Source: an uncultured Granulosicoccaceae bacterium (lineage in GTDB: Bacteria > Pseudomonadota > Gammaproteobacteria > Granulosicoccales > Granulosicoccaceae). Taken from it: DNA of 46,095 nt. Positions 1-46,095 of this stretch are shown here, piece after piece. The stretch is taken from positions 1 through 46,095 of the forward strand of contig CALIMV010000129.1 in assembly GCA_938045275.1 (NCBI GenBank), given 5' to 3'. The notes under the pieces are model-generated. The model saw nothing but the letters and a program-made list of their open reading frames with translations, was not told the origin of the DNA and did no database searches. The position numbers and the translations under genes are program-made. Position 1 is the first letter of the stretch; the number at the start of each line of letters is the position of its first letter.

Positions 1-295
1 GCAAACGCAGGTAACGCAAATGCAGGCTGCCTAGATGAACTGATGCACATGCCACCGGTGATCCATTCCACCTTAGAGCTTTGGTCAAGCTTCGCAGCTC
101 TTGTTCGCACATGAAATTCACTAAACATTGAATTTCAAAAATAACAAATTCAAAAACAAATTCAAAAAAACACTAAATACAAAATCTTCAAACTCAAAAA
201 CATCAAAACAAAAAAATCAAAAAAATCAAAAAAAAAGAACGTCCAATTTTAAAATTTTACTGCAATTAAACTGGAACAAAACTGCTTAACACACC

Positions 296-335
296 AACAT
301 TCTTAACTGCACATTAACATTCTTATCTGCACATT
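296..335. repeat. 20-bp tandem duplication
   Basis: Two adjacent 20-bp copies (296-315 and 316-335) read aacattctta/tctgcacatt and differ at a single base (A versus T at the eleventh position). They lie in the gene-free leader, about 420 bp upstream of the export gene. Function is unknown; it could be a slippage duplication or a paired protein-binding site. Confidence 0.85.
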
Positions 336-434
336 AGCCTGGCTGTGTATTAGATCAATTGGAGACCGTTGCAGCTTAAATTTACTAGCCGATTAGTCCA
401 ATGAATTAGGTTAGTTTCAACAATATAGAAGCAC

Positions 435-495
435 TTGACGCTCCAAAAGTTGTAACACTATCCCCTGTTCCTAATACTCACTAATAAGTGTTACA
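435..495 (+). promoter_or_regulatory. Possible promoter with adjoining 9-bp inverted repeat
   Basis: TTGACG at 435-440 and TATCCC at 459-464 are 18 bp apart; the -35 is good and the -10 is poor. Overlapping the -10 starts a perfect 9-bp inverted repeat, tgtaacact (451-459) with agtgttaca (487-495), separated by 27 bases. It could be a stem-loop or an operator pair. The downstream gene starts about 260 bp away, so this promoter assignment is tentative. Confidence 0.3.
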
Positions 496-755
496 TAGGT
501 GTTTCCTAATGTAAACTAGCCTCTCGGACGGACATAACCAAAAACTTTCTTTACGGTATAGATACCGAGTGGATTCTTCGGCTTCGACCAACTGCTTGAT
601 CTTAAAAAGCCAAAATTAACCACTTTTTCCTAGTCATAAGAATAGGAGTGCAATCTTTCCGTACACCTGGCGGGTACTAATACCAGCTTACAAAACGTTA
701 CATGACCTAAGGCCAGCGGTTATGGTTGGCATCAATACAGAATTGGAGAGTCGAA

Positions 756-1946
756 TTGGCTGACGATAGTGGCGATAAGACCGAAAAAGCCACCCCTAAA
801 AAATTGCGTGACGCGCGCAAGAAGGGAGACATACCTAAAAGTAAGGATTTATCCAGTACGCTGGGCCTGGTTTTATCCGTTGGCGTTTTGGCCATGGTTG
901 TTATCTTTGCGGCGCCAAGATTTGCCGACCTGATGGTCATTGCTTTTACAGCTCAAACTGACGATTTCAGCAATACCTTACTGTTGGTGGGCAAAGAAGC
1001 ACTGTGGCTGTTTCTGTTCTGCTCTGCCTTCATACTAATTCCCGTGGCCATGTTTGGCATCATTGCAGAATTTACACAGGTAGGTGTACTTATCACTTTC
1101 GACAAACTTAAACCGGACTTATCCAAGCTCAACCCGGTTTCCGGAATAAAAAAAATGTTCAGTCCAGACAATTTTTTCGAATTGATAAAGTCCATCATTA
1201 AAACCAGCGCAATTTTTCTGTTCGGTTGGCTAACAATACAGTTTCTGGTGCCGAATCTCGTTTTATTACCTCAAGCAGAACCAGCAAGTATTGTTGGTGC
1301 ATTTATGGAACTCATGCTTTTCCTGTTAGCCAGTTCTTTGGTGTTTTTATTGTTTTTTACGACAATCGATGTCAGCTACCAACACTACTCATTTGCCAAA
1401 AAAATGAAGATGAGCATGCGCGATATCAAGCAGGAATATAAAGATTCTGAGGGTGATCCACAAATGAAAGGGCATCGCCGACAAATTGCGCAGGAATGGG
1501 CACAAGAAGGCGCACCGGAGTCTGCAGGCAATGCCAGCGCACTAATAGTTAATCCAACTCATGTTGCCATCGCTATTCGCTTCGATCGGGAAGAAGACGA
1601 GGTGCCCATAATTACAGCGATGGGGGAAGACGAGATCGCCCAAAAAATGCGTGATGCTGCGAAGAGAAATAATGTTCCGGTAGTACGAAATATAAAACTT
1701 GCACGCACCTTGCTTGCTGATGCCGAAGAAGGAGAAATGGTGCCAAGAGAACTATTCGATACGGTTGCAGAGGTAATTATTTGGGCGCAAGCGGTTCAGG
1801 AACGAATCGATCACGAAAAAGAGCACAGGTTTATCCCGTGGGATGGCGAAAGCCGAGACGCACCAGGCGAAGATTTAACACAGTACCCTGAAGACAGTGT
1901 TTCTCCAAAATTTGAGATTAAGTCCCCCAGTGACTCTTTGTCTTGA
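756..1946 (+). CDS. FlhB/SctU-family type III export switch protein
   Basis: This is an inner-membrane component of a type III export apparatus that sets substrate specificity through autocleavage. The start chosen is TTG at 756, because it has GGAGAG five bases upstream and gives the family-typical beginning MADDSGDKTEKATPKK; an upstream in-frame TTG at 726 lacks this. The protein is 396 residues. Hydrophobic segments lie at about 35-55, 75-105, 140-165 and 180-205, followed by the cytoplasmic domain with the cleavage motif NPTH (N about 266). The N-terminal KKLRDARKKG, the phrase LKPDLSKLNPVSGIKK and the EYKDSEGDPQMKG segment look at least as close to non-flagellar SctU/YscU as to flagellar FlhB. 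There is an unusual acidic tail of about 45 residues. A FliO-like gene follows 16 bp later. Membership is secure; flagellar versus injectisome is not. Confidence 0.9.
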   Translation: MADDSGDKTEKATPKKLRDARKKGDIPKSKDLSSTLGLVLSVGVLAMVVIFAAPRFADLMVIAFTAQTDDFSNTLLLVGKEALWLFLFCSAFILIPVAMFGIIAEFTQVGVLITFDKLKPDLSKLNPVSGIKKMFSPDNFFELIKSIIKTSAIFLFGWLTIQFLVPNLVLLPQAEPASIVGAFMELMLFLLASSLVFLLFFTTIDVSYQHYSFAKKMKMSMRDIKQEYKDSEGDPQMKGHRRQIAQEWAQEGAPESAGNASALIVNPTHVAIAIRFDREEDEVPIITAMGEDEIAQKMRDAAKRNNVPVVRNIKLARTLLADAEEGEMVPRELFDTVAEVIIWAQAVQERIDHEKEHRFIPWDGESRDAPGEDLTQYPEDSVSPKFEIKSPSDSLS

Positions 1947-1962
1947 ATAAAGGTATTGAACA

Positions 1963-2253
1963 ATGAATGGTTTTCCAACAACACTTCTGTTAACCATGAT
2001 CGCGCTGGTCGTTGTCATGGTGGCCGCCTGGCTGATTTTGCGCGCAATTGCATCCATGGGAAAACTAAAAAATCTCAATGGCCGGATTAAAGTAACTGAA
2101 AGTGTGGCAGTAGGACCAAAAGAGAGAATTGTTCTGGTGGACTTCGAAGGCCAGTCTTTGCTCATTGGTGTATCAGCAGGCGGGCTGATACAAATCGACC
2201 CTAAGCTAACCGTAGCACCGTCTTCACAACTTAATGACCAACATCCTGAATAG
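1963..2253 (+). CDS. FliO-like membrane protein
   Basis: A 96-residue protein with one N-terminal membrane helix (about residues 6-28), then a soluble part containing GRIKVTESVAVGPKERIVLV and SLLIGVSAGGL. This is the layout of FliO, which assists assembly of the FliP export gate in flagella. AAAGG lies about ten bases before the ATG, and the gene follows the FlhB/SctU gene by 16 bp, so the two are probably cotranscribed. The order export-switch gene then fliO, with no fliN, fliP, fliQ or fliR beside it, is not the usual fliOPQR-flhB arrangement. Injectisome clusters normally lack FliO, so this pairing bears on the flagellar question for its neighbour. Confidence 0.75.
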   Translation: MNGFPTTLLLTMIALVVVMVAAWLILRAIASMGKLKNLNGRIKVTESVAVGPKERIVLVDFEGQSLLIGVSAGGLIQIDPKLTVAPSSQLNDQHPE

Positions 2254-2308
2254 TACATTCACGTCAGAAAACCTCAAAATTAAGATGGCTTCTAATTTAG
2301 CCCAATAG

Positions 2309-2342
2309 CAAACCCACATACTATGTACTGGGCATGGGTTTG
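2309..2342 (+). terminator. Weak stem-loop after the FliO-like gene
   Basis: An 8-bp inverted repeat, caaaccca (2309-2316) and tgggtttg (2335-2342), lies between the convergent FliO-like and GFA genes. No T-run follows on either strand, so it may only be a weak or bidirectional end of transcription. Confidence 0.3.
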
Positions 2343-2433
2343 GTCACTTGGCAAACTCGGCTGCAGACCATGTTGTGTTAACGTACTTTGCCAATGACGT
2401 CTGCAGACACAATACCAGCTCTGCTACACCAAT

Positions 2434-3282
2434 TTAAGTTGGCATTTCATCCCACTGGGGCTTGTCATCAGTGACCTCAAACCACGGTGCCTTTGAACCA
2501 ACAAAGATATGCCCTTTTGCTTCAATTCCAGGCGGTTGGTTCAAGCTCCCAACGGGCACGTTATAGACACTGCCGTCCGGTCGTGGTCGTGGAACAGACG
2601 AACCACATGTTTTACAAAAAGCGTGGCCGAAAAATTTTGCACCTGCATGGGCGTAGTCGGTGATATTGTCTTCACCACTGGTCCATGTCAGATCGTCTCC
2701 TGCAACAAACGCATTAGTAGCATGCGCCGCCCCTTTTGCTTTTCGGCAGCGACTGCAATGACAATTCATCATCATTTTTGGCGTGCCAGTGTATTCAAAC
2801 GTTACTGCGCCGCACTGGCAACCACCAGTGACTACATCACTCTTAGACGCAGCTTCCGGCACTTTAATAACTCGAGATAAGTCGCCATCACCATAGTGTT
2901 CACGTTGCGGCAAGGTGTCGGTAATGGCATAACATTCGGCTTTTGATTCGGTAAAAATGTGTTCTTGCGGCCGCACACCTGGATCTTCATCCATTAAGCC
3001 GGCAGGCACATACACTTCATCACTGTCTTTAGATTGCTCAGGCAAAGGGGAACCACAGTGTTTACAAAACGCGCGCGTGAATCCAGGCGAAGATTCGTAA
3101 TTCTCTATGTCATTTTCGCCTTCGATGTAATTTAAATCTGTGGCTTTAAAGTAAGTGGCAAACAGTGCGCCATGGCTTTTTCGACACATAGAGCAATGAC
3201 AATGGCTCATGTGTGACGATGCTTGATCTACGCTGCTTACGCTGAATTTTACTGTACTACACAAACAACTTCCGTTCGCCAT
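2434..3282 (-). CDS. Tandem double GFA-domain (CENP-V/GFA fold) protein
   Basis: The 282-residue protein is two complete GFA domains in a row. Domain 1 (about 1-125) shows CLCSTV, CHCSMCRKSHG and FCKHCGS; domain 2 (about 150-275) shows GGCQCGAVTF, CHCSRCRKAKG and FCKTCGS. These cysteines are the family's two zinc sites, present in both halves. Family members include glutathione-dependent formaldehyde-activating (Gfa) proteins, but most have no proven substrate, so the reaction here is not known. Single-domain proteins of about 130 residues are the norm, making the duplication notable. It begins with ATG and is a monocistronic unit facing away from the IS. A link to formaldehyde from demethylation 30 kb away is speculative. 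Confidence 0.85.
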   Translation of the reverse strand: MANGSCLCSTVKFSVSSVDQASSHMSHCHCSMCRKSHGALFATYFKATDLNYIEGENDIENYESSPGFTRAFCKHCGSPLPEQSKDSDEVYVPAGLMDEDPGVRPQEHIFTESKAECYAITDTLPQREHYGDGDLSRVIKVPEAASKSDVVTGGCQCGAVTFEYTGTPKMMMNCHCSRCRKAKGAAHATNAFVAGDDLTWTSGEDNITDYAHAGAKFFGHAFCKTCGSSVPRPRPDGSVYNVPVGSLNQPPGIEAKGHIFVGSKAPWFEVTDDKPQWDEMPT

Positions 3283-3344
3283 GGATAAGCCCCAAGCTAT
3301 GCATTAAGAGCTCCATGTTCGCATGTTGCTACTCAGTTGTCATT

Positions 3345-3370
3345 CTAACTGGCGGACTTGGGTGTTGTTA
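3345..3370 (+). repeat. Left terminal inverted repeat of outer IS
   Basis: Begins ctaactggcggacttgggtg and pairs with 5767-5792 with three mismatches in 26 bases. It lies about 54 bp upstream of the transposase ATG at 3424. Confidence 0.85.
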
Positions 3371-3453
3371 TAAATTTTAGGGTATAGTTTTAACCACAAC
3401 TCAATCACTAGAAAGGTTCACGGATGAATCCTTTTTGTCCCCGCTGCGTATAT

Positions 3454-3465
3454 GGACTCCTCCTC
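3454..3465 (+). repeat. Subterminal inverted repeat, 3' end of IS1111-type element
   Basis: ggactcctcctc, exactly complementary in reverse to 4850-4861. It lies five bases inside the deduced element boundary. Confidence 0.85.
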
Positions 3466-3720
3466 TTTTGCAATCAAACAGATGATGTCAGAGAGGCACG
3501 ACTGCTCACGTATATTCGGTCTCTAAATAACAGCCATTGTTGCTGTTGGACCCATATGGGCTATTCGCACATCGATTCCCAATCGGAGCTTCGGATTCTG
3601 TTCCTCACAGCGGGCCGGGTTTTATCGACGTCGGTTCTACCTGTTATGTCATCTTCTCTTTGCTTTGCAATCGTTATTGACTTGCTACTTCTCGATCACT
3701 TTCTACCTCAAAAAACCAAC
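3466..3720 (-). ncRNA. Candidate bridge/seeker guide RNA region of the IS1111-type element
   Basis: This is the 255-bp non-coding part between the transposase stop and the element's 3' end. IS110/IS1111 elements are known to encode a guide RNA (bridge RNA or seekRNA) that pairs with donor ends and target; in the IS1111 group it lies downstream of the transposase. Two segments resemble guides. The reverse complement of 3496-3507 reads gagcag-t-cgtgc, against gagcagcgtgc in the host right flank (4871-4881). The complement of 3509-3515 matches the cgtatat of the left junction (3447-3453). Plus-strand cccaatcggagc at 3578-3589 resembles cccattggagc across the right junction (4864-4874). A hairpin aacagc/gctgtt lies at about 3529-3547. 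The exact RNA ends are not visible. Confidence 0.5.
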
Positions 3721-4773
3721 TTAACTGACCATATTTGGTCGATGCTTCATAGCAGCCCGAGCTGGCTCGTAGTCCATTTCGTGTCGAATCATTGACCAAG
3801 CCATTCGGGCTGTTTTGGCTGCTAAAGCCACTGTAACTACATTGGAGTGTTTTCGCTCTCCCAGTTTTTTTAACCAGAGGCTTAAGTTATCCTCCTTGTT
3901 TTTGGCATGGATTAGCGTCGATCGTGCTCCATGTATCAGTAGGCTTCTTATGTAACTGTCACCTCGTTTACTGATACCAAGCAACCGCTCTTTACCGCCC
4001 GTACTGTGCTGCTTTGGTGTTAGGCCAAGACTGGCAGCAAATTCACGACCATTTTTAAATGACGAACCATCACCCAAAGCTGAAGCCAATATCGTTGCGC
4101 ACACCGGTCCAATCCCTCGTAACTGTTGAAGTCTTACAGCAACGGAATTCTGTTCCGCTTGGATTTTGATGTGTAGATCGAGATCTGATACACGTTCATC
4201 AAGCAAGAGCAGATCTTGCTGAAGCTCTAATAGCAATTGTCGAAAAAGTGCCGATAGTTCATTCTCTTCATCCAACCAACACACTATGGCACGCCTCAGT
4301 TGGCCAATACTCAGTGGTGCAACCAATCCATACTCAGCAACTAAACCACGAATCTGATTGGCTAATGCGGTACGTTTTTTGACAAGCTCGCTACGTATTC
4401 GATGAATCGACTGCATATCTTGTTGTTCTGTCGACTTGATGGCAACAAATCTCATTTCCGGCCGGCTCATCGCTTCACTGATTGCCTCTGCATCAGCATT
4501 GTCTGTTTTATTACTTTTTACATAAGGCTTCACAAATTGTGGTGCAATCAGTTTTACGGTGTAGCCTTTTCTTGTAAGTTCTCGTGCCCAGTGGTGTGCA
4601 CCTCCACAAGCTTCCATGCCGACGACCACGCTCCTATCGATTTCTTGTTCTACATAAGCAATCCATTTCTCACGCTTTAAAACTTTACGCAAAATAACTT
4701 TACCGGCCTGGTTCACAGCGCACAAATGAAAAACATTTTTTCCTATATCAACACCTATTCGAGTAATCTTCAT
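3721..4773 (-). CDS. IS110-family (IS1111 group) DEDD transposase
   Basis: A transposase/recombinase of 350 residues. The ATG at 4773 is chosen because GAGGAGAAG precedes it by six bases and the protein then begins MKITRIGVDIGKNVFH as in the family; an upstream in-frame start at 4830 would add 19 atypical residues. The N-terminal RuvC-like DEDD domain (about 5-160) shows VDIGKN, GMEACGGAHHW and the TDNADAEAI motif. The C-terminal Transposase_20 domain (about 215-300) shows LRGIGPVCA and FAASLGLTPKQHSTGGK. No frameshift is seen, so the element may still be mobile. It works with the RNA proposed downstream to recombine the element into its target. Confidence 0.93.
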   Translation of the reverse strand: MKITRIGVDIGKNVFHLCAVNQAGKVILRKVLKREKWIAYVEQEIDRSVVVGMEACGGAHHWARELTRKGYTVKLIAPQFVKPYVKSNKTDNADAEAISEAMSRPEMRFVAIKSTEQQDMQSIHRIRSELVKKRTALANQIRGLVAEYGLVAPLSIGQLRRAIVCWLDEENELSALFRQLLLELQQDLLLLDERVSDLDLHIKIQAEQNSVAVRLQQLRGIGPVCATILASALGDGSSFKNGREFAASLGLTPKQHSTGGKERLLGISKRGDSYIRSLLIHGARSTLIHAKNKEDNLSLWLKKLGERKHSNVVTVALAAKTARMAWSMIRHEMDYEPARAAMKHRPNMVS

Positions 4774-4849
4774 CTTGGACTTCTCCTCTGCTTTGAATGA
4801 CAATTTTTGCGAATCATCATTCTGGCACATCGATGCCGAATATTAGGGC

Positions 4850-4861
4850 GAGGAGGAGTCC
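4850..4861 (-). repeat. Subterminal inverted repeat, 5' end of IS1111-type element
   Basis: gaggaggagtcc on the plus strand, a perfect 12-bp partner of 3454-3465. It lies nine bases inside the deduced element boundary. Confidence 0.85.
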
Positions 4862-5766
4862 ATCCCATTGGAGCAGCGTGCTCTGTCAAACACGGGCGCT
4901 ATCATCGTTTTGATGATGCCCAATCCATTCAACGCTATCGCTGCACAGCGTGTGGCAAGTGCCATTCCAGTGCTACCCACGTCTCAACCTATCGACAAAA
5001 ACGCCGTCGTCTCAATCGCTTGATCGAAATGGACCTCGGTAGCAGTACCTCTCAGCGACGTATCGCCATCAAGCACGGTTGCGCCAGAAAAACCGTTGCC
5101 AGAAAAGTCATCTTTCTGGCCCAACAAGCACGCAAGAAAACAGCACATTGGCTTGAACAACATGGGCCTTTTAACTCACTGCAGTGGGATGAATTGATCA
5201 CGTTTGAACATTCAAGGTTAAAACCGCTGTCGGTGGCGGTGATGTCGTGCACGAGAACCCGCTGCATTATTGGCTTTGGTGTCGCGCAAATCCCGGCATC
5301 AGGCCAGATCGCCAAACGCTCGGTGGAGAAGTACGGTAAGCGGCGTAATCGCAGCGGAGCGATGCGTAAACGCGTGCTCAAATCAGTGGGCAAAGTGGTG
5401 TCACCATCAGCGTTGATCACCAGCGACGAACACCCACGCTATGCAGCTGAAATCAAAAAAGCGTATCCAAACATGGTTCATACACAACACCGCTCCGTCA
5501 GGGGTTCACTGACCGGTCAGGGTGAACTTAAACGAAACGGATTCGATCCGTTGTTCAACATTAATCACACACTGGCCATGATGCGAGACAACATCAAACG
5601 CCTGACCCGACGCACCTGGTGCACAACCAAGGTGGCAAATTCGCTCGACGATGTCATTGCGATTTATCAGCACTACCACAATGCCACGCTGATTCCACAG
5701 CCTGCGATACAACCAGACTAAGGTTTATATAGAGCGTAATCGTGATCGAATGGAAATGCAGTGAAT

Positions 5767-5792
5767 TAGCAACACCGAAGTCTGCCAGTTAG
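5767..5792 (-). repeat. Right terminal inverted repeat of outer IS
   Basis: Read on the minus strand it begins ctaactggcagacttcggtg, the counterpart of 3345-3370. It starts 45 bp after the transposase stop codon. Confidence 0.85.
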
Positions 5793-5802
5793 CAGTTAGT
5801 AG

Positions 5803-6915
5803 CTACTGCCTTGACTGACGTCGTTGACGAATCTCGCGCAGCCAAAGCAAACAAAGCGTTATAAACGTTAGTGGGATTACAAAACTCAGCATGGCCGTGC
5901 GCATGAGCTCTACAGATTCTTGACTGTGCGATGCCATGATTAAATACGTCGTGTAGGCAATGTAGAAAAAAAAGAACAAAACGCCTTCCCATCGGGCGAT
6001 AAGATGGCCTGTAGCGAAGATCGGCAAACACGCAACGGTGGCGGCCAGCATAACCGGTAAGTCGAATCTAATTAACGCCGGGTCAACGCTGAGTCCCGCT
6101 GGTGCGAATACAGCCGCAGCGCCTGTCACCACCAAAATATTGAATAAACAGCTGCCAACCACATTGCCCACGGCCATGTCGCGCAAGCCTCGAAAAGCGG
6201 CGGCTACGGTGGTCGCGATCTCAGGTAACGAAGTGCCGATGGATATAACGGTTAACCCGATCAGTAGCTCACTGACACCAAGCCATCTGGCAATGGCCAC
6301 AGCGCCGGTGACCAGAAAGTCTGCACCGATGACCAACATAGCCAGCCCTGCCAGTATTAACAATAAAGAAAGAGCAGGGTGGCGATGTTGGGGCACGTCG
6401 TCGATATTGGTGCTGGCATCGGAATTTCCGTCATCATTTTTTTCTAGGCCAGTAACGAAGGTTTCCCGACGGGCACTGAGGATGGCATAAACCGTATACA
6501 CAATGCTGCCTGTGAAAAGAATTGCGCCTTCTACAAAGCTGATGCGCCCATCGAAAGCAAACCAGAACAATATGAGTGATACAGCAATAAGGATGGGGAC
6601 ATCGGCCCGCACAATTCGGCTGCCAACAATCAGCGGTGTGATCATGCCGGCCAGCCCGAGAATGAGCAAAATATTTAGTATATTACTGCCTACAATATTA
6701 CCAAGCGCTATATCGGCCTGGTCGGCAAGTGCTGATTGAATCGCTACAGCCAGCTCTGGCGCACTGGTGCCAAATGCCACAACCGTCAACCCGATAACAA
6801 CCGGCGGAATGCCGAAGCGGCTGGCCAGTTCGGCAGCACCTCGCACCATGACATCTGCACCAGCTACGAGTAAAACGAAGCCTAGTAAGACTTGAACAAA
6901 CAGGGTTACGCTCAT
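5803..6915 (-). CDS. Calcium/sodium antiporter (CaCA family, YrbG-like)
   Basis: A 370-residue polytopic inner-membrane exchanger. It carries the two alpha repeats that define the family: GLTVVAFGTSAPELAV followed by GNIVGSN (about 40-80), and GLTVISIGTSLPEIATT followed by GNVVGSC (about 220-260). The acidic residue in each GTS(A/L)PE motif binds the cation. About ten membrane helices are split by a hydrophilic loop at about 155-180 containing KNDDGNSDASTNIDD. An extra helix and a basic tail (LREIRQRRQSRQ) make it longer than the usual 320 or so residues of YrbG. The outer IS ends 10 bp beyond its stop codon, so the insertion spared the gene but may have removed its terminator. No partner gene is adjacent. 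Confidence 0.9.
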   Translation of the reverse strand: MSVTLFVQVLLGFVLLVAGADVMVRGAAELASRFGIPPVVIGLTVVAFGTSAPELAVAIQSALADQADIALGNIVGSNILNILLILGLAGMITPLIVGSRIVRADVPILIAVSLILFWFAFDGRISFVEGAILFTGSIVYTVYAILSARRETFVTGLEKNDDGNSDASTNIDDVPQHRHPALSLLLILAGLAMLVIGADFLVTGAVAIARWLGVSELLIGLTVISIGTSLPEIATTVAAAFRGLRDMAVGNVVGSCLFNILVVTGAAAVFAPAGLSVDPALIRFDLPVMLAATVACLPIFATGHLIARWEGVLFFFFYIAYTTYLIMASHSQESVELMRTAMLSFVIPLTFITLCLLWLREIRQRRQSRQ

Positions 6916-6986
6916 AAAAATGTAATCGTTTACTTTATCTTGCCACAGCTAATTCTGATGACATAACAAAGCATAGAACAAAGGAT

Positions 6987-7400
6987 TTAGTTGTTAAGTG
7001 CAATTCCTTTACCAACTCTGAAAACATGTCCGTCAGGGTGACGAATATGCATTTCTCTGACGTCCCAAGGCATATTAGTAGGCGGCAAGGTAATTTCAAT
7101 GCCTGCATCGGCGCAGTGTTTATGAACCTCATCAACGTCGTCTACCCACATGGACATCCACACACCCTGGTCGGGGGTTCCAGTTGGTGATTCACTGAAA
7201 GTTTGGCTTTGTGTGCCTTTACCTCGGCCACCTTGTCCGTCCTGGCATAGAAAAATTTCGCAATCACCAGAGCAGACTGAACCAAAACCAACAGGCTCGC
7301 CCCACTGAAAACCAATTTTCCAACCCAGTTTCTGAAACCAGGCAAACGTGAATTTGATATCAGACACGTTTAAGATAGGTGTTAAGGCTTCAAACTTCAC
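6987..7400 (-). CDS. VOC-superfamily (glyoxalase/bleomycin-resistance fold) protein
   Basis: The 137-residue protein has the paired beta-alpha-beta-beta-beta pattern of the vicinal oxygen chelate fold: LTPILNVSDIKFTFAWFQKLGW at the start, a central CEIFLCQD strand, WVDDVDEVHKHCADAGIEI in the second half and RHPDGHVFRVGKG at the end. Such proteins bind a metal and act as lyases, dioxygenases or drug-binding resistance proteins; the substrate cannot be read here. It ends close to the antiporter gene and follows the GNAT gene by 25 bp on the same strand, so the two may form one unit. Confidence 0.8.
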   Translation of the reverse strand: MKFEALTPILNVSDIKFTFAWFQKLGWKIGFQWGEPVGFGSVCSGDCEIFLCQDGQGGRGKGTQSQTFSESPTGTPDQGVWMSMWVDDVDEVHKHCADAGIEITLPPTNMPWDVREMHIRHPDGHVFRVGKGIALNN

Positions 7401-7425
7401 AGTGGCGTTTCCGAGATTAACGTAA

Positions 7426-7881
7426 CTAGTCCAGCTTCACTGGAACAGAATACAAAACAAATTCAGACTGGGCAACATACGTTTCATAAAGGCTTTTGGC
7501 GGTGCTATTGTTGTTTTGAGTTAACCACCTGACATTATCGATACCGTGATTTTTTGCGAAGTTAATAACATGATCGATTAACGCGCGACCGGTGCCGGTT
7601 TTACGATGTGCAGGGTTTACGTACAAGTCGCTTAGGTAGCAGACCTTTGAGCCACTGAGTGAGCGATGCATAAGCTGATATTGTACAAAGCCGATGGCCT
7701 GACCTTGCTCGTTAATGGCAAGATCACACCAGAATGGTTCATCCTCATCGAATATCCAACCCCAAACTTGATCTTTGCAGTGCGATGGTGGTGTTACCTT
7801 GTAGAAATCGGCATATTGATCAAAAAGCGACGCCCATTGATTGCGCTCGTTTGGGTTCAATGATCTGATTGTTTTGTTCAA
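7426..7881 (-). CDS. GNAT-family N-acetyltransferase
   Basis: A 151-residue acetyl-CoA-dependent transferase. The GNAT core is visible: AIGFVQYQLMH (beta4), CYLSDLYVNPAHRKTGTGRALIDHV containing the acetyl-CoA loop R-K-T-G-T-G-R-A (about 90-110), and an N-terminal FDQYADFYKV helix. The start is TTG at 7881, supported by GAGG eight bases upstream; no ATG is available. The frame stays open upstream through the 15-bp repeats to about 8008 but contains no ATG, GTG or TTG there, so the repeats appear to be untranslated leader. Acceptor substrate unknown. The VOC gene follows 25 bp later. Confidence 0.85.
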   Translation of the reverse strand: MNKTIRSLNPNERNQWASLFDQYADFYKVTPPSHCKDQVWGWIFDEDEPFWCDLAINEQGQAIGFVQYQLMHRSLSGSKVCYLSDLYVNPAHRKTGTGRALIDHVINFAKNHGIDNVRWLTQNNNSTAKSLYETYVAQSEFVLYSVPVKLD

Positions 7882-7898
7882 GCTGCAAACCTCAATTC

Positions 7899-7988
7899 TA
7901 TGTAGCTCAGTGTTATGTAGCTCAGTGTTATGTAGTTCAGTGCTATGTAGTTCAGTGCTATGTAGCTCACTGCTATGTAATTCAGTAA
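7899..7988. repeat. Six tandem 15-bp repeats in the leader of the GNAT gene
   Basis: The unit is tatgtagctcagtgt. Copies start at 7899, 7914, 7929, 7944, 7959 and 7974; the first two are identical, the next two share two changes, and the last two diverge further, suggesting stepwise duplication. The array begins 18 bp upstream of the TTG start. On the minus strand in the GNAT frame it would read a repeated T/S-E-L-H-N/S pentapeptide, but no start codon precedes it. A copy-number change could alter leader length or expression. Confidence 0.92.
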
Positions 7989-8489
7989 TTTCTTGAGTAT
8001 TTTTGTGTTGTTAGAATCTTCCCATGGATCGCAAGTCTATTGTTAATCAAAATCGAATTGCCTGGGTTTTCAATTGTACCGAGCGTGGAAAGCCAGCGAA
8101 AAAACAATAGGGACTTATTGGCGCTGAAAATACATTGCCTTCTAGTCGAAAGCCTGGTGTATCAACGAAGTTGAATGAAGAAGCGCTAAGGTGACCAAAT
8201 GGCGTTTGTGTCGATTTGTCGGTTTATTGGTATCAGACACAGGTTGCCCTATTGAAAAGCAATTGGAGCTTGTCGAACATACAGGTACGGTTCCTTGCGG
8301 TGAGAATTAGACTTTGAGTGAACATCCAATTGCATCTTCAACTAATGCTCATTGTTAAGCTGCAACGAAACCTAAATTTGCGACCAAGCATGAGTTGTTG
8401 TGCCCGATGAATTTTCGGGCACAACAGTTTATGGTTAAAACAAATGGCCTAAAGTGATCTGGAGAAAGTGGCCATTTGTGTTCGGTTCG
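7989..8489. other. Gene-free stretch between GNAT leader and phoX
   Basis: Only very short open frames are present, such as a 28-codon frame at 8023-8109 starting ATG GAT CGC and a roughly 40-codon frame ending at about 8310; neither has recognisable similarity or a ribosome site. The stretch may hold remnants of a decayed gene. A strong hairpin at 8397-8425 is listed separately. Confidence 0.55.
8397..8425 (-). terminator. Strong hairpin downstream of phoX
   Basis: An 11-bp perfect stem, gttgtgcccga (8397-8407) with tcgggcacaac (8415-8425), and a 7-base loop, 65 bp beyond the phoX stop. No T-run follows, so it may terminate with Rho or protect the mRNA 3' end. Confidence 0.55.
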
Positions 8490-10385
8490 CTAACCGACCA
8501 ACCCACCATCATCACGTTTAATAGCAAGAACGGCCGATCGTGGCACTGCATCACCGCCTTCTGGCCAGTGACTATTGCCTTTTTCACCCGGGTGCTGAAT
8601 GCCGACAAACATAGTGCGTTTGTCCGGGCTCCAGGTGAGGCCTGTTACTTCGCATTCGTTTGGACCAACCAGAAAACGTCGAATTTCGCCGGTGACGGGG
8701 TCTCCAGCGAGCATTTGGTTATTGCCGTGCCCTTCGAACGCTTCCGCGTTAGTGTAGTTACCGTCTGTTTGAATCCACAGTACGCCGTTGGAGTCGAACT
8801 TTAGGCCGTCCGGGGAATTAAACATATTGGCTTCAGAAATGTTTTCAGAGCCAGCGTTAGCATCGCTGTGTATCTTTGGATTACCGGCCATGACATAAAG
8901 GTCCCATGAAAATTCATTGCTGGTGTGATCACCACCGTTGGGACGCCAGCGAACAACTTGACCGTACAGGTTTTCTTCGCGTGGGTTAGGGCCACCTGCT
9001 GGGGTCTCATCGCCTCCGGCATTGGGTTTAATGCCGCGGTTTTTGTTATTGGTGAGCGCGCAATACACTTCTGGCGCATTTGGATTGGCTGTTACCCACT
9101 CAGGTCGGTCCATGGTGGTAGCACCAACGGTAGAAGCTGCGATTCGTGCATGAATACACACTTCTGCCATGGATGCCATACCGCTGGTTTCGGGGTTCAG
9201 TTCTAACCATTCACCTTCACCTGTGTCGGCAAACTTTGCTGCATACAATTTGCCGTCTTCGAGCAATGAGTCTGTTTCGCCACCGGGTGCGAAAACACCA
9301 TTCGACACGTATCGGTATAGAAACTCACCACGTTCATCGTCGCCCATGTACACCACGACTCGCCCGTCATTGTTGACAACCAGCTCAGCATTCTCATGTT
9401 TGAATCGTCCTAAAGCGCTGCGCTTCTTTGGAGCGGAATCTGGGAGACGTGGGTCGATTTCTACTACATAGCCATGTCGATTGGGTTCATTGGGGCTTTT
9501 AGATACCTCGAAGCGATCGTCGATTTTGGCCCAACCATAGCCCCAGTCGCTGGCTGAAACACCATAGCGTTGTAGCTCGGGGGATACTTCGTGGGCTTCA
9601 TCGGCCGCCGAAAAATAGCCGTTGAAGTTTTCTTCGCACGCCAGGTAAGTACCCCACGGCGTTGAGCCGTTACCACAGTTATTGTAAGTGCCCAGTGGCG
9701 TTTTGCCTTCCGGGTCGGCTTCGGTTTTGAGTAAATCGTGTCCGGCAGCAGGCCCTGTCATTTCCATAGCGGTATCAGGTGTTACTCGTCGGTTGTAAGG
9801 GCTGTCTACTACCACGCCCCATTCGCCATCATCTGATTGAGCAATTTCCACCACCGTTAGGCCGTGTGCCATTTTGCCCTTGAGGATGTCGTCGTCAGTT
9901 TCAAATTTTCCTTCAGCGCGGTTTCCCCAGATGGTTGTTCGATTGGTGTATTCGTTATTCACCACCATCAGCGTTTTGTCGCCATGGGCGAATACTTCCA
10001 TACCATCGATATTGTCGCCAAATGTTCTGGCCTGGCTCTCCGCAGAACCGCGCGTGGCATGATTAAATTCGATGCTATCGGACCAAAGCGGGTCGCCCCA
10101 ACGTGTGACCACTTGCGCCGAGTAACCGGCTGGCACCGTGATATCGTCCAGCGTGTTGGCATCAATAGCGTCGAATGCAAACCGGTTGGTGGCGGCAATT
10201 GCTTCTGAGGGAGTCAGCGTTGCCGCCGAACCCAGAGCTGCCAAGCTGCCAACGGCCACTACACTTTTAAGTAAGCCTCGACGGGTTAGCGCAACTTCGA
10301 GTATGCGATCGAAATCGTTTTCCTCGGGTTTAGGGTTAACAAGCTCATCGAAATCGTCAAACGAAATTTCCTCATTCTTTTCCAT
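8490..10385 (-). CDS. phoX: PhoX-family alkaline phosphatase
   Basis: A Tat-exported phosphatase that releases phosphate from organic esters in the periplasm; characterised PhoX enzymes use calcium and iron. The 631-residue protein carries a twin-arginine signal late in its N-terminus (LTRRGLLKS, R35-R36, hydrophobic stretch to about 60 and an ATA-type end), as is usual for PhoX. Diagnostic segments follow: LGTYNNCGNGSTPWGTYLACEEN (about 235-257), GRFKHENAELV and DGRVVVYMGDDERGEF (about 335-365), and a C-terminal FVGIQHPGE. GAGGAG lies nine bases before the ATG. No clear Pho box is seen upstream, but phosphate-limited expression is expected from the family. No export or pho genes are adjacent. 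Confidence 0.93.
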   Translation of the reverse strand: MEKNEEISFDDFDELVNPKPEENDFDRILEVALTRRGLLKSVVAVGSLAALGSAATLTPSEAIAATNRFAFDAIDANTLDDITVPAGYSAQVVTRWGDPLWSDSIEFNHATRGSAESQARTFGDNIDGMEVFAHGDKTLMVVNNEYTNRTTIWGNRAEGKFETDDDILKGKMAHGLTVVEIAQSDDGEWGVVVDSPYNRRVTPDTAMEMTGPAAGHDLLKTEADPEGKTPLGTYNNCGNGSTPWGTYLACEENFNGYFSAADEAHEVSPELQRYGVSASDWGYGWAKIDDRFEVSKSPNEPNRHGYVVEIDPRLPDSAPKKRSALGRFKHENAELVVNNDGRVVVYMGDDERGEFLYRYVSNGVFAPGGETDSLLEDGKLYAAKFADTGEGEWLELNPETSGMASMAEVCIHARIAASTVGATTMDRPEWVTANPNAPEVYCALTNNKNRGIKPNAGGDETPAGGPNPREENLYGQVVRWRPNGGDHTSNEFSWDLYVMAGNPKIHSDANAGSENISEANMFNSPDGLKFDSNGVLWIQTDGNYTNAEAFEGHGNNQMLAGDPVTGEIRRFLVGPNECEVTGLTWSPDKRTMFVGIQHPGEKGNSHWPEGGDAVPRSAVLAIKRDDGGLVG

Positions 10386-10720
10386 GGGTACGTCTCCTCA
10401 AATTGGTGATTAAGTGAAATTAGTGATTAAGTGTTAATTGTTTCGAATGGTAATAGCCTTTCATGACACAGAGGTTAATGGACATATTGACCATATCCAT
10501 TTTGCAGCAAAAAGGGAAGTACTTAAGCAAGCTGATTGAGACCGTAAGGTACGGATGTGGTACAAAAAAAACCGACTGTACAATTAGATCGTACAACTAA
10601 AGTAGTGGTAGTCGAGTTATGAGTCGAAAGAGGCTTCTCTATCGTTTTAGAATCACGCGGTGGATACACCAGGCTCTGGAAATCAGGTTTGCCAGTAACC
10701 TTACCTGTCAAGAGCATTAA
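10386..10720. other. phoX leader and galactoside-operon 3' region; no gene
   Basis: No supported coding region. On the phoX side, an 11-bp direct repeat gtgattaagtg occurs at 10406-10416 and 10423-10433 (17-bp period), just upstream of the phoX ribosome site. A loosely palindromic block, ggacatattgaccatatcc, lies at about 10482-10500. A weak terminator (10564-10595) sits further along. I found no pair of CTGTCAT-like half sites at Pho-box spacing. Confidence 0.5.
10564..10595 (-). terminator. Probable terminator of the galactoside operon
   Basis: On the minus strand a hairpin tgtac-N9-gtaca (10595 down to 10577) is followed by gtcgg and a run of eight T (10571-10564). It lies about 125 bp beyond the stop of the last permease gene. 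The stem is short, so strength is doubtful. Confidence 0.4.
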
Positions 10721-11572
10721 TTAGCCTTTGGTAGCACCCAAGGTTAGCCCTGCAATAAAATGTTTTTGCATAGCAAAAAACATAAGCACTGGTGGCAACG
10801 CTGCCATAATTGCCCCTGCAGATACCAAATGCCATTGTGATATCCACTGCCCATTCAGGGTTTTTAATCCGGCAGTGATTGGCAAGGCGTGATCGCCCTG
10901 GACCAGTACTGTAGCCCAGAAGTAATCGTTCCAGATAAAGGTAAAGATCAGTACCGCAAGTGCTGCGATTGCCGGGCGCATAAGCGGCATAACGATATAC
11001 CAGAAAATTTTGAATTCGCCTACACCTTCAACACGCGCGGACTCTATGAGCTCATGGGGTAGCGCCTTGATAAAGTTGCGCATAAATAGTGTGCAGAAGC
11101 CGGCTTGAAATGCCGCATGAAAAAGCACCAGTCCGGTCACAGTATCGTACAAGCCAGTTTGAACCGAAAAGTCGCGTACCGGAACCATTAAAATTTGAAA
11201 TGGGACAAAGTTGCCAGCGACGAATAAAAAGAACAACCACATGCTTGCCTTGAACCGATAAATTGCTAACGCATAGCCAGATAAGCAACTCAAAAACAAC
11301 GTTAGAAAAACCGTAGGGATAGTGACCCGGAAAGAGTTCCAGATGTATTTACCAATTTCAGTGTTAGTGAATACCGCCGTGTAGTTTTCTATCATGTTGA
11401 AACTGGTTGGCATACCCCAGAAATTACCAGAGTTAATATCGCCAGCCGAACGGATTGATGTTAACAACACCGCAATTAGCGGCAGCAGCCAGATTAATAA
11501 CGCGATAGGCAGTGCAATTTTATAACTGCGTTGAGCGCCAGCACTGGATTTTTCTATTGGTCTTGGAAACAT
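10721..11572 (-). CDS. Sugar ABC transporter permease, MalG type
   Basis: A 283-residue inner-membrane permease with six hydrophobic segments. The cytoplasmic EAA loop that docks the ATPase reads ESARVEGVGEFKIFWYIVMPLMRPA (about 188-212), the CUT1 carbohydrate signature. AGGAGG lies seven bases before the ATG, and the gene begins 3 bp after the MalF-type gene, so they are cotranscribed. It is the last gene of the operon. With its partner permease, the binding protein at 12588 and the divergent ATPase at 20680 it should form an importer for galactosides, judged from the neighbouring alpha- and beta-galactosidases; the exact sugar is not visible. Confidence 0.92.
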   Translation of the reverse strand: MFPRPIEKSSAGAQRSYKIALPIALLIWLLPLIAVLLTSIRSAGDINSGNFWGMPTSFNMIENYTAVFTNTEIGKYIWNSFRVTIPTVFLTLFLSCLSGYALAIYRFKASMWLFFLFVAGNFVPFQILMVPVRDFSVQTGLYDTVTGLVLFHAAFQAGFCTLFMRNFIKALPHELIESARVEGVGEFKIFWYIVMPLMRPAIAALAVLIFTFIWNDYFWATVLVQGDHALPITAGLKTLNGQWISQWHLVSAGAIMAALPPVLMFFAMQKHFIAGLTLGATKG

Positions 11573-11575
11573 GGT

Positions 11576-12487
11576 TTAGCCTCCTGACTTTTCTTGACGG
11601 TACATACGCCACAAGAAAAACGATATGTAAACCATCATTATCAGAAACAGAACAACGGCTATGGCGGCACCATAGCCCATGCGATAACCATATTCCGAAA
11701 GAGCAGTCTCGTACATATAGTAGGCAAGTACGCGAGAAGAACCGTATGGCCCGCCTTGCGTCATGATCGATACCAGGTCGAATGATCGTAGTGCGCCAAT
11801 AATGGTAACGACCACAGCAATAAAGGTAGCTGGGCGTAGCTGGGGCAAGATGACATGCCACAACATGCGCCAGCCTTTGGCGCCATCTAATCTGCCAGCT
11901 TCAACCTGATCGGGAGATACATTGTTTAGACCGGTTAAAAACAGAATCATGCAGTAGGCAATTTGTGGCCACAGACCTGCTGCTATGATGCCATACGTTA
12001 CGTAGTCTTCGTCGGCAAGAATGGCTGGCGGTCTGCCGCCCCAAATACTAAAAATAAGCGCAAGAATGCCGTTGGATGGGTCGTAGAACCATGCGAACAC
12101 CAGACCAACAACGACTTGACTGATTACAAATGGAAAGAAGAACAACGATTTGTAAATGCGTATACCCCAAACATTCTGATTCAGAAAAAGGGCAATAAAG
12201 AGTCCGATTGGAACGGCCAGCATATACAGGACCAGCCAGATAACATTGTTTTTAAGCGAACGGTAGAAGTCCCGATCGTCAATAAGCTCTTGGTAGTTGG
12301 CAAGACCAATAAACTTTTTAGGGCTCAGGCCATCCCATTCATAAAAGCTGACCCAGATAGATTGGAAAATAGGAGCGATAACGTACAGCAGAAACATTAA
12401 CAGACCTGGTGCCAGAAACAGCCAGGGCGCAATTTTGAGTTTATTTTTTTTCCAGTAGCTTTGTTCGATGGTTGAGTCTACGCTCAT
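11576..12487 (-). CDS. Sugar ABC transporter permease, MalF type
   Basis: A 303-residue permease with six predicted helices, starting after a short cytoplasmic end (KKNKLKIAPWLFLAPGLLMFLLYVIAPI). The EAA loop is QVEAGRLDGAKGWRMLWHVILPQLRPA (about 205-232), containing the conserved E-A---G-D-A-------I-LP pattern. It pairs with the MalG-type permease that follows by 3 bp. The ATG is preceded by AAGG. The binding-protein gene ends 100 bp upstream, with a strong stem-loop between them that may lower permease relative to binding-protein expression. Confidence 0.93.
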   Translation of the reverse strand: MSVDSTIEQSYWKKNKLKIAPWLFLAPGLLMFLLYVIAPIFQSIWVSFYEWDGLSPKKFIGLANYQELIDDRDFYRSLKNNVIWLVLYMLAVPIGLFIALFLNQNVWGIRIYKSLFFFPFVISQVVVGLVFAWFYDPSNGILALIFSIWGGRPPAILADEDYVTYGIIAAGLWPQIAYCMILFLTGLNNVSPDQVEAGRLDGAKGWRMLWHVILPQLRPATFIAVVVTIIGALRSFDLVSIMTQGGPYGSSRVLAYYMYETALSEYGYRMGYGAAIAVVLFLIMMVYISFFLWRMYRQEKSGG

Positions 12488-12554
12488 GCCTGATGCCTTA
12501 TAAATCGGTTACTACCTGGTGTGGCGTGCCATACAAACACCACACTGGAAACGC

Positions 12555-12572
12555 CAGCACATCCTTGTGCTG
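12555..12572 (-). promoter_or_regulatory. Intercistronic stem-loop between binding protein and permease genes
   Basis: A perfect 7-bp stem cagcaca/tgtgctg with a 4-base loop, 15 bp after the binding-protein stop codon; a second, weaker inverted repeat (tggtgt/acacca, about 12512-12537) follows before the permease start. There is no T-run. The position matches the stabilising or attenuating stem-loops between malE and malF in enterics, so a role in keeping binding-protein mRNA in excess is inferred. Confidence 0.55.
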
Positions 12573-12587
12573 ACCGATGCTTATTAC

Positions 12588-13823
12588 TTATTCGTACACT
12601 TTCTCTTGTACCTTGTCGAGGCGCTTAAGAATTTCATCGCGACGTTCAGGCTTGATCATAAACTCCTGAAAACCTTCCATACCGGCTTTGGCCATTTCTG
12701 CAGGCGCATCACGGTCATAGAACTGAGCAAGGCCAGCGGCGTTTGACAGTAGTTCGAATCCGGCAGTAATGAACGGATCGTCGGCAACTTCAGCATTCTT
12801 GTTTGCAGGAAGCTGACCGAGAATCTTGTTAACTTCTGTCTGAATTTCAGCTGATGCCAGGAAAGCCAGGAACTTTTTGGCATCTTCTTTGTTCTTGGCA
12901 TTTGCTGGAATATGGAAAGTATCCGTAGGCGCTTCTTCGGCCATAGGAATTCCAGGGGTGATTTCAGGGAATTGCATGAAACCCAGCTGGTCATCGGTTA
13001 AGCCGGCTTCACGCAGTGGTGCAACTGCAAAGTTACCCATAACGTACATAGCAGCTTCGCCTTGAACCATAGGAGCAAGCGCTTCCTGCCAGCTGAACGC
13101 TGCGTGATCTTCGATAAAGTAACCGGGCTCTACAAGCTCAGCCCATTTTTCAAATACAGCAACAATGCGCTCGTCGGTGTAGGCAATTTTACCAGCGGTT
13201 AGATCGTTGTGCACTTCGTAACCGTTGGTGCGAAGGTTCAGGTAGTCAAACACACCTGCTGCGGTCCAAAGGTACTTGGTACCGATGGTGATTGGGGTAA
13301 TGCCAGCTTCTTTCAATGTAGCGCAAGCAGCCAGAAACTCTTCCCAGTTGGTTGGCACTTCAATACCTTTATCGGCAAAAATATCTTTGCGATAGTAGAT
13401 GCCCCACTGATAGTAAGTGTATGGAACACCCCATTTCTTACCATCGATAGTCATTGAAGGTGCAGTAGATGCCATAGCTTCGTCGAGACCATTTTCAGCC
13501 CAGACGTCAGATACATCTTCGAACAAACCGGCGTTGACGAAAGGTGCCATACGGTTACCGGCATACCAGGCAGCAACATCTGGAGCATCGGCTGTCAGAA
13601 AGTTTCTAATCGAAGTTTTGTAGCCTTCGTGGTCGAATAGATTCCATTTAACGGTAATGTCAGGATTGGCAGCCTCAAATTTTTCAATAACCATTGCAAA
13701 GGCTTCTTTGGGTGCTGGATCTGAGCCGTCATAGTTTATGACCAACTCACCTGCCATAGCTTGGGCGCCAAGCAGGGTGGTAACAGCAGCAGCTGCTACC
13801 GTCTTTCTGATGTGTTTTAGCAT
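12588..13823 (-). CDS. Extracellular sugar-binding protein of the galactoside ABC transporter
   Basis: A 411-residue periplasmic solute-binding protein of the cluster 1 (CUT1) type. It starts with a Sec signal peptide (MLKHIRKTVAAAAVTTLLGAQAMA, cleavage after about residue 24), then the usual beginning of the lobe (GELVINYDGSDPAP, IEKFEAANPDITVKW). The signature around 230-260 reads QEALAPMVQGEAAMYVMGNFA, and GAKFLAFLAS-like helices follow near 320. GGAG precedes the ATG by eight bases. It sits in the operon between beta-galactosidase and the permeases. A gap of 274 bp upstream leaves room for an extra promoter. The ligand is probably an alpha- or beta-galactoside, by context only. Confidence 0.92.
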   Translation of the reverse strand: MLKHIRKTVAAAAVTTLLGAQAMAGELVINYDGSDPAPKEAFAMVIEKFEAANPDITVKWNLFDHEGYKTSIRNFLTADAPDVAAWYAGNRMAPFVNAGLFEDVSDVWAENGLDEAMASTAPSMTIDGKKWGVPYTYYQWGIYYRKDIFADKGIEVPTNWEEFLAACATLKEAGITPITIGTKYLWTAAGVFDYLNLRTNGYEVHNDLTAGKIAYTDERIVAVFEKWAELVEPGYFIEDHAAFSWQEALAPMVQGEAAMYVMGNFAVAPLREAGLTDDQLGFMQFPEITPGIPMAEEAPTDTFHIPANAKNKEDAKKFLAFLASAEIQTEVNKILGQLPANKNAEVADDPFITAGFELLSNAAGLAQFYDRDAPAEMAKAGMEGFQEFMIKPERRDEILKRLDKVQEKVYE

Positions 13824-13940
13824 ATTACATTTTCTCCAATGGAGTTATCTTAAAGTTAATTTACCGCGCTACTCCTGCGGCCCGGCAGTCAATTTTCCGG
13901 CTGCTGCCAGTGCCCTGACCCCTTCAGTGGTCTATTTTTA

Positions 13941-13962
13941 GGCGTTCGAGTCGAGGAACGCC
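13941..13962 (-). promoter_or_regulatory. 7-bp inverted repeat upstream of the binding-protein gene
   Basis: ggcgttc (13941-13947) and gaacgcc (13956-13962) form a perfect stem with an 8-base loop in the gap between the GH42 and binding-protein genes. No T-run follows on the transcribed strand. It could be an mRNA-stabilising hairpin or an operator; it does not match the palindrome at 20471. Confidence 0.45.
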
Positions 13963-14097
13963 CATGATGATATGCTTTTTTGACGTTGTAAAGGGCACTG
14001 GGCAAGGCTTTTTTAGTACCAGATGTGCTGTATCGCGGTATTAATTTAGCCGGGTGAGTACAAGGGCTCATTGAGCTTTACGCTGTTCAGTGTGTTG

Positions 14098-16062
14098 CTA
14101 ATTGGTGCGCCAGGCGCCAATATCAGCCGGTTTCAATGCTGGTTGCCCCAGTGAAAATCCGGTTTTTTCGCTGAACCCATAGTGCTTCAGTAGGTGGTCA
14201 GATAAAGTGACAGGGTTTGGTCCGTAATTGAATGCCATTGCAAGCTTACCGCGCACGGCCACGCGTAAGCCGGGTCCCAAATCCACATACGGGATGTTAC
14301 ATTCATCGAGGCGAGCCGCGAGAAGCGCTAACAATGTTTGTCGGTCCGGGCACGCGTTAATGTAGTGAATCCGACTGTTTCGATAGTGAAAACCCCAGCC
14401 ATCATCGAACACGTCCTCTGCAGGAAAGTTAGCCTCAATGCGTTCACGCCAATCAACCACTGTTGCCTGATTATTGGTGGTCATTCTAATGGCGTTTGGC
14501 AGTGTCTCCACCCGTGTGACTTTTATATCAATCAAATTCTGGAAGACGCCGGGCGGCAGTTGATCTGGAATGGAGCATTCTGCCGTTTTGGAACCGGTGC
14601 GAGGAAACATAATCACCTGTGCATCACACTTTGCAAGCTTATTTGACAACGCTGTGTCTGATACAGTGCAATTGGACATTACGATCAGTTTGTAGTTGTC
14701 GAGCTTGGCAGCACTGGACACAAGGTCTACGCTTACGCCCAATTGTCGTAGTACAGAATAGATTCTTTGGGTAAAGACAAGAGGGTCATAATTTTGACCA
14801 CCGGGTTGCTGAATTCTTGCCGCCTGATCACCTGCATAGTCGAACAGTAGAGCAATTGATGCTTGCTGCATGTTTGTATCGATGCCAGCCAGCAGTTTGA
14901 TTTCTTCGCCAAGCGTTTTTACTTCACGTGCTGCATCATCGTCGATGCCATCAGGCAGGCATAAACCGGCGTGCATTTGTTCCTGAGCAAATGGTGCTTG
15001 CCGATAACGAAAATAACTGACTACCTCGGCACCGTGTGCGAATGCCTCCCATCCCCAAAGCCGTACCATGCCAGGCAGCGGTGAAGGGTTGAACGGAGCC
15101 CAATTAACTGGTCCTGGTTGTTGCTCCATTAACCACATGCGGCCCTTGCCGCACGAACGATATAAGTCGTGATGGAACGAAGATGAATCCGGGTGGCCAG
15201 TTCTAAGATAGGTCTGTTGATCAGACGCATCGGTACCATCGCGAGTGAGAAAGCCGAGCGGATAGTTGTCCCAACTCGCTACATCCAGATCGTCTGCTAC
15301 ATCAAAGTGATCAAAGTCGATAAAATTTCCCATGAAATTATGCACGATGTCACGGCCGGGAGAATGTTGTCTGAGAATATCCACCTGCAGTTTGTTGAAG
15401 GTTTTAATTTGCTCGGAAGAGAACCGCCAGTATGCAAGTCTGTGTGCCGGGTTTGATTCAGTCACAGTGCCAACTGGCACGCCTATCTCTTCAAACGTTT
15501 TGTATTCCATGCTCCAAAACACGTTACCCCAAGCCAGGTTGAGTGCTTCAATGCCATTGTATTTTGTACTGCACCAATGCTGGAATGCAGCCAAAGCAGA
15601 TTCGGAATAGCTGATCGTTGTGTCATGGCATCCGTATTCGTTGTCGGTTTGCCAGGCACAAATGGCTGGATGTTCGCCGAAGTGTTTGGCAAGTGCTGTA
15701 ACAATACGCTCGCATTCGCGACGATAGGGTTCAGAAGAAAAGCAGTAGTGTCGGCGTGAACCAAAGCCTCTCATTTGCCCGTGCTCGTCAACTGCCAGCA
15801 TGTCTGGGTTATTTTTGATTAACCAGGCTGGCGGGGTTGCGGTTGGTGTGCCCAGAATGACTTTCAGTCCGGCATTGTGCAAAGTATCGATAGCGCGTTG
15901 CAGCCAATCGAATTGATAATAGCCAGCAGCAGGCTCTAATCGACTCCATGCGAACTCACCAACGCGCACCATGGAAATACCGAGGTCCGTCATGTGCTTT
16001 GCGTCTAGTGCCCAGCGTGATTCTGGCCAATGTTCAGGGTAGTAGCAAACACCGATTTTCAT
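14098..16062 (-). CDS. Beta-galactosidase, glycoside hydrolase family 42
   Basis: Cleaves terminal beta-galactosides. The start is ATG at 16062, giving MKIGVCYYPEHWPESRW as GH42 proteins begin; an earlier TTG at 16077 lies inside the galT end. The 654-residue protein has a TIM barrel (1 to about 380) with acid/base Glu in WQTDNEYG (E142) and nucleophile Glu in MWLMEQQPGPVNW (E313), a trimerisation domain (about 390-590) and a C-terminal domain with a typical LDLGP-like end (YVDLGPGLRVAV). No signal peptide, so it is cytoplasmic and must act on imported sugar. It follows galT with one base between stop and start, so translation is coupled. Confidence 0.95.
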   Translation of the reverse strand: MKIGVCYYPEHWPESRWALDAKHMTDLGISMVRVGEFAWSRLEPAAGYYQFDWLQRAIDTLHNAGLKVILGTPTATPPAWLIKNNPDMLAVDEHGQMRGFGSRRHYCFSSEPYRRECERIVTALAKHFGEHPAICAWQTDNEYGCHDTTISYSESALAAFQHWCSTKYNGIEALNLAWGNVFWSMEYKTFEEIGVPVGTVTESNPAHRLAYWRFSSEQIKTFNKLQVDILRQHSPGRDIVHNFMGNFIDFDHFDVADDLDVASWDNYPLGFLTRDGTDASDQQTYLRTGHPDSSSFHHDLYRSCGKGRMWLMEQQPGPVNWAPFNPSPLPGMVRLWGWEAFAHGAEVVSYFRYRQAPFAQEQMHAGLCLPDGIDDDAAREVKTLGEEIKLLAGIDTNMQQASIALLFDYAGDQAARIQQPGGQNYDPLVFTQRIYSVLRQLGVSVDLVSSAAKLDNYKLIVMSNCTVSDTALSNKLAKCDAQVIMFPRTGSKTAECSIPDQLPPGVFQNLIDIKVTRVETLPNAIRMTTNNQATVVDWRERIEANFPAEDVFDDGWGFHYRNSRIHYINACPDRQTLLALLAARLDECNIPYVDLGPGLRVAVRGKLAMAFNYGPNPVTLSDHLLKHYGFSEKTGFSLGQPALKPADIGAWRTN

Positions 16063-16063
16063 G

Positions 16064-17086
16064 TCATTTTCCGGCAAGTTTTCGCATTGTGTCTGCCGCT
16101 TTTTCGGGCATCATGGGGTTCACTATATTGTTAGTGCCGGATTCAAAGCCACCCAGGTATTTAAGCTTTTGCGAATCTCGCAATGGTGGATGAAAAGCCA
16201 CATGAAAACACCAATGCTCGTTGTCGGCGTTGTCGTCACATGGTGCGTTGTGTAACAGCGTTATGTTTGGAGCTGATCGTTGAAACAGATTGTCGTAAAG
16301 TCTTACCTGGCGCTGGTAGCACAGGGCCAGTTCCGCCATTTCGGCGTCGCTGGTTTCTGCCAAAGAGCTTATTTTGCGATTAGGTACAATCCAGGTTTCG
16401 TAGGAGAAGCGCGCAGCATAGGGCACTATTATTGACCAATATTGGTTTTGCTCAACGAGCAAATGTGATTTAACGTGCTCTGATGAAAGCATGTCTTGAA
16501 GTAGGCATTGTCCGTTGTGCCGCTTAGCGTATTTGGCTTGTGAGTCGCGCAAGCGTAGGGCTGTATCGGTAACAAAGCTGCTTGCGTATATTTGCCCGTG
16601 TGGGTGTAAATTGGATACACCAATTTCTACGCCCTTGTTTTCAAATATAAGTACTTGTGCAATACCTTTATCAGCACTCAGGCTGATGTATTCTTCTTTA
16701 CATAGCTTTATTGCGTCGATTACTTTGTCTGCGCTTAGTGAGGCAAGTGTATCGTTGTGATTCTCAGACCAGCAAAGTACTCGGCAACGCCCTTGAGCAG
16801 GTGCAAAGCTGTGCAGTTCATCGTTTGTGTTCGAATCCGCTGGAGCATGTGGCGCCAATGTAGGGAAATCGTTGTCAAACGCATACGCGCCCCGGTAGTC
16901 AGGGTTAGTAGCGCCAGCAGCACGCGTTACTCCAGGGCACAAATAACAATCAGGGTCGTGCCTGGGTAGCGGTACATCCAACCCCGATTCAATAGCGCCT
17001 GACCAGGGTCGATCAGCTGAAGTAGCCGCTACTATGACCCATTGCTCTAAAAGTGGTTGCCATCGGCGTTGCCAGTTACTGCTCAC
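16064..17086 (-). CDS. galT: Galactose-1-phosphate uridylyltransferase
   Basis: Second Leloir step: transfers UMP from UDP-glucose to galactose-1-phosphate. The 340-residue protein shows the nucleophilic histidine motif GVSNLHPHGQIYASSF (HPHGQ, about 160-164), zinc-ligand cysteines near CYLCPG (about 42-47), WVIVAATSADRPWSG near the start and HFHPPLRDS-type ending FHVAFHPPLRDSQKLKYLGGFE. It starts at GTG (17086) overlapping the galK stop as GTGA, so it is translationally coupled to galK. No galE is found in this window, so epimerisation must be encoded elsewhere. Confidence 0.95.
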   Translation of the reverse strand: MSSNWQRRWQPLLEQWVIVAATSADRPWSGAIESGLDVPLPRHDPDCYLCPGVTRAAGATNPDYRGAYAFDNDFPTLAPHAPADSNTNDELHSFAPAQGRCRVLCWSENHNDTLASLSADKVIDAIKLCKEEYISLSADKGIAQVLIFENKGVEIGVSNLHPHGQIYASSFVTDTALRLRDSQAKYAKRHNGQCLLQDMLSSEHVKSHLLVEQNQYWSIIVPYAARFSYETWIVPNRKISSLAETSDAEMAELALCYQRQVRLYDNLFQRSAPNITLLHNAPCDDNADNEHWCFHVAFHPPLRDSQKLKYLGGFESGTNNIVNPMMPEKAADTMRKLAGK

Positions 17087-18276
17087 GGGTTCACCTGTCT
17101 GACACCGGCACTCGGAGATATTGCATAGAAATCAGCTTTGAGCCCGGTAAATTCCTGATAGGTTTGGCCAACTTCTCTTATAAACTGCTCACTGGTATTC
17201 TTGGCGATCAAATTCACCGTGCACCCGCCGAAACCAGCACCGGTTAGACGGCTACCAGCCACGCCGGATTGCGCTCGGGCCGCATTAACCAGATGATCAA
17301 GTGGCTCGCTCGACACTTGATAAAGGTCGCGTAAGGAGTCGTGCGACGCATGCATTATCTGGCCGAACTCATCCATGCGTCCGTGCTCGAGAGCCTGGAC
17401 AGCTGCGCATACCCGAGCGTTTTCAGATACCACATGTTTAGCTCGCTTGTAGGCGATATTGTCGTTTGCGAATGCCTTTTTATGCGACGCTAAATCCTGT
17501 TCATTCAATTCACCCAATGCCTTTATTGGCAGGCGAGGCGTTAGCAATTGCAGCGCACGCTCACATTCAGCTACACGTTCGTTATAGGCCGATTCGTTTA
17601 GTTCTCGACGCTGATTCGTATTTGCCAGAATGATTGTGTAGTCATTGAGTGCTAACGGTACCTGTCGATATTCAAGCGTTTTGCAGTTTAAGAACATCGC
17701 GTGGTTGTCTTTGGCCATTGCTACGGCGAATTGATCGAGTATGCCGCACTGCATCCCGACAAAATCGTTTTCCGCTGCTTGAGCCATTTTCACTAAATCC
17801 ATTAGCGTAAGTTGGCATTGAAAAATGTGGTTTATGGCAAATGCGGTAACCACTTCAATAGATGCAGAAGAGCTTAAGCCTGCACCATTTGGCACATTGC
17901 CAGAGAACAGGCAGTCAATACCGTTGATGTCGAAACCACGTTTGACAAACTGGTCAACAACACCCAGCGGATAATTGATCCAATTATCTTTTTTGTCATT
18001 ACTAATTTGATCTTTGGACAGCTGCACTGACAGGTCGAAATTGGTCGATGCCAATCGGAACTGATTGTTATTAGTGCGTCTGATCAGTAGCAGTGTTCCA
18101 CTATCGATGCCACACGGAAATGCAAAGCCGCCGGTGTAGTCTGTGTGGTCTCCCACCAGATTAACTCGGCCTGGTGCAAAGAATTGCTGGATAGTGTTGT
18201 CGTTCGAGCCAAATTTTTGATGGAATATCTGCAACAGTCGTTCGACATTGAAGCCACTGGGCTGGTTTGCGTTCAT
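17083..18276 (-). CDS. galK: Galactokinase
   Basis: ATP-dependent C1 phosphorylation of galactose, the entry to the Leloir pathway. The 397-residue GHMP kinase shows the galactokinase signature GRVNLVGDHTDYTGG (about 36-50), the ATP-binding glycine/serine loop NVPNGAGLSSSASIEV (about 130-145), the catalytic region GMQCGILDQFAVAM (about 180-193) and the C-terminal VAGSRLTGAGFGGCTVNLI. GGAGG precedes the ATG. It follows the alpha-galactosidase by three bases and overlaps galT by four, consistent with one tightly coupled mRNA. Confidence 0.96.
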   Translation of the reverse strand: MNANQPSGFNVERLLQIFHQKFGSNDNTIQQFFAPGRVNLVGDHTDYTGGFAFPCGIDSGTLLLIRRTNNNQFRLASTNFDLSVQLSKDQISNDKKDNWINYPLGVVDQFVKRGFDINGIDCLFSGNVPNGAGLSSSASIEVVTAFAINHIFQCQLTLMDLVKMAQAAENDFVGMQCGILDQFAVAMAKDNHAMFLNCKTLEYRQVPLALNDYTIILANTNQRRELNESAYNERVAECERALQLLTPRLPIKALGELNEQDLASHKKAFANDNIAYKRAKHVVSENARVCAAVQALEHGRMDEFGQIMHASHDSLRDLYQVSSEPLDHLVNAARAQSGVAGSRLTGAGFGGCTVNLIAKNTSEQFIREVGQTYQEFTGLKADFYAISPSAGVRQVNP

Positions 18277-18279
18277 AAA

Positions 18280-20415
18280 TTAATTTACCTCCAGGGCACA
18301 ATACACAAGTATTGCTGATTGGGGAGGCATGACAGGTAAGGGTATCCCGATGTTCATAATCAGTTCGCCGCTAGAAACGATACTGTTTCTACACCATGCT
18401 GGCATTGCTTTATTAAAAGGGTCGAGTTGATCAATATTGCTACTGGCCAAGGATACGCGATAGCGTTGTGTCTTTGCTAATCCGCGTAATCTTTGACAAC
18501 CGGGCCGGGTCGTTTTCAAACTATCAAGTAACAAAATACTGAACAGCGCATCTTCTCCGGATGTTGAAACCAGGCCACTTGCCAGCAATAAGTTATCACT
18601 GGTTGGTAGCTGCCAATAAATTGCATTACTTAACCAGCTACGATGTTGTTTATACAGCTGAGTGTAGTGATGCAATGTTGTTACATCGTCTTTATTCAGA
18701 ACACGGGCATCCAGTTCAAAGCCGAACTGCCCTTGTAATGCGATAATGGCTCGGGTATGTAAGTTAGTACTGCGACCCGTCAGATGAGCTTCTTTGTGTC
18801 CAACGTGCGCACCCATAACTTCTGGTGGAAAGAACCGGGCAAAGCCTTGCTGAATGGTCCCGCGAGCAATAGGGTCAATGTTGTCTGATGTCCATACACG
18901 CCCAGTTTGTTTGAGCACACCGAAGTCGGTGCGCGCACCACCCGATGAACAACTTTCAATTTGCAAGGTCGGGTGTGTGTCAATCAACCTTTGCATAAGT
19001 GCATAAACTGCTTGGGGTTGTTTGCTGGAACGCGGAGATAGCCCATCGCCTGGTAACACTAAATCCCGATTCATGTCCCACTTGATGTAGTCAATGCTGT
19101 ATTCGCTAACCAATGAGCTTATACAGTTAAATAGATAATTGCTGACATCTTCTCGGGCCACATCGAGCACCAATTGGCCGCGCGCCAGCGGTGTTTCAAT
19201 ACCTGCATAGTGCAATACCCATTCAGGGTGTTTGCGAAAAAGATCGCTATCCGGGTTCACCATTTCAGGTTCAAACCACAAACCAAATTGCATGTTGTGC
19301 GATCGGACATGCTCGACCAAAGGGGTAAGTCCATGTGGAAACACATGCTTATCTACCGTCCAGTCTCCTAGTCCGGCCTCGTCTGTTCGTCTGGCGGGAA
19401 ACCAGCCGTCGTCGAGTACAAATCGTTCTGCACCAATTGTTGCTGCCGCGTCGACCAGCGCTTTTAGATCGTTATCGTTCAGATCAAAATAGAGGGCCTC
19501 CCAACTGTTGGCGTGGATTGGCCTGGGTGTGCGTGTCCAGGCAGGTAAAATGTGCTGCCGTGCAAAGCTGTGAAAACGTTGTGTGCATTGATTCAGTCCG
19601 TGCCCGATAGTGAAGTACGCGGTGGGGCATGTTAAAACAGCGCCAGGAGCTACCACTTCCTCGCCGGGGCCGAGTAAAACACCGCATTGCAGGTAGGCGG
19701 TGCCGTCATGCAATCGTTCAATGCGAAAGCTGTAGTTACCACTCCAGCCCAAATGCACAAACAGTGCATCGCCATGGTCAACTGAAAGATCGGCAGATGC
19801 GCAAATAAGATTTGGTCCATGTTCGTGACCAGTGCGTCCGTGTTGGTTGCTGATATCTATTCGTCCGGGTCCGATAGCACGCCGGTAACTTTGATTCTCT
19901 AAACCCCAGCGACCATGTTGGCTGATGCAATCAGAAAAATGGTTTGGCAGGGGCAGGGTGGCGCTGGCAAGCCAATCGACTCTGTAGTCGGTTGATCCTG
20001 CGTTTTTCAGGCTCGTTGAAACTGTGCAGACGTCGCTTTTACTGTCCAGAGCAATTTTCTGGACCACCTCGAGTTGACTTTTAACATCTTCAAGAACCAC
20101 AACCAGTAATTGCCCGGTCTGCTCGATGTGTTTGGTACTAAAGCTGTGGGCAACCGGCGCATTTTGGCGATAACCGGCAAGAGCGGGAGAGCCCATGTAG
20201 CCAGTGGAGAGTTGCGGAAATATATCGAGAGGTGCTCTGGCGTCCAGGTTGGCAAACGCAAGGGCAGAATCCTCATGATTTGCCAGCATGGCGCCGTCTA
20301 CGTCTGCCTCAAGTCGATCACCAAGCCAGGCAACGGCTGGTACTTGAGTATGGTTAGATAGCAGCAGACTAGACGCTGCACCGTCAAGACGGTAGTAGGC
20401 GGGTGTGTTGGACAT
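18280..20415 (-). CDS. Alpha-galactosidase, glycoside hydrolase family 36
   Basis: Releases galactose from alpha-galactosides such as melibiose-type oligosaccharides or galactosylglycerol. ATG at 20415 is chosen: it gives MSNTPAYYRLDG, whereas the longer frame from 20544 would run through the promoter and operator. The 711-residue protein has an N-terminal beta-sandwich (to about 300), then the barrel with ANSWEALYFD, FVLDDGWFPARR, GLWFEPEMVNPDS, the nucleophile Asp in YIKWDMNRD (about 435-443) and the acid/base Asp in TSDNIDP (about 505-511), preceded by ESCSSGGARTDFG. No signal peptide, so it is cytoplasmic. It is first in the operon, directly behind the promoter at 20488-20517. Confidence 0.94.
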   Translation of the reverse strand: MSNTPAYYRLDGAASSLLLSNHTQVPAVAWLGDRLEADVDGAMLANHEDSALAFANLDARAPLDIFPQLSTGYMGSPALAGYRQNAPVAHSFSTKHIEQTGQLLVVVLEDVKSQLEVVQKIALDSKSDVCTVSTSLKNAGSTDYRVDWLASATLPLPNHFSDCISQHGRWGLENQSYRRAIGPGRIDISNQHGRTGHEHGPNLICASADLSVDHGDALFVHLGWSGNYSFRIERLHDGTAYLQCGVLLGPGEEVVAPGAVLTCPTAYFTIGHGLNQCTQRFHSFARQHILPAWTRTPRPIHANSWEALYFDLNDNDLKALVDAAATIGAERFVLDDGWFPARRTDEAGLGDWTVDKHVFPHGLTPLVEHVRSHNMQFGLWFEPEMVNPDSDLFRKHPEWVLHYAGIETPLARGQLVLDVAREDVSNYLFNCISSLVSEYSIDYIKWDMNRDLVLPGDGLSPRSSKQPQAVYALMQRLIDTHPTLQIESCSSGGARTDFGVLKQTGRVWTSDNIDPIARGTIQQGFARFFPPEVMGAHVGHKEAHLTGRSTNLHTRAIIALQGQFGFELDARVLNKDDVTTLHHYTQLYKQHRSWLSNAIYWQLPTSDNLLLASGLVSTSGEDALFSILLLDSLKTTRPGCQRLRGLAKTQRYRVSLASSNIDQLDPFNKAMPAWCRNSIVSSGELIMNIGIPLPVMPPQSAILVYCALEVN

Positions 20416-20470
20416 CCGGGTAATGGTGGCCTTAATACTTGGGCGTTGATTTGCACTGATGTACAAACAA

Positions 20471-20485
20471 TGGAACAATGTTCCA
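20471..20485. promoter_or_regulatory. Perfect 15-bp palindromic operator
   Basis: tggaaca-a-tgttcca, with 7-bp arms around one base, lies two bases downstream of the -10 element and so covers the expected transcription start. This position suits repression. No regulator gene is in the window, and the site is not a classical CG-centred LacI operator, so the protein is unknown. Confidence 0.75.
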
Positions 20486-20487
20486 AA

Positions 20488-20517
20488 AGTATAAAAGCTG
20501 ATTACAATGGGTGTCAA
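20488..20517 (-). promoter_or_regulatory. Sigma-70 promoter of the galactoside operon
   Basis: On the minus strand TTGACA (20517-20512) and TATACT (20493-20488) are separated by 18 bp: a consensus -35 and a five-of-six -10. It lies 73 bp upstream of the alpha-galactosidase ATG and abuts the operator palindrome. Confidence 0.8.
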
Positions 20518-20587
20518 TTTAAAAAAGCAACTTAGCACTAACATTCATCCTGGTGCTATTTTGTTCGCTTTACACCCAACTCACTTA

Positions 20588-20650
20588 TGAGCCAAATTGA
20601 TTGAGCCAAATTCAGCCAATAAATTTGAGCCAATAAATTGAGCCAATAAC
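20588..20650. repeat. Degenerate short repeats before the ABC ATPase gene
   Basis: Five imperfect copies of tgagccaa(a/t)aaat-like sequence occur between 20588 and 20650: two tgagccaaat (20588, 20602), one cagccaataaat (about 20613) and two tgagccaata (about 20625, 20639). Spacing is 11-14 bp. They sit 30-90 bp upstream of the ATPase start and could be either slippage products or a cluster of activator sites. Confidence 0.65.
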
Positions 20651-20679
20651 TCTTACGGCAATTCGGGCGATTACACGCA

Positions 20680-21792
20680 ATGGCAAATGTTGAATTTAAG
20701 AATGCAGTGAAGCGATTCGGTGACTTGACGGTCATTCACGGCATCGATTTAAAGCTTGATTCCGGAGAATTTATTGTTTTTGTTGGGCCATCGGGGTGTG
20801 GGAAATCAACCTTGCTTCGAATGATTGCCGGATTGGAAGAGTTGAGTGATGGTGAAATTCATATCGGCGATAAAAACATGACCGAAGTTTCAGCAGTCGA
20901 TCGTGGCATAGCCATGGTGTTCCAGTCGTACGCACTTTATCCGCACATGAGCGTAGCCCAGAACATGGGTTTTGGATTACGTATGAACGGTGTTGATAAA
21001 CAAGTGGTAAAAGAGAAAGTGATGGAGGCTGCGAAAACATTGCAGTTAGATCAACTTCTTGACCGTAAGCCCAAGAACATGTCTGGCGGACAACGCCAAC
21101 GAGTTGCTATCGGTCGCGCTATTGTCCGAGACCCGGATGTGTTTCTGTTTGACGAGCCTTTGTCGAATCTTGATGCCGAATTACGTGTGGAAATGCGTCT
21201 GCAAATTGCCCGATTACACAAACAGTTGGGTGCGACCATGATTTACGTGACCCATGATCAGGTAGAGGCAATGACGATGGCCGATAAAATTGTGGTGTTG
21301 CGCGACGGCATAGTCGAGCAAGTTGGTACGCCGCTTGAGCTCTACCATCATCCGAGTAATTTGTTTGTAGCAGGCTTTATTGGCTCACCTCGAATGAATT
21401 TATTGCAAGGAAAATTACTTGAAGGTGCCGTCGATTTTGCGAGTGTTGAGTTGGGTGATGGCGTGATCGTCCGTGCCCCTGTCAATGCATCCAGTGGCGC
21501 TGCAGGTTCATCAGTTACCCTGGGAGTACGGCCTGAAGATCTTGGTCAAGTCGATGGTGATGTGTCGTTACCGATGCAGGTTGATGTTGCCGAGCGGCTA
21601 GGCGGTAGTACATACCTTTATGGTCGATGTTCAGGCTTGGAAAATTTTGTTGTACAACGTCCAGGGCTTGATGCAACGCAGAGTGGTAGCTCCGTTGATA
21701 TTAAGTTAAACGAGGGTGACTGCCACGTGTTTGATGAGCATGGCCTGGCTTTTGAGCGTTTAACATCTGTTGGGCGTCAATCGGTTGCTTAA
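20680..21792 (+). CDS. Sugar ABC transporter ATP-binding protein (MalK/UgpC/MsmK type)
   Basis: A 370-residue cytoplasmic ATPase that powers CUT1 importers. It shows Walker A GPSGCGKST (about 37-45), Q-loop VFQSYALYPHM (about 81-91), signature MSGGQRQRVAIGRA (about 134-147), Walker B VFLFDEPLSNLD (about 154-165) and switch His TYVTHDQVEA (about 190). The C-terminal regulatory OB domain (about 235-370) contains GFIGSPRMNLL and LGVRPEDL. It is divergent from the binding-protein and permease operon and presumably serves it; such ATPases can serve several transporters, and separate transcription fits that. No strong promoter was identified on this strand. Confidence 0.94.
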   Translation: MANVEFKNAVKRFGDLTVIHGIDLKLDSGEFIVFVGPSGCGKSTLLRMIAGLEELSDGEIHIGDKNMTEVSAVDRGIAMVFQSYALYPHMSVAQNMGFGLRMNGVDKQVVKEKVMEAAKTLQLDQLLDRKPKNMSGGQRQRVAIGRAIVRDPDVFLFDEPLSNLDAELRVEMRLQIARLHKQLGATMIYVTHDQVEAMTMADKIVVLRDGIVEQVGTPLELYHHPSNLFVAGFIGSPRMNLLQGKLLEGAVDFASVELGDGVIVRAPVNASSGAAGSSVTLGVRPEDLGQVDGDVSLPMQVDVAERLGGSTYLYGRCSGLENFVVQRPGLDATQSGSSVDIKLNEGDCHVFDEHGLAFERLTSVGRQSVA

Positions 21793-21855
21793 ACTGTTTT
21801 TTAGGCTTTAGCCATAAGAAATCAGACTTGTATAAAGAGCCTGTTATCGATTGAT

Positions 21856-22536
21856 TCAAATTTGAGTTATCAAGCTTTTATCCGGTTGAATTTGCAAATG
21901 TGGCACTGTGTTGTAATCTACTAAGCATTCTCCTTCGCTGTTGAACAGCAAGTTGGTCACCGACGCATTGCGAATTTGCCACAGCGCGTGCATGGTCGAT
22001 CTAAACTCCAGTGACAGAAGTTGCTGTAAGACGGTTGCGATGACCCCGCCAGAGGTAAAGAAAACCAGATTGTCGTGTTCGCCAGTGCGTGTGTTTTTAT
22101 TAGATGAATGTGCATTTACCACAGCTCGAATCTCGTTCCAACCTCGCATTGAAAAATTTTCCCAGCTTTGCACCTCATCACTTGCAGGCGCATCACGCCA
22201 GCGAGTCATGATTTCCACATATTGGTTGAATCGCATAGTGCCTCCGTCGCTAACCACACCGTTGCCATGTAATCTGTCGATGGCATAATGATCATACTCG
22301 TTCAGTGATTCAAGCGTTTCAGCTTTACCGTTGTGCCCAATTTCGCCAAGGACAAGTTCGGCTGTGTGTTGCTGGCGTTGTAGTGAACCGAAAAAGGCCG
22401 CATCAACCTGGAATCCACACTGTTTCCAGTAAGCGCCGAGCAAGCGCGCCTGCGCAATGCCCTTTTCTGAGAGCTGGTCGTAGTTACTTGTGCCGGCGGA
22501 AGCCTGGCCGTGTCTAACAAGATATACATGCGTCAT
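21856..22536 (-). CDS. Histidine phosphatase family protein (phosphoglycerate-mutase-like)
   Basis: A 226-residue protein with the catalytic LVRHGQASAG motif at residues 6-15 (phospho-acceptor His 9), a second arginine region (GSLQRQQHTAELVL, about 52-65) and a late FTSGGVIATVLQQLL segment where the second catalytic histidine (usually S-H-G-G) appears as S-G-G. The loss of that histidine, if the alignment is right, would weaken catalysis. Substrate not predictable: the family covers phosphosugars, small phosphoesters and phosphoproteins. AAAGGA precedes the ATG. It is convergent with the ABC ATPase gene and has no operon partner. Confidence 0.85.
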   Translation of the reverse strand: MTHVYLVRHGQASAGTSNYDQLSEKGIAQARLLGAYWKQCGFQVDAAFFGSLQRQQHTAELVLGEIGHNGKAETLESLNEYDHYAIDRLHGNGVVSDGGTMRFNQYVEIMTRWRDAPASDEVQSWENFSMRGWNEIRAVVNAHSSNKNTRTGEHDNLVFFTSGGVIATVLQQLLSLEFRSTMHALWQIRNASVTNLLFNSEGECLVDYNTVPHLQIQPDKSLITQI

Positions 22537-22812
22537 TGTTGGAAATCCTTTTTATAGTGCATTGAATTTACGCTAACCAACGCACAGACATTCGCTTTTT
22601 TATCAGTGTGTTTTGCATAGAATTAGAGCGCACTGCAATTTAATCTCGGAAGCATGTCGCATAATAATTTTTCTGTGAGAAGCAACGCGCAAGTATGCAT
22701 GATATACGGTAAAGAGTTATTAATACCTGTAACACCGGGTTTTAGTTGGCTATCTGTACTACCGTTAAACGGGTATTGTATCTACTAGAGACATGAGCCA
22801 GACGAGCATATC

Positions 22813-23250
22813 ATGACAGCGCAATCCCAAATTCTGCCCATTCATAATCAGAGCAAAGTAATTGTTCATCTTTCTTCCAAGCGTATTGCAAGGCGAATTT
22901 TACTTGTAGATAATCAGGCTCATGTTTTGCGAGTGATGAAGTCGACGCTAGACCGTGGTGGTTATGATGTTGAAACAGCAACCAGTGCCGAAATGGCTTT
23001 GACCGAAATACGTGAATCCCATTTCGACATAGTAGTAATAGACGATGGGTTAGAGACACTTGATGGTCAGCAACTTATTTATGCTATAGAAGATCAATTT
23101 CGTGATCGGGCTCCGGCAATGTTTCTGCTCACCGATCAGAATACCGATATTTTGCAACAATGGTGTTCGCAATTTGATCGTACTGAGTGCTTGGAGAAAC
23201 CGCTCAGCATTAGCTATCTCGATGGCCGGATCAACGAGCTCTTTGGCTGA
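22813..23250 (+). CDS. Stand-alone response-regulator receiver domain protein
   Basis: The 145-residue protein is a single receiver (REC) domain after an N-terminal extension of about 28 residues. RRILLVDNQAHVLRVM gives the first strand; the acidic pair is D-N rather than D-D or D-E, which may weaken magnesium binding. The phospho-acceptor Asp lies in DIVVIDDGLETLDG (about 76-89). LLTDQ holds the switch Thr and CLEKPLS the conserved Lys. There is no output domain and no histidine kinase gene beside it, so it should act by protein contact, like CheY- or Spo0F-type proteins. Isolated unit; partner unknown. Confidence 0.85.
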   Translation: MTAQSQILPIHNQSKVIVHLSSKRIARRILLVDNQAHVLRVMKSTLDRGGYDVETATSAEMALTEIRESHFDIVVIDDGLETLDGQQLIYAIEDQFRDRAPAMFLLTDQNTDILQQWCSQFDRTECLEKPLSISYLDGRINELFG

Positions 23251-23296
23251 CTTCGCTATTGCCAATTGACAGAACTGTCAGTCGTTGCAAATACCT

Positions 23297-23578
23297 TCAC
23301 TGTTTTTCTTTCTGAGTAATCAGGGTTGTCACAATATTGGCGATAACACTAACGATTAAAGACATTGCTAACGCTGCAAATAGTGAATCGAGCAGCGGAC
23401 TGGATGAAATCAATGTCGCATCAAATGCATCTCTGATAATTAAACCAGCAAACGCACTGAGCGCGCCGATAATTGCCGCAGCAGGATAGGCAAGCCAACT
23501 ACGCACAAAAAGTTTGCAAATTGCTATTCCAATTAGCGCTCCAAATACGCCAAAAATAAGCGGTATGATTAATCGCAT
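23297..23578 (-). CDS. Small three-helix membrane protein, function unknown
   Basis: A 93-residue, very hydrophobic protein. Three membrane segments are visible: about 3-24 (LIIPLIFGVFGALIGIAICK), 30-50 (WLAYPAAAIIGALSAFAGLI) and 65-87 (LFAALAMSLIVSVIANIVTT), with a charged tail (QKEKQ). I do not recognise the family. It starts at ATG 23578, 84 bp from the divergent EamA exporter gene, and is convergent with the receiver gene. Confidence 0.65.
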   Translation of the reverse strand: MRLIIPLIFGVFGALIGIAICKLFVRSWLAYPAAAIIGALSAFAGLIIRDAFDATLISSSPLLDSLFAALAMSLIVSVIANIVTTLITQKEKQ

Positions 23579-23662
23579 GTTGTCACCTTAACTTTCCTAT
23601 CATCGGTACAATGCTGCCATGCAGCGATATCACCACTATAACGAATTAGGCGGCTTTGGGAA

Positions 23663-24664
23663 ATGACAAGAGAATCCTCAGCCGGTTCGATTTTTCGTGG
23701 CATCGGTTTCTCACTGGCTGGATTCAGTATTTTCAGTCTGCATGACGCACTAATTAAAAGCATCACCGATGTACCGGTTTTCCAGATCGTGTTTTTTGTG
23801 GTGCTATTTAGTTTTGTGCCGTTCGTTTTTATGCTTGCGTTTAGCGGCAAAGCTATTTCGTTCAGACCGAATCTTCCGGGCTTGGTTGGATTACGGTGTC
23901 TGTTTGGTCTTGGTTCGCTAATGTGCGCGTTCTACGCCTTTAACAATTTACCGCTGACCCAAGTATATTCGTTGTTATTCTCGGCCCCGGTGCTCATAAC
24001 GCTATTGTCTATACCGATTTTAGGCGAACGGGTTAAGTTAATTCGCTGGATTGCTATTCTGTTAGGCATGGCGGGCATCCTGATCGTATTACGCCCAGGT
24101 GCCGTAGAGCTCTCTTTTGGGCATTTTGCAGCACTTGTCGCGGCTGTGTGCGTTGCCAGTGCATCAGTTGTTACAAGAAAAATTGGGTCAAGAGAGCACT
24201 CGGTAACGTTGCTGTTGTACCCAATGCTAACTAATGTGGTAGTCAGTGGTGTGCTGGTTAGCGTTGTGTATGTGCCTATGCCAGGGATTGTTCTGCTAAA
24301 AATGTGTGCCATAGGGTTACTGAGCGTGCTCGGGCAAATGCTGATGATCAATGCTTACCGAAGCTGCGAGGCACAGTATATTGCGCCTATGCAGTACAGC
24401 CAAATGTTATGGGCCATCCTGTACGGGGTGTTCATTTTTAACGATTCGATTGATCGCAATATTGTGCTGGGATCCTTGGTCATTGTGATATCCGGTTTGT
24501 TGTTCATATGGCGAGAACTGGTAGCATCAGTCACGCAACCGGTGCTACGCACGCGGAATGTGCGTGCAACCGGTGGGCCGCAGGCAACACCGGTCGAATC
24601 GGATACACTAAGCCAGGAATCACAAAGTCAGGAATCACAAAAGAGCAACGACAGCTCGACCTAA
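23663..24664 (+). CDS. EamA/DMT-superfamily permease
   Basis: The 333-residue protein has ten predicted membrane helices as two EamA repeats (about 12-145 and 155-290). The first begins GIGFSLAGFSIFSLHDALIK and ends with RWIAILLGMAGILIVLRPG; the second ends with GSLVIVISGLLFIWREL. Members export amino acids, nucleosides, riboflavin or other small molecules, and this one cannot be assigned a substrate. The polar C-terminal tail ends in a QESQ-rich stretch produced by a 15-bp duplication (caggaatcacaaa at 24614 and 24629). The DUF3820 gene starts four bases after the stop, so the two are probably cotranscribed. Confidence 0.88.
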   Translation: MTRESSAGSIFRGIGFSLAGFSIFSLHDALIKSITDVPVFQIVFFVVLFSFVPFVFMLAFSGKAISFRPNLPGLVGLRCLFGLGSLMCAFYAFNNLPLTQVYSLLFSAPVLITLLSIPILGERVKLIRWIAILLGMAGILIVLRPGAVELSFGHFAALVAAVCVASASVVTRKIGSREHSVTLLLYPMLTNVVVSGVLVSVVYVPMPGIVLLKMCAIGLLSVLGQMLMINAYRSCEAQYIAPMQYSQMLWAILYGVFIFNDSIDRNIVLGSLVIVISGLLFIWRELVASVTQPVLRTRNVRATGGPQATPVESDTLSQESQSQESQKSNDSST

Positions 24665-24667
24665 AGC

Positions 24668-24988
24668 ATGAGCATCGATATTGAACTCCTTTCCGAAGAA
24701 GTCCTGAGTGCCGCCAGACTTCGCATGCCGTTCGGAAAATTTGAAGGTACACGCCTGATCGATCTGCCGGAGCCGTATGTGGTCTGGTTCAAACAACAGG
24801 GCTATCCGAAGGGCCGTCTGGGTCAGCAAATGGCGCTAATTTACGAGATTAAGGCCAATGGCCTTGAGAAGCTGATCAGGCCGCTGCTCGAAGCTGTGCC
24901 ATCTTCAGAGGCTGCTGTGCCATCTTCAGAGACCCATGAGTCTGGGCAAACGGAGACATTTCCAGACTCAGACAACAAAGCACCTTGA
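24668..24988 (+). CDS. DUF3820-family protein
   Basis: A 106-residue cytoplasmic protein. The family core is plain: MPFGKFEGTRLIDLPEPYVVWF and a following GRLGQQMALIYEIKANGL (about 17-65). Such small proteins are widespread in gammaproteobacteria and some were annotated as quorum-sensing related, but no role is established that I can rely on. The final 35 residues are a polar tail with a duplicated AVPSSE-like unit, from a 21-bp-period DNA repeat (gctgtgccatcttcagag at 24893 and 24914). It follows the EamA exporter by three bases. Confidence 0.82.
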   Translation: MSIDIELLSEEVLSAARLRMPFGKFEGTRLIDLPEPYVVWFKQQGYPKGRLGQQMALIYEIKANGLEKLIRPLLEAVPSSEAAVPSSETHESGQTETFPDSDNKAP

Positions 24989-25013
24989 CCCGACGCGATT
25001 GGATGGTTACTCT
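24985..25013 (+). promoter_or_regulatory. Possible promoter of the leu leader
   Basis: TTGACC (24985-24990) and TACTCT (25008-25013) are 17 bp apart. Transcription would begin close to the ATG at 25020, which would make the leader peptide mRNA nearly leaderless. The -10 is weak, so this is tentative. Confidence 0.35.
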
Positions 25014-25019
25014 CCAACT

Positions 25020-25091
25020 ATGACTACTCGCGCAACACGACTGCTGCTTATTCGCCCGGCCTCTTTGAGAGCGCCGGGAGTACAACGCTAG
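25020..25091 (+). CDS. Probable leucine leader peptide upstream of leuA
   Basis: A 23-codon frame with ATG at 25020 and TAG at 25089-25091 encodes a peptide with three adjacent leucine codons (CTG CTG CTT) followed by ATT: ...RLLLIRPASLRAPG... . The run of regulatory codons, its place about 230 bp before leuA and a resemblance to the LLLLNASSLRG portion of enteric LeuL suggest attenuation by leucyl-tRNA supply. The Leu/Ile codons are directly followed by a strong stem-loop cccggc/gccggg (about 25055-25078), partly within the peptide. I found no T-run terminator after it, so the mechanism may be Rho-dependent or translational. The ribosome site is weak. Confidence 0.55.
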   Translation: MTTRATRLLLIRPASLRAPGVQR

Positions 25092-25317
25092 CCACGCCCG
25101 CGACATACTCGGGCTCAGTCATCAAAGTCCAGTGAACGTACTGGCAAATTCGTGAGATCATCATGTTTACGCAGTTCCAATCTCAGCTATTACACCTACT
25201 TAAGCTATTAAACTTCGATTCGACTCGACTTATCTGGCTACCGGGCATCTGCGTGTGTCCGGTTAACAGCCACTGCAGCGCAACCAACTATCGTTCACCT
25301 ATGCAGAGCAATAAAAC
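25092..25317 (+). promoter_or_regulatory. leuA leader region
   Basis: Non-coding leader between the putative leader peptide and leuA. Further hairpins are possible: gcccg/cgggc (about 25096-25114), ccagt/actgg (25129-25144) and ccggg/tccgg (about 25237-25262). None is followed by a U-rich tract. It may form competing structures, but no pairing switch was established by eye. Confidence 0.35.
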
Positions 25318-27015
25318 ATGAAAATCGATCCTAGTAGCAAATACCCTCCGTACGCGCCAGTTGATTTGGCTGATAGAACCTGGCCATCGAAAACCATAAC
25401 CACGCCACCGCTTTGGTGTAGCGTTGATTTACGCGATGGTAATCAAGCACTCATCGAGCCGATGGGCAGTGAGCGTAAATTACGCTTGTTCAAACTGCTT
25501 GTGGCTATAGGCTTTAAAGAAATTGAGGTGGGGTTTCCGGCTGCGTCGCAAACCGATTACGATTTTGTCCGGCATCTGATTGACAATAATCTGGTACCCG
25601 AAGACGTCACTTTGCAAGTGTTGACACAATCCCGCCGAGAACTCATAGAGCGCTCGTTTGAATCTTTGGTAGGTGCAAAAAATGCCATTATGCATTTGTA
25701 TAACTCCACGTCGACTCTGCAACGTCGAGTGGTGTTCAAGCAAGATAAAGCCGGCATCAAAAAGATAGCAGTGGATGGCGCAAAAATGGTCGCTGAATGC
25801 GCTGCTAACTACCCTGAAACAAATTGGCAGTTTCAGTATTCACCCGAGAGCTTCACGGGCACCGAACTCGACTATGCTGTTGAGGTGTGCGATGCGGTTA
25901 ACGCGGTGTGGAAACCAACGCCTGATAATAAAACCATACTGAACCTGCCGGCAACGGTGGAGATGTCTACGCCAAATATTCACGCCGATCAGATTGAGTG
26001 GTTTTGTCGCCATATTGATCGTCGTGATTGTGTCTCCATTAGCTTGCACCCCCACAACGACCGTGGCTGCGCCGTAGCTGCTACTGAACTTGCTCTGATG
26101 GCAGGAGGGGACCGAGTCGAAGGCACCTTGTTTGGTAACGGTGAACGTACCGGTAACGTGGATATTGTCACGCTTGCACTAAATTTGTTTACACAGGGTG
26201 TGCAACCCAATCTGGATTTGTCAGACATTTACGATGTGATGCGTACGGCTGAATATTGTACTCAGTTGCCAGTTCATCCGCGCCATCCGTATGCCGGCGA
26301 ATTGGTTTTCACAGCTTTCTCCGGGTCGCATCAGGATGCTATCAAGAAAGGCTTTGCCGCTATGCGTGATAGCAATTCCCTGGTTTGGGAAGTGCCCTAT
26401 CTGCCAATTGATCCGGTAGATCTTGGCCGCACCTATGAAGCTGTAATACGAGTTAACAGCCAATCAGGCAAGGGTGGAGTGGCATTTATTATGGAACGCG
26501 ATCACGGCCTCGAGCTACCCCGTCGCATGCAAATAGAATTTAGCAAAATTGTTCAGCAAATTAGTGAGCAGACTGGCAAAGAAGTTGATTCTGAATCTAT
26601 CCTCAGTGCGTTTGACTCCGCGTTTATCAATGCAACTGAGCCGCTAAGCTTTATTAAACACACCAGTACTGAAGATGCGCATGATGATTCGCTCCGAAGC
26701 CTGACGGCAACAATCATGTTTGCCGGCAAGGAGATGCAGATATCGGGTCAGGGCAATGGCCCAGTGGATGCGTTTGTGAAAGCGATCACCAGTACATTTG
26801 GAGTGGATTTTCGAATTGTTGATTACCATCAGCATGCAACCGGTGCAGGCGCGGACGCGCAAAGCGCTTGTTATTTCGAAATACAAGTCGGTAAAGGTGA
26901 GACACGATACGGTGCCGCCTTGCACAGTAATATCGTGTCGGCATCATTAATAGCTGTGTGTAGTGCTTTTAATAGAGCCGTTAATGATTCACTTCTGAAA
27001 CCATCTGGCATCTAA
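25318..27015 (+). CDS. leuA: 2-isopropylmalate synthase, LeuA type 2
   Basis: First committed step of leucine synthesis: acetyl-CoA plus 2-oxoisovalerate gives 2-isopropylmalate. The 565-residue protein begins like the longer class of LeuA (KYPPYAPVDLADRTWPSK) seen in actinobacteria and many proteobacteria. The HMGL-like barrel carries WCSVDLRDGNQAL (about 38-50) with the metal-binding Asp, GFPAASQTDYDFV and the second metal motif SLHPHNDRG (about 240-248), followed by GGDRVEGTLFGNGERTGN. The C-terminal allosteric domain (about 430-560), which senses leucine in the family, is complete. The presence of a leader peptide upstream suggests transcriptional control as well. Confidence 0.96.
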   Translation: MKIDPSSKYPPYAPVDLADRTWPSKTITTPPLWCSVDLRDGNQALIEPMGSERKLRLFKLLVAIGFKEIEVGFPAASQTDYDFVRHLIDNNLVPEDVTLQVLTQSRRELIERSFESLVGAKNAIMHLYNSTSTLQRRVVFKQDKAGIKKIAVDGAKMVAECAANYPETNWQFQYSPESFTGTELDYAVEVCDAVNAVWKPTPDNKTILNLPATVEMSTPNIHADQIEWFCRHIDRRDCVSISLHPHNDRGCAVAATELALMAGGDRVEGTLFGNGERTGNVDIVTLALNLFTQGVQPNLDLSDIYDVMRTAEYCTQLPVHPRHPYAGELVFTAFSGSHQDAIKKGFAAMRDSNSLVWEVPYLPIDPVDLGRTYEAVIRVNSQSGKGGVAFIMERDHGLELPRRMQIEFSKIVQQISEQTGKEVDSESILSAFDSAFINATEPLSFIKHTSTEDAHDDSLRSLTATIMFAGKEMQISGQGNGPVDAFVKAITSTFGVDFRIVDYHQHATGAGADAQSACYFEIQVGKGETRYGAALHSNIVSASLIAVCSAFNRAVNDSLLKPSGI

Positions 27016-27128
27016 TTATTGGGCTGATTTAATTTATCGGGTGATCGCTCGAATTGAGCGGTCAACTATTTGGGCGGTCATGCAGCAGTGTCTGATGTCG
27101 CCAAATAATTGAAGGAAAGACGGGTTAA

Positions 27129-29456
27129 ATGAGTAAAAAATTCGACAAGGCCGCACTTAACTACCACCGCTACCCAATACCCGGAAAGCTTGAAATTAGC
27201 GCGACCAAGAACATGGTTAATCAGCGCGATTTGGCGTTGGCTTATTCTCCAGGCGTCGCGGCTGCGTGTCGCGCTATTGTTGCCGACCCAATGCAAGCGG
27301 GTGAATTGACCGCTCGGGCCAACTTGGTAGCGGTTATCACTAATGGCACAGCGGTACTTGGCCTGGGGCCCATTGGCGCTATGGCGTCAAAGCCTGTTAT
27401 GGAAGGCAAGGCTGTTCTGTTTAAAAAATTTGCCAATGTTGATGTGTTCGATTTGGAGCTGGACACAACCGATGTCGATCGTTTCGTTGATGCGGTCTCT
27501 TTAATGGAGCCAACATTTGGTGGCATCAATCTCGAGGATATTAAAGCACCTGAGTGTTTCGAAATTGAGGAGAAATTGCGCGAGAGGATGAACATTCCGG
27601 TATTTCATGACGATCAACATGGCACCGCTATTGTTGTCGCTGCCGCAATCAGAAATGGCCTGCGGTTGGTTGGAAAAGAACTTGGGGATGTTCGGCTGGT
27701 TTGTTCGGGTGCGGGTGCTGCAGCGCTTGCGTGTTTGAATTTGCTGGTGTTTATGGGATTAAAAAAGGACAACGTTACTGTCTGTGATATCGACGGAGTG
27801 ATACATGCCGGACGCGCCGACACTATCGATAAATATCAGGCGGTGTACGCACGCAAAACGGATGCACGCAAGCTCGATGATGTCATCGGCGATGCCGATA
27901 TATTTCTGGGTTTATCCGCACCGAATGTTTTATCCGGTGCCCAGGTGGCGCGTATGGCACCGAACCCCTTTATTCTCGCCCTGGCAAATCCGGATCCTGA
28001 AATCAGTCCGGAAGAGGTAGCTAAGGTGCGAGATGACGCGGTCATAGCAACAGGTCGATCAGATTTTCCCAATCAAGTAAACAATGTTCTGTGCTTCCCG
28101 TTTCTTTTTCGCGGCGCACTTGATGTCGGCGCGACTGAAATAAACGCCGAGATGCAGGCGGCATGTGTAGAAGCCATCGCCGATATTGCAACCAAAGAGG
28201 CATCTGATGTTGTATCTGCCGCTTATGGTGGTCAGCCGTTTCGATTCGGGCGCGAATACCTTATACCCAAACCGTTCGACCCGAGGCTTATGACTGAAAT
28301 ACCGCCGCGGGTTGCCAAAGCCGCAATGGACAGCGGTGTTTGTACACGTCCCATTGAAGATTTTGGCGCTTATCACCGAAAATTACGTGATTTCGTTTTC
28401 CGCTCCGGATTAGTGATGAAGCCTGTGTTTGAACAAGCCCAGGCTAATCTTCAGACAGTGGTGTTGGCCGAGGGTGAATCTTTGCGCGTGCTTAATGCTG
28501 TGCAAATCCTGGTTGATGATGAAATCTGCAGGCCTTTGCTTATAGGGCGGCAGAGCATTGTTGAAGAAACTATCAATAAACTTGGCTTGCGATTGCGTAT
28601 AGGAGAAGGTTTCGACGTGCTAGATCCGGGTAACAACCCGGATTTTGATCGGCACGTCGATTTGTACCATCGAAAAATGCAACGACAAGGGGTCTCGCCA
28701 GAGTACGCCTCCAACGTGATTCGATCGCGCAATACGGCTCTTGGTGCATTGATGGTGCATAATTTTGAGGCTGATGCGCTGGTGTGCGGTACACAAGGCG
28801 CTTATGCACGCCACTTGCGTTATCTGTGCGACATCATCGGCATTCGCGATGATGTATCGGATATTTCAGCCGTTATCCTGATGATACTGGGCTCAGGCAC
28901 CGTGTTTCTGACTGACACTCACGTAACGGTTGACCCAAGCGCCGATGAAATTGCTGAAACCGCTGTAATGGCCGCAAATATTGTTACGCGTTTTGGTCTG
29001 GTGCCGAAAATTGGATTGTTATCGCATTCGAATTTTGGTAGCCGCAACAATGTCAGTGCTTTAAAAATGAGAGAGGCGCGTAGCATTATTTCCAAACGCC
29101 ACCCCAACCTTGCGGTGGAGGGGGAGATGCACGCAGATGCGGCGTTGTCACAGGAAACTCGCGATCGCATTTTTCCTAATGCCAGTTTCACAGGTGCAGC
29201 TAATCTGCTGGTCATGCCGAATCTGGATGCCGCCAACATTGCTTATAATTTTGTTAAAACAGTTGGTGACGGCTTACCAGTGGGTCCCATTCTGATGGGC
29301 TTGCGTCGGCCAGCGCACGTAGTGACCGAGTCGACTACGGTGCGTGGCATTGTGAATCTTTGCGCCATTGCGGCGGTAGATGCCATCGACTTTAAAAAGA
29401 ATAGCCCCAATGCTCAAAAGCGGCACCAGACGGAGTTAGCGAACCAGTTTGGCTGA
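27129..29456 (+). CDS. maeB: NADP-dependent malic enzyme with phosphotransacetylase-like domain (MaeB)
   Basis: Oxidative decarboxylation of malate to pyruvate, giving NADPH for biosynthesis. The 775-residue protein has the MaeB order: malic N domain (about 15-150, [38 protein letters not shown]), NAD(P) domain (about 160-390, [33 protein letters not shown]) and a C-terminal PTA-type domain (about 425-755) that in this class regulates by acetyl-CoA rather than catalysing. GGAAAG precedes the ATG by about ten bases. It is a separate unit after leuA, on the same strand. Confidence 0.96.
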
Positions 29457-29558
29457 TCGGGTTTGCCGCAATTTCATACGATGATCGCTGTGCTTGCCAC
29501 CCAAATTGCTGTGGTACTGCTAACATCTTAGTGGACAAACAAAAAAGTCAGATTGCGT

Positions 29559-29921
29559 ATGGAACTCGAATTTTTTTTGAATCGGCTGGAAACCCAACCC
29601 AACAGCATTGAGTTTCCTGATGTGATTGCATTGATCAATCAGCTGTATACCTATGTGCCCACAGGGTTTCGCAATCATAACCTGTTCAACGAGCCTGGCC
29701 AAAATACAGGCTCGTGTAAATTGTTTGCTTTTGCGCGTCTGCACGATCTGAGCGATGAGCAAACCTTGGCTTGCTTTGGCGCTTATTACCGTGCCGATGT
29801 ATTAAAAAACCCGGAGGGTGATAGTCACCCCAACATCCGACAGTTTATGGAAACGGGTTGGGACGGTATTGAATTCGAAGGTGTGCCGCTAAGGGCCAAA
29901 CACCCGCATCAACAAGAATAG
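29559..29921 (+). CDS. HopJ-family protein
   Basis: A 120-residue acidic protein. ATG at 29559 is preferred; a TTG two codons earlier is possible. It matches the HopJ type III effector family over its whole length: FPDVIALINQLYTYVPTGFRNHNL, NEPGQNTGSCKLFAFARLHDLS, CFGAYYRADVLKNP and HPNIRQFMETGWDGIEFEG. Despite the name, these proteins occur widely in gammaproteobacteria without injectisomes and no effector role is implied. The presence of a SctU-like protein 27 kb away is too distant to argue otherwise. Confidence 0.88.
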   Translation: MELEFFLNRLETQPNSIEFPDVIALINQLYTYVPTGFRNHNLFNEPGQNTGSCKLFAFARLHDLSDEQTLACFGAYYRADVLKNPEGDSHPNIRQFMETGWDGIEFEGVPLRAKHPHQQE

Positions 29922-30002
29922 GCTAAGTTCGGGTTCAGCGACCAACTGATCGTTATTTACCGGAAACTCGTTCCAGGATATTCTCGTTCCGGAATATTAA
30001 TG

Positions 30003-30737
30003 TCAAGTGACTAATGTTGTGACAATACCTGTTACAAGTCCGATGAGACCACCAAATACGCCACCCCAAACAACCAGCCAGCCCAAGTGTTTTCGAATCA
30101 TCTGCTGCATAATATCGCGTACCATTTCAGGTGTTAGCTCATCCAGCCGTGCTTGCAGAATGGCATCCAGGCGCTTCATAAACTGATCGCTGCTGGTAAC
30201 CGAGGCAATTTGTTTGTTAACGATTTTCTGAAAGCGCGGGGAGTCTGCGGCATCTTCCAGAAACTTACCCATACGACGTTTAAACGGTTCACGCATACTA
30301 TCAAGCGCAGACTCGCCACCGAGCATGCCAAGCATTGATCCAAACGATGATTCCATTACTGTCTCAACCAACTGATCGTAAGCAACATCAAGATCTACTC
30401 CCTCAATAACCGGTTTTAAATCTATGTTCAGTTCACCATCAGGTGCGTTAATAACTTTCTCAACGCGTTCCTGATTGAATAAATGTTCGTGCACCATTCG
30501 CAAGATGCCGGATTTGAATTGTTCGAAATGCAAAACAACGACGCCGGAACCGTACAGCCCCGGTACCCGCTCAAACAGCATGTGAACAGCCAACCAGTTA
30601 GTCAGCGCGCCAGAGAGTGCGAAAAGCCCGGTACTTAGCAAAATAGCTTTCGCCGGACCAGTAAACAGAAAACTGAGCGCAATGATAAGCAGAGCAATCA
30701 GGTTCGGTACGATGTTCTTGTTCAATAAAAAATTCAT
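30003..30737 (-). CDS. DUF445-family membrane protein
   Basis: A 244-residue protein with two N-terminal membrane helices (about 10-50, LIALLIIALSFLFTG, LSTGLFALSGALTNWLAVHMLF), a large helical domain and a final helix (WGGVFGGLIGLVTGIVTTLVT). TNWLAVHMLFERVPGLYGSGVV is the DUF445 hallmark. Function is not established. It is transcribed alone, convergent with the HopJ gene. Confidence 0.85.
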   Translation of the reverse strand: MNFLLNKNIVPNLIALLIIALSFLFTGPAKAILLSTGLFALSGALTNWLAVHMLFERVPGLYGSGVVVLHFEQFKSGILRMVHEHLFNQERVEKVINAPDGELNIDLKPVIEGVDLDVAYDQLVETVMESSFGSMLGMLGGESALDSMREPFKRRMGKFLEDAADSPRFQKIVNKQIASVTSSDQFMKRLDAILQARLDELTPEMVRDIMQQMIRKHLGWLVVWGGVFGGLIGLVTGIVTTLVT

Positions 30738-30898
30738 AGTTCGAAATTAGCAAATTATGTCAATCACGCTCAGACCACAATAATCAGTTTATTTATCGCG
30801 CATTTCTTAGTTTTATGGACCTGTTAATCGGTTTACAAGGTTTTTATGGTTAAAAAAGGGCACCCTGACTATCCAGTGTTGTTAACGGGTCATATTGG

Positions 30899-31855
30899 CT
30901 ATTTCCAGAGATCGGGGCCGAGTTTTTTCAACGCCGGAAGCACTTTGAAATACATTCTTAACATGGTTGAACGGGATGGGCCGTTTTCAAGTTGAGCAAG
31001 GCGATGAAAAAATGGGTCGTCAAACGCTGGTACTGAGTGAATGATGTTGGCTAACTCCTGAAATCGGCTCCAGTTGGGTTCATATTGCAAGCCAGTAGGT
31101 GGTGCGTGTAACTGCTCTGACAAGCATTCGCTTAACGCAGTCATTTTCGGGAAGAGCAAATTCTCCGGAACGTCATTTATGGTGTGGTAGTACCACGGTG
31201 TGCCGCTCGAAATAAACGTAAACGGTATGCCCATTGATCTGAACCGGCCATAGTCACTGCGTGGAACGCAAGTACCCACCGGCTCCACAAACAGCATGGG
31301 TAAGTGGAAAAAGTCAACAACGTTTGACTGCAATGGCGGTAACGATGGACCAAATTGAAAATAGATATTGTCAAACCCGGGCATCAAAGAACCGCCAACC
31401 AAATCCAGCACAATAGCTTTTTCAATTGGATTTTCGTATTGACTGACAAACGCTCGCGAACCCTTGGTTGCACCAAAACCAAAGGTTTCTTCATAGTCGA
31501 AAAAAACAAACGTTATTGGTATGTCGCCAGTGGCTTTGGATAACAGTTCCAAAACCACAGCCACCGCAGATGCGTTGTCATCCGCACCGGGGCCTGATCG
31601 ACCCAGCGTGTCGTAGTGCGCGCCAACAATGGTTCTTGGCATGGTCTTATCGACATTGCCAATCTCGGTGTAAATATTTTTACAATTGCCAAAGGGAAGA
31701 GCAAAGAATTCCTGGGTTCTGACCGCATGGCCGCACGAAGCAATGAAATCGCAAATGTAGGCTTGGGTGTTTTTATAACCGGCTGATCGTGGTCGCCTAC
31801 CATCGGCACAAAGCAGATTTATATGGCTTTCCAGTGATGATACGTTTGGTGTCAT
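30899..31855 (-). CDS. M28-family metallopeptidase
   Basis: A zinc aminopeptidase-like protein of 318 residues. ATG at 31855 is chosen because it overlaps the stop of epmB as ATGA; a longer start at 31864 is possible. The metal ligands are visible: GAHYDTLGRSGPGADDNASAV (His and the bridging Asp, about 80-100), FFDYEE (catalytic and ligand Glu, about 120-125), and VLDLVGG (Asp). The last His is in YYHTINDVPENL (about 230). No signal peptide or lipobox is seen, unlike many M28 exopeptidases, so it may be cytoplasmic. The operon with epmB and a homocysteine methyltransferase is unexplained. Confidence 0.9.
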   Translation of the reverse strand: MTPNVSSLESHINLLCADGRRPRSAGYKNTQAYICDFIASCGHAVRTQEFFALPFGNCKNIYTEIGNVDKTMPRTIVGAHYDTLGRSGPGADDNASAVAVVLELLSKATGDIPITFVFFDYEETFGFGATKGSRAFVSQYENPIEKAIVLDLVGGSLMPGFDNIYFQFGPSLPPLQSNVVDFFHLPMLFVEPVGTCVPRSDYGRFRSMGIPFTFISSGTPWYYHTINDVPENLLFPKMTALSECLSEQLHAPPTGLQYEPNWSRFQELANIIHSVPAFDDPFFHRLAQLENGPSRSTMLRMYFKVLPALKKLGPDLWK

Positions 31856-33036
31856 TCGTCGCACGCATGAGTCGCGATGGTGTCTGGGCTGGCAAGTGGT
31901 AATCGGGTTTTTGCTGATTTACCACTGACTTCTCGAACCAGCGTAGGAACAAGATAACCCGGCAAGCGCTGCGTTAGTTCAAGATTCAGTTGTTTTGCCA
32001 GTTCATCGGTAACCTGGTAATGCGCTGTTCCAGCCACAGGATCAGTAGCGTGCAAATAATAGGGCAGGACTCCTGCCTGGTAGAGATTCTCGCTCAAGCT
32101 ACTGAGCGTCTCGATGTCGTCGTTGATGCCTTTGAGTAATACGCTTTGATTTAACAATGTAACCGGGCTATTCACCAAACGATTTAAATTTTGCCTAACA
32201 TGGTCATCAATTTCGTTCGGATGATTACAATGCAAAACCAATGCGACATTGCATCGTGCATTAATTAAACGTGAACACAGTGCGTCAGTGAGTCTCTGGG
32301 GAATTACAATAGGGTATCGACTGTGGATACGAACGTGAAGCACATGTTCAATGGATTCGATTTCATCGAGCAAGCGGCTAAACAGTCGATCGTTTACTAA
32401 CAATGGTTCACCACCACTTAAAATGACTTCCTTGATAGTGTCGTCGTTACGAATATAGTTTAAGGACTGATGCCAGTTGCTGGGCGTTAGCCGGTTTTCC
32501 TCATAGGCAAAATATCGCCGAAAACAATATCGACAATTGATCGGGCAACTGATTGCTGCAGTTAGCAGCACACGACCGTGGTACTTATGCACAAGACCAG
32601 GGCAAACGTTGTATTGTTGTTCATTAAGTGGGTCAGTACTGTGACCAGGAATATCATGTTGTTCCTGCTTTAACGGCAGTACTTGTAACAACAACGGATC
32701 ACTGATATCGCCTCTTCGCATGCGTGATACAAATGGCAACGGAACACGCAGCTTAAAACTGTTTTCCGCAACTAAACTCGTGAGTGTTTGAGTATCAAGG
32801 TCAAGCAACATTGCCAGTGATTTGACATCACCAACAGTGTTGGCCGTCACTGTTTGCCAATCCCAAGATGTCGATTGTTGCATTTGTTCAGCGGTAAACA
32901 CCGCATCGGCTGTCATATGCCGAACCACTGGTTGCGAATTGTTCAGCTCGATTGCCGAGGCTGGATTAGAGTCAGATGGTGCGACTGATACAAATTCATC
33001 AATCGCAGTAGCTTCAGGCTGAATGTAATTAGTCAC
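31852..33036 (-). CDS. epmB: EF-P beta-lysylation protein EpmB (lysine 2,3-aminomutase family)
   Basis: Radical-SAM, PLP-dependent enzyme that makes beta-lysine for post-translational modification of elongation factor P. The 4Fe-4S motif CPINCRYCFRRYF (about 158-170), SGGEPL, RIHSRYPIVIPQRLTDAL and LLNQSVLLKGINDD are shared with EpmB, as is the ending with GYLVPTLVREVSGKSAKT. It starts at GTG (33036) overlapping the upstream stop as GTGA. That gives 394 residues, roughly 40-50 more than E. coli EpmB; an internal ATG at 32916 would give the usual length. It is coupled to the M28 gene downstream. Partners epmA and efp are not in the window. Confidence 0.88.
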   Translation of the reverse strand: MTNYIQPEATAIDEFVSVAPSDSNPASAIELNNSQPVVRHMTADAVFTAEQMQQSTSWDWQTVTANTVGDVKSLAMLLDLDTQTLTSLVAENSFKLRVPLPFVSRMRRGDISDPLLLQVLPLKQEQHDIPGHSTDPLNEQQYNVCPGLVHKYHGRVLLTAAISCPINCRYCFRRYFAYEENRLTPSNWHQSLNYIRNDDTIKEVILSGGEPLLVNDRLFSRLLDEIESIEHVLHVRIHSRYPIVIPQRLTDALCSRLINARCNVALVLHCNHPNEIDDHVRQNLNRLVNSPVTLLNQSVLLKGINDDIETLSSLSENLYQAGVLPYYLHATDPVAGTAHYQVTDELAKQLNLELTQRLPGYLVPTLVREVSGKSAKTRLPLASPDTIATHACDE

Positions 33037-34100
33037 ACGTTATCCGACGATTTTTTGCGGCGCCTTGATTTACGAGCTCCGCGTCCGCTAGCTGACCCAC
33101 CCGCTATGCTTAAATCACCTTCCAATTGGGCTCGCGCACCCTGGGAGACCTCGCCTAGCTGTGCGGTGATTTCGTCCAGCTCCGGTGGCGGTGCTGGGGT
33201 CCAGGCATCAATCGCTTCACGCATGGCTTTTACATGTAGCGGGGATGTGCCACAACAGCCGCCTATGATAGACGCGCCTGCGTTGGCGGCCATGGTTGCG
33301 TATTGCGCCATTAACTCCGGTGTCCCGTTGTAAACAATTTCACCGTCGATATACTCAGGAATGCCGCAGTTGGCTTTGGCTACCAGCGCTGGGGTAGCGT
33401 TCTGGGCGCTTTTGGCGGTGCTTAGGTTTTTAATGGCAGCAACCACCTCGCTGGCACCGACACCACAATTTGTTCCCACAGCGGTTATTGGCGTATCAAG
33501 ACTGGTACTGATGCGTATGGCGTCTGCTGCAGTCAAACCCATCATGGTGCGACCATTGGTATCGATGCTAACGGTAAACACAATTGGCAAACCGACGTCA
33601 GCAACACCTTGAACCGCCGCTTCGATTTCCTCTGCTGAAGATATAGTTTCAATCCAGAGTATATCGGCGCCACCTGCCTTGAGTGCCAATGCCTGTTCAT
33701 TGAATGCGGAGGCGGCATCATCAATTGACACAGGCCCGTTCGGCGCCAATATTTCGCCAGTTGGCCCTATTGATCCTGCAATAAGCACATTTTTTGGCGC
33801 ATTTGAAACGACTTCACCGGCAATTTCCGCTGCTCGTCTGTTTAATTCCTCAACTCTATGGCCTGCCTTGTGCAATGCCAATCGGTAGTGAGTACCACCG
33901 AAAGAATTGGTCAAGATGATATCTGAGCCAGCATCAACGAAGGACTGATGCAGTTTGGTAATTCGATCAGGGTGGTCCGTGTTCCATAGCTCTGGAGAAT
34001 CACCCGTTTCTAACCCCATAGCAAATAGATTGGTGCCTGTCGCACCATCGGCGAGCAATACGCGAGACTCTTGCAAAAGTGTTGCTAGTTTGTCGGTCAT
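33033..34100 (-). CDS. Homocysteine S-methyltransferase family protein (BHMT-like)
   Basis: Transfers a methyl group to homocysteine to form methionine; in bacteria with MttB clusters this family often acts as betaine-homocysteine methyltransferase, but the donor cannot be read. ATG at 34100 gives MTDKLATLLQESRVLLADGATGTNLF; a longer frame to 34220 lies over the divergent gene. Zinc ligands are visible: GTNCGVG (one Cys) and GGCCGT (two Cys, about 285-290). The last 25 residues are a basic low-complexity tail (GSASGRGARKSRRRKKSSDNV), resembling tails on methyltransferase-system proteins 2-9 kb away. It is coupled to epmB by a GTGA overlap, and its start is 18 bp from the divergent acyltransferase. 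Confidence 0.88.
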   Translation of the reverse strand: MTDKLATLLQESRVLLADGATGTNLFAMGLETGDSPELWNTDHPDRITKLHQSFVDAGSDIILTNSFGGTHYRLALHKAGHRVEELNRRAAEIAGEVVSNAPKNVLIAGSIGPTGEILAPNGPVSIDDAASAFNEQALALKAGGADILWIETISSAEEIEAAVQGVADVGLPIVFTVSIDTNGRTMMGLTAADAIRISTSLDTPITAVGTNCGVGASEVVAAIKNLSTAKSAQNATPALVAKANCGIPEYIDGEIVYNGTPELMAQYATMAANAGASIIGGCCGTSPLHVKAMREAIDAWTPAPPPELDEITAQLGEVSQGARAQLEGDLSIAGGSASGRGARKSRRRKKSSDNV

Positions 34101-34118
34101 GACTGGGAATGCACCTAA

Positions 34119-35273
34119 GTGAATGAATTGATTGAGCAGAGGCCATTGCAGCTTTCGATTGTAAGCGATACCGAAACATTCGCCGGTATGACGGAAGAGT
34201 GGCGGGTGCTGGGAAAGCAAGCATCAGCAAGTTTTTTCATGAATTGGGAGTGGCATTATACGTGGTGGCAGGTCTATGCGACGCCGAGTGACCGACTTTA
34301 TCTGGTTCGATTTACGCTTGATGACAAACTGGTAGGTTTGCTGCCAATGTATTCGCGTCGACCGAAGTTTGCACTGAAACACAGGCTGATGTTTTTGGGC
34401 ACCGGCGAGCCGGTTGAAGATGAAGTTGCGACTGAATACCTTGATCTGATTTCTCATCCTGATCATCAACAAGAGGTTGCTGACGCTGCGATCGATTGGC
34501 TGTCGAGCTGTAAGCGATGGGGTACGGTTGAATTGCGCTATTTACTCGACGATGCATTGCTGGTGCAAGCGTATCGAGCACGTGCTGAGTTGGTGACAAT
34601 TGAACGTAACGTTGGTAACCGTTACCGGGTTCCGCTTGAACTTAGCGAAGAAGCTCATTTGGAAAACATCAGTAAAAGCCGTAGCAAGCGTATGGAGCGA
34701 AGTCGTCGTGCTTTGGTCAGAGACGGAGGGTTCGAACAAATATCAGTAACGGGTGCTGCCGAGCTTGACAAGGCTTTTCACTACCTGGCTGAGTTGAATC
34801 ATGAGCGACAGGCCCATAAACAACGAAAAAGTGTGTTTGCATCAGATAAATTTAATCAGTTTCATCGGCTTCTGATTCAACTTGTTATTGAGCACGGTGG
34901 TGTAAATATTCACCAATTTAAACTCAAGCATAGCTTGCTTGCTGTAATCTACTGCTTTTATGATAAAAACACGTGCTACTACTATCAAAGCGGATTTTCC
35001 AAACGTGCGGCAAACAAGTATATGCCGCTAACGTTCGCACATTTGGCAGAAATACAACGCAATCGGGGAATGGGTCGTCGCTACTATGATTTTATGCGTG
35101 CCGAACCGCCCAGTTATAAAGAAGATTTTGGTTGCGAAACCACGCCAATGGTGACAACGTTTATATTCCGCTCAAGATGGCATTTGCTTGGTTTCAACAC
35201 CCGTAAAATTGTTCGCAGGAAACTGGTTACGGTCCTTAACACTTTCGGCATCAATCGTAATCTAATGCAATGA
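34119..35273 (+). CDS. GNAT-superfamily acyltransferase, BcsL/CelD-like
   Basis: The 384-residue protein resembles the GNAT_6 (CelD/BcsL) group: early FMNWEWHYTWWQVY and LVGLLPMYSRR, central HLENISKSRSKRMERSRRAL, and a C-terminal GNAT half with YQSGFSKRAANKYMPLTFAHLAEI and YYDFMRAEPPSYKEDFG. Related proteins modify polysaccharides or cell-surface sugars; the acceptor is unknown. GTG at 34119 has GGGA about ten bases upstream; an alternative ATG at 34188 would remove 23 residues. Only 18 bp separate its start from the homocysteine methyltransferase start, so the two promoters must overlap the opposing genes. Confidence 0.8.
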   Translation: MNELIEQRPLQLSIVSDTETFAGMTEEWRVLGKQASASFFMNWEWHYTWWQVYATPSDRLYLVRFTLDDKLVGLLPMYSRRPKFALKHRLMFLGTGEPVEDEVATEYLDLISHPDHQQEVADAAIDWLSSCKRWGTVELRYLLDDALLVQAYRARAELVTIERNVGNRYRVPLELSEEAHLENISKSRSKRMERSRRALVRDGGFEQISVTGAAELDKAFHYLAELNHERQAHKQRKSVFASDKFNQFHRLLIQLVIEHGGVNIHQFKLKHSLLAVIYCFYDKNTCYYYQSGFSKRAANKYMPLTFAHLAEIQRNRGMGRRYYDFMRAEPPSYKEDFGCETTPMVTTFIFRSRWHLLGFNTRKIVRRKLVTVLNTFGINRNLMQ

Positions 35274-35322
35274 TACGCTACTATGCGGCATCCGCTGAAA
35301 AATAGGGAGACTCAGGGATAAT

Positions 35323-35874
35323 ATGGTTTTCGGAATGGGGCGTTTGCCTGAAGCTAATAAAATAGATACGATCTCGGTGCCAGCAACTGTTGGCTGTCTC
35401 GGGCTGGTCGCCTGCCCAGGCGTTAGAGTGCAGCAGACCTCAGGCGTGAATCGAAAACATCTGCACGCTGACATTCAAGCACTAAAGGCATGGGGCGCGT
35501 CTGGTGTTGTCTCGTTTATCGAAGCGCACGAATTCAGAATGAACAATGTCGAAGATATTCCGAATTTACTCAGAGCCGCCGGAATCTGGTGGTTGCACCT
35601 GCCAATTATCGATATGGAAATCACCGACCAGAAATTCGAAGACGAATGGGCAGTAGAAGGTGAACGTATTCGGCATGCGCTACGTATTGGCGAGCGCGTA
35701 GCGCTGCATTGTTACGCAGGTCTGGGCCGCACCGGTATGATCGGTGCGCGAATACTGGTGGAAATGGGTATGGAGCATGAACGTGCTATTGCGGCGGTCA
35801 GAGGACCTAATTCCCGTAGAATTCAAACGAAACGGCAAGCCATGTTTGTACGCGAGATTAAATCGCTGGTTTAA
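35323..35874 (+). CDS. Dual-specificity/tyrosine phosphatase-like protein (CDKN3-like)
   Basis: A 183-residue cysteine phosphatase. The P-loop HCYAGLGRTG (C-x5-R, about 130-139) is intact, with the acid-loop candidate LPIIDMEI (Asp about 98). The N-terminal sequence LGLVACPGVR and LKAWGASGVVSFIE is typical of the CDKN3/dual-specificity group found in bacteria. Substrate unknown; could be phosphoprotein or a phosphosugar. It lies 50 bp after the acyltransferase on the same strand and may share its transcript. It is followed by a 170-bp gap before the methyltransferase gene. Confidence 0.87.
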   Translation: MVFGMGRLPEANKIDTISVPATVGCLGLVACPGVRVQQTSGVNRKHLHADIQALKAWGASGVVSFIEAHEFRMNNVEDIPNLLRAAGIWWLHLPIIDMEITDQKFEDEWAVEGERIRHALRIGERVALHCYAGLGRTGMIGARILVEMGMEHERAIAAVRGPNSRRIQTKRQAMFVREIKSLV

Positions 35875-36045
35875 CTGCCCGTATGCTGTAGTGTCTTTTG
35901 TCTGGGCACGAATCTTTCAGCATTTATTTACGTTGCCAGCCTGTTAAGGGCGCTGTTCACTAGCTGACTGTCGGATGTTGAAACTCGTTACGATGCCGGA
36001 TTGGTCAGACTGGCTACCTCGAAACATCTGGACACCTACACCTAA

Positions 36046-37602
36046 ATGAGTGACGCTCCCAGAAGAAGACGTGGTGGTGGTCGAGCGGCCAAGCGAGCTG
36101 CCAGGCAAAATACCACCGCAAAGTCTGCACCATACATCCAACGCAAAATTCCAATTTTCGAGGTCCTTGACGACGCGGGGCTATCGCTCATTGAGCAAAA
36201 TGCAGAAATAATCTTAAATGAGATAGGCATCGACTTTCGCGATGATGCCGAAGCTTTGCAGATTTGGCGCGAGGCTGGTGCTGATATTCAGGGTGAGCGC
36301 GTGCGTTTTCCGAAGGGGCTGTGTCGACAGCTAATTATGGATTCTGCACCTGAGAGTTTTACGCAACACGCTCGCAATCCAGAAAAAAACGTGGTGATAG
36401 GCGGCAAAAATACTGTCATGGTGCCTGCCTATGGACCACCGTTTGTCAGCGACCTTGATAAGGGACGACGCTATGCAACCATCGAAGATTTTCGCAATTT
36501 CGTCAAGCTAGCCTATATGAGTCCACATTTGCATCACTCTGGTGGAACAGTTTGCGAGCCGGTGGACTTACCCGTTAACAAACGTCACTTCGATATGGTG
36601 TATGCGCATATGCGTTACAGCGATAAGCCGTTTATGGGTTCCGTTACTGCTCCAGAGCGCGCACAAGACACCATCGATATGGCTAAGATCCTGTTTGGTG
36701 ACGATTACTACGACAGTGAAACTGGTGTAGAAAAAACAGTGGTGATCAACCTGATCAATGCCAACTCACCAATGACATTCGATGAAACCATGCTCGGTGC
36801 CGCCAAGGTATATGCCCGCAATAATCAGGCGTGTGTGGTTTCCCCGTTTATTCTCGCTGGTGCTATGTCGCCGGTAACGGTTGCAGGCACTGCCGCACAA
36901 ATTCTCGCTGAAGCAATGGCCGGAATGGCTTTTGTACAACTTGTGCGACCTGGCGCTCCGGTTGTGTTCGGCACTTTTGCCAGCTCTATCTCAATGCAGT
37001 CGGGTGCGCCCACCTTCGGCACACCAGAGCCGGCGTTGGTCATGTACACCTGCGCAGCACTAGCCAGACGCCTGAAAGTGCCGTTTCGAAGTGGCGGTGG
37101 TTTATGTGCATCGAAGTTGCCTGATGCGCAGGCCGCTTTTGAGGCAGCTAATACGTTACAAACAGCTGCGTTGGCTGGTGTTAATTTCATGCTACATACT
37201 GCAGGGTGGCTTGAAGGCGGACTTGTCATGAGCTACGAGAAGTTCGTCATGGATGCAGATCAGGCGGGCATGCTCGGCGTCTTGCTTGGTGGGGTAGACC
37301 TTTCAGTTAGTGGACAGGCTATCGATGCATTGAAAGAAGTTGGGCCGGGTCAACACTTTTTAGGCTGTGAACACACGCAGGCAAATTTTGAGTCAGCTTT
37401 CTTTCGTTCAACCATGGCCGACAATAATTCTTTCGAACAGTGGCAGGCTGAAGGCTCCAAGGATGCGGCACAGCGCGCAAATGAGAGATGGAAGGCCAAT
37501 TTAGAGGGCTATCTGGCACCATCAATTGATGAATCTATTGACAAAGCGCTGTTACAATATATCGAAGAAAGAAAAGGGTCGTTTCCAGACGCCAATTATT
37601 AG
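36046..37602 (+). CDS. MttB-superfamily corrinoid methyltransferase, non-pyrrolysine type
   Basis: Expected to move a methyl group from a quaternary or tertiary amine to the cobalt of a corrinoid protein. The 518-residue sequence matches the trimethylamine methyltransferase family over its length: DAGLSLIEQNAEIILNEIG, HSGGTVCEPVDLPVNKRH, DKPFMGSVTAPERAQD, GGAMSPVTVAGTAAQILAEA, GAPTFGTPEPALV and GGGLCASKLPDAQAA. There is no internal stop codon where true trimethylamine enzymes read pyrrolysine, so the family predicts a quaternary amine such as glycine betaine, carnitine or proline betaine; the substrate is not determined. Residues 5-20 are Arg/Gly/Ala-rich. No convincing ribosome site precedes the ATG. 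The partner corrinoid protein is at 45649. The regulator gene follows by 65 bp. Confidence 0.93.
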   Translation: MSDAPRRRRGGGRAAKRAARQNTTAKSAPYIQRKIPIFEVLDDAGLSLIEQNAEIILNEIGIDFRDDAEALQIWREAGADIQGERVRFPKGLCRQLIMDSAPESFTQHARNPEKNVVIGGKNTVMVPAYGPPFVSDLDKGRRYATIEDFRNFVKLAYMSPHLHHSGGTVCEPVDLPVNKRHFDMVYAHMRYSDKPFMGSVTAPERAQDTIDMAKILFGDDYYDSETGVEKTVVINLINANSPMTFDETMLGAAKVYARNNQACVVSPFILAGAMSPVTVAGTAAQILAEAMAGMAFVQLVRPGAPVVFGTFASSISMQSGAPTFGTPEPALVMYTCAALARRLKVPFRSGGGLCASKLPDAQAAFEAANTLQTAALAGVNFMLHTAGWLEGGLVMSYEKFVMDADQAGMLGVLLGGVDLSVSGQAIDALKEVGPGQHFLGCEHTQANFESAFFRSTMADNNSFEQWQAEGSKDAAQRANERWKANLEGYLAPSIDESIDKALLQYIEERKGSFPDANY

Positions 37603-37667
37603 CGAGTACTCGCGAAACACATGCGAGTGCGCCTGTGCGTGCCCGCAACGAGTTAGAAGAGTCGCCC

Positions 37668-38675
37668 ATGATTGGTCAAGCAAACGCCACAGCGCATATC
37701 GGATTCTATCTGGTTCCGCAATTTTCAATGATCGCATTTGCCAGTGCAATTGAACCGCTGCGAATGGCAAACCAGCTCACAGGATCCCAGCATTACCGCT
37801 GGAGCCTGATCAGCAGCGATGGGCAGCCGGTAACATGCAGTAACGGTATTACCATGGCGCCGCATTTCGATACCAAAACCCGGGAACGCTTTGATGCGGT
37901 ATTTGTCTGTAGCGGCGTTAACATTCATCGGCTCGATGACGAACCCGGCATCCAGTGGCTTAAGCAACTCGACAAAGCTGGCACAGTCCTTGGGGCAGTT
38001 TGTACTGGCACTCATTTGTTGGCCAGAGCGGAGTTGCTCAACGATCGGCGGTGCACAATTCATTGGGAAAACCTTGCCAGTACAAGAGAACAATTTCCGC
38101 AGTTGGTTATCTCACCTGAGCTTTTTGAAATAGACAAAGACAGATATACCTGTGCCGGCGGTACAGCGCCTATGGATATGTTGCTGTGCGAGATCCGTAA
38201 AAAACACGGCGCTGACTTGGCAACACGCATCTCAGAACAATTTATGTGTGAACGAATTCGCGATCAGAATGACCGTCAGCGCGTGCCATTAACTCAGCGC
38301 ATTGGGGCAAGCCAGCCGAAGTTGGCTGAAGCTGTTTCGCTGATGGAAGCTAACATAGAAGAACCCATGACGCTTGATGAACTGTCGCATCATGTTGGCC
38401 TTTCGAGACGACAACTTGAAAGGCTGTTTCAGCGCTACTTGCAGTGCGTACCAACACGCTATTACCTTGAACTGCGACTAGAGCGGGCACGTCAGCTGTT
38501 GTTGCAGACCAGTATGCCCATTGTTGATATCGCCTTGGCGTGTGGTTTTATTTCTGCACCGCATTTTTCCAAATGCTACAGAGATACGTTTTCGATACCA
38601 CCCAGGGATGAACGCCGCAGAGCTGCCGGATTGCTTGACGATAGTGTGGTTACTAAGGCGACGCGCGTTAGTTAG
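37668..38675 (+). CDS. GlxA/GbdR-type AraC-family transcriptional regulator
   Basis: A 335-residue activator. ATG at 37668 is chosen because AGAAGAG precedes it by six bases; a GTG at 37635 is upstream. The N-terminal DJ-1/PfpI-like sensor domain (about 1-170) reads IGFYLVPQFSMIAFASAIEPLRMANQLTG and GAVCTGTHLLA, very like GbdR, CdhR and related regulators of glycine betaine and carnitine breakdown. The C-terminal AraC domain (about 210-310) has two helix-turn-helix parts, LDELSHHVGLSRRQLERLFQRY and IVDIALACGFISAPHFSKCYRD. It follows the MttB gene on the same strand, so it probably senses the methylated amine and controls this gene and the divergent operon. Confidence 0.88.
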   Translation: MIGQANATAHIGFYLVPQFSMIAFASAIEPLRMANQLTGSQHYRWSLISSDGQPVTCSNGITMAPHFDTKTRERFDAVFVCSGVNIHRLDDEPGIQWLKQLDKAGTVLGAVCTGTHLLARAELLNDRRCTIHWENLASTREQFPQLVISPELFEIDKDRYTCAGGTAPMDMLLCEIRKKHGADLATRISEQFMCERIRDQNDRQRVPLTQRIGASQPKLAEAVSLMEANIEEPMTLDELSHHVGLSRRQLERLFQRYLQCVPTRYYLELRLERARQLLLQTSMPIVDIALACGFISAPHFSKCYRDTFSIPPRDERRRAAGLLDDSVVTKATRVS

Positions 38676-38677
38676 AA

Positions 38678-38741
38678 GCCATCTCCACACATGCCTTGTC
38701 TGAGCGCACAATGGCTCGGCGCCTCCTCATGTTGAGATGGC
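38678..38741. terminator. Bidirectional stem-loop between convergent genes
   Basis: An 8-bp perfect stem gccatctc (38678-38685)/gagatggc (38734-38741), extended by cacatg/catgt with a small internal mismatch, encloses a second partial hairpin (gccttgt/acaatggc). It lies directly after the regulator stop and just before the end of the convergent DUF5658 gene. No T-run. Confidence 0.45.
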
Positions 38742-38753
38742 GTCTAGGTTTGT

Positions 38754-39278
38754 TTAGAGCAAACTGAGTAAGCCAAGCTCATACACGATTAATCCGCAAT
38801 AAATGCCAACCGCCCCGGCCAGTATTGAGCGTGCGCGAAATCGTTTGAATAGCATCACATTGCACATGGCAACCAGTAGTACTGCGGACGTGCCTGTGAG
38901 TAACATTTTTACGCCAACGAAAAGTGCAACGTTGATCTGTAAAAGCCAGTTCATAAACGGGTTGACTTCTGTTCCGCCATGGGCAATGAGCGTGAGGGTA
39001 AAAATTGAATCCATTACCGATAAAATCATTAAGCCAACGGCCAGAAATCCTACACCGCTTTCGAACCTGTCCAGTATGGGAAATTGACGATCAGAACTTC
39101 GTCGGCCATTAAATCGGCGCGGTGACACGAAGGCGTGAGCTAAAGTCCTCAAGCCATAGGTACGCCGCTCCGCGTTTTCGCGGCGATTGATTCCATCCCA
39201 TTGTGTTAACTGGTGAAGAGATCGGCCCGCTATTGAATCTGATTGGGCTTTGTGTTGGCCGTGCAGTTTAGTAGTCAT
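38754..39278 (-). CDS. DUF5658-like membrane protein
   Basis: About 174 residues from the ATG at 39278; a GTG at 39314 would add twelve. A basic hydrophilic N-terminus (about 1-85) with RRENAERRTYGLR and SPRRFNGRRSSDRQF precedes three membrane helices (about 88-108, 122-147, 150-172). VGLMILSVMDSIFTLTLIAHGGTEVNPFMNWLL (asp, then G-x-EVNP) is the DUF5658 hallmark. Function unknown. The soluble N-terminus with many arginines could bind nucleic acid or phospholipid, but that is a guess. It is convergent with the regulator gene. Confidence 0.75.
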   Translation of the reverse strand: MTTKLHGQHKAQSDSIAGRSLHQLTQWDGINRRENAERRTYGLRTLAHAFVSPRRFNGRRSSDRQFPILDRFESGVGFLAVGLMILSVMDSIFTLTLIAHGGTEVNPFMNWLLQINVALFVGVKMLLTGTSAVLLVAMCNVMLFKRFRARSILAGAVGIYCGLIVYELGLLSLL

Positions 39279-39529
39279 ACCGGCAATGTTAATCGCTGCA
39301 GGTTGATTGAGCACGCTCGCATGTGCAGCTGTGTGCCCAATGTCCCGAGTTACTTTACAAGTTTGTTAACCGAATCGATGCTTGGTGTATTTAATTGTCA
39401 TTGGTTCACAGTTGATCACCGTGGCCAATATTGTGACAAAGATAACAAGATTGTCTGTTTAAGTGAGTGATTTTTGCTAGCCTTACGGGATATTAAATTT
39501 TTTAGCACATCACCGACCAGGACAACTCC

Positions 39530-39970
39530 ATGCTAAAAGCAATCAAAGACTCATCGCCAGCCGTTTTGCTGGTGCGAATACTCATTGCTGCCTTGGTGGT
39601 ATTCGGTTCTTACAATCCGACTGGAACATCGGTATTTCACTGGGTCACCAATAGTTTGAACGGTGATATGCCTGATGCGTGGGTAGTGTTAGGGGCTATT
39701 GTGACCATCTTGATCAATGTGGTTTTACTGATCGCTGCCTGGAAAGCGCTTGGGAAAATTGGCATCTTCATCGTACTCATTTTGTTTGCAGCGCTCGTCT
39801 ATCTGGCACTACAGGAAGGCGTAGTTTCAACCAGCAACAATGATTCACTACAGTGGCTCGCGCTCACTTTGTATAGCGTCTTTTTAGGTATTGGATTATC
39901 GGGCGCTATTCTTTGGCGACGTGCAACAGGGCAAGTTGTCACTGACGAGTCAGACGATTTGCACGAATAG
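39530..39970 (+). CDS. Small four-helix membrane protein, DUF6524-like
   Basis: A 146-residue inner-membrane protein with four hydrophobic segments (about 10-30, 55-75, 78-98, 110-132). The sequence FGSYNPTGTSVFHWV between helices 1 and 2 is what suggests the DUF6524 family; the match is from memory and not certain. AGGA lies eight bases before the ATG. It is divergent from the DUF5658 gene across 215-250 bp and convergent with the activase gene. Role unknown. Confidence 0.65.
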   Translation: MLKAIKDSSPAVLLVRILIAALVVFGSYNPTGTSVFHWVTNSLNGDMPDAWVVLGAIVTILINVVLLIAAWKALGKIGIFIVLILFAALVYLALQEGVVSTSNNDSLQWLALTLYSVFLGIGLSGAILWRRATGQVVTDESDDLHE

Positions 39971-39996
39971 CCGTTTGGGTTTGAAAATTAATTGTG

Positions 39997-40032
39997 TCAG
40001 CAAAGCCGCGTCGCCAGCAAGTGCTTTGCTGA
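39997..40032. terminator. Bidirectional stem-loop terminator
   Basis: A perfect 10-bp stem tcagcaaagc (39997-40006)/gctttgctga (40023-40032) lies between the convergent DUF6524-like and RamA-like genes. It has no clear T-run on either side, but its location suits a shared transcription end for the methyl-transfer operon. Confidence 0.6.
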
Positions 40033-40088
40033 GTTAACTTGTACTGTCGACAATGGCCGCAATCGTATCTACTAGATTTACCTCGCTT

Positions 40089-42131
40089 TCAAGACCGGGA
40101 AGCTCTACGCGCGCGGCGTCGGGCACTACGACCACGCTGCACACCTGCTGTATCCGATTGCGCAACCGTTGGCTCCGGTAAGTTAACCACCTTGGCTAAT
40201 TCTGTGAACCTTGCGCTTTTGTGCGGGAAGGCCATGGCTTCGACAAAGTGTTCCTGAAATTTTGGTTCCACCGCTGTTTCTATTTTTTCAACGCCACGAA
40301 CAATTTCTTCTATATGTGAGCGTGATTCGCGGTCGAGAAGGGCGATGCGAGCGCCAGTGCCGGCCGCGTTGCCTGCCGAAGCAACCGAATCGAGTATGCA
40401 ATCAGGGATGAGACCGATGATCATCGCGTACTTTACATCGATGTGTGAACCAAATGCACCGGCAAGCCGAATACGATCGACCTTGTCGATATTGAGATGA
40501 TCCATTAGTAAACGAACACCGGCGTACAACGCTGCTTTGGCAAGTTGGATTTGACGAACATCGTTCTGGGTTATGCGAATGGTCACATCGCCTTCGTGCA
40601 ACAGATAAGAGAAGGTGCGGCCATCTTCGGCAATGCGCGGATTTTGAGCGGCCAAATGCCCCTGAATAACACCATCAGTATCAATAATGCCTGTCAGAAA
40701 CATCTCAGCAATAACTTCTATGATGCCGGAGCCACATATTCCGGTTACCGGTAGCGTGTCGAGCTGTTCCAAAAAGTCAGGTTCGTTTGACCAGGTTTCG
40801 CAGCCTATGACGCTAAAGCGTGGTTCGAGTGTGTCCGGGTCTATGCGTACGCGTTCTATGGCGCCGGGCGCCGCACGTTGACCACCACTGATTTGTGCAC
40901 CTTCAAATGCCGGTCCTGTAGGGCTTGAACAGGCCAGCAGCCGATTGGCGTTTCCCAGCACAATTTCGGCGTTGGTACCAACATCAACAAGCAGCGTAAT
41001 GTCAGTCAATTTGTTGGGTTGTTCACACAGTATTACGCCTGCGGTGTCTGCGCCTACATGGCCGGCAATGCACGGCAGAAAATACGCCTGTGCTTTTGGA
41101 TGTGCTTTGATGTCCATACTGGCAGCATCAACGTTTAATGCTTCGTCGGAGGCCAAAGCAAACGGCGCACCACCGAGTTCTATAGGGTCAATACCGAGCA
41201 ACAGATGGTGCATAACCGGGTTGGCGACAAACGTAAGCTCAATGATATCGGTGACATCAATTGCCGCTTCAGTGGCGACATCGATCAGTAATTGGTTGAT
41301 AGCCTCACGTACAGCGGCAGTCATTTCCACGTCGCCGCCCGGGTTCATCATGACGTAAGAAACGCGGCTCATTAAGTCTTCACCGAATCGAATTTGCGGG
41401 TTCATCGCACCGCTACTGCCTAATACCTCGCCGGTGATCAGGTCGCATAAATGCGCGGCTATGGTCGTTGAACCAACGTCAATCGCCACCCCGCAAATGC
41501 GTTCTTTGTATCCTGACCACACGCCTAATATACGACCATCGGTGTGGACAGCGGCAGTGACTTGCCAGTTTTCTTTTCGCAGAACCGCTTGTAGCGTATG
41601 CAGCAAGGAAAGATCGGTGCTCAAGCCGGTAAGATTCCATTCTGCTTCCAGGGCTTGCTTTAATCGACGCAAGTCGCCGGATGGGTCGTGCATATCCGGT
41701 TGCTGTACTTCGACAACGTGCAAACTGATTGCAGGGTTGAGTGTGATATTAGCGTGTTCAGCTTCTTTTCTGATGACTTGACGATGCACCTGACTTTCAG
41801 GAGGTACATCGACCACCATATCGCCAAGAACATTTGTCTGGCAGCCAAGGCGTCTATTGGGTGCAAAGGCACCATTGATGCGTTGATAACGCGCTTCGAC
41901 TTTCGTAGATTCGCTTTGGTGTTCTGCTCGAGACACAATGTTGTGTTTCGGAAATTCACCTTCCGGACATTGCACCTGGCAGCGCCCACATAATCCACGA
42001 CCACCGCAAACCGTATCGAGATCTACACCGAGTGCTCGAGCTGCGGAGAGAATTGAAGTGCCGATCGGGAAATGACCACGTTTACCGCTCGGAGTAAAAA
42101 CTACTAAGGCTTCGTCTGTTGTCGTGCTCAT
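40089..42131 (-). CDS. RamA-like corrinoid activation protein (2Fe-2S ferredoxin + ASKHA/DUF4445)
   Basis: Predicted to re-reduce inactive Co(II) corrinoid protein to Co(I) in an ATP-dependent manner. ATG at 42131 is preferred over TTG at 42143, giving 680 residues. The N-terminal 2Fe-2S domain carries VCGGRGLCGRCQVQCPEG (about 40-57). A middle region follows, then the actin-like ATPase domain from about 210: GVAIDVGSTTIAAHLCD, LLVDVGTNAEIVLG, FEGAQISGGQRAAPGAIE, GICGSGIIEVIAE and RIRLAGAFGSH. It is the last gene of the operon. The C-terminal 18 residues are Arg-rich (GRSARRRARRASRS), a feature shared with its cluster partners. Note the domain uses a 2Fe-2S in place of the 4Fe-4S of archaeal RamA. 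Confidence 0.9.
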   Translation of the reverse strand: MSTTTDEALVVFTPSGKRGHFPIGTSILSAARALGVDLDTVCGGRGLCGRCQVQCPEGEFPKHNIVSRAEHQSESTKVEARYQRINGAFAPNRRLGCQTNVLGDMVVDVPPESQVHRQVIRKEAEHANITLNPAISLHVVEVQQPDMHDPSGDLRRLKQALEAEWNLTGLSTDLSLLHTLQAVLRKENWQVTAAVHTDGRILGVWSGYKERICGVAIDVGSTTIAAHLCDLITGEVLGSSGAMNPQIRFGEDLMSRVSYVMMNPGGDVEMTAAVREAINQLLIDVATEAAIDVTDIIELTFVANPVMHHLLLGIDPIELGGAPFALASDEALNVDAASMDIKAHPKAQAYFLPCIAGHVGADTAGVILCEQPNKLTDITLLVDVGTNAEIVLGNANRLLACSSPTGPAFEGAQISGGQRAAPGAIERVRIDPDTLEPRFSVIGCETWSNEPDFLEQLDTLPVTGICGSGIIEVIAEMFLTGIIDTDGVIQGHLAAQNPRIAEDGRTFSYLLHEGDVTIRITQNDVRQIQLAKAALYAGVRLLMDHLNIDKVDRIRLAGAFGSHIDVKYAMIIGLIPDCILDSVASAGNAAGTGARIALLDRESRSHIEEIVRGVEKIETAVEPKFQEHFVEAMAFPHKSARFTELAKVVNLPEPTVAQSDTAGVQRGRSARRRARRASRS

Positions 42132-42191
42132 TGCAATACTCAATGCTTGCGTAGTTCGTGCATCAACGATCTGGTTGATTCACCAAGAACT

Positions 42192-43094
42192 TTATTTTCT
42201 ACGCCGTCTGGTGGTTCGACGGCCGCGTTCACCGGCTTCACCCGCAACGGGTGCTTCCCGATATTTTTTAATCCAGTTCAGACAGTCAGCATCGTTGCCC
42301 ATGAGCACATCGGCCGCCATCACTGAGCGCATGACTTCTTCGTGGATTGGGTTGGTTATAGCTGATGTCATTCCGGCGCCCATAGCCATGCTTAAAAAAG
42401 CACCGTTGATGCCGTTTCTTTGTGGTAGACCAAAACTAATGTTGGATGCGCCACAGGTGGTGTTACATTTTAGTTCGTTGCGAATGCGCCCAAGAATATC
42501 AAACACCTGTCGTCCAGCGTAACGCATAGCACCAATTGGCATTACCAATGGGTCTACCACTATGTCACTTGCAGGAATGCCATGGTCGGCAGCACGTTCA
42601 ACAATTTTCTTGGCAACATCGAAGCGTACGTTTGGGTCTTCCGAAATGCCGGTTTCGTCGTTTGAAATGGCAACAACAGCTGCGCCGTATTTAGCAACAA
42701 GTGGCAGTACTCGTTCAAGGTTTTCATCTTCACCGGTGACTGAGTTAACCAGGGCTTTACCCTGATACACTTCCAGGCCTGCTTCTAGTGCTTCTATGAT
42801 CGATGAGTCAATTGAGATGGGTACATCGGTGATTGATTGCACGAGTTGAATTGCTTTGGCTAACAGCGCAGGCTCATCGGCCAGTGGAATGCCTGCATTA
42901 ACATCGAGCATTTGTGCGCCAGCGGCTACCTGCGCCAGTGCATCGGCTTCAACTCGGCTAAAGTCTCCGGCTTTCATTTCTTCAGCGAGGATTTTACGGC
43001 CCGTTGGATTTATACGTTCTCCAATGATAGTAAATGCGCGATCATCTCCAATGATATGTTCGCGTGTGGCTGAGCTTACAATGGTGTCAGTCAT
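42192..43094 (-). CDS. Tetrahydrofolate:corrinoid methyltransferase (pterin-binding, MtgA/MeTr-like)
   Basis: Moves the methyl group between the corrinoid protein and tetrahydrofolate; here probably toward folate. The 300-residue protein is a pterin-binding TIM barrel: TIIGERINPTGRK (about 22-34), MLDVNAGIPLADEP (about 61-74), PISIDSSIIEALEAGLEVY (about 96-114), VAISNDETGI, and GASNISFGLPQR (about 215-226), all conserved in methyltetrahydrofolate:corrinoid enzymes. The ATG lies within the MetF-like stop region (8-base overlap), so translation is coupled. The C-terminal 17 residues are AGEAGERGRRTTRRRRK, an unusual basic tail. The RamA-like gene follows by 60 bp. Confidence 0.92.
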   Translation of the reverse strand: MTDTIVSSATREHIIGDDRAFTIIGERINPTGRKILAEEMKAGDFSRVEADALAQVAAGAQMLDVNAGIPLADEPALLAKAIQLVQSITDVPISIDSSIIEALEAGLEVYQGKALVNSVTGEDENLERVLPLVAKYGAAVVAISNDETGISEDPNVRFDVAKKIVERAADHGIPASDIVVDPLVMPIGAMRYAGRQVFDILGRIRNELKCNTTCGASNISFGLPQRNGINGAFLSMAMGAGMTSAITNPIHEEVMRSVMAADVLMGNDADCLNWIKKYREAPVAGEAGERGRRTTRRRRK

Positions 43095-44121
43095 GGTATT
43101 TGTCTAATTGAGTTTGAATATTGGCGTCCCCTTCGAAGAGTTTCGGGTGCCAGGGAGTGCGGTCGTTTAATACACCAGAACGCATGACAATGTCAGGTAC
43201 ATTGTGCTCTTGTCGATACGCCATAATGTGTACACCGCTCACACCTTCGATTTCTTTTATTTCCTGAATTAAATCAACACACAGGTTTACACCTTCTTTC
43301 TTTTGATCGTCAGCACCGCTAAGCCGTTTGATTACGGAATCGGGTATGTGCACACCAGGTACATTACTGCGAATCCATTCTGCGGTTCGCGCCGATGCGA
43401 GTGGACCAACACCAATTAGCAAGAAGACTTTCTCATCCAAACCCATATCTCGGATGGCTTGCATGTAAGTGCGCAGCCGGTCAATGTCATAGCAATACTG
43501 TGTTTGAATGAATTGCGCGCCTGCTTCGATTTTCTTTGCCAGTCGCAATGGACGCCAGTCGAACGGTTCTACAAACGGGTTGGCGGCAGCACCCAAAAAA
43601 ACACGCGGAGGATGATCTATTTTTCGACCACTTTGAAATACACTTTCTTCGCGCATAGTGCGAGCAATGTTTAGCAGTGACATGCAATCGAGGTCGAATA
43701 CCGGCTTAGCATCCGGGTGATCGCCTGTTTGTACGCCATCACCGGACAAGCACAACATATTGCACACACCCATTGCAGCACCGCCCAGAATATCGCCTTG
43801 AATGGCGATACGATTTTTATCACGACAAGATATTTGCATGATCAACGCATACCCCAAACGGGTTAGCAGAGCACACACAGCCAGGCTGCCCATATGACAA
43901 TGTGCACCACTGCCATCGGTTGCATTAATAGCATCAACGTAACCGTCGAATATGGCCGCACGCTCGTATACCGCGTTAGGGTCGGCTGAATCTGGCGGCG
44001 CCAGCTCACTGGTAACGGCAAAGTGGCCATCGCGCAGTATGCGTTCCAAACGGCCCGGAGAGCTGTGGCCTTTGCGTATAGGCAAGGGGTAACCGGGGAT
44101 AGGCTCGTCGGTGTAAATCAT
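43087..44121 (-). CDS. Methylenetetrahydrofolate reductase, MetF-like
   Basis: Interconverts methyl- and methylene-tetrahydrofolate; in this setting it would oxidise the methyl group taken from the amine. ATG at 44121 overlaps the MetV-like stop as ATGA; an earlier in-frame start at 44205 runs through the MetV gene. The 344-residue barrel shows FAVTSELAPPDSADPNAVYERA (with the catalytic Glu-like E), INATDGSGAHCHMGSLAVCALL, GDGVQTGDHPDAKPVFDLD, QTQYCYDIDRLR and KVFLLIGVGPLAS. It is not the normal MetF of methionine synthesis but the type paired with a MetV-like protein in acetogens and methylamine clusters. It likely forms a complex with the upstream gene product. Confidence 0.9.
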   Translation of the reverse strand: MIYTDEPIPGYPLPIRKGHSSPGRLERILRDGHFAVTSELAPPDSADPNAVYERAAIFDGYVDAINATDGSGAHCHMGSLAVCALLTRLGYALIMQISCRDKNRIAIQGDILGGAAMGVCNMLCLSGDGVQTGDHPDAKPVFDLDCMSLLNIARTMREESVFQSGRKIDHPPRVFLGAAANPFVEPFDWRPLRLAKKIEAGAQFIQTQYCYDIDRLRTYMQAIRDMGLDEKVFLLIGVGPLASARTAEWIRSNVPGVHIPDSVIKRLSGADDQKKEGVNLCVDLIQEIKEIEGVSGVHIMAYRQEHNVPDIVMRSGVLNDRTPWHPKLFEGDANIQTQLDKYHD

Positions 44122-44618
44122 GATGAGCTTATGTTGCTGGCAGTGTCGGTTGGGTTTTTCGCTGCACTTTCTTCTGCACGTATACGTCGAACTTCCCGCA
44201 ACCACGACGAAGAACCGATGAGCCGATGATCGATAGCAACTTGCACAATAGACATATCACCACCGTTTTTCATGCGTTGACTGCCGGTCCAGGCTTCCAC
44301 CCATACGCACCGCATTTCTGGTTTGACTTCGCAATAACCGTCGATGCGAACGCCACCGCACGGGCCATTACGAATCGATTTTGGACAATTCATCGGGCAA
44401 GACATGCCCGTTTTACTCAGTGCGCATTGACCGCACATTTGACAATCGAACAATACACCTTTTACGGTTTTTTCAACTGCTGCAACGGGTCGCTCCAGTC
44501 GGTCATAGCCTATGCGTTCGAACACAGGCGCACAGGCTACCAGCGATTTTTCGAGAAAGGCGTACAGCACCTCCATCATTCTTGCGCGTTTTATCGACCA
44601 AAGTCTGACTTTGTACAT
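44118..44618 (-). CDS. MetV-like cysteine-rich protein (MTHFR C-terminal domain family)
   Basis: A 166-residue partner protein. The cysteine cluster (about 60-105) reads CQMCGQCALSKTGMSCPMNCPK, then NGPCGGVRIDGYCEVKPEMRCVW: at least nine cysteines, the pattern of the MTHFR_C domain (PF12225). In acetogens the MetV protein binds zinc or an iron-sulfur group and is needed for the MetF-type reductase. The stop overlaps the MetF-like start by four bases. The separate metV-metF arrangement points to a reductase driven by, or delivering to, an electron carrier not identified here. The start is a plain ATG with a weak ribosome site. Confidence 0.86.
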   Translation of the reverse strand: MYKVRLWSIKRARMMEVLYAFLEKSLVACAPVFERIGYDRLERPVAAVEKTVKGVLFDCQMCGQCALSKTGMSCPMNCPKSIRNGPCGGVRIDGYCEVKPEMRCVWVEAWTGSQRMKNGGDMSIVQVAIDHRLIGSSSWLREVRRIRAEESAAKNPTDTASNISSS

Positions 44619-44655
44619 AGTCGTCTTATTTTCGTTCCGATGCGATACAGAACGC

Positions 44656-44970
44656 TTAACTTACTGGTTTAGCGTCTGCTTCAACGCCTTTGGCTTTAAC
44701 CACAGCCTCCAGATGTTCGTCGCTAAAAGCGGCTTCGAGTTCTGCAGCGGCTTTATTCGCTTCAGTTTGCAAATCATCGCTGCACGGTTCACGAATGCGT
44801 TTCCAATCTTCCATGTATGCATCACTTGTACCTTTGCCGGCACGCATTGCTGCACGGTCAATGCCTTGTTGAAAGCGGTCTGAGAGGGCAACTTTTGCTG
44901 TTTTACGACCCTTTTTTGCAGTGACTTGTGACGGAATGTCGCGCCAGTAAATTTTGATGAGTTCTGCCAT
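44656..44970 (-). CDS. PF13769-like small protein ('virulence factor' family) of the methyl-transfer operon
   Basis: A 104-residue basic/acidic protein: a short beta-rich start (MAELIKIYWRDIPSQV), a lysine-rich stretch (TAKKGRKTAKVAL), DRFQQGIDRAAMRAGKG and a helical acidic end (EANKAAAELEAAFSDEHLEAVV). The Pfam name comes from old annotation and has no virulence content that I know of; I recall these proteins beside MttB-type clusters in alphaproteobacteria. It lies between DUF1638 and the MetV-like gene, so a role in the methyl-transfer complex is inferred from context only. Confidence 0.75.
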   Translation of the reverse strand: MAELIKIYWRDIPSQVTAKKGRKTAKVALSDRFQQGIDRAAMRAGKGTSDAYMEDWKRIREPCSDDLQTEANKAAAELEAAFSDEHLEAVVKAKGVEADAKPVS

Positions 44971-45030
44971 GGGAATTCCAATAATTTAATCTAACTCGAC
45001 TTTATCGAGCTTCAGTAAATCGCGTTTAAT

Positions 45031-45627
45031 CTATTCAGCTACGACCCGAATATCCTGCAGCGCATGTTGTAAAGGAAGCAGCCCGGTGTAGTGAACTTCG
45101 AGCGGCAGATTGATGGCATCGGCCGCCTTTTCAGCCTGCTCCAAACGTTCTTTATTTTCAGTTTGAGCCAGGTAGAGCATGCGGGTGTAATTGCCAAAAT
45201 ACATGTCTCTGAGTTCCGGGTGTTTGTTTATGCCCAGTGTTTCCAGAATAAGCCGATCAAAATGCCAGGCCAGGTAATCGGTCAGAAAAAACGTACCGAG
45301 TTCTTCTTCAGCCAATGCCGAGAATGTGTTTTGTCCGGTAAAGAAAGCATAGCAATGTGCACCGGGCAATCGCTCAACCTGATGACGTTGCAATACGGTA
45401 TCGAGATGTCCGCCAGTGCCGCAATCACCATAGGCGACCAGCATGTGATCGTACTGTTTTTTGTTTTGAATGATCTTTTGCTCAACACCAGGAGCAATTT
45501 TATCAGGCGTGTTGTGCCATTCTGCTGGAAGACACTGCACGTCTATATGCGACCATTGATTCGCTTTTAGTACATCGACTAGCTCATGCGCAAGAGCGCC
45601 GCAGGCAATTAGTAGTGTGCGACTCAT
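45031..45627 (-). CDS. DUF1638 protein of the methyl-transfer operon
   Basis: A 198-residue protein. LLIACGALAHELVDVLKANQW at the start, YGDCGTGGHLDTVL (about 83-96) with a potential cysteine, and EELGTFFLTDYLAWHFD (about 127-143) match DUF1638, a family that repeatedly accompanies corrinoid methyltransferases in bacteria and methanogens. Its function is not known; a corrinoid-loading, metal-handling or chaperone-like role is a guess. It follows the corrinoid-protein gene by 21 bp in the same direction and precedes the PF13769 gene. Confidence 0.85.
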   Translation of the reverse strand: MSRTLLIACGALAHELVDVLKANQWSHIDVQCLPAEWHNTPDKIAPGVEQKIIQNKKQYDHMLVAYGDCGTGGHLDTVLQRHQVERLPGAHCYAFFTGQNTFSALAEEELGTFFLTDYLAWHFDRLILETLGINKHPELRDMYFGNYTRMLYLAQTENKERLEQAEKAADAINLPLEVHYTGLLPLQHALQDIRVVAE

Positions 45628-45648
45628 GCTGGTGTTTTCAGTGGCCCG

Positions 45649-46095
45649 CTAGCTCGCCCGGGCTTGTCGTCGTTCAGCAATCAGAGACTTTGCTGTTTCA
45701 ACTGCAACCGCGGCATCACGGCAATAGGCATCTGCGCCGACCGCTTCACCGAACTCTTCATTTAGCGGAGCACCACCAACCAGAACAATAAAATCGTCTC
45801 GCATGCCTTGTTCCTGCAAGGTGTCTATGACGACTTTCATGTACGGCATGGTAGTAGTGAGCAGGGCAGACATACCCAAAATCTCTGGTTTATGTTCTTC
45901 CAATGCGGCTATGTAGTCTTCAACCGGGTTATTGATGCCTAAGTCGATTACTTCAAAACCGGCACCTTCGAGCATCATGCCAACGAGGTTTTTGCCAATG
46001 TCGTGTATGTCGCCTTTAACCGTACCGATGACAACCTTGCCGATGGGTGGTGCGCCGGTTTCAGCCAGTAGCGGGCGTAAAATCGCCATGCCACC
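45649..46095 (-). CDS. Corrinoid (methylcobamide)-binding protein, MttC/MtgC-like (partial)
   Basis: The C-terminal 148 or so residues are in the window; the gene continues past the right edge, and the missing part should be the helical cap domain of about 80 residues. The cobalamin-binding motif KGDIHDIGKNLV (D-x-H-x-x-G, His the lower cobalt ligand) is intact, with GMSALLTTTMPYM (S-x-L/T) and VLVGGAPLNEEFGEAVGADAYCRDA downstream. This is the methyl carrier that receives the group from the MttB-family enzyme (36046) and passes it to the pterin enzyme (42192). It is the first gene seen of the operon; its promoter is out of view. The C-terminus is mildly basic (IAERRQARAS). Confidence 0.93.
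   Translation of the reverse strand, partial: GGMAILRPLLAETGAPPIGKVVIGTVKGDIHDIGKNLVGMMLEGAGFEVIDLGINNPVEDYIAALEEHKPEILGMSALLTTTMPYMKVVIDTLQEQGMRDDFIVLVGGAPLNEEFGEAVGADAYCRDAAVAVETAKSLIAERRQARAS

Follow-up and report, generated by a model that had tools for sequence, protein, structure and literature searches.

Among the systems most like the one considered here is MtgBCDE of the aerobic bacterium Ruegeria pomeroyi, which, together with MetF2, RamA and a DUF1638 protein, demethylates glycine betaine and makes methionine; mutants there show MtgC and MtgD to be needed, and proteomics shows MtgB and MetF2 to be raised on N-osmolytes (PMC12478193). The same paper reports homologues of the system in Alpha-, Delta- and Gammaproteobacteria, genomes with up to seven MtgB-domain ORFs, and the lack of MetH from 108 of 156 genomes (~70%), a trait that is typical of the system, not defining. 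In Phaeobacter, a B12-dependent methionine synthase is split and comes with two reactivation proteins; RamA-like and DUF1638 proteins have been tied to B12 reactivation there by mutant fitness in aerobically grown cells (PMC5764234). For Desulfitobacterium hafniense, the MtgB structure is available as PDB 2qne (PMC9842639).

The window, by which we mean the whole 46,095-nucleotide stretch of contig CALIMV010000129.1 that was analysed, belongs to a Granulosicoccus-type gammaproteobacterium whose genome bin is 82% complete. A sequence-only reading had placed a near-complete corrinoid demethylation gene set at 33033..46095, and every family that it named was recovered in place by Pfam or NCBIfam profile searches (Table 1). 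The novelty that it implied, an acetogen- or methanogen-type pathway in an aerobe, is not supported, since the same set is already described in R. pomeroyi (PMC12478193); that paper and PMC5764234 rule out treating corrinoid amine demethylation in an aerobe as unreported. The biology of the cluster is largely published, and the additions made here are a shared upstream repeat and a link between PF13769 and MttB.

The cluster probably represents the MtgBCD/MtgE system of aerobic Pseudomonadota, with a mechanism along the following lines. MttB, in the role of MtgB, would take a methyl group off a quaternary amine (glycine betaine, most likely) and load it onto the Co(I) of MtgC, from which MtgD would pass it to tetrahydrofolate (THF). 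MetF2 and MetV would then oxidise the methyl-THF to its methylene form, and so supply C1 oxidation and biosynthesis with neither formaldehyde nor an oxygenase. Cobalamin that has slipped to Co(II) would be re-reduced by the RamA-like activase (2Fe-2S, ATP) and the DUF1638 protein, and the cycle would thereby survive oxygen. Flow in the reverse sense, from MtgD through MtgC to MtgE, would yield methionine; PF13769 would be confined to the demethylation branch, and a common direct repeat would let the GbdR-like regulator control both mttB and the mtgC operon.

Table 1. Features of the cluster, with positions in the window and profile scores.
Feature	Position	Strand	Evidence
mtgE-type homocysteine S-methyltransferase module	33033..34100	-	PF02574 224.2 bits; NF005718 461.6 bits, cut-off 338
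Candidate AraC-type operator before mttB, GGCG-N17-GTCG	35949..35973	+	genus repeat in 18 of 20 mttB upstreams; window copy matches 7 of 8 positions
mttB/mtgB-like non-pyrrolysine quaternary amine:corrinoid methyltransferase	36046..37602	+	PF06253 756.7 bits
GbdR-like AraC-family regulator	37635..38675	+	NF052371 463.2 bits, cut-off 480 just missed
ramA-like (RACo/DUF4445) corrinoid reductive activase	40089..42143	-	PF14574, PF17651, PF17650, PF00111
mtgD methylcorrinoid:tetrahydrofolate methyltransferase	42192..43094	-	Pterin_bind 105.3 bits; NF005719 367.8 bits, cut-off 259
metF2 methylene-THF reductase homologue, proposed oxidative direction	43087..44121	-	PF02219 (MTHFR) 113.1 bits
metV, partner of MetF2	44118..44618	-	PF12225 90.1 bits
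PF13769 small protein, proposed demethylation-specific accessory factor	44656..44970	-	PF13769 76.7 bits
DUF1638 protein, probable corrinoid reactivation partner	45031..45627	-	PF07796 96.4 bits
mtgC corrinoid protein	45649..46095	-	PF02310 96.7 bits; NF047996 (MtgC model) 158.0 bits, below cut-off 370, truncated

The genes fall on both strands. The pair formed by mttB and gbdR, which begins 32 bp downstream of mttB, is divergent from a predicted minus-strand operon of seven genes, in the order mtgC-DUF1638-PF13769-metV-metF2-mtgD-ramA, and the mtgE-type gene, also on the minus strand, lies outside this run. (A phosphatase-like gene that adjoins mttB is likewise conserved in the genus and has no role in the proposed model.) The seven-gene run is found in 11 of the 20 genus regions fetched, one of which begins inside DUF1638, and with its order kept across the genus it is not due to chance. 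Since the contig ends there, mtgC lacks its 5' end in the window. In systems of the MtgBCDE kind, MtgC is a separate cobalamin protein that has a cap domain, a B12 domain and a DxHxxG motif; what remains here has the B12 domain and DIHDIG, which we take to be that cobalamin motif. Contig C486 of the same bin holds the 5' part of a near-identical mtgC copy, not an exact overlap, and a fuller protein is seen there and in genus relatives. MtgD is a PF00809 methyl-THF:corrinoid methyltransferase by its NF005719 score.

What does MttB act upon? The protein (518 aa) is encoded by an uninterrupted ORF that has no in-frame stop, amber codons included, and it scores 266 bits against the pyrrolysine MttB model TIGR02369, where the cut-off is 525; pyrrolysine MttB itself (PDB 7xcl) is of the same superfamily, yet matches at only 122.4 bits. 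MttB is thus a non-pyrrolysine PF06253 protein, as MtgB is, and the earlier proposal is supported that an apparent aerobe has a non-pyrrolysine MttB, corrinoid and pterin route to folate in which reactivation is of the RamA type. The solved chain closest to MttB is 4yyc (793.5 bits), followed by 2qne (415.9) and 9yce (412.8). Of these, 9yce is named glycine betaine methyltransferase, while 4yyc is named just "putative trimethylamine methyltransferase". The genome has seven MttB matches, of which two are truncated where their contigs end. Downstream of one paralogue lies a choline dehydrogenase BetA, above the BetA cut-off, and another comes directly after an FAD/GCV_T dimethylglycine-dehydrogenase-like gene. 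Because family members elsewhere act on differing quaternary amines (PMC12478193, PMC8604678), glycine betaine is a guess for the window copy. It is quite possible, if on the doubtful side, that the pathway is right but that this MttB takes another substrate (carnitine, proline betaine, gamma-butyrobetaine, choline or an algal osmolyte) and leaves glycine betaine to a paralogue, as the number of copies, the spread of substrates in the family and the noncommittal name of 4yyc would allow. On the other hand, a GbdR-like regulator adjoins mttB, and the window-type copy is kept, at no less than 76% identity, in 21 of 24 genus members (its own included), as expected of an enzyme for the commonest osmolyte. 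Glycine betaine would most likely be the substrate. Of 15 genomes of the genus that were searched (G000-G014), none has a GbcB match above the cut-off of 500; given GbcB-like matches below it in G012 (366 bits) and G008 (356 bits), an oxygenase route is possible in some genus members.

MetF2, whose start, as read from the sequence, is most likely at 44121 and not at 44205, overlaps MetV by 4 bp, and MetV accompanies a window-type MetF2 in 22 of the 22 named loci that hold either (80 loci looked at). A MetV (PF12225) beside MetF is a feature of the acetogen MetVF. The RamA-like protein has an N-terminal 2Fe-2S (Fer2) domain, a RACo middle domain (157.1 bits) and a RACo C-terminal domain (311.6 bits), and matches 3zyy, presumably RACo, at 327.6 bits. 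The MetV-like and RACo-like proteins resemble proteins with a role in acetogens, which would fit an acetogen-like C1 system, anaerobic or micro-oxic, for oxygen-poor niches such as biofilms. Such a system is very improbable, however, since genes of these types function in R. pomeroyi, an aerobic model (PMC12478193), and in aerobically grown P. inhibens (PMC5764234), and the run is also present in records named Halomonas lysinitropha (L067), Pseudomonas sp. (L030) and marine gamma proteobacterium HTCC2148 (L082). In the aerobic demethylation cycle preferred here, MetF2 would run oxidatively; no Rnf/Hdr electron-partner family was found among the subset of ORFs scanned with profiles. How Co(I) is kept active in oxygen had been left open by the sequence-only reading. 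The question is partly answered by the link of RamA-like and DUF1638 proteins to B12 reactivation in aerobic Phaeobacter (PMC5764234), and by analogy DUF1638 probably serves as a corrinoid reactivation partner here. The type species of Granulosicoccus is called obligately aerobic in the title of a reference within PMC9238374, which itself reports B12 synthesis genes in kelp Granulosicoccus and names the genus as the bacterium of highest abundance on the bull kelp N. luetkeana. A B12-dependent osmolyte demethylation route is now placed in this genus.

The two divergent groups of genes share an upstream element. In the genus, its form before mttB is a direct repeat, GTCG-N17-GTCG, with a 21-bp period, and 18 of 20 relatives carry it exactly and in place. 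The window copy matches at seven of the eight positions, the remaining one being a mismatch, and L101 and L102, the two nearest relatives, have no exact copy there. Upstream of mtgC, GTCG-N17/18-GTCG occurs in 10 of 10 genomes, with a spacing of 17 in three and 18 in seven (row L117, an artefact with a negative start, was left out), as compared with 55 of 3332 background pieces, each 320 bp long. In the window's own genome this second copy sits on C486, outside the window. That mttB and mtgC are both preceded by the repeat suggests shared control, with the repeat as a candidate shared operator and the GbdR-like protein as its proposed binder.

PF13769, an uncharacterised small protein with no name but that of its "Virulence_fact" domain, is present in 42 of 348 Pseudomonadota genomes. 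All 42 have MttB, and the sole other MttB match is a fragment. In one genus of ten genomes (G139 among them), MtgD is found in nine, and MttB and PF13769 are absent from all ten. By this distribution, PF13769 tracks MttB and not the split methionine synthase, and we propose it as a demethylation-specific accessory factor. That it serves MttB/MtgC/MtgD demethylation in aerobic Pseudomonadota as a dedicated subunit or chaperone, needed from amine to folate and not for the reverse, methionine-making flow, is a tentative suggestion whose chances we put a little short of even. If true, PF13769 would set apart the two opposite flows through a B12 enzyme that both share. From its distribution, a PF13769 mutant is predicted to lose growth on glycine betaine with no methionine auxotrophy. 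It does not merely follow DUF1638, which is found in 12 further genomes without it, nor MtgD, which occurs without it in G139 and eight other genomes of that genus. (In three of the loci with DUF1638 and no PF13769, read besides G139, a URO-D-like ORF adjoins DUF1638, Pfam-confirmed in L188 only; two of the three, L188 and L186, have a sensor-like ORF by eye.) PF13769 may be a partner of MetF2: some genomes have it next to MetV/MetF2, and L148 has it beside a divergent, only weakly MTHFR-like protein (19.9 bits, gathering score 24). In the family of G139, however, it lies at most 90 bp from MtgD, with no gene between, in all six loci fetched. The main text of PMC12478193 mentions none of pfam13769, virulence, metV and pfam12225.

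Is the cluster then mainly a split methionine synthase, with demethylation secondary? A link to methionine synthesis had been missed in the sequence-only reading, in which the S-methyl_trans gene was called BHMT-like. Its ORF is open to 34220, with a start most likely at 34100 as read from the sequence, and the protein matches a 5-methyl-THF-homocysteine methyltransferase chain at 140.8 bits but the best BHMT chain at 63.1, in an alignment that begins at residue 45 of the chain. NF005718 is above its cut-off, but the ranking of solved chains puts methionine synthases closest; on these whole-chain scores a human-type BHMT is disfavoured, and the PF02574 module fits MtgE and is better read as such. 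The five kinds of gene that serve methionine synthesis in Phaeobacter (PMC5764234), namely MtgC, MtgD, RamA, DUF1638 and an MtgE homologue, are all present, and MtgE is found in 23 of 24 genus members. MetH is absent from nine of the 24, all of which carry MtgE, and no match of canonical MetE strength was found in any of the 24 (the window's own genome has a MetE-like ORF of 374 aa). That genome keeps a full-length MetH, however (C83; 1739.9 bits, above cut-off), and does not depend on this set for methionine. With MetF2/MetV inside the predicted operon, mttB and gbdR beside it, mtgE outside the run, a common repeat before mttB and mtgC, and PF13769 missing from genomes with MtgD but no MttB, a primary role in methionine synthesis is unlikely, and demethylation remains the preferred function. 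Genus members with and without MetH offer a natural contrast.

Compared with known systems, the cluster shares an MttB-superfamily methyltransferase and corrinoid and pterin proteins with MtgABC of D. hafniense (described in PMC12478193), but that organism is an anaerobe, and MttB is far nearer to 4yyc than to its MtgB. With the split methionine synthase of P. inhibens (PMC5764234) it has in common separate genes for the homocysteine, pterin and B12 modules, along with RamA-like and DUF1638 proteins; MttB, MetF2/MetV, PF13769 and the GbdR-like regulator are additional to these. R. pomeroyi DSS-3 (PMC12478193) agrees in the whole set of the pfam06253 MtgB, MtgC, MtgD, MetF2, RamA, DUF1638 and MtgE, and in having several MtgB copies. 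Compared with that strain, the window has a single predicted seven-gene operon in which MetF2 has a PF12225 MetV as its partner and a PF13769 gene is included, and its genome is one in which MetH coexists with the system.

Every protein family listed in the sequence-only reading, which had proposed corrinoid-dependent amine demethylation in an apparent aerobe, was recovered by profile searches of the window proteins, and its observation of the gene cluster was right. The window is one entire contig of 46,095 bp, from a 5.75 Mb genome in 499 contigs that is 82% complete. Seven of the genes form a minus-strand run, listed 5' to 3' in the table, in which metV shares 4 bp with metF2 and metF2 shares 8 bp with mtgD, and whose members are presumably co-transcribed.

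Features of the window and of related loci
Feature	Location	Position	Strand	Remark
mtgC	window	45649-46095	minus	cut by contig end
DUF1638	window		minus	
PF13769	window		minus	
metV	window		minus	
metF2	window		minus	
mtgD	window		minus	
ramA	window		minus	
mttB	window		plus	
GbdR-like AraC regulator	window		plus	32 bp downstream of mttB
mtgE-type gene	window	33033-34100		
Dual-specificity-phosphatase-like protein	window	35323-35874		
IS110-type transposase	window	3721-4830		PF01548, PF02371
Repeat upstream of mttB	window	35949-35973		GGCG-N17-GTCG
mtgC, 5' part	C486 (L121), same bin	7509-8148		
Repeat before mtgC	C486 (L121)	7369		
MttB paralogue and choline dehydrogenase	C52 (L125), own genome	3854-7137		
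Repeat within an ORF	L125	3593		
MttB paralogue and dehydrogenase-type gene	C45 (L126), own genome	3780-7768		
MTHFR-like protein	L148 (G250)	1778-2674		19.9 bits

The arrangement is widely kept within the genus. MttB is present at 76-88% identity in 20 of the 23 other members searched, and the order of the run, from MtgC to RamA, is preserved in 11 of the 20 regions fetched (one of which starts inside DUF1638, with mtgC seen ahead in the adjoining stretch); in the remaining nine, the run is incomplete or lies outside the fetched stretch. The phosphatase-like protein adjoins mttB in all 20. Since an enoyl-CoA-hydratase-type gene precedes mtgC in all three relatives read there (Pfam-confirmed in one, L128), mtgC probably heads the operon. 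In a set of 80 named loci that surround near relatives of mttB, MtgC was found in 37, MtgD in 36, RamA in 34, PF13769 and DUF1638 in 32 each and MetV with MetF2 in 22, all counted within fetched flanks, many of them short. In the same bin, contig C486 carries an enoyl-CoA-hydratase-type ORF and a 5' part of mtgC near-identical to the window piece; because the overlap of the two contig ends is not exact, two close strains may be mixed in the bin.

How closely is the small PF13769 protein tied to the pathway? In an even draw of 348 Pseudomonadota genomes (completeness of at least 90 requested, our own included at 82%), PF13769 occurs in 42. All 42 have MttB, which is otherwise found only in G124, as a match over 73 of 500 positions; all 42 likewise have MtgD over the cut-off, the one further genome being G139, and all have DUF1638, which occurs in 12 others (weak partial matches in G067, G073 and G109). 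G139 has MtgD, RamA, MtgC and DUF1638, and in it neither MttB nor PF13769 nor a second, MetH-type pterin match was found. Its family, drawn as 39 genomes, divides accordingly: in its genus, g150, MttB and PF13769 are each present in 0 of 10 genomes and MtgD over the cut-off in 9, and in the other 29 genomes MttB is found in all and PF13769 in 26. The three without PF13769 (G392, G413, G417) also gave no MtgD match, so that, counting G396, where MtgD is split on two contigs with each piece under the cut-off, PF13769 accompanies MtgD in 26/26 genomes outside g150 against 0/9 within it, a split for which a Fisher test ignores relatedness. Since g150 is a single genus, the pattern is probably one event. 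PF13769 adjoins MtgD and RamA in 6/6 loci fetched from this family; within about 1.5 kb of 30 PF13769 loci of the phylum sample lie MtgD (18), MetV/MetF2 without MtgD (9), only MtgC/DUF1638 (1) or none of these (2). We propose a PF13769-MttB link on presence and absence, which alone cannot show function; no PF13769 mutant data turned up. It also counts against the link that the domain is not confined to the pathway, since it has a CvfC-type use elsewhere and the family search also matches in Bacillus subtilis.

The structure model of PF13769 is confident, yet gave no convincing match to a solved structure. Across its 24 aligned sequences, W9, R10, D11, P13, Q15, F33, W56, L87 and G95 are invariant; no Cys or His is, which disfavours a metal or Fe-S role. 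DUF1638, with C9, H38, C69, H91, C92 and D117 among the residues invariant in 25 sequences, would by these be suited to metal or cobalt chemistry, and may be a general partner of corrinoid methyltransferases. In L188 (G062), L170 (G081) and L186 (G133) it stands in a different type of locus beside a URO-D-like ORF (Pfam-confirmed in L188 only). These loci also show a weak corrinoid-like match, at 30-34% identity, and two of them (L188 and L186) a sensor-like ORF; neither MttB nor PF13769 was found in the three genomes.

PF12225 occurs in 19 of the 348 genomes (18 over the cut-off), and in only 15 of the 42 with PF13769, so MetV is no constant part. It is present without MttB or PF13769 in G082, G203, G319 and G335; G203, which lacks DUF1638 as well, has a MetV-MetF2-type pair (46 and 54% identity) next to a corrinoid-domain match (L207), and such pairs are thus not limited to the Mtg system. 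In L148, a very divergent MTHFR-like protein, below the gathering score, lies between PF13769 and MtgD, where the methyl-THF oxidising enzyme MetV/MetF2 would apparently have been replaced.

Full-length MetH over the cut-off is found in 14 of 24 genus members, our own among them, and split across two contigs in a fifteenth, G001. It was not found in G002, G006, G009, G010, G011, G013, G015, G018 and G022, which are 63-100% complete (at least 94% in five). MtgE-type matches occur in 23/24, including all nine; no match of canonical MetE strength (outgroups, E below 1e-140) was found in the genus, the best being ORFs of 354-374 aa in five genomes, ours included, with E values from 1e-35 to 6e-42. 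In the MetH-less members, methionine therefore comes from the split enzyme, from a MetE-like protein or from outside the cell.

Two MttB paralogues of our genome have dehydrogenase-type neighbours: one lies ahead of a choline dehydrogenase (TIGR01810, 766 bits against a cut-off of 732), the other directly behind an FAD/GCV_T dimethylglycine/sarcosine dehydrogenase-type gene. For the oxygenase route, GbcB gave no match over the cut-off in 23 genomes, 15 of them genus members including our own; with sub-cut-off matches of 366 and 356 bits, G012 and G008 may possess it.

In 18/20 genus loci, mttB is preceded by a direct repeat, GTCG-N17-GTCG, at the same alignment position; the window copy deviates, as do its two nearest relatives. 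Upstream of mtgC, 102-151 bp before the start, all ten genomes have it, three with N17 and seven with N18 (for our genome read from C486, outside the window), and shuffles of these pieces gave a mean of 0.05/10 per spacing and a maximum of 2. The background in 320-bp pieces of genus loci was 55/3332, true sites included. Two copies were seen in the parts fetched from six contigs of our genome (C486 and the five with MttB paralogues), namely that before mtgC and one in an ORF; over all 539 kb, the 17-spaced form was observed 43 times against 22.4 in shuffles, and is therefore not a genome-wide marker. A period of 21-22 bp fits an AraC-type dimer, so the repeat is a candidate shared operator through which the GbdR-like protein likely controls both mttB and the mtgC operon.

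New, as far as open-licence papers show, are the finding of the system in Granulosicoccus, the repeat common to the mttB and mtgC upstreams and, as a hypothesis open to test, the link of PF13769 with MttB. In outline the pathway reading holds and is largely in print; the central surprise of the sequence-only reading is already published. In aerobic R. pomeroyi, MtgC and MtgD have been shown to be required for methionine synthesis as well as for growth on glycine betaine; MtgB homologues, MetF2, RamA and DUF1638 are reported to increase on N-osmolytes, mtgC homologues to be present in Alpha-, Delta- and Gammaproteobacteria, and single genomes to carry as many as seven MtgB-domain ORFs (PMC12478193). 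For Phaeobacter inhibens, a split methionine synthase is described, with a RamA-like and a DUF1638 protein as its two probable reactivation factors; the authors put forward no specific role for DUF1638 (PMC5764234).
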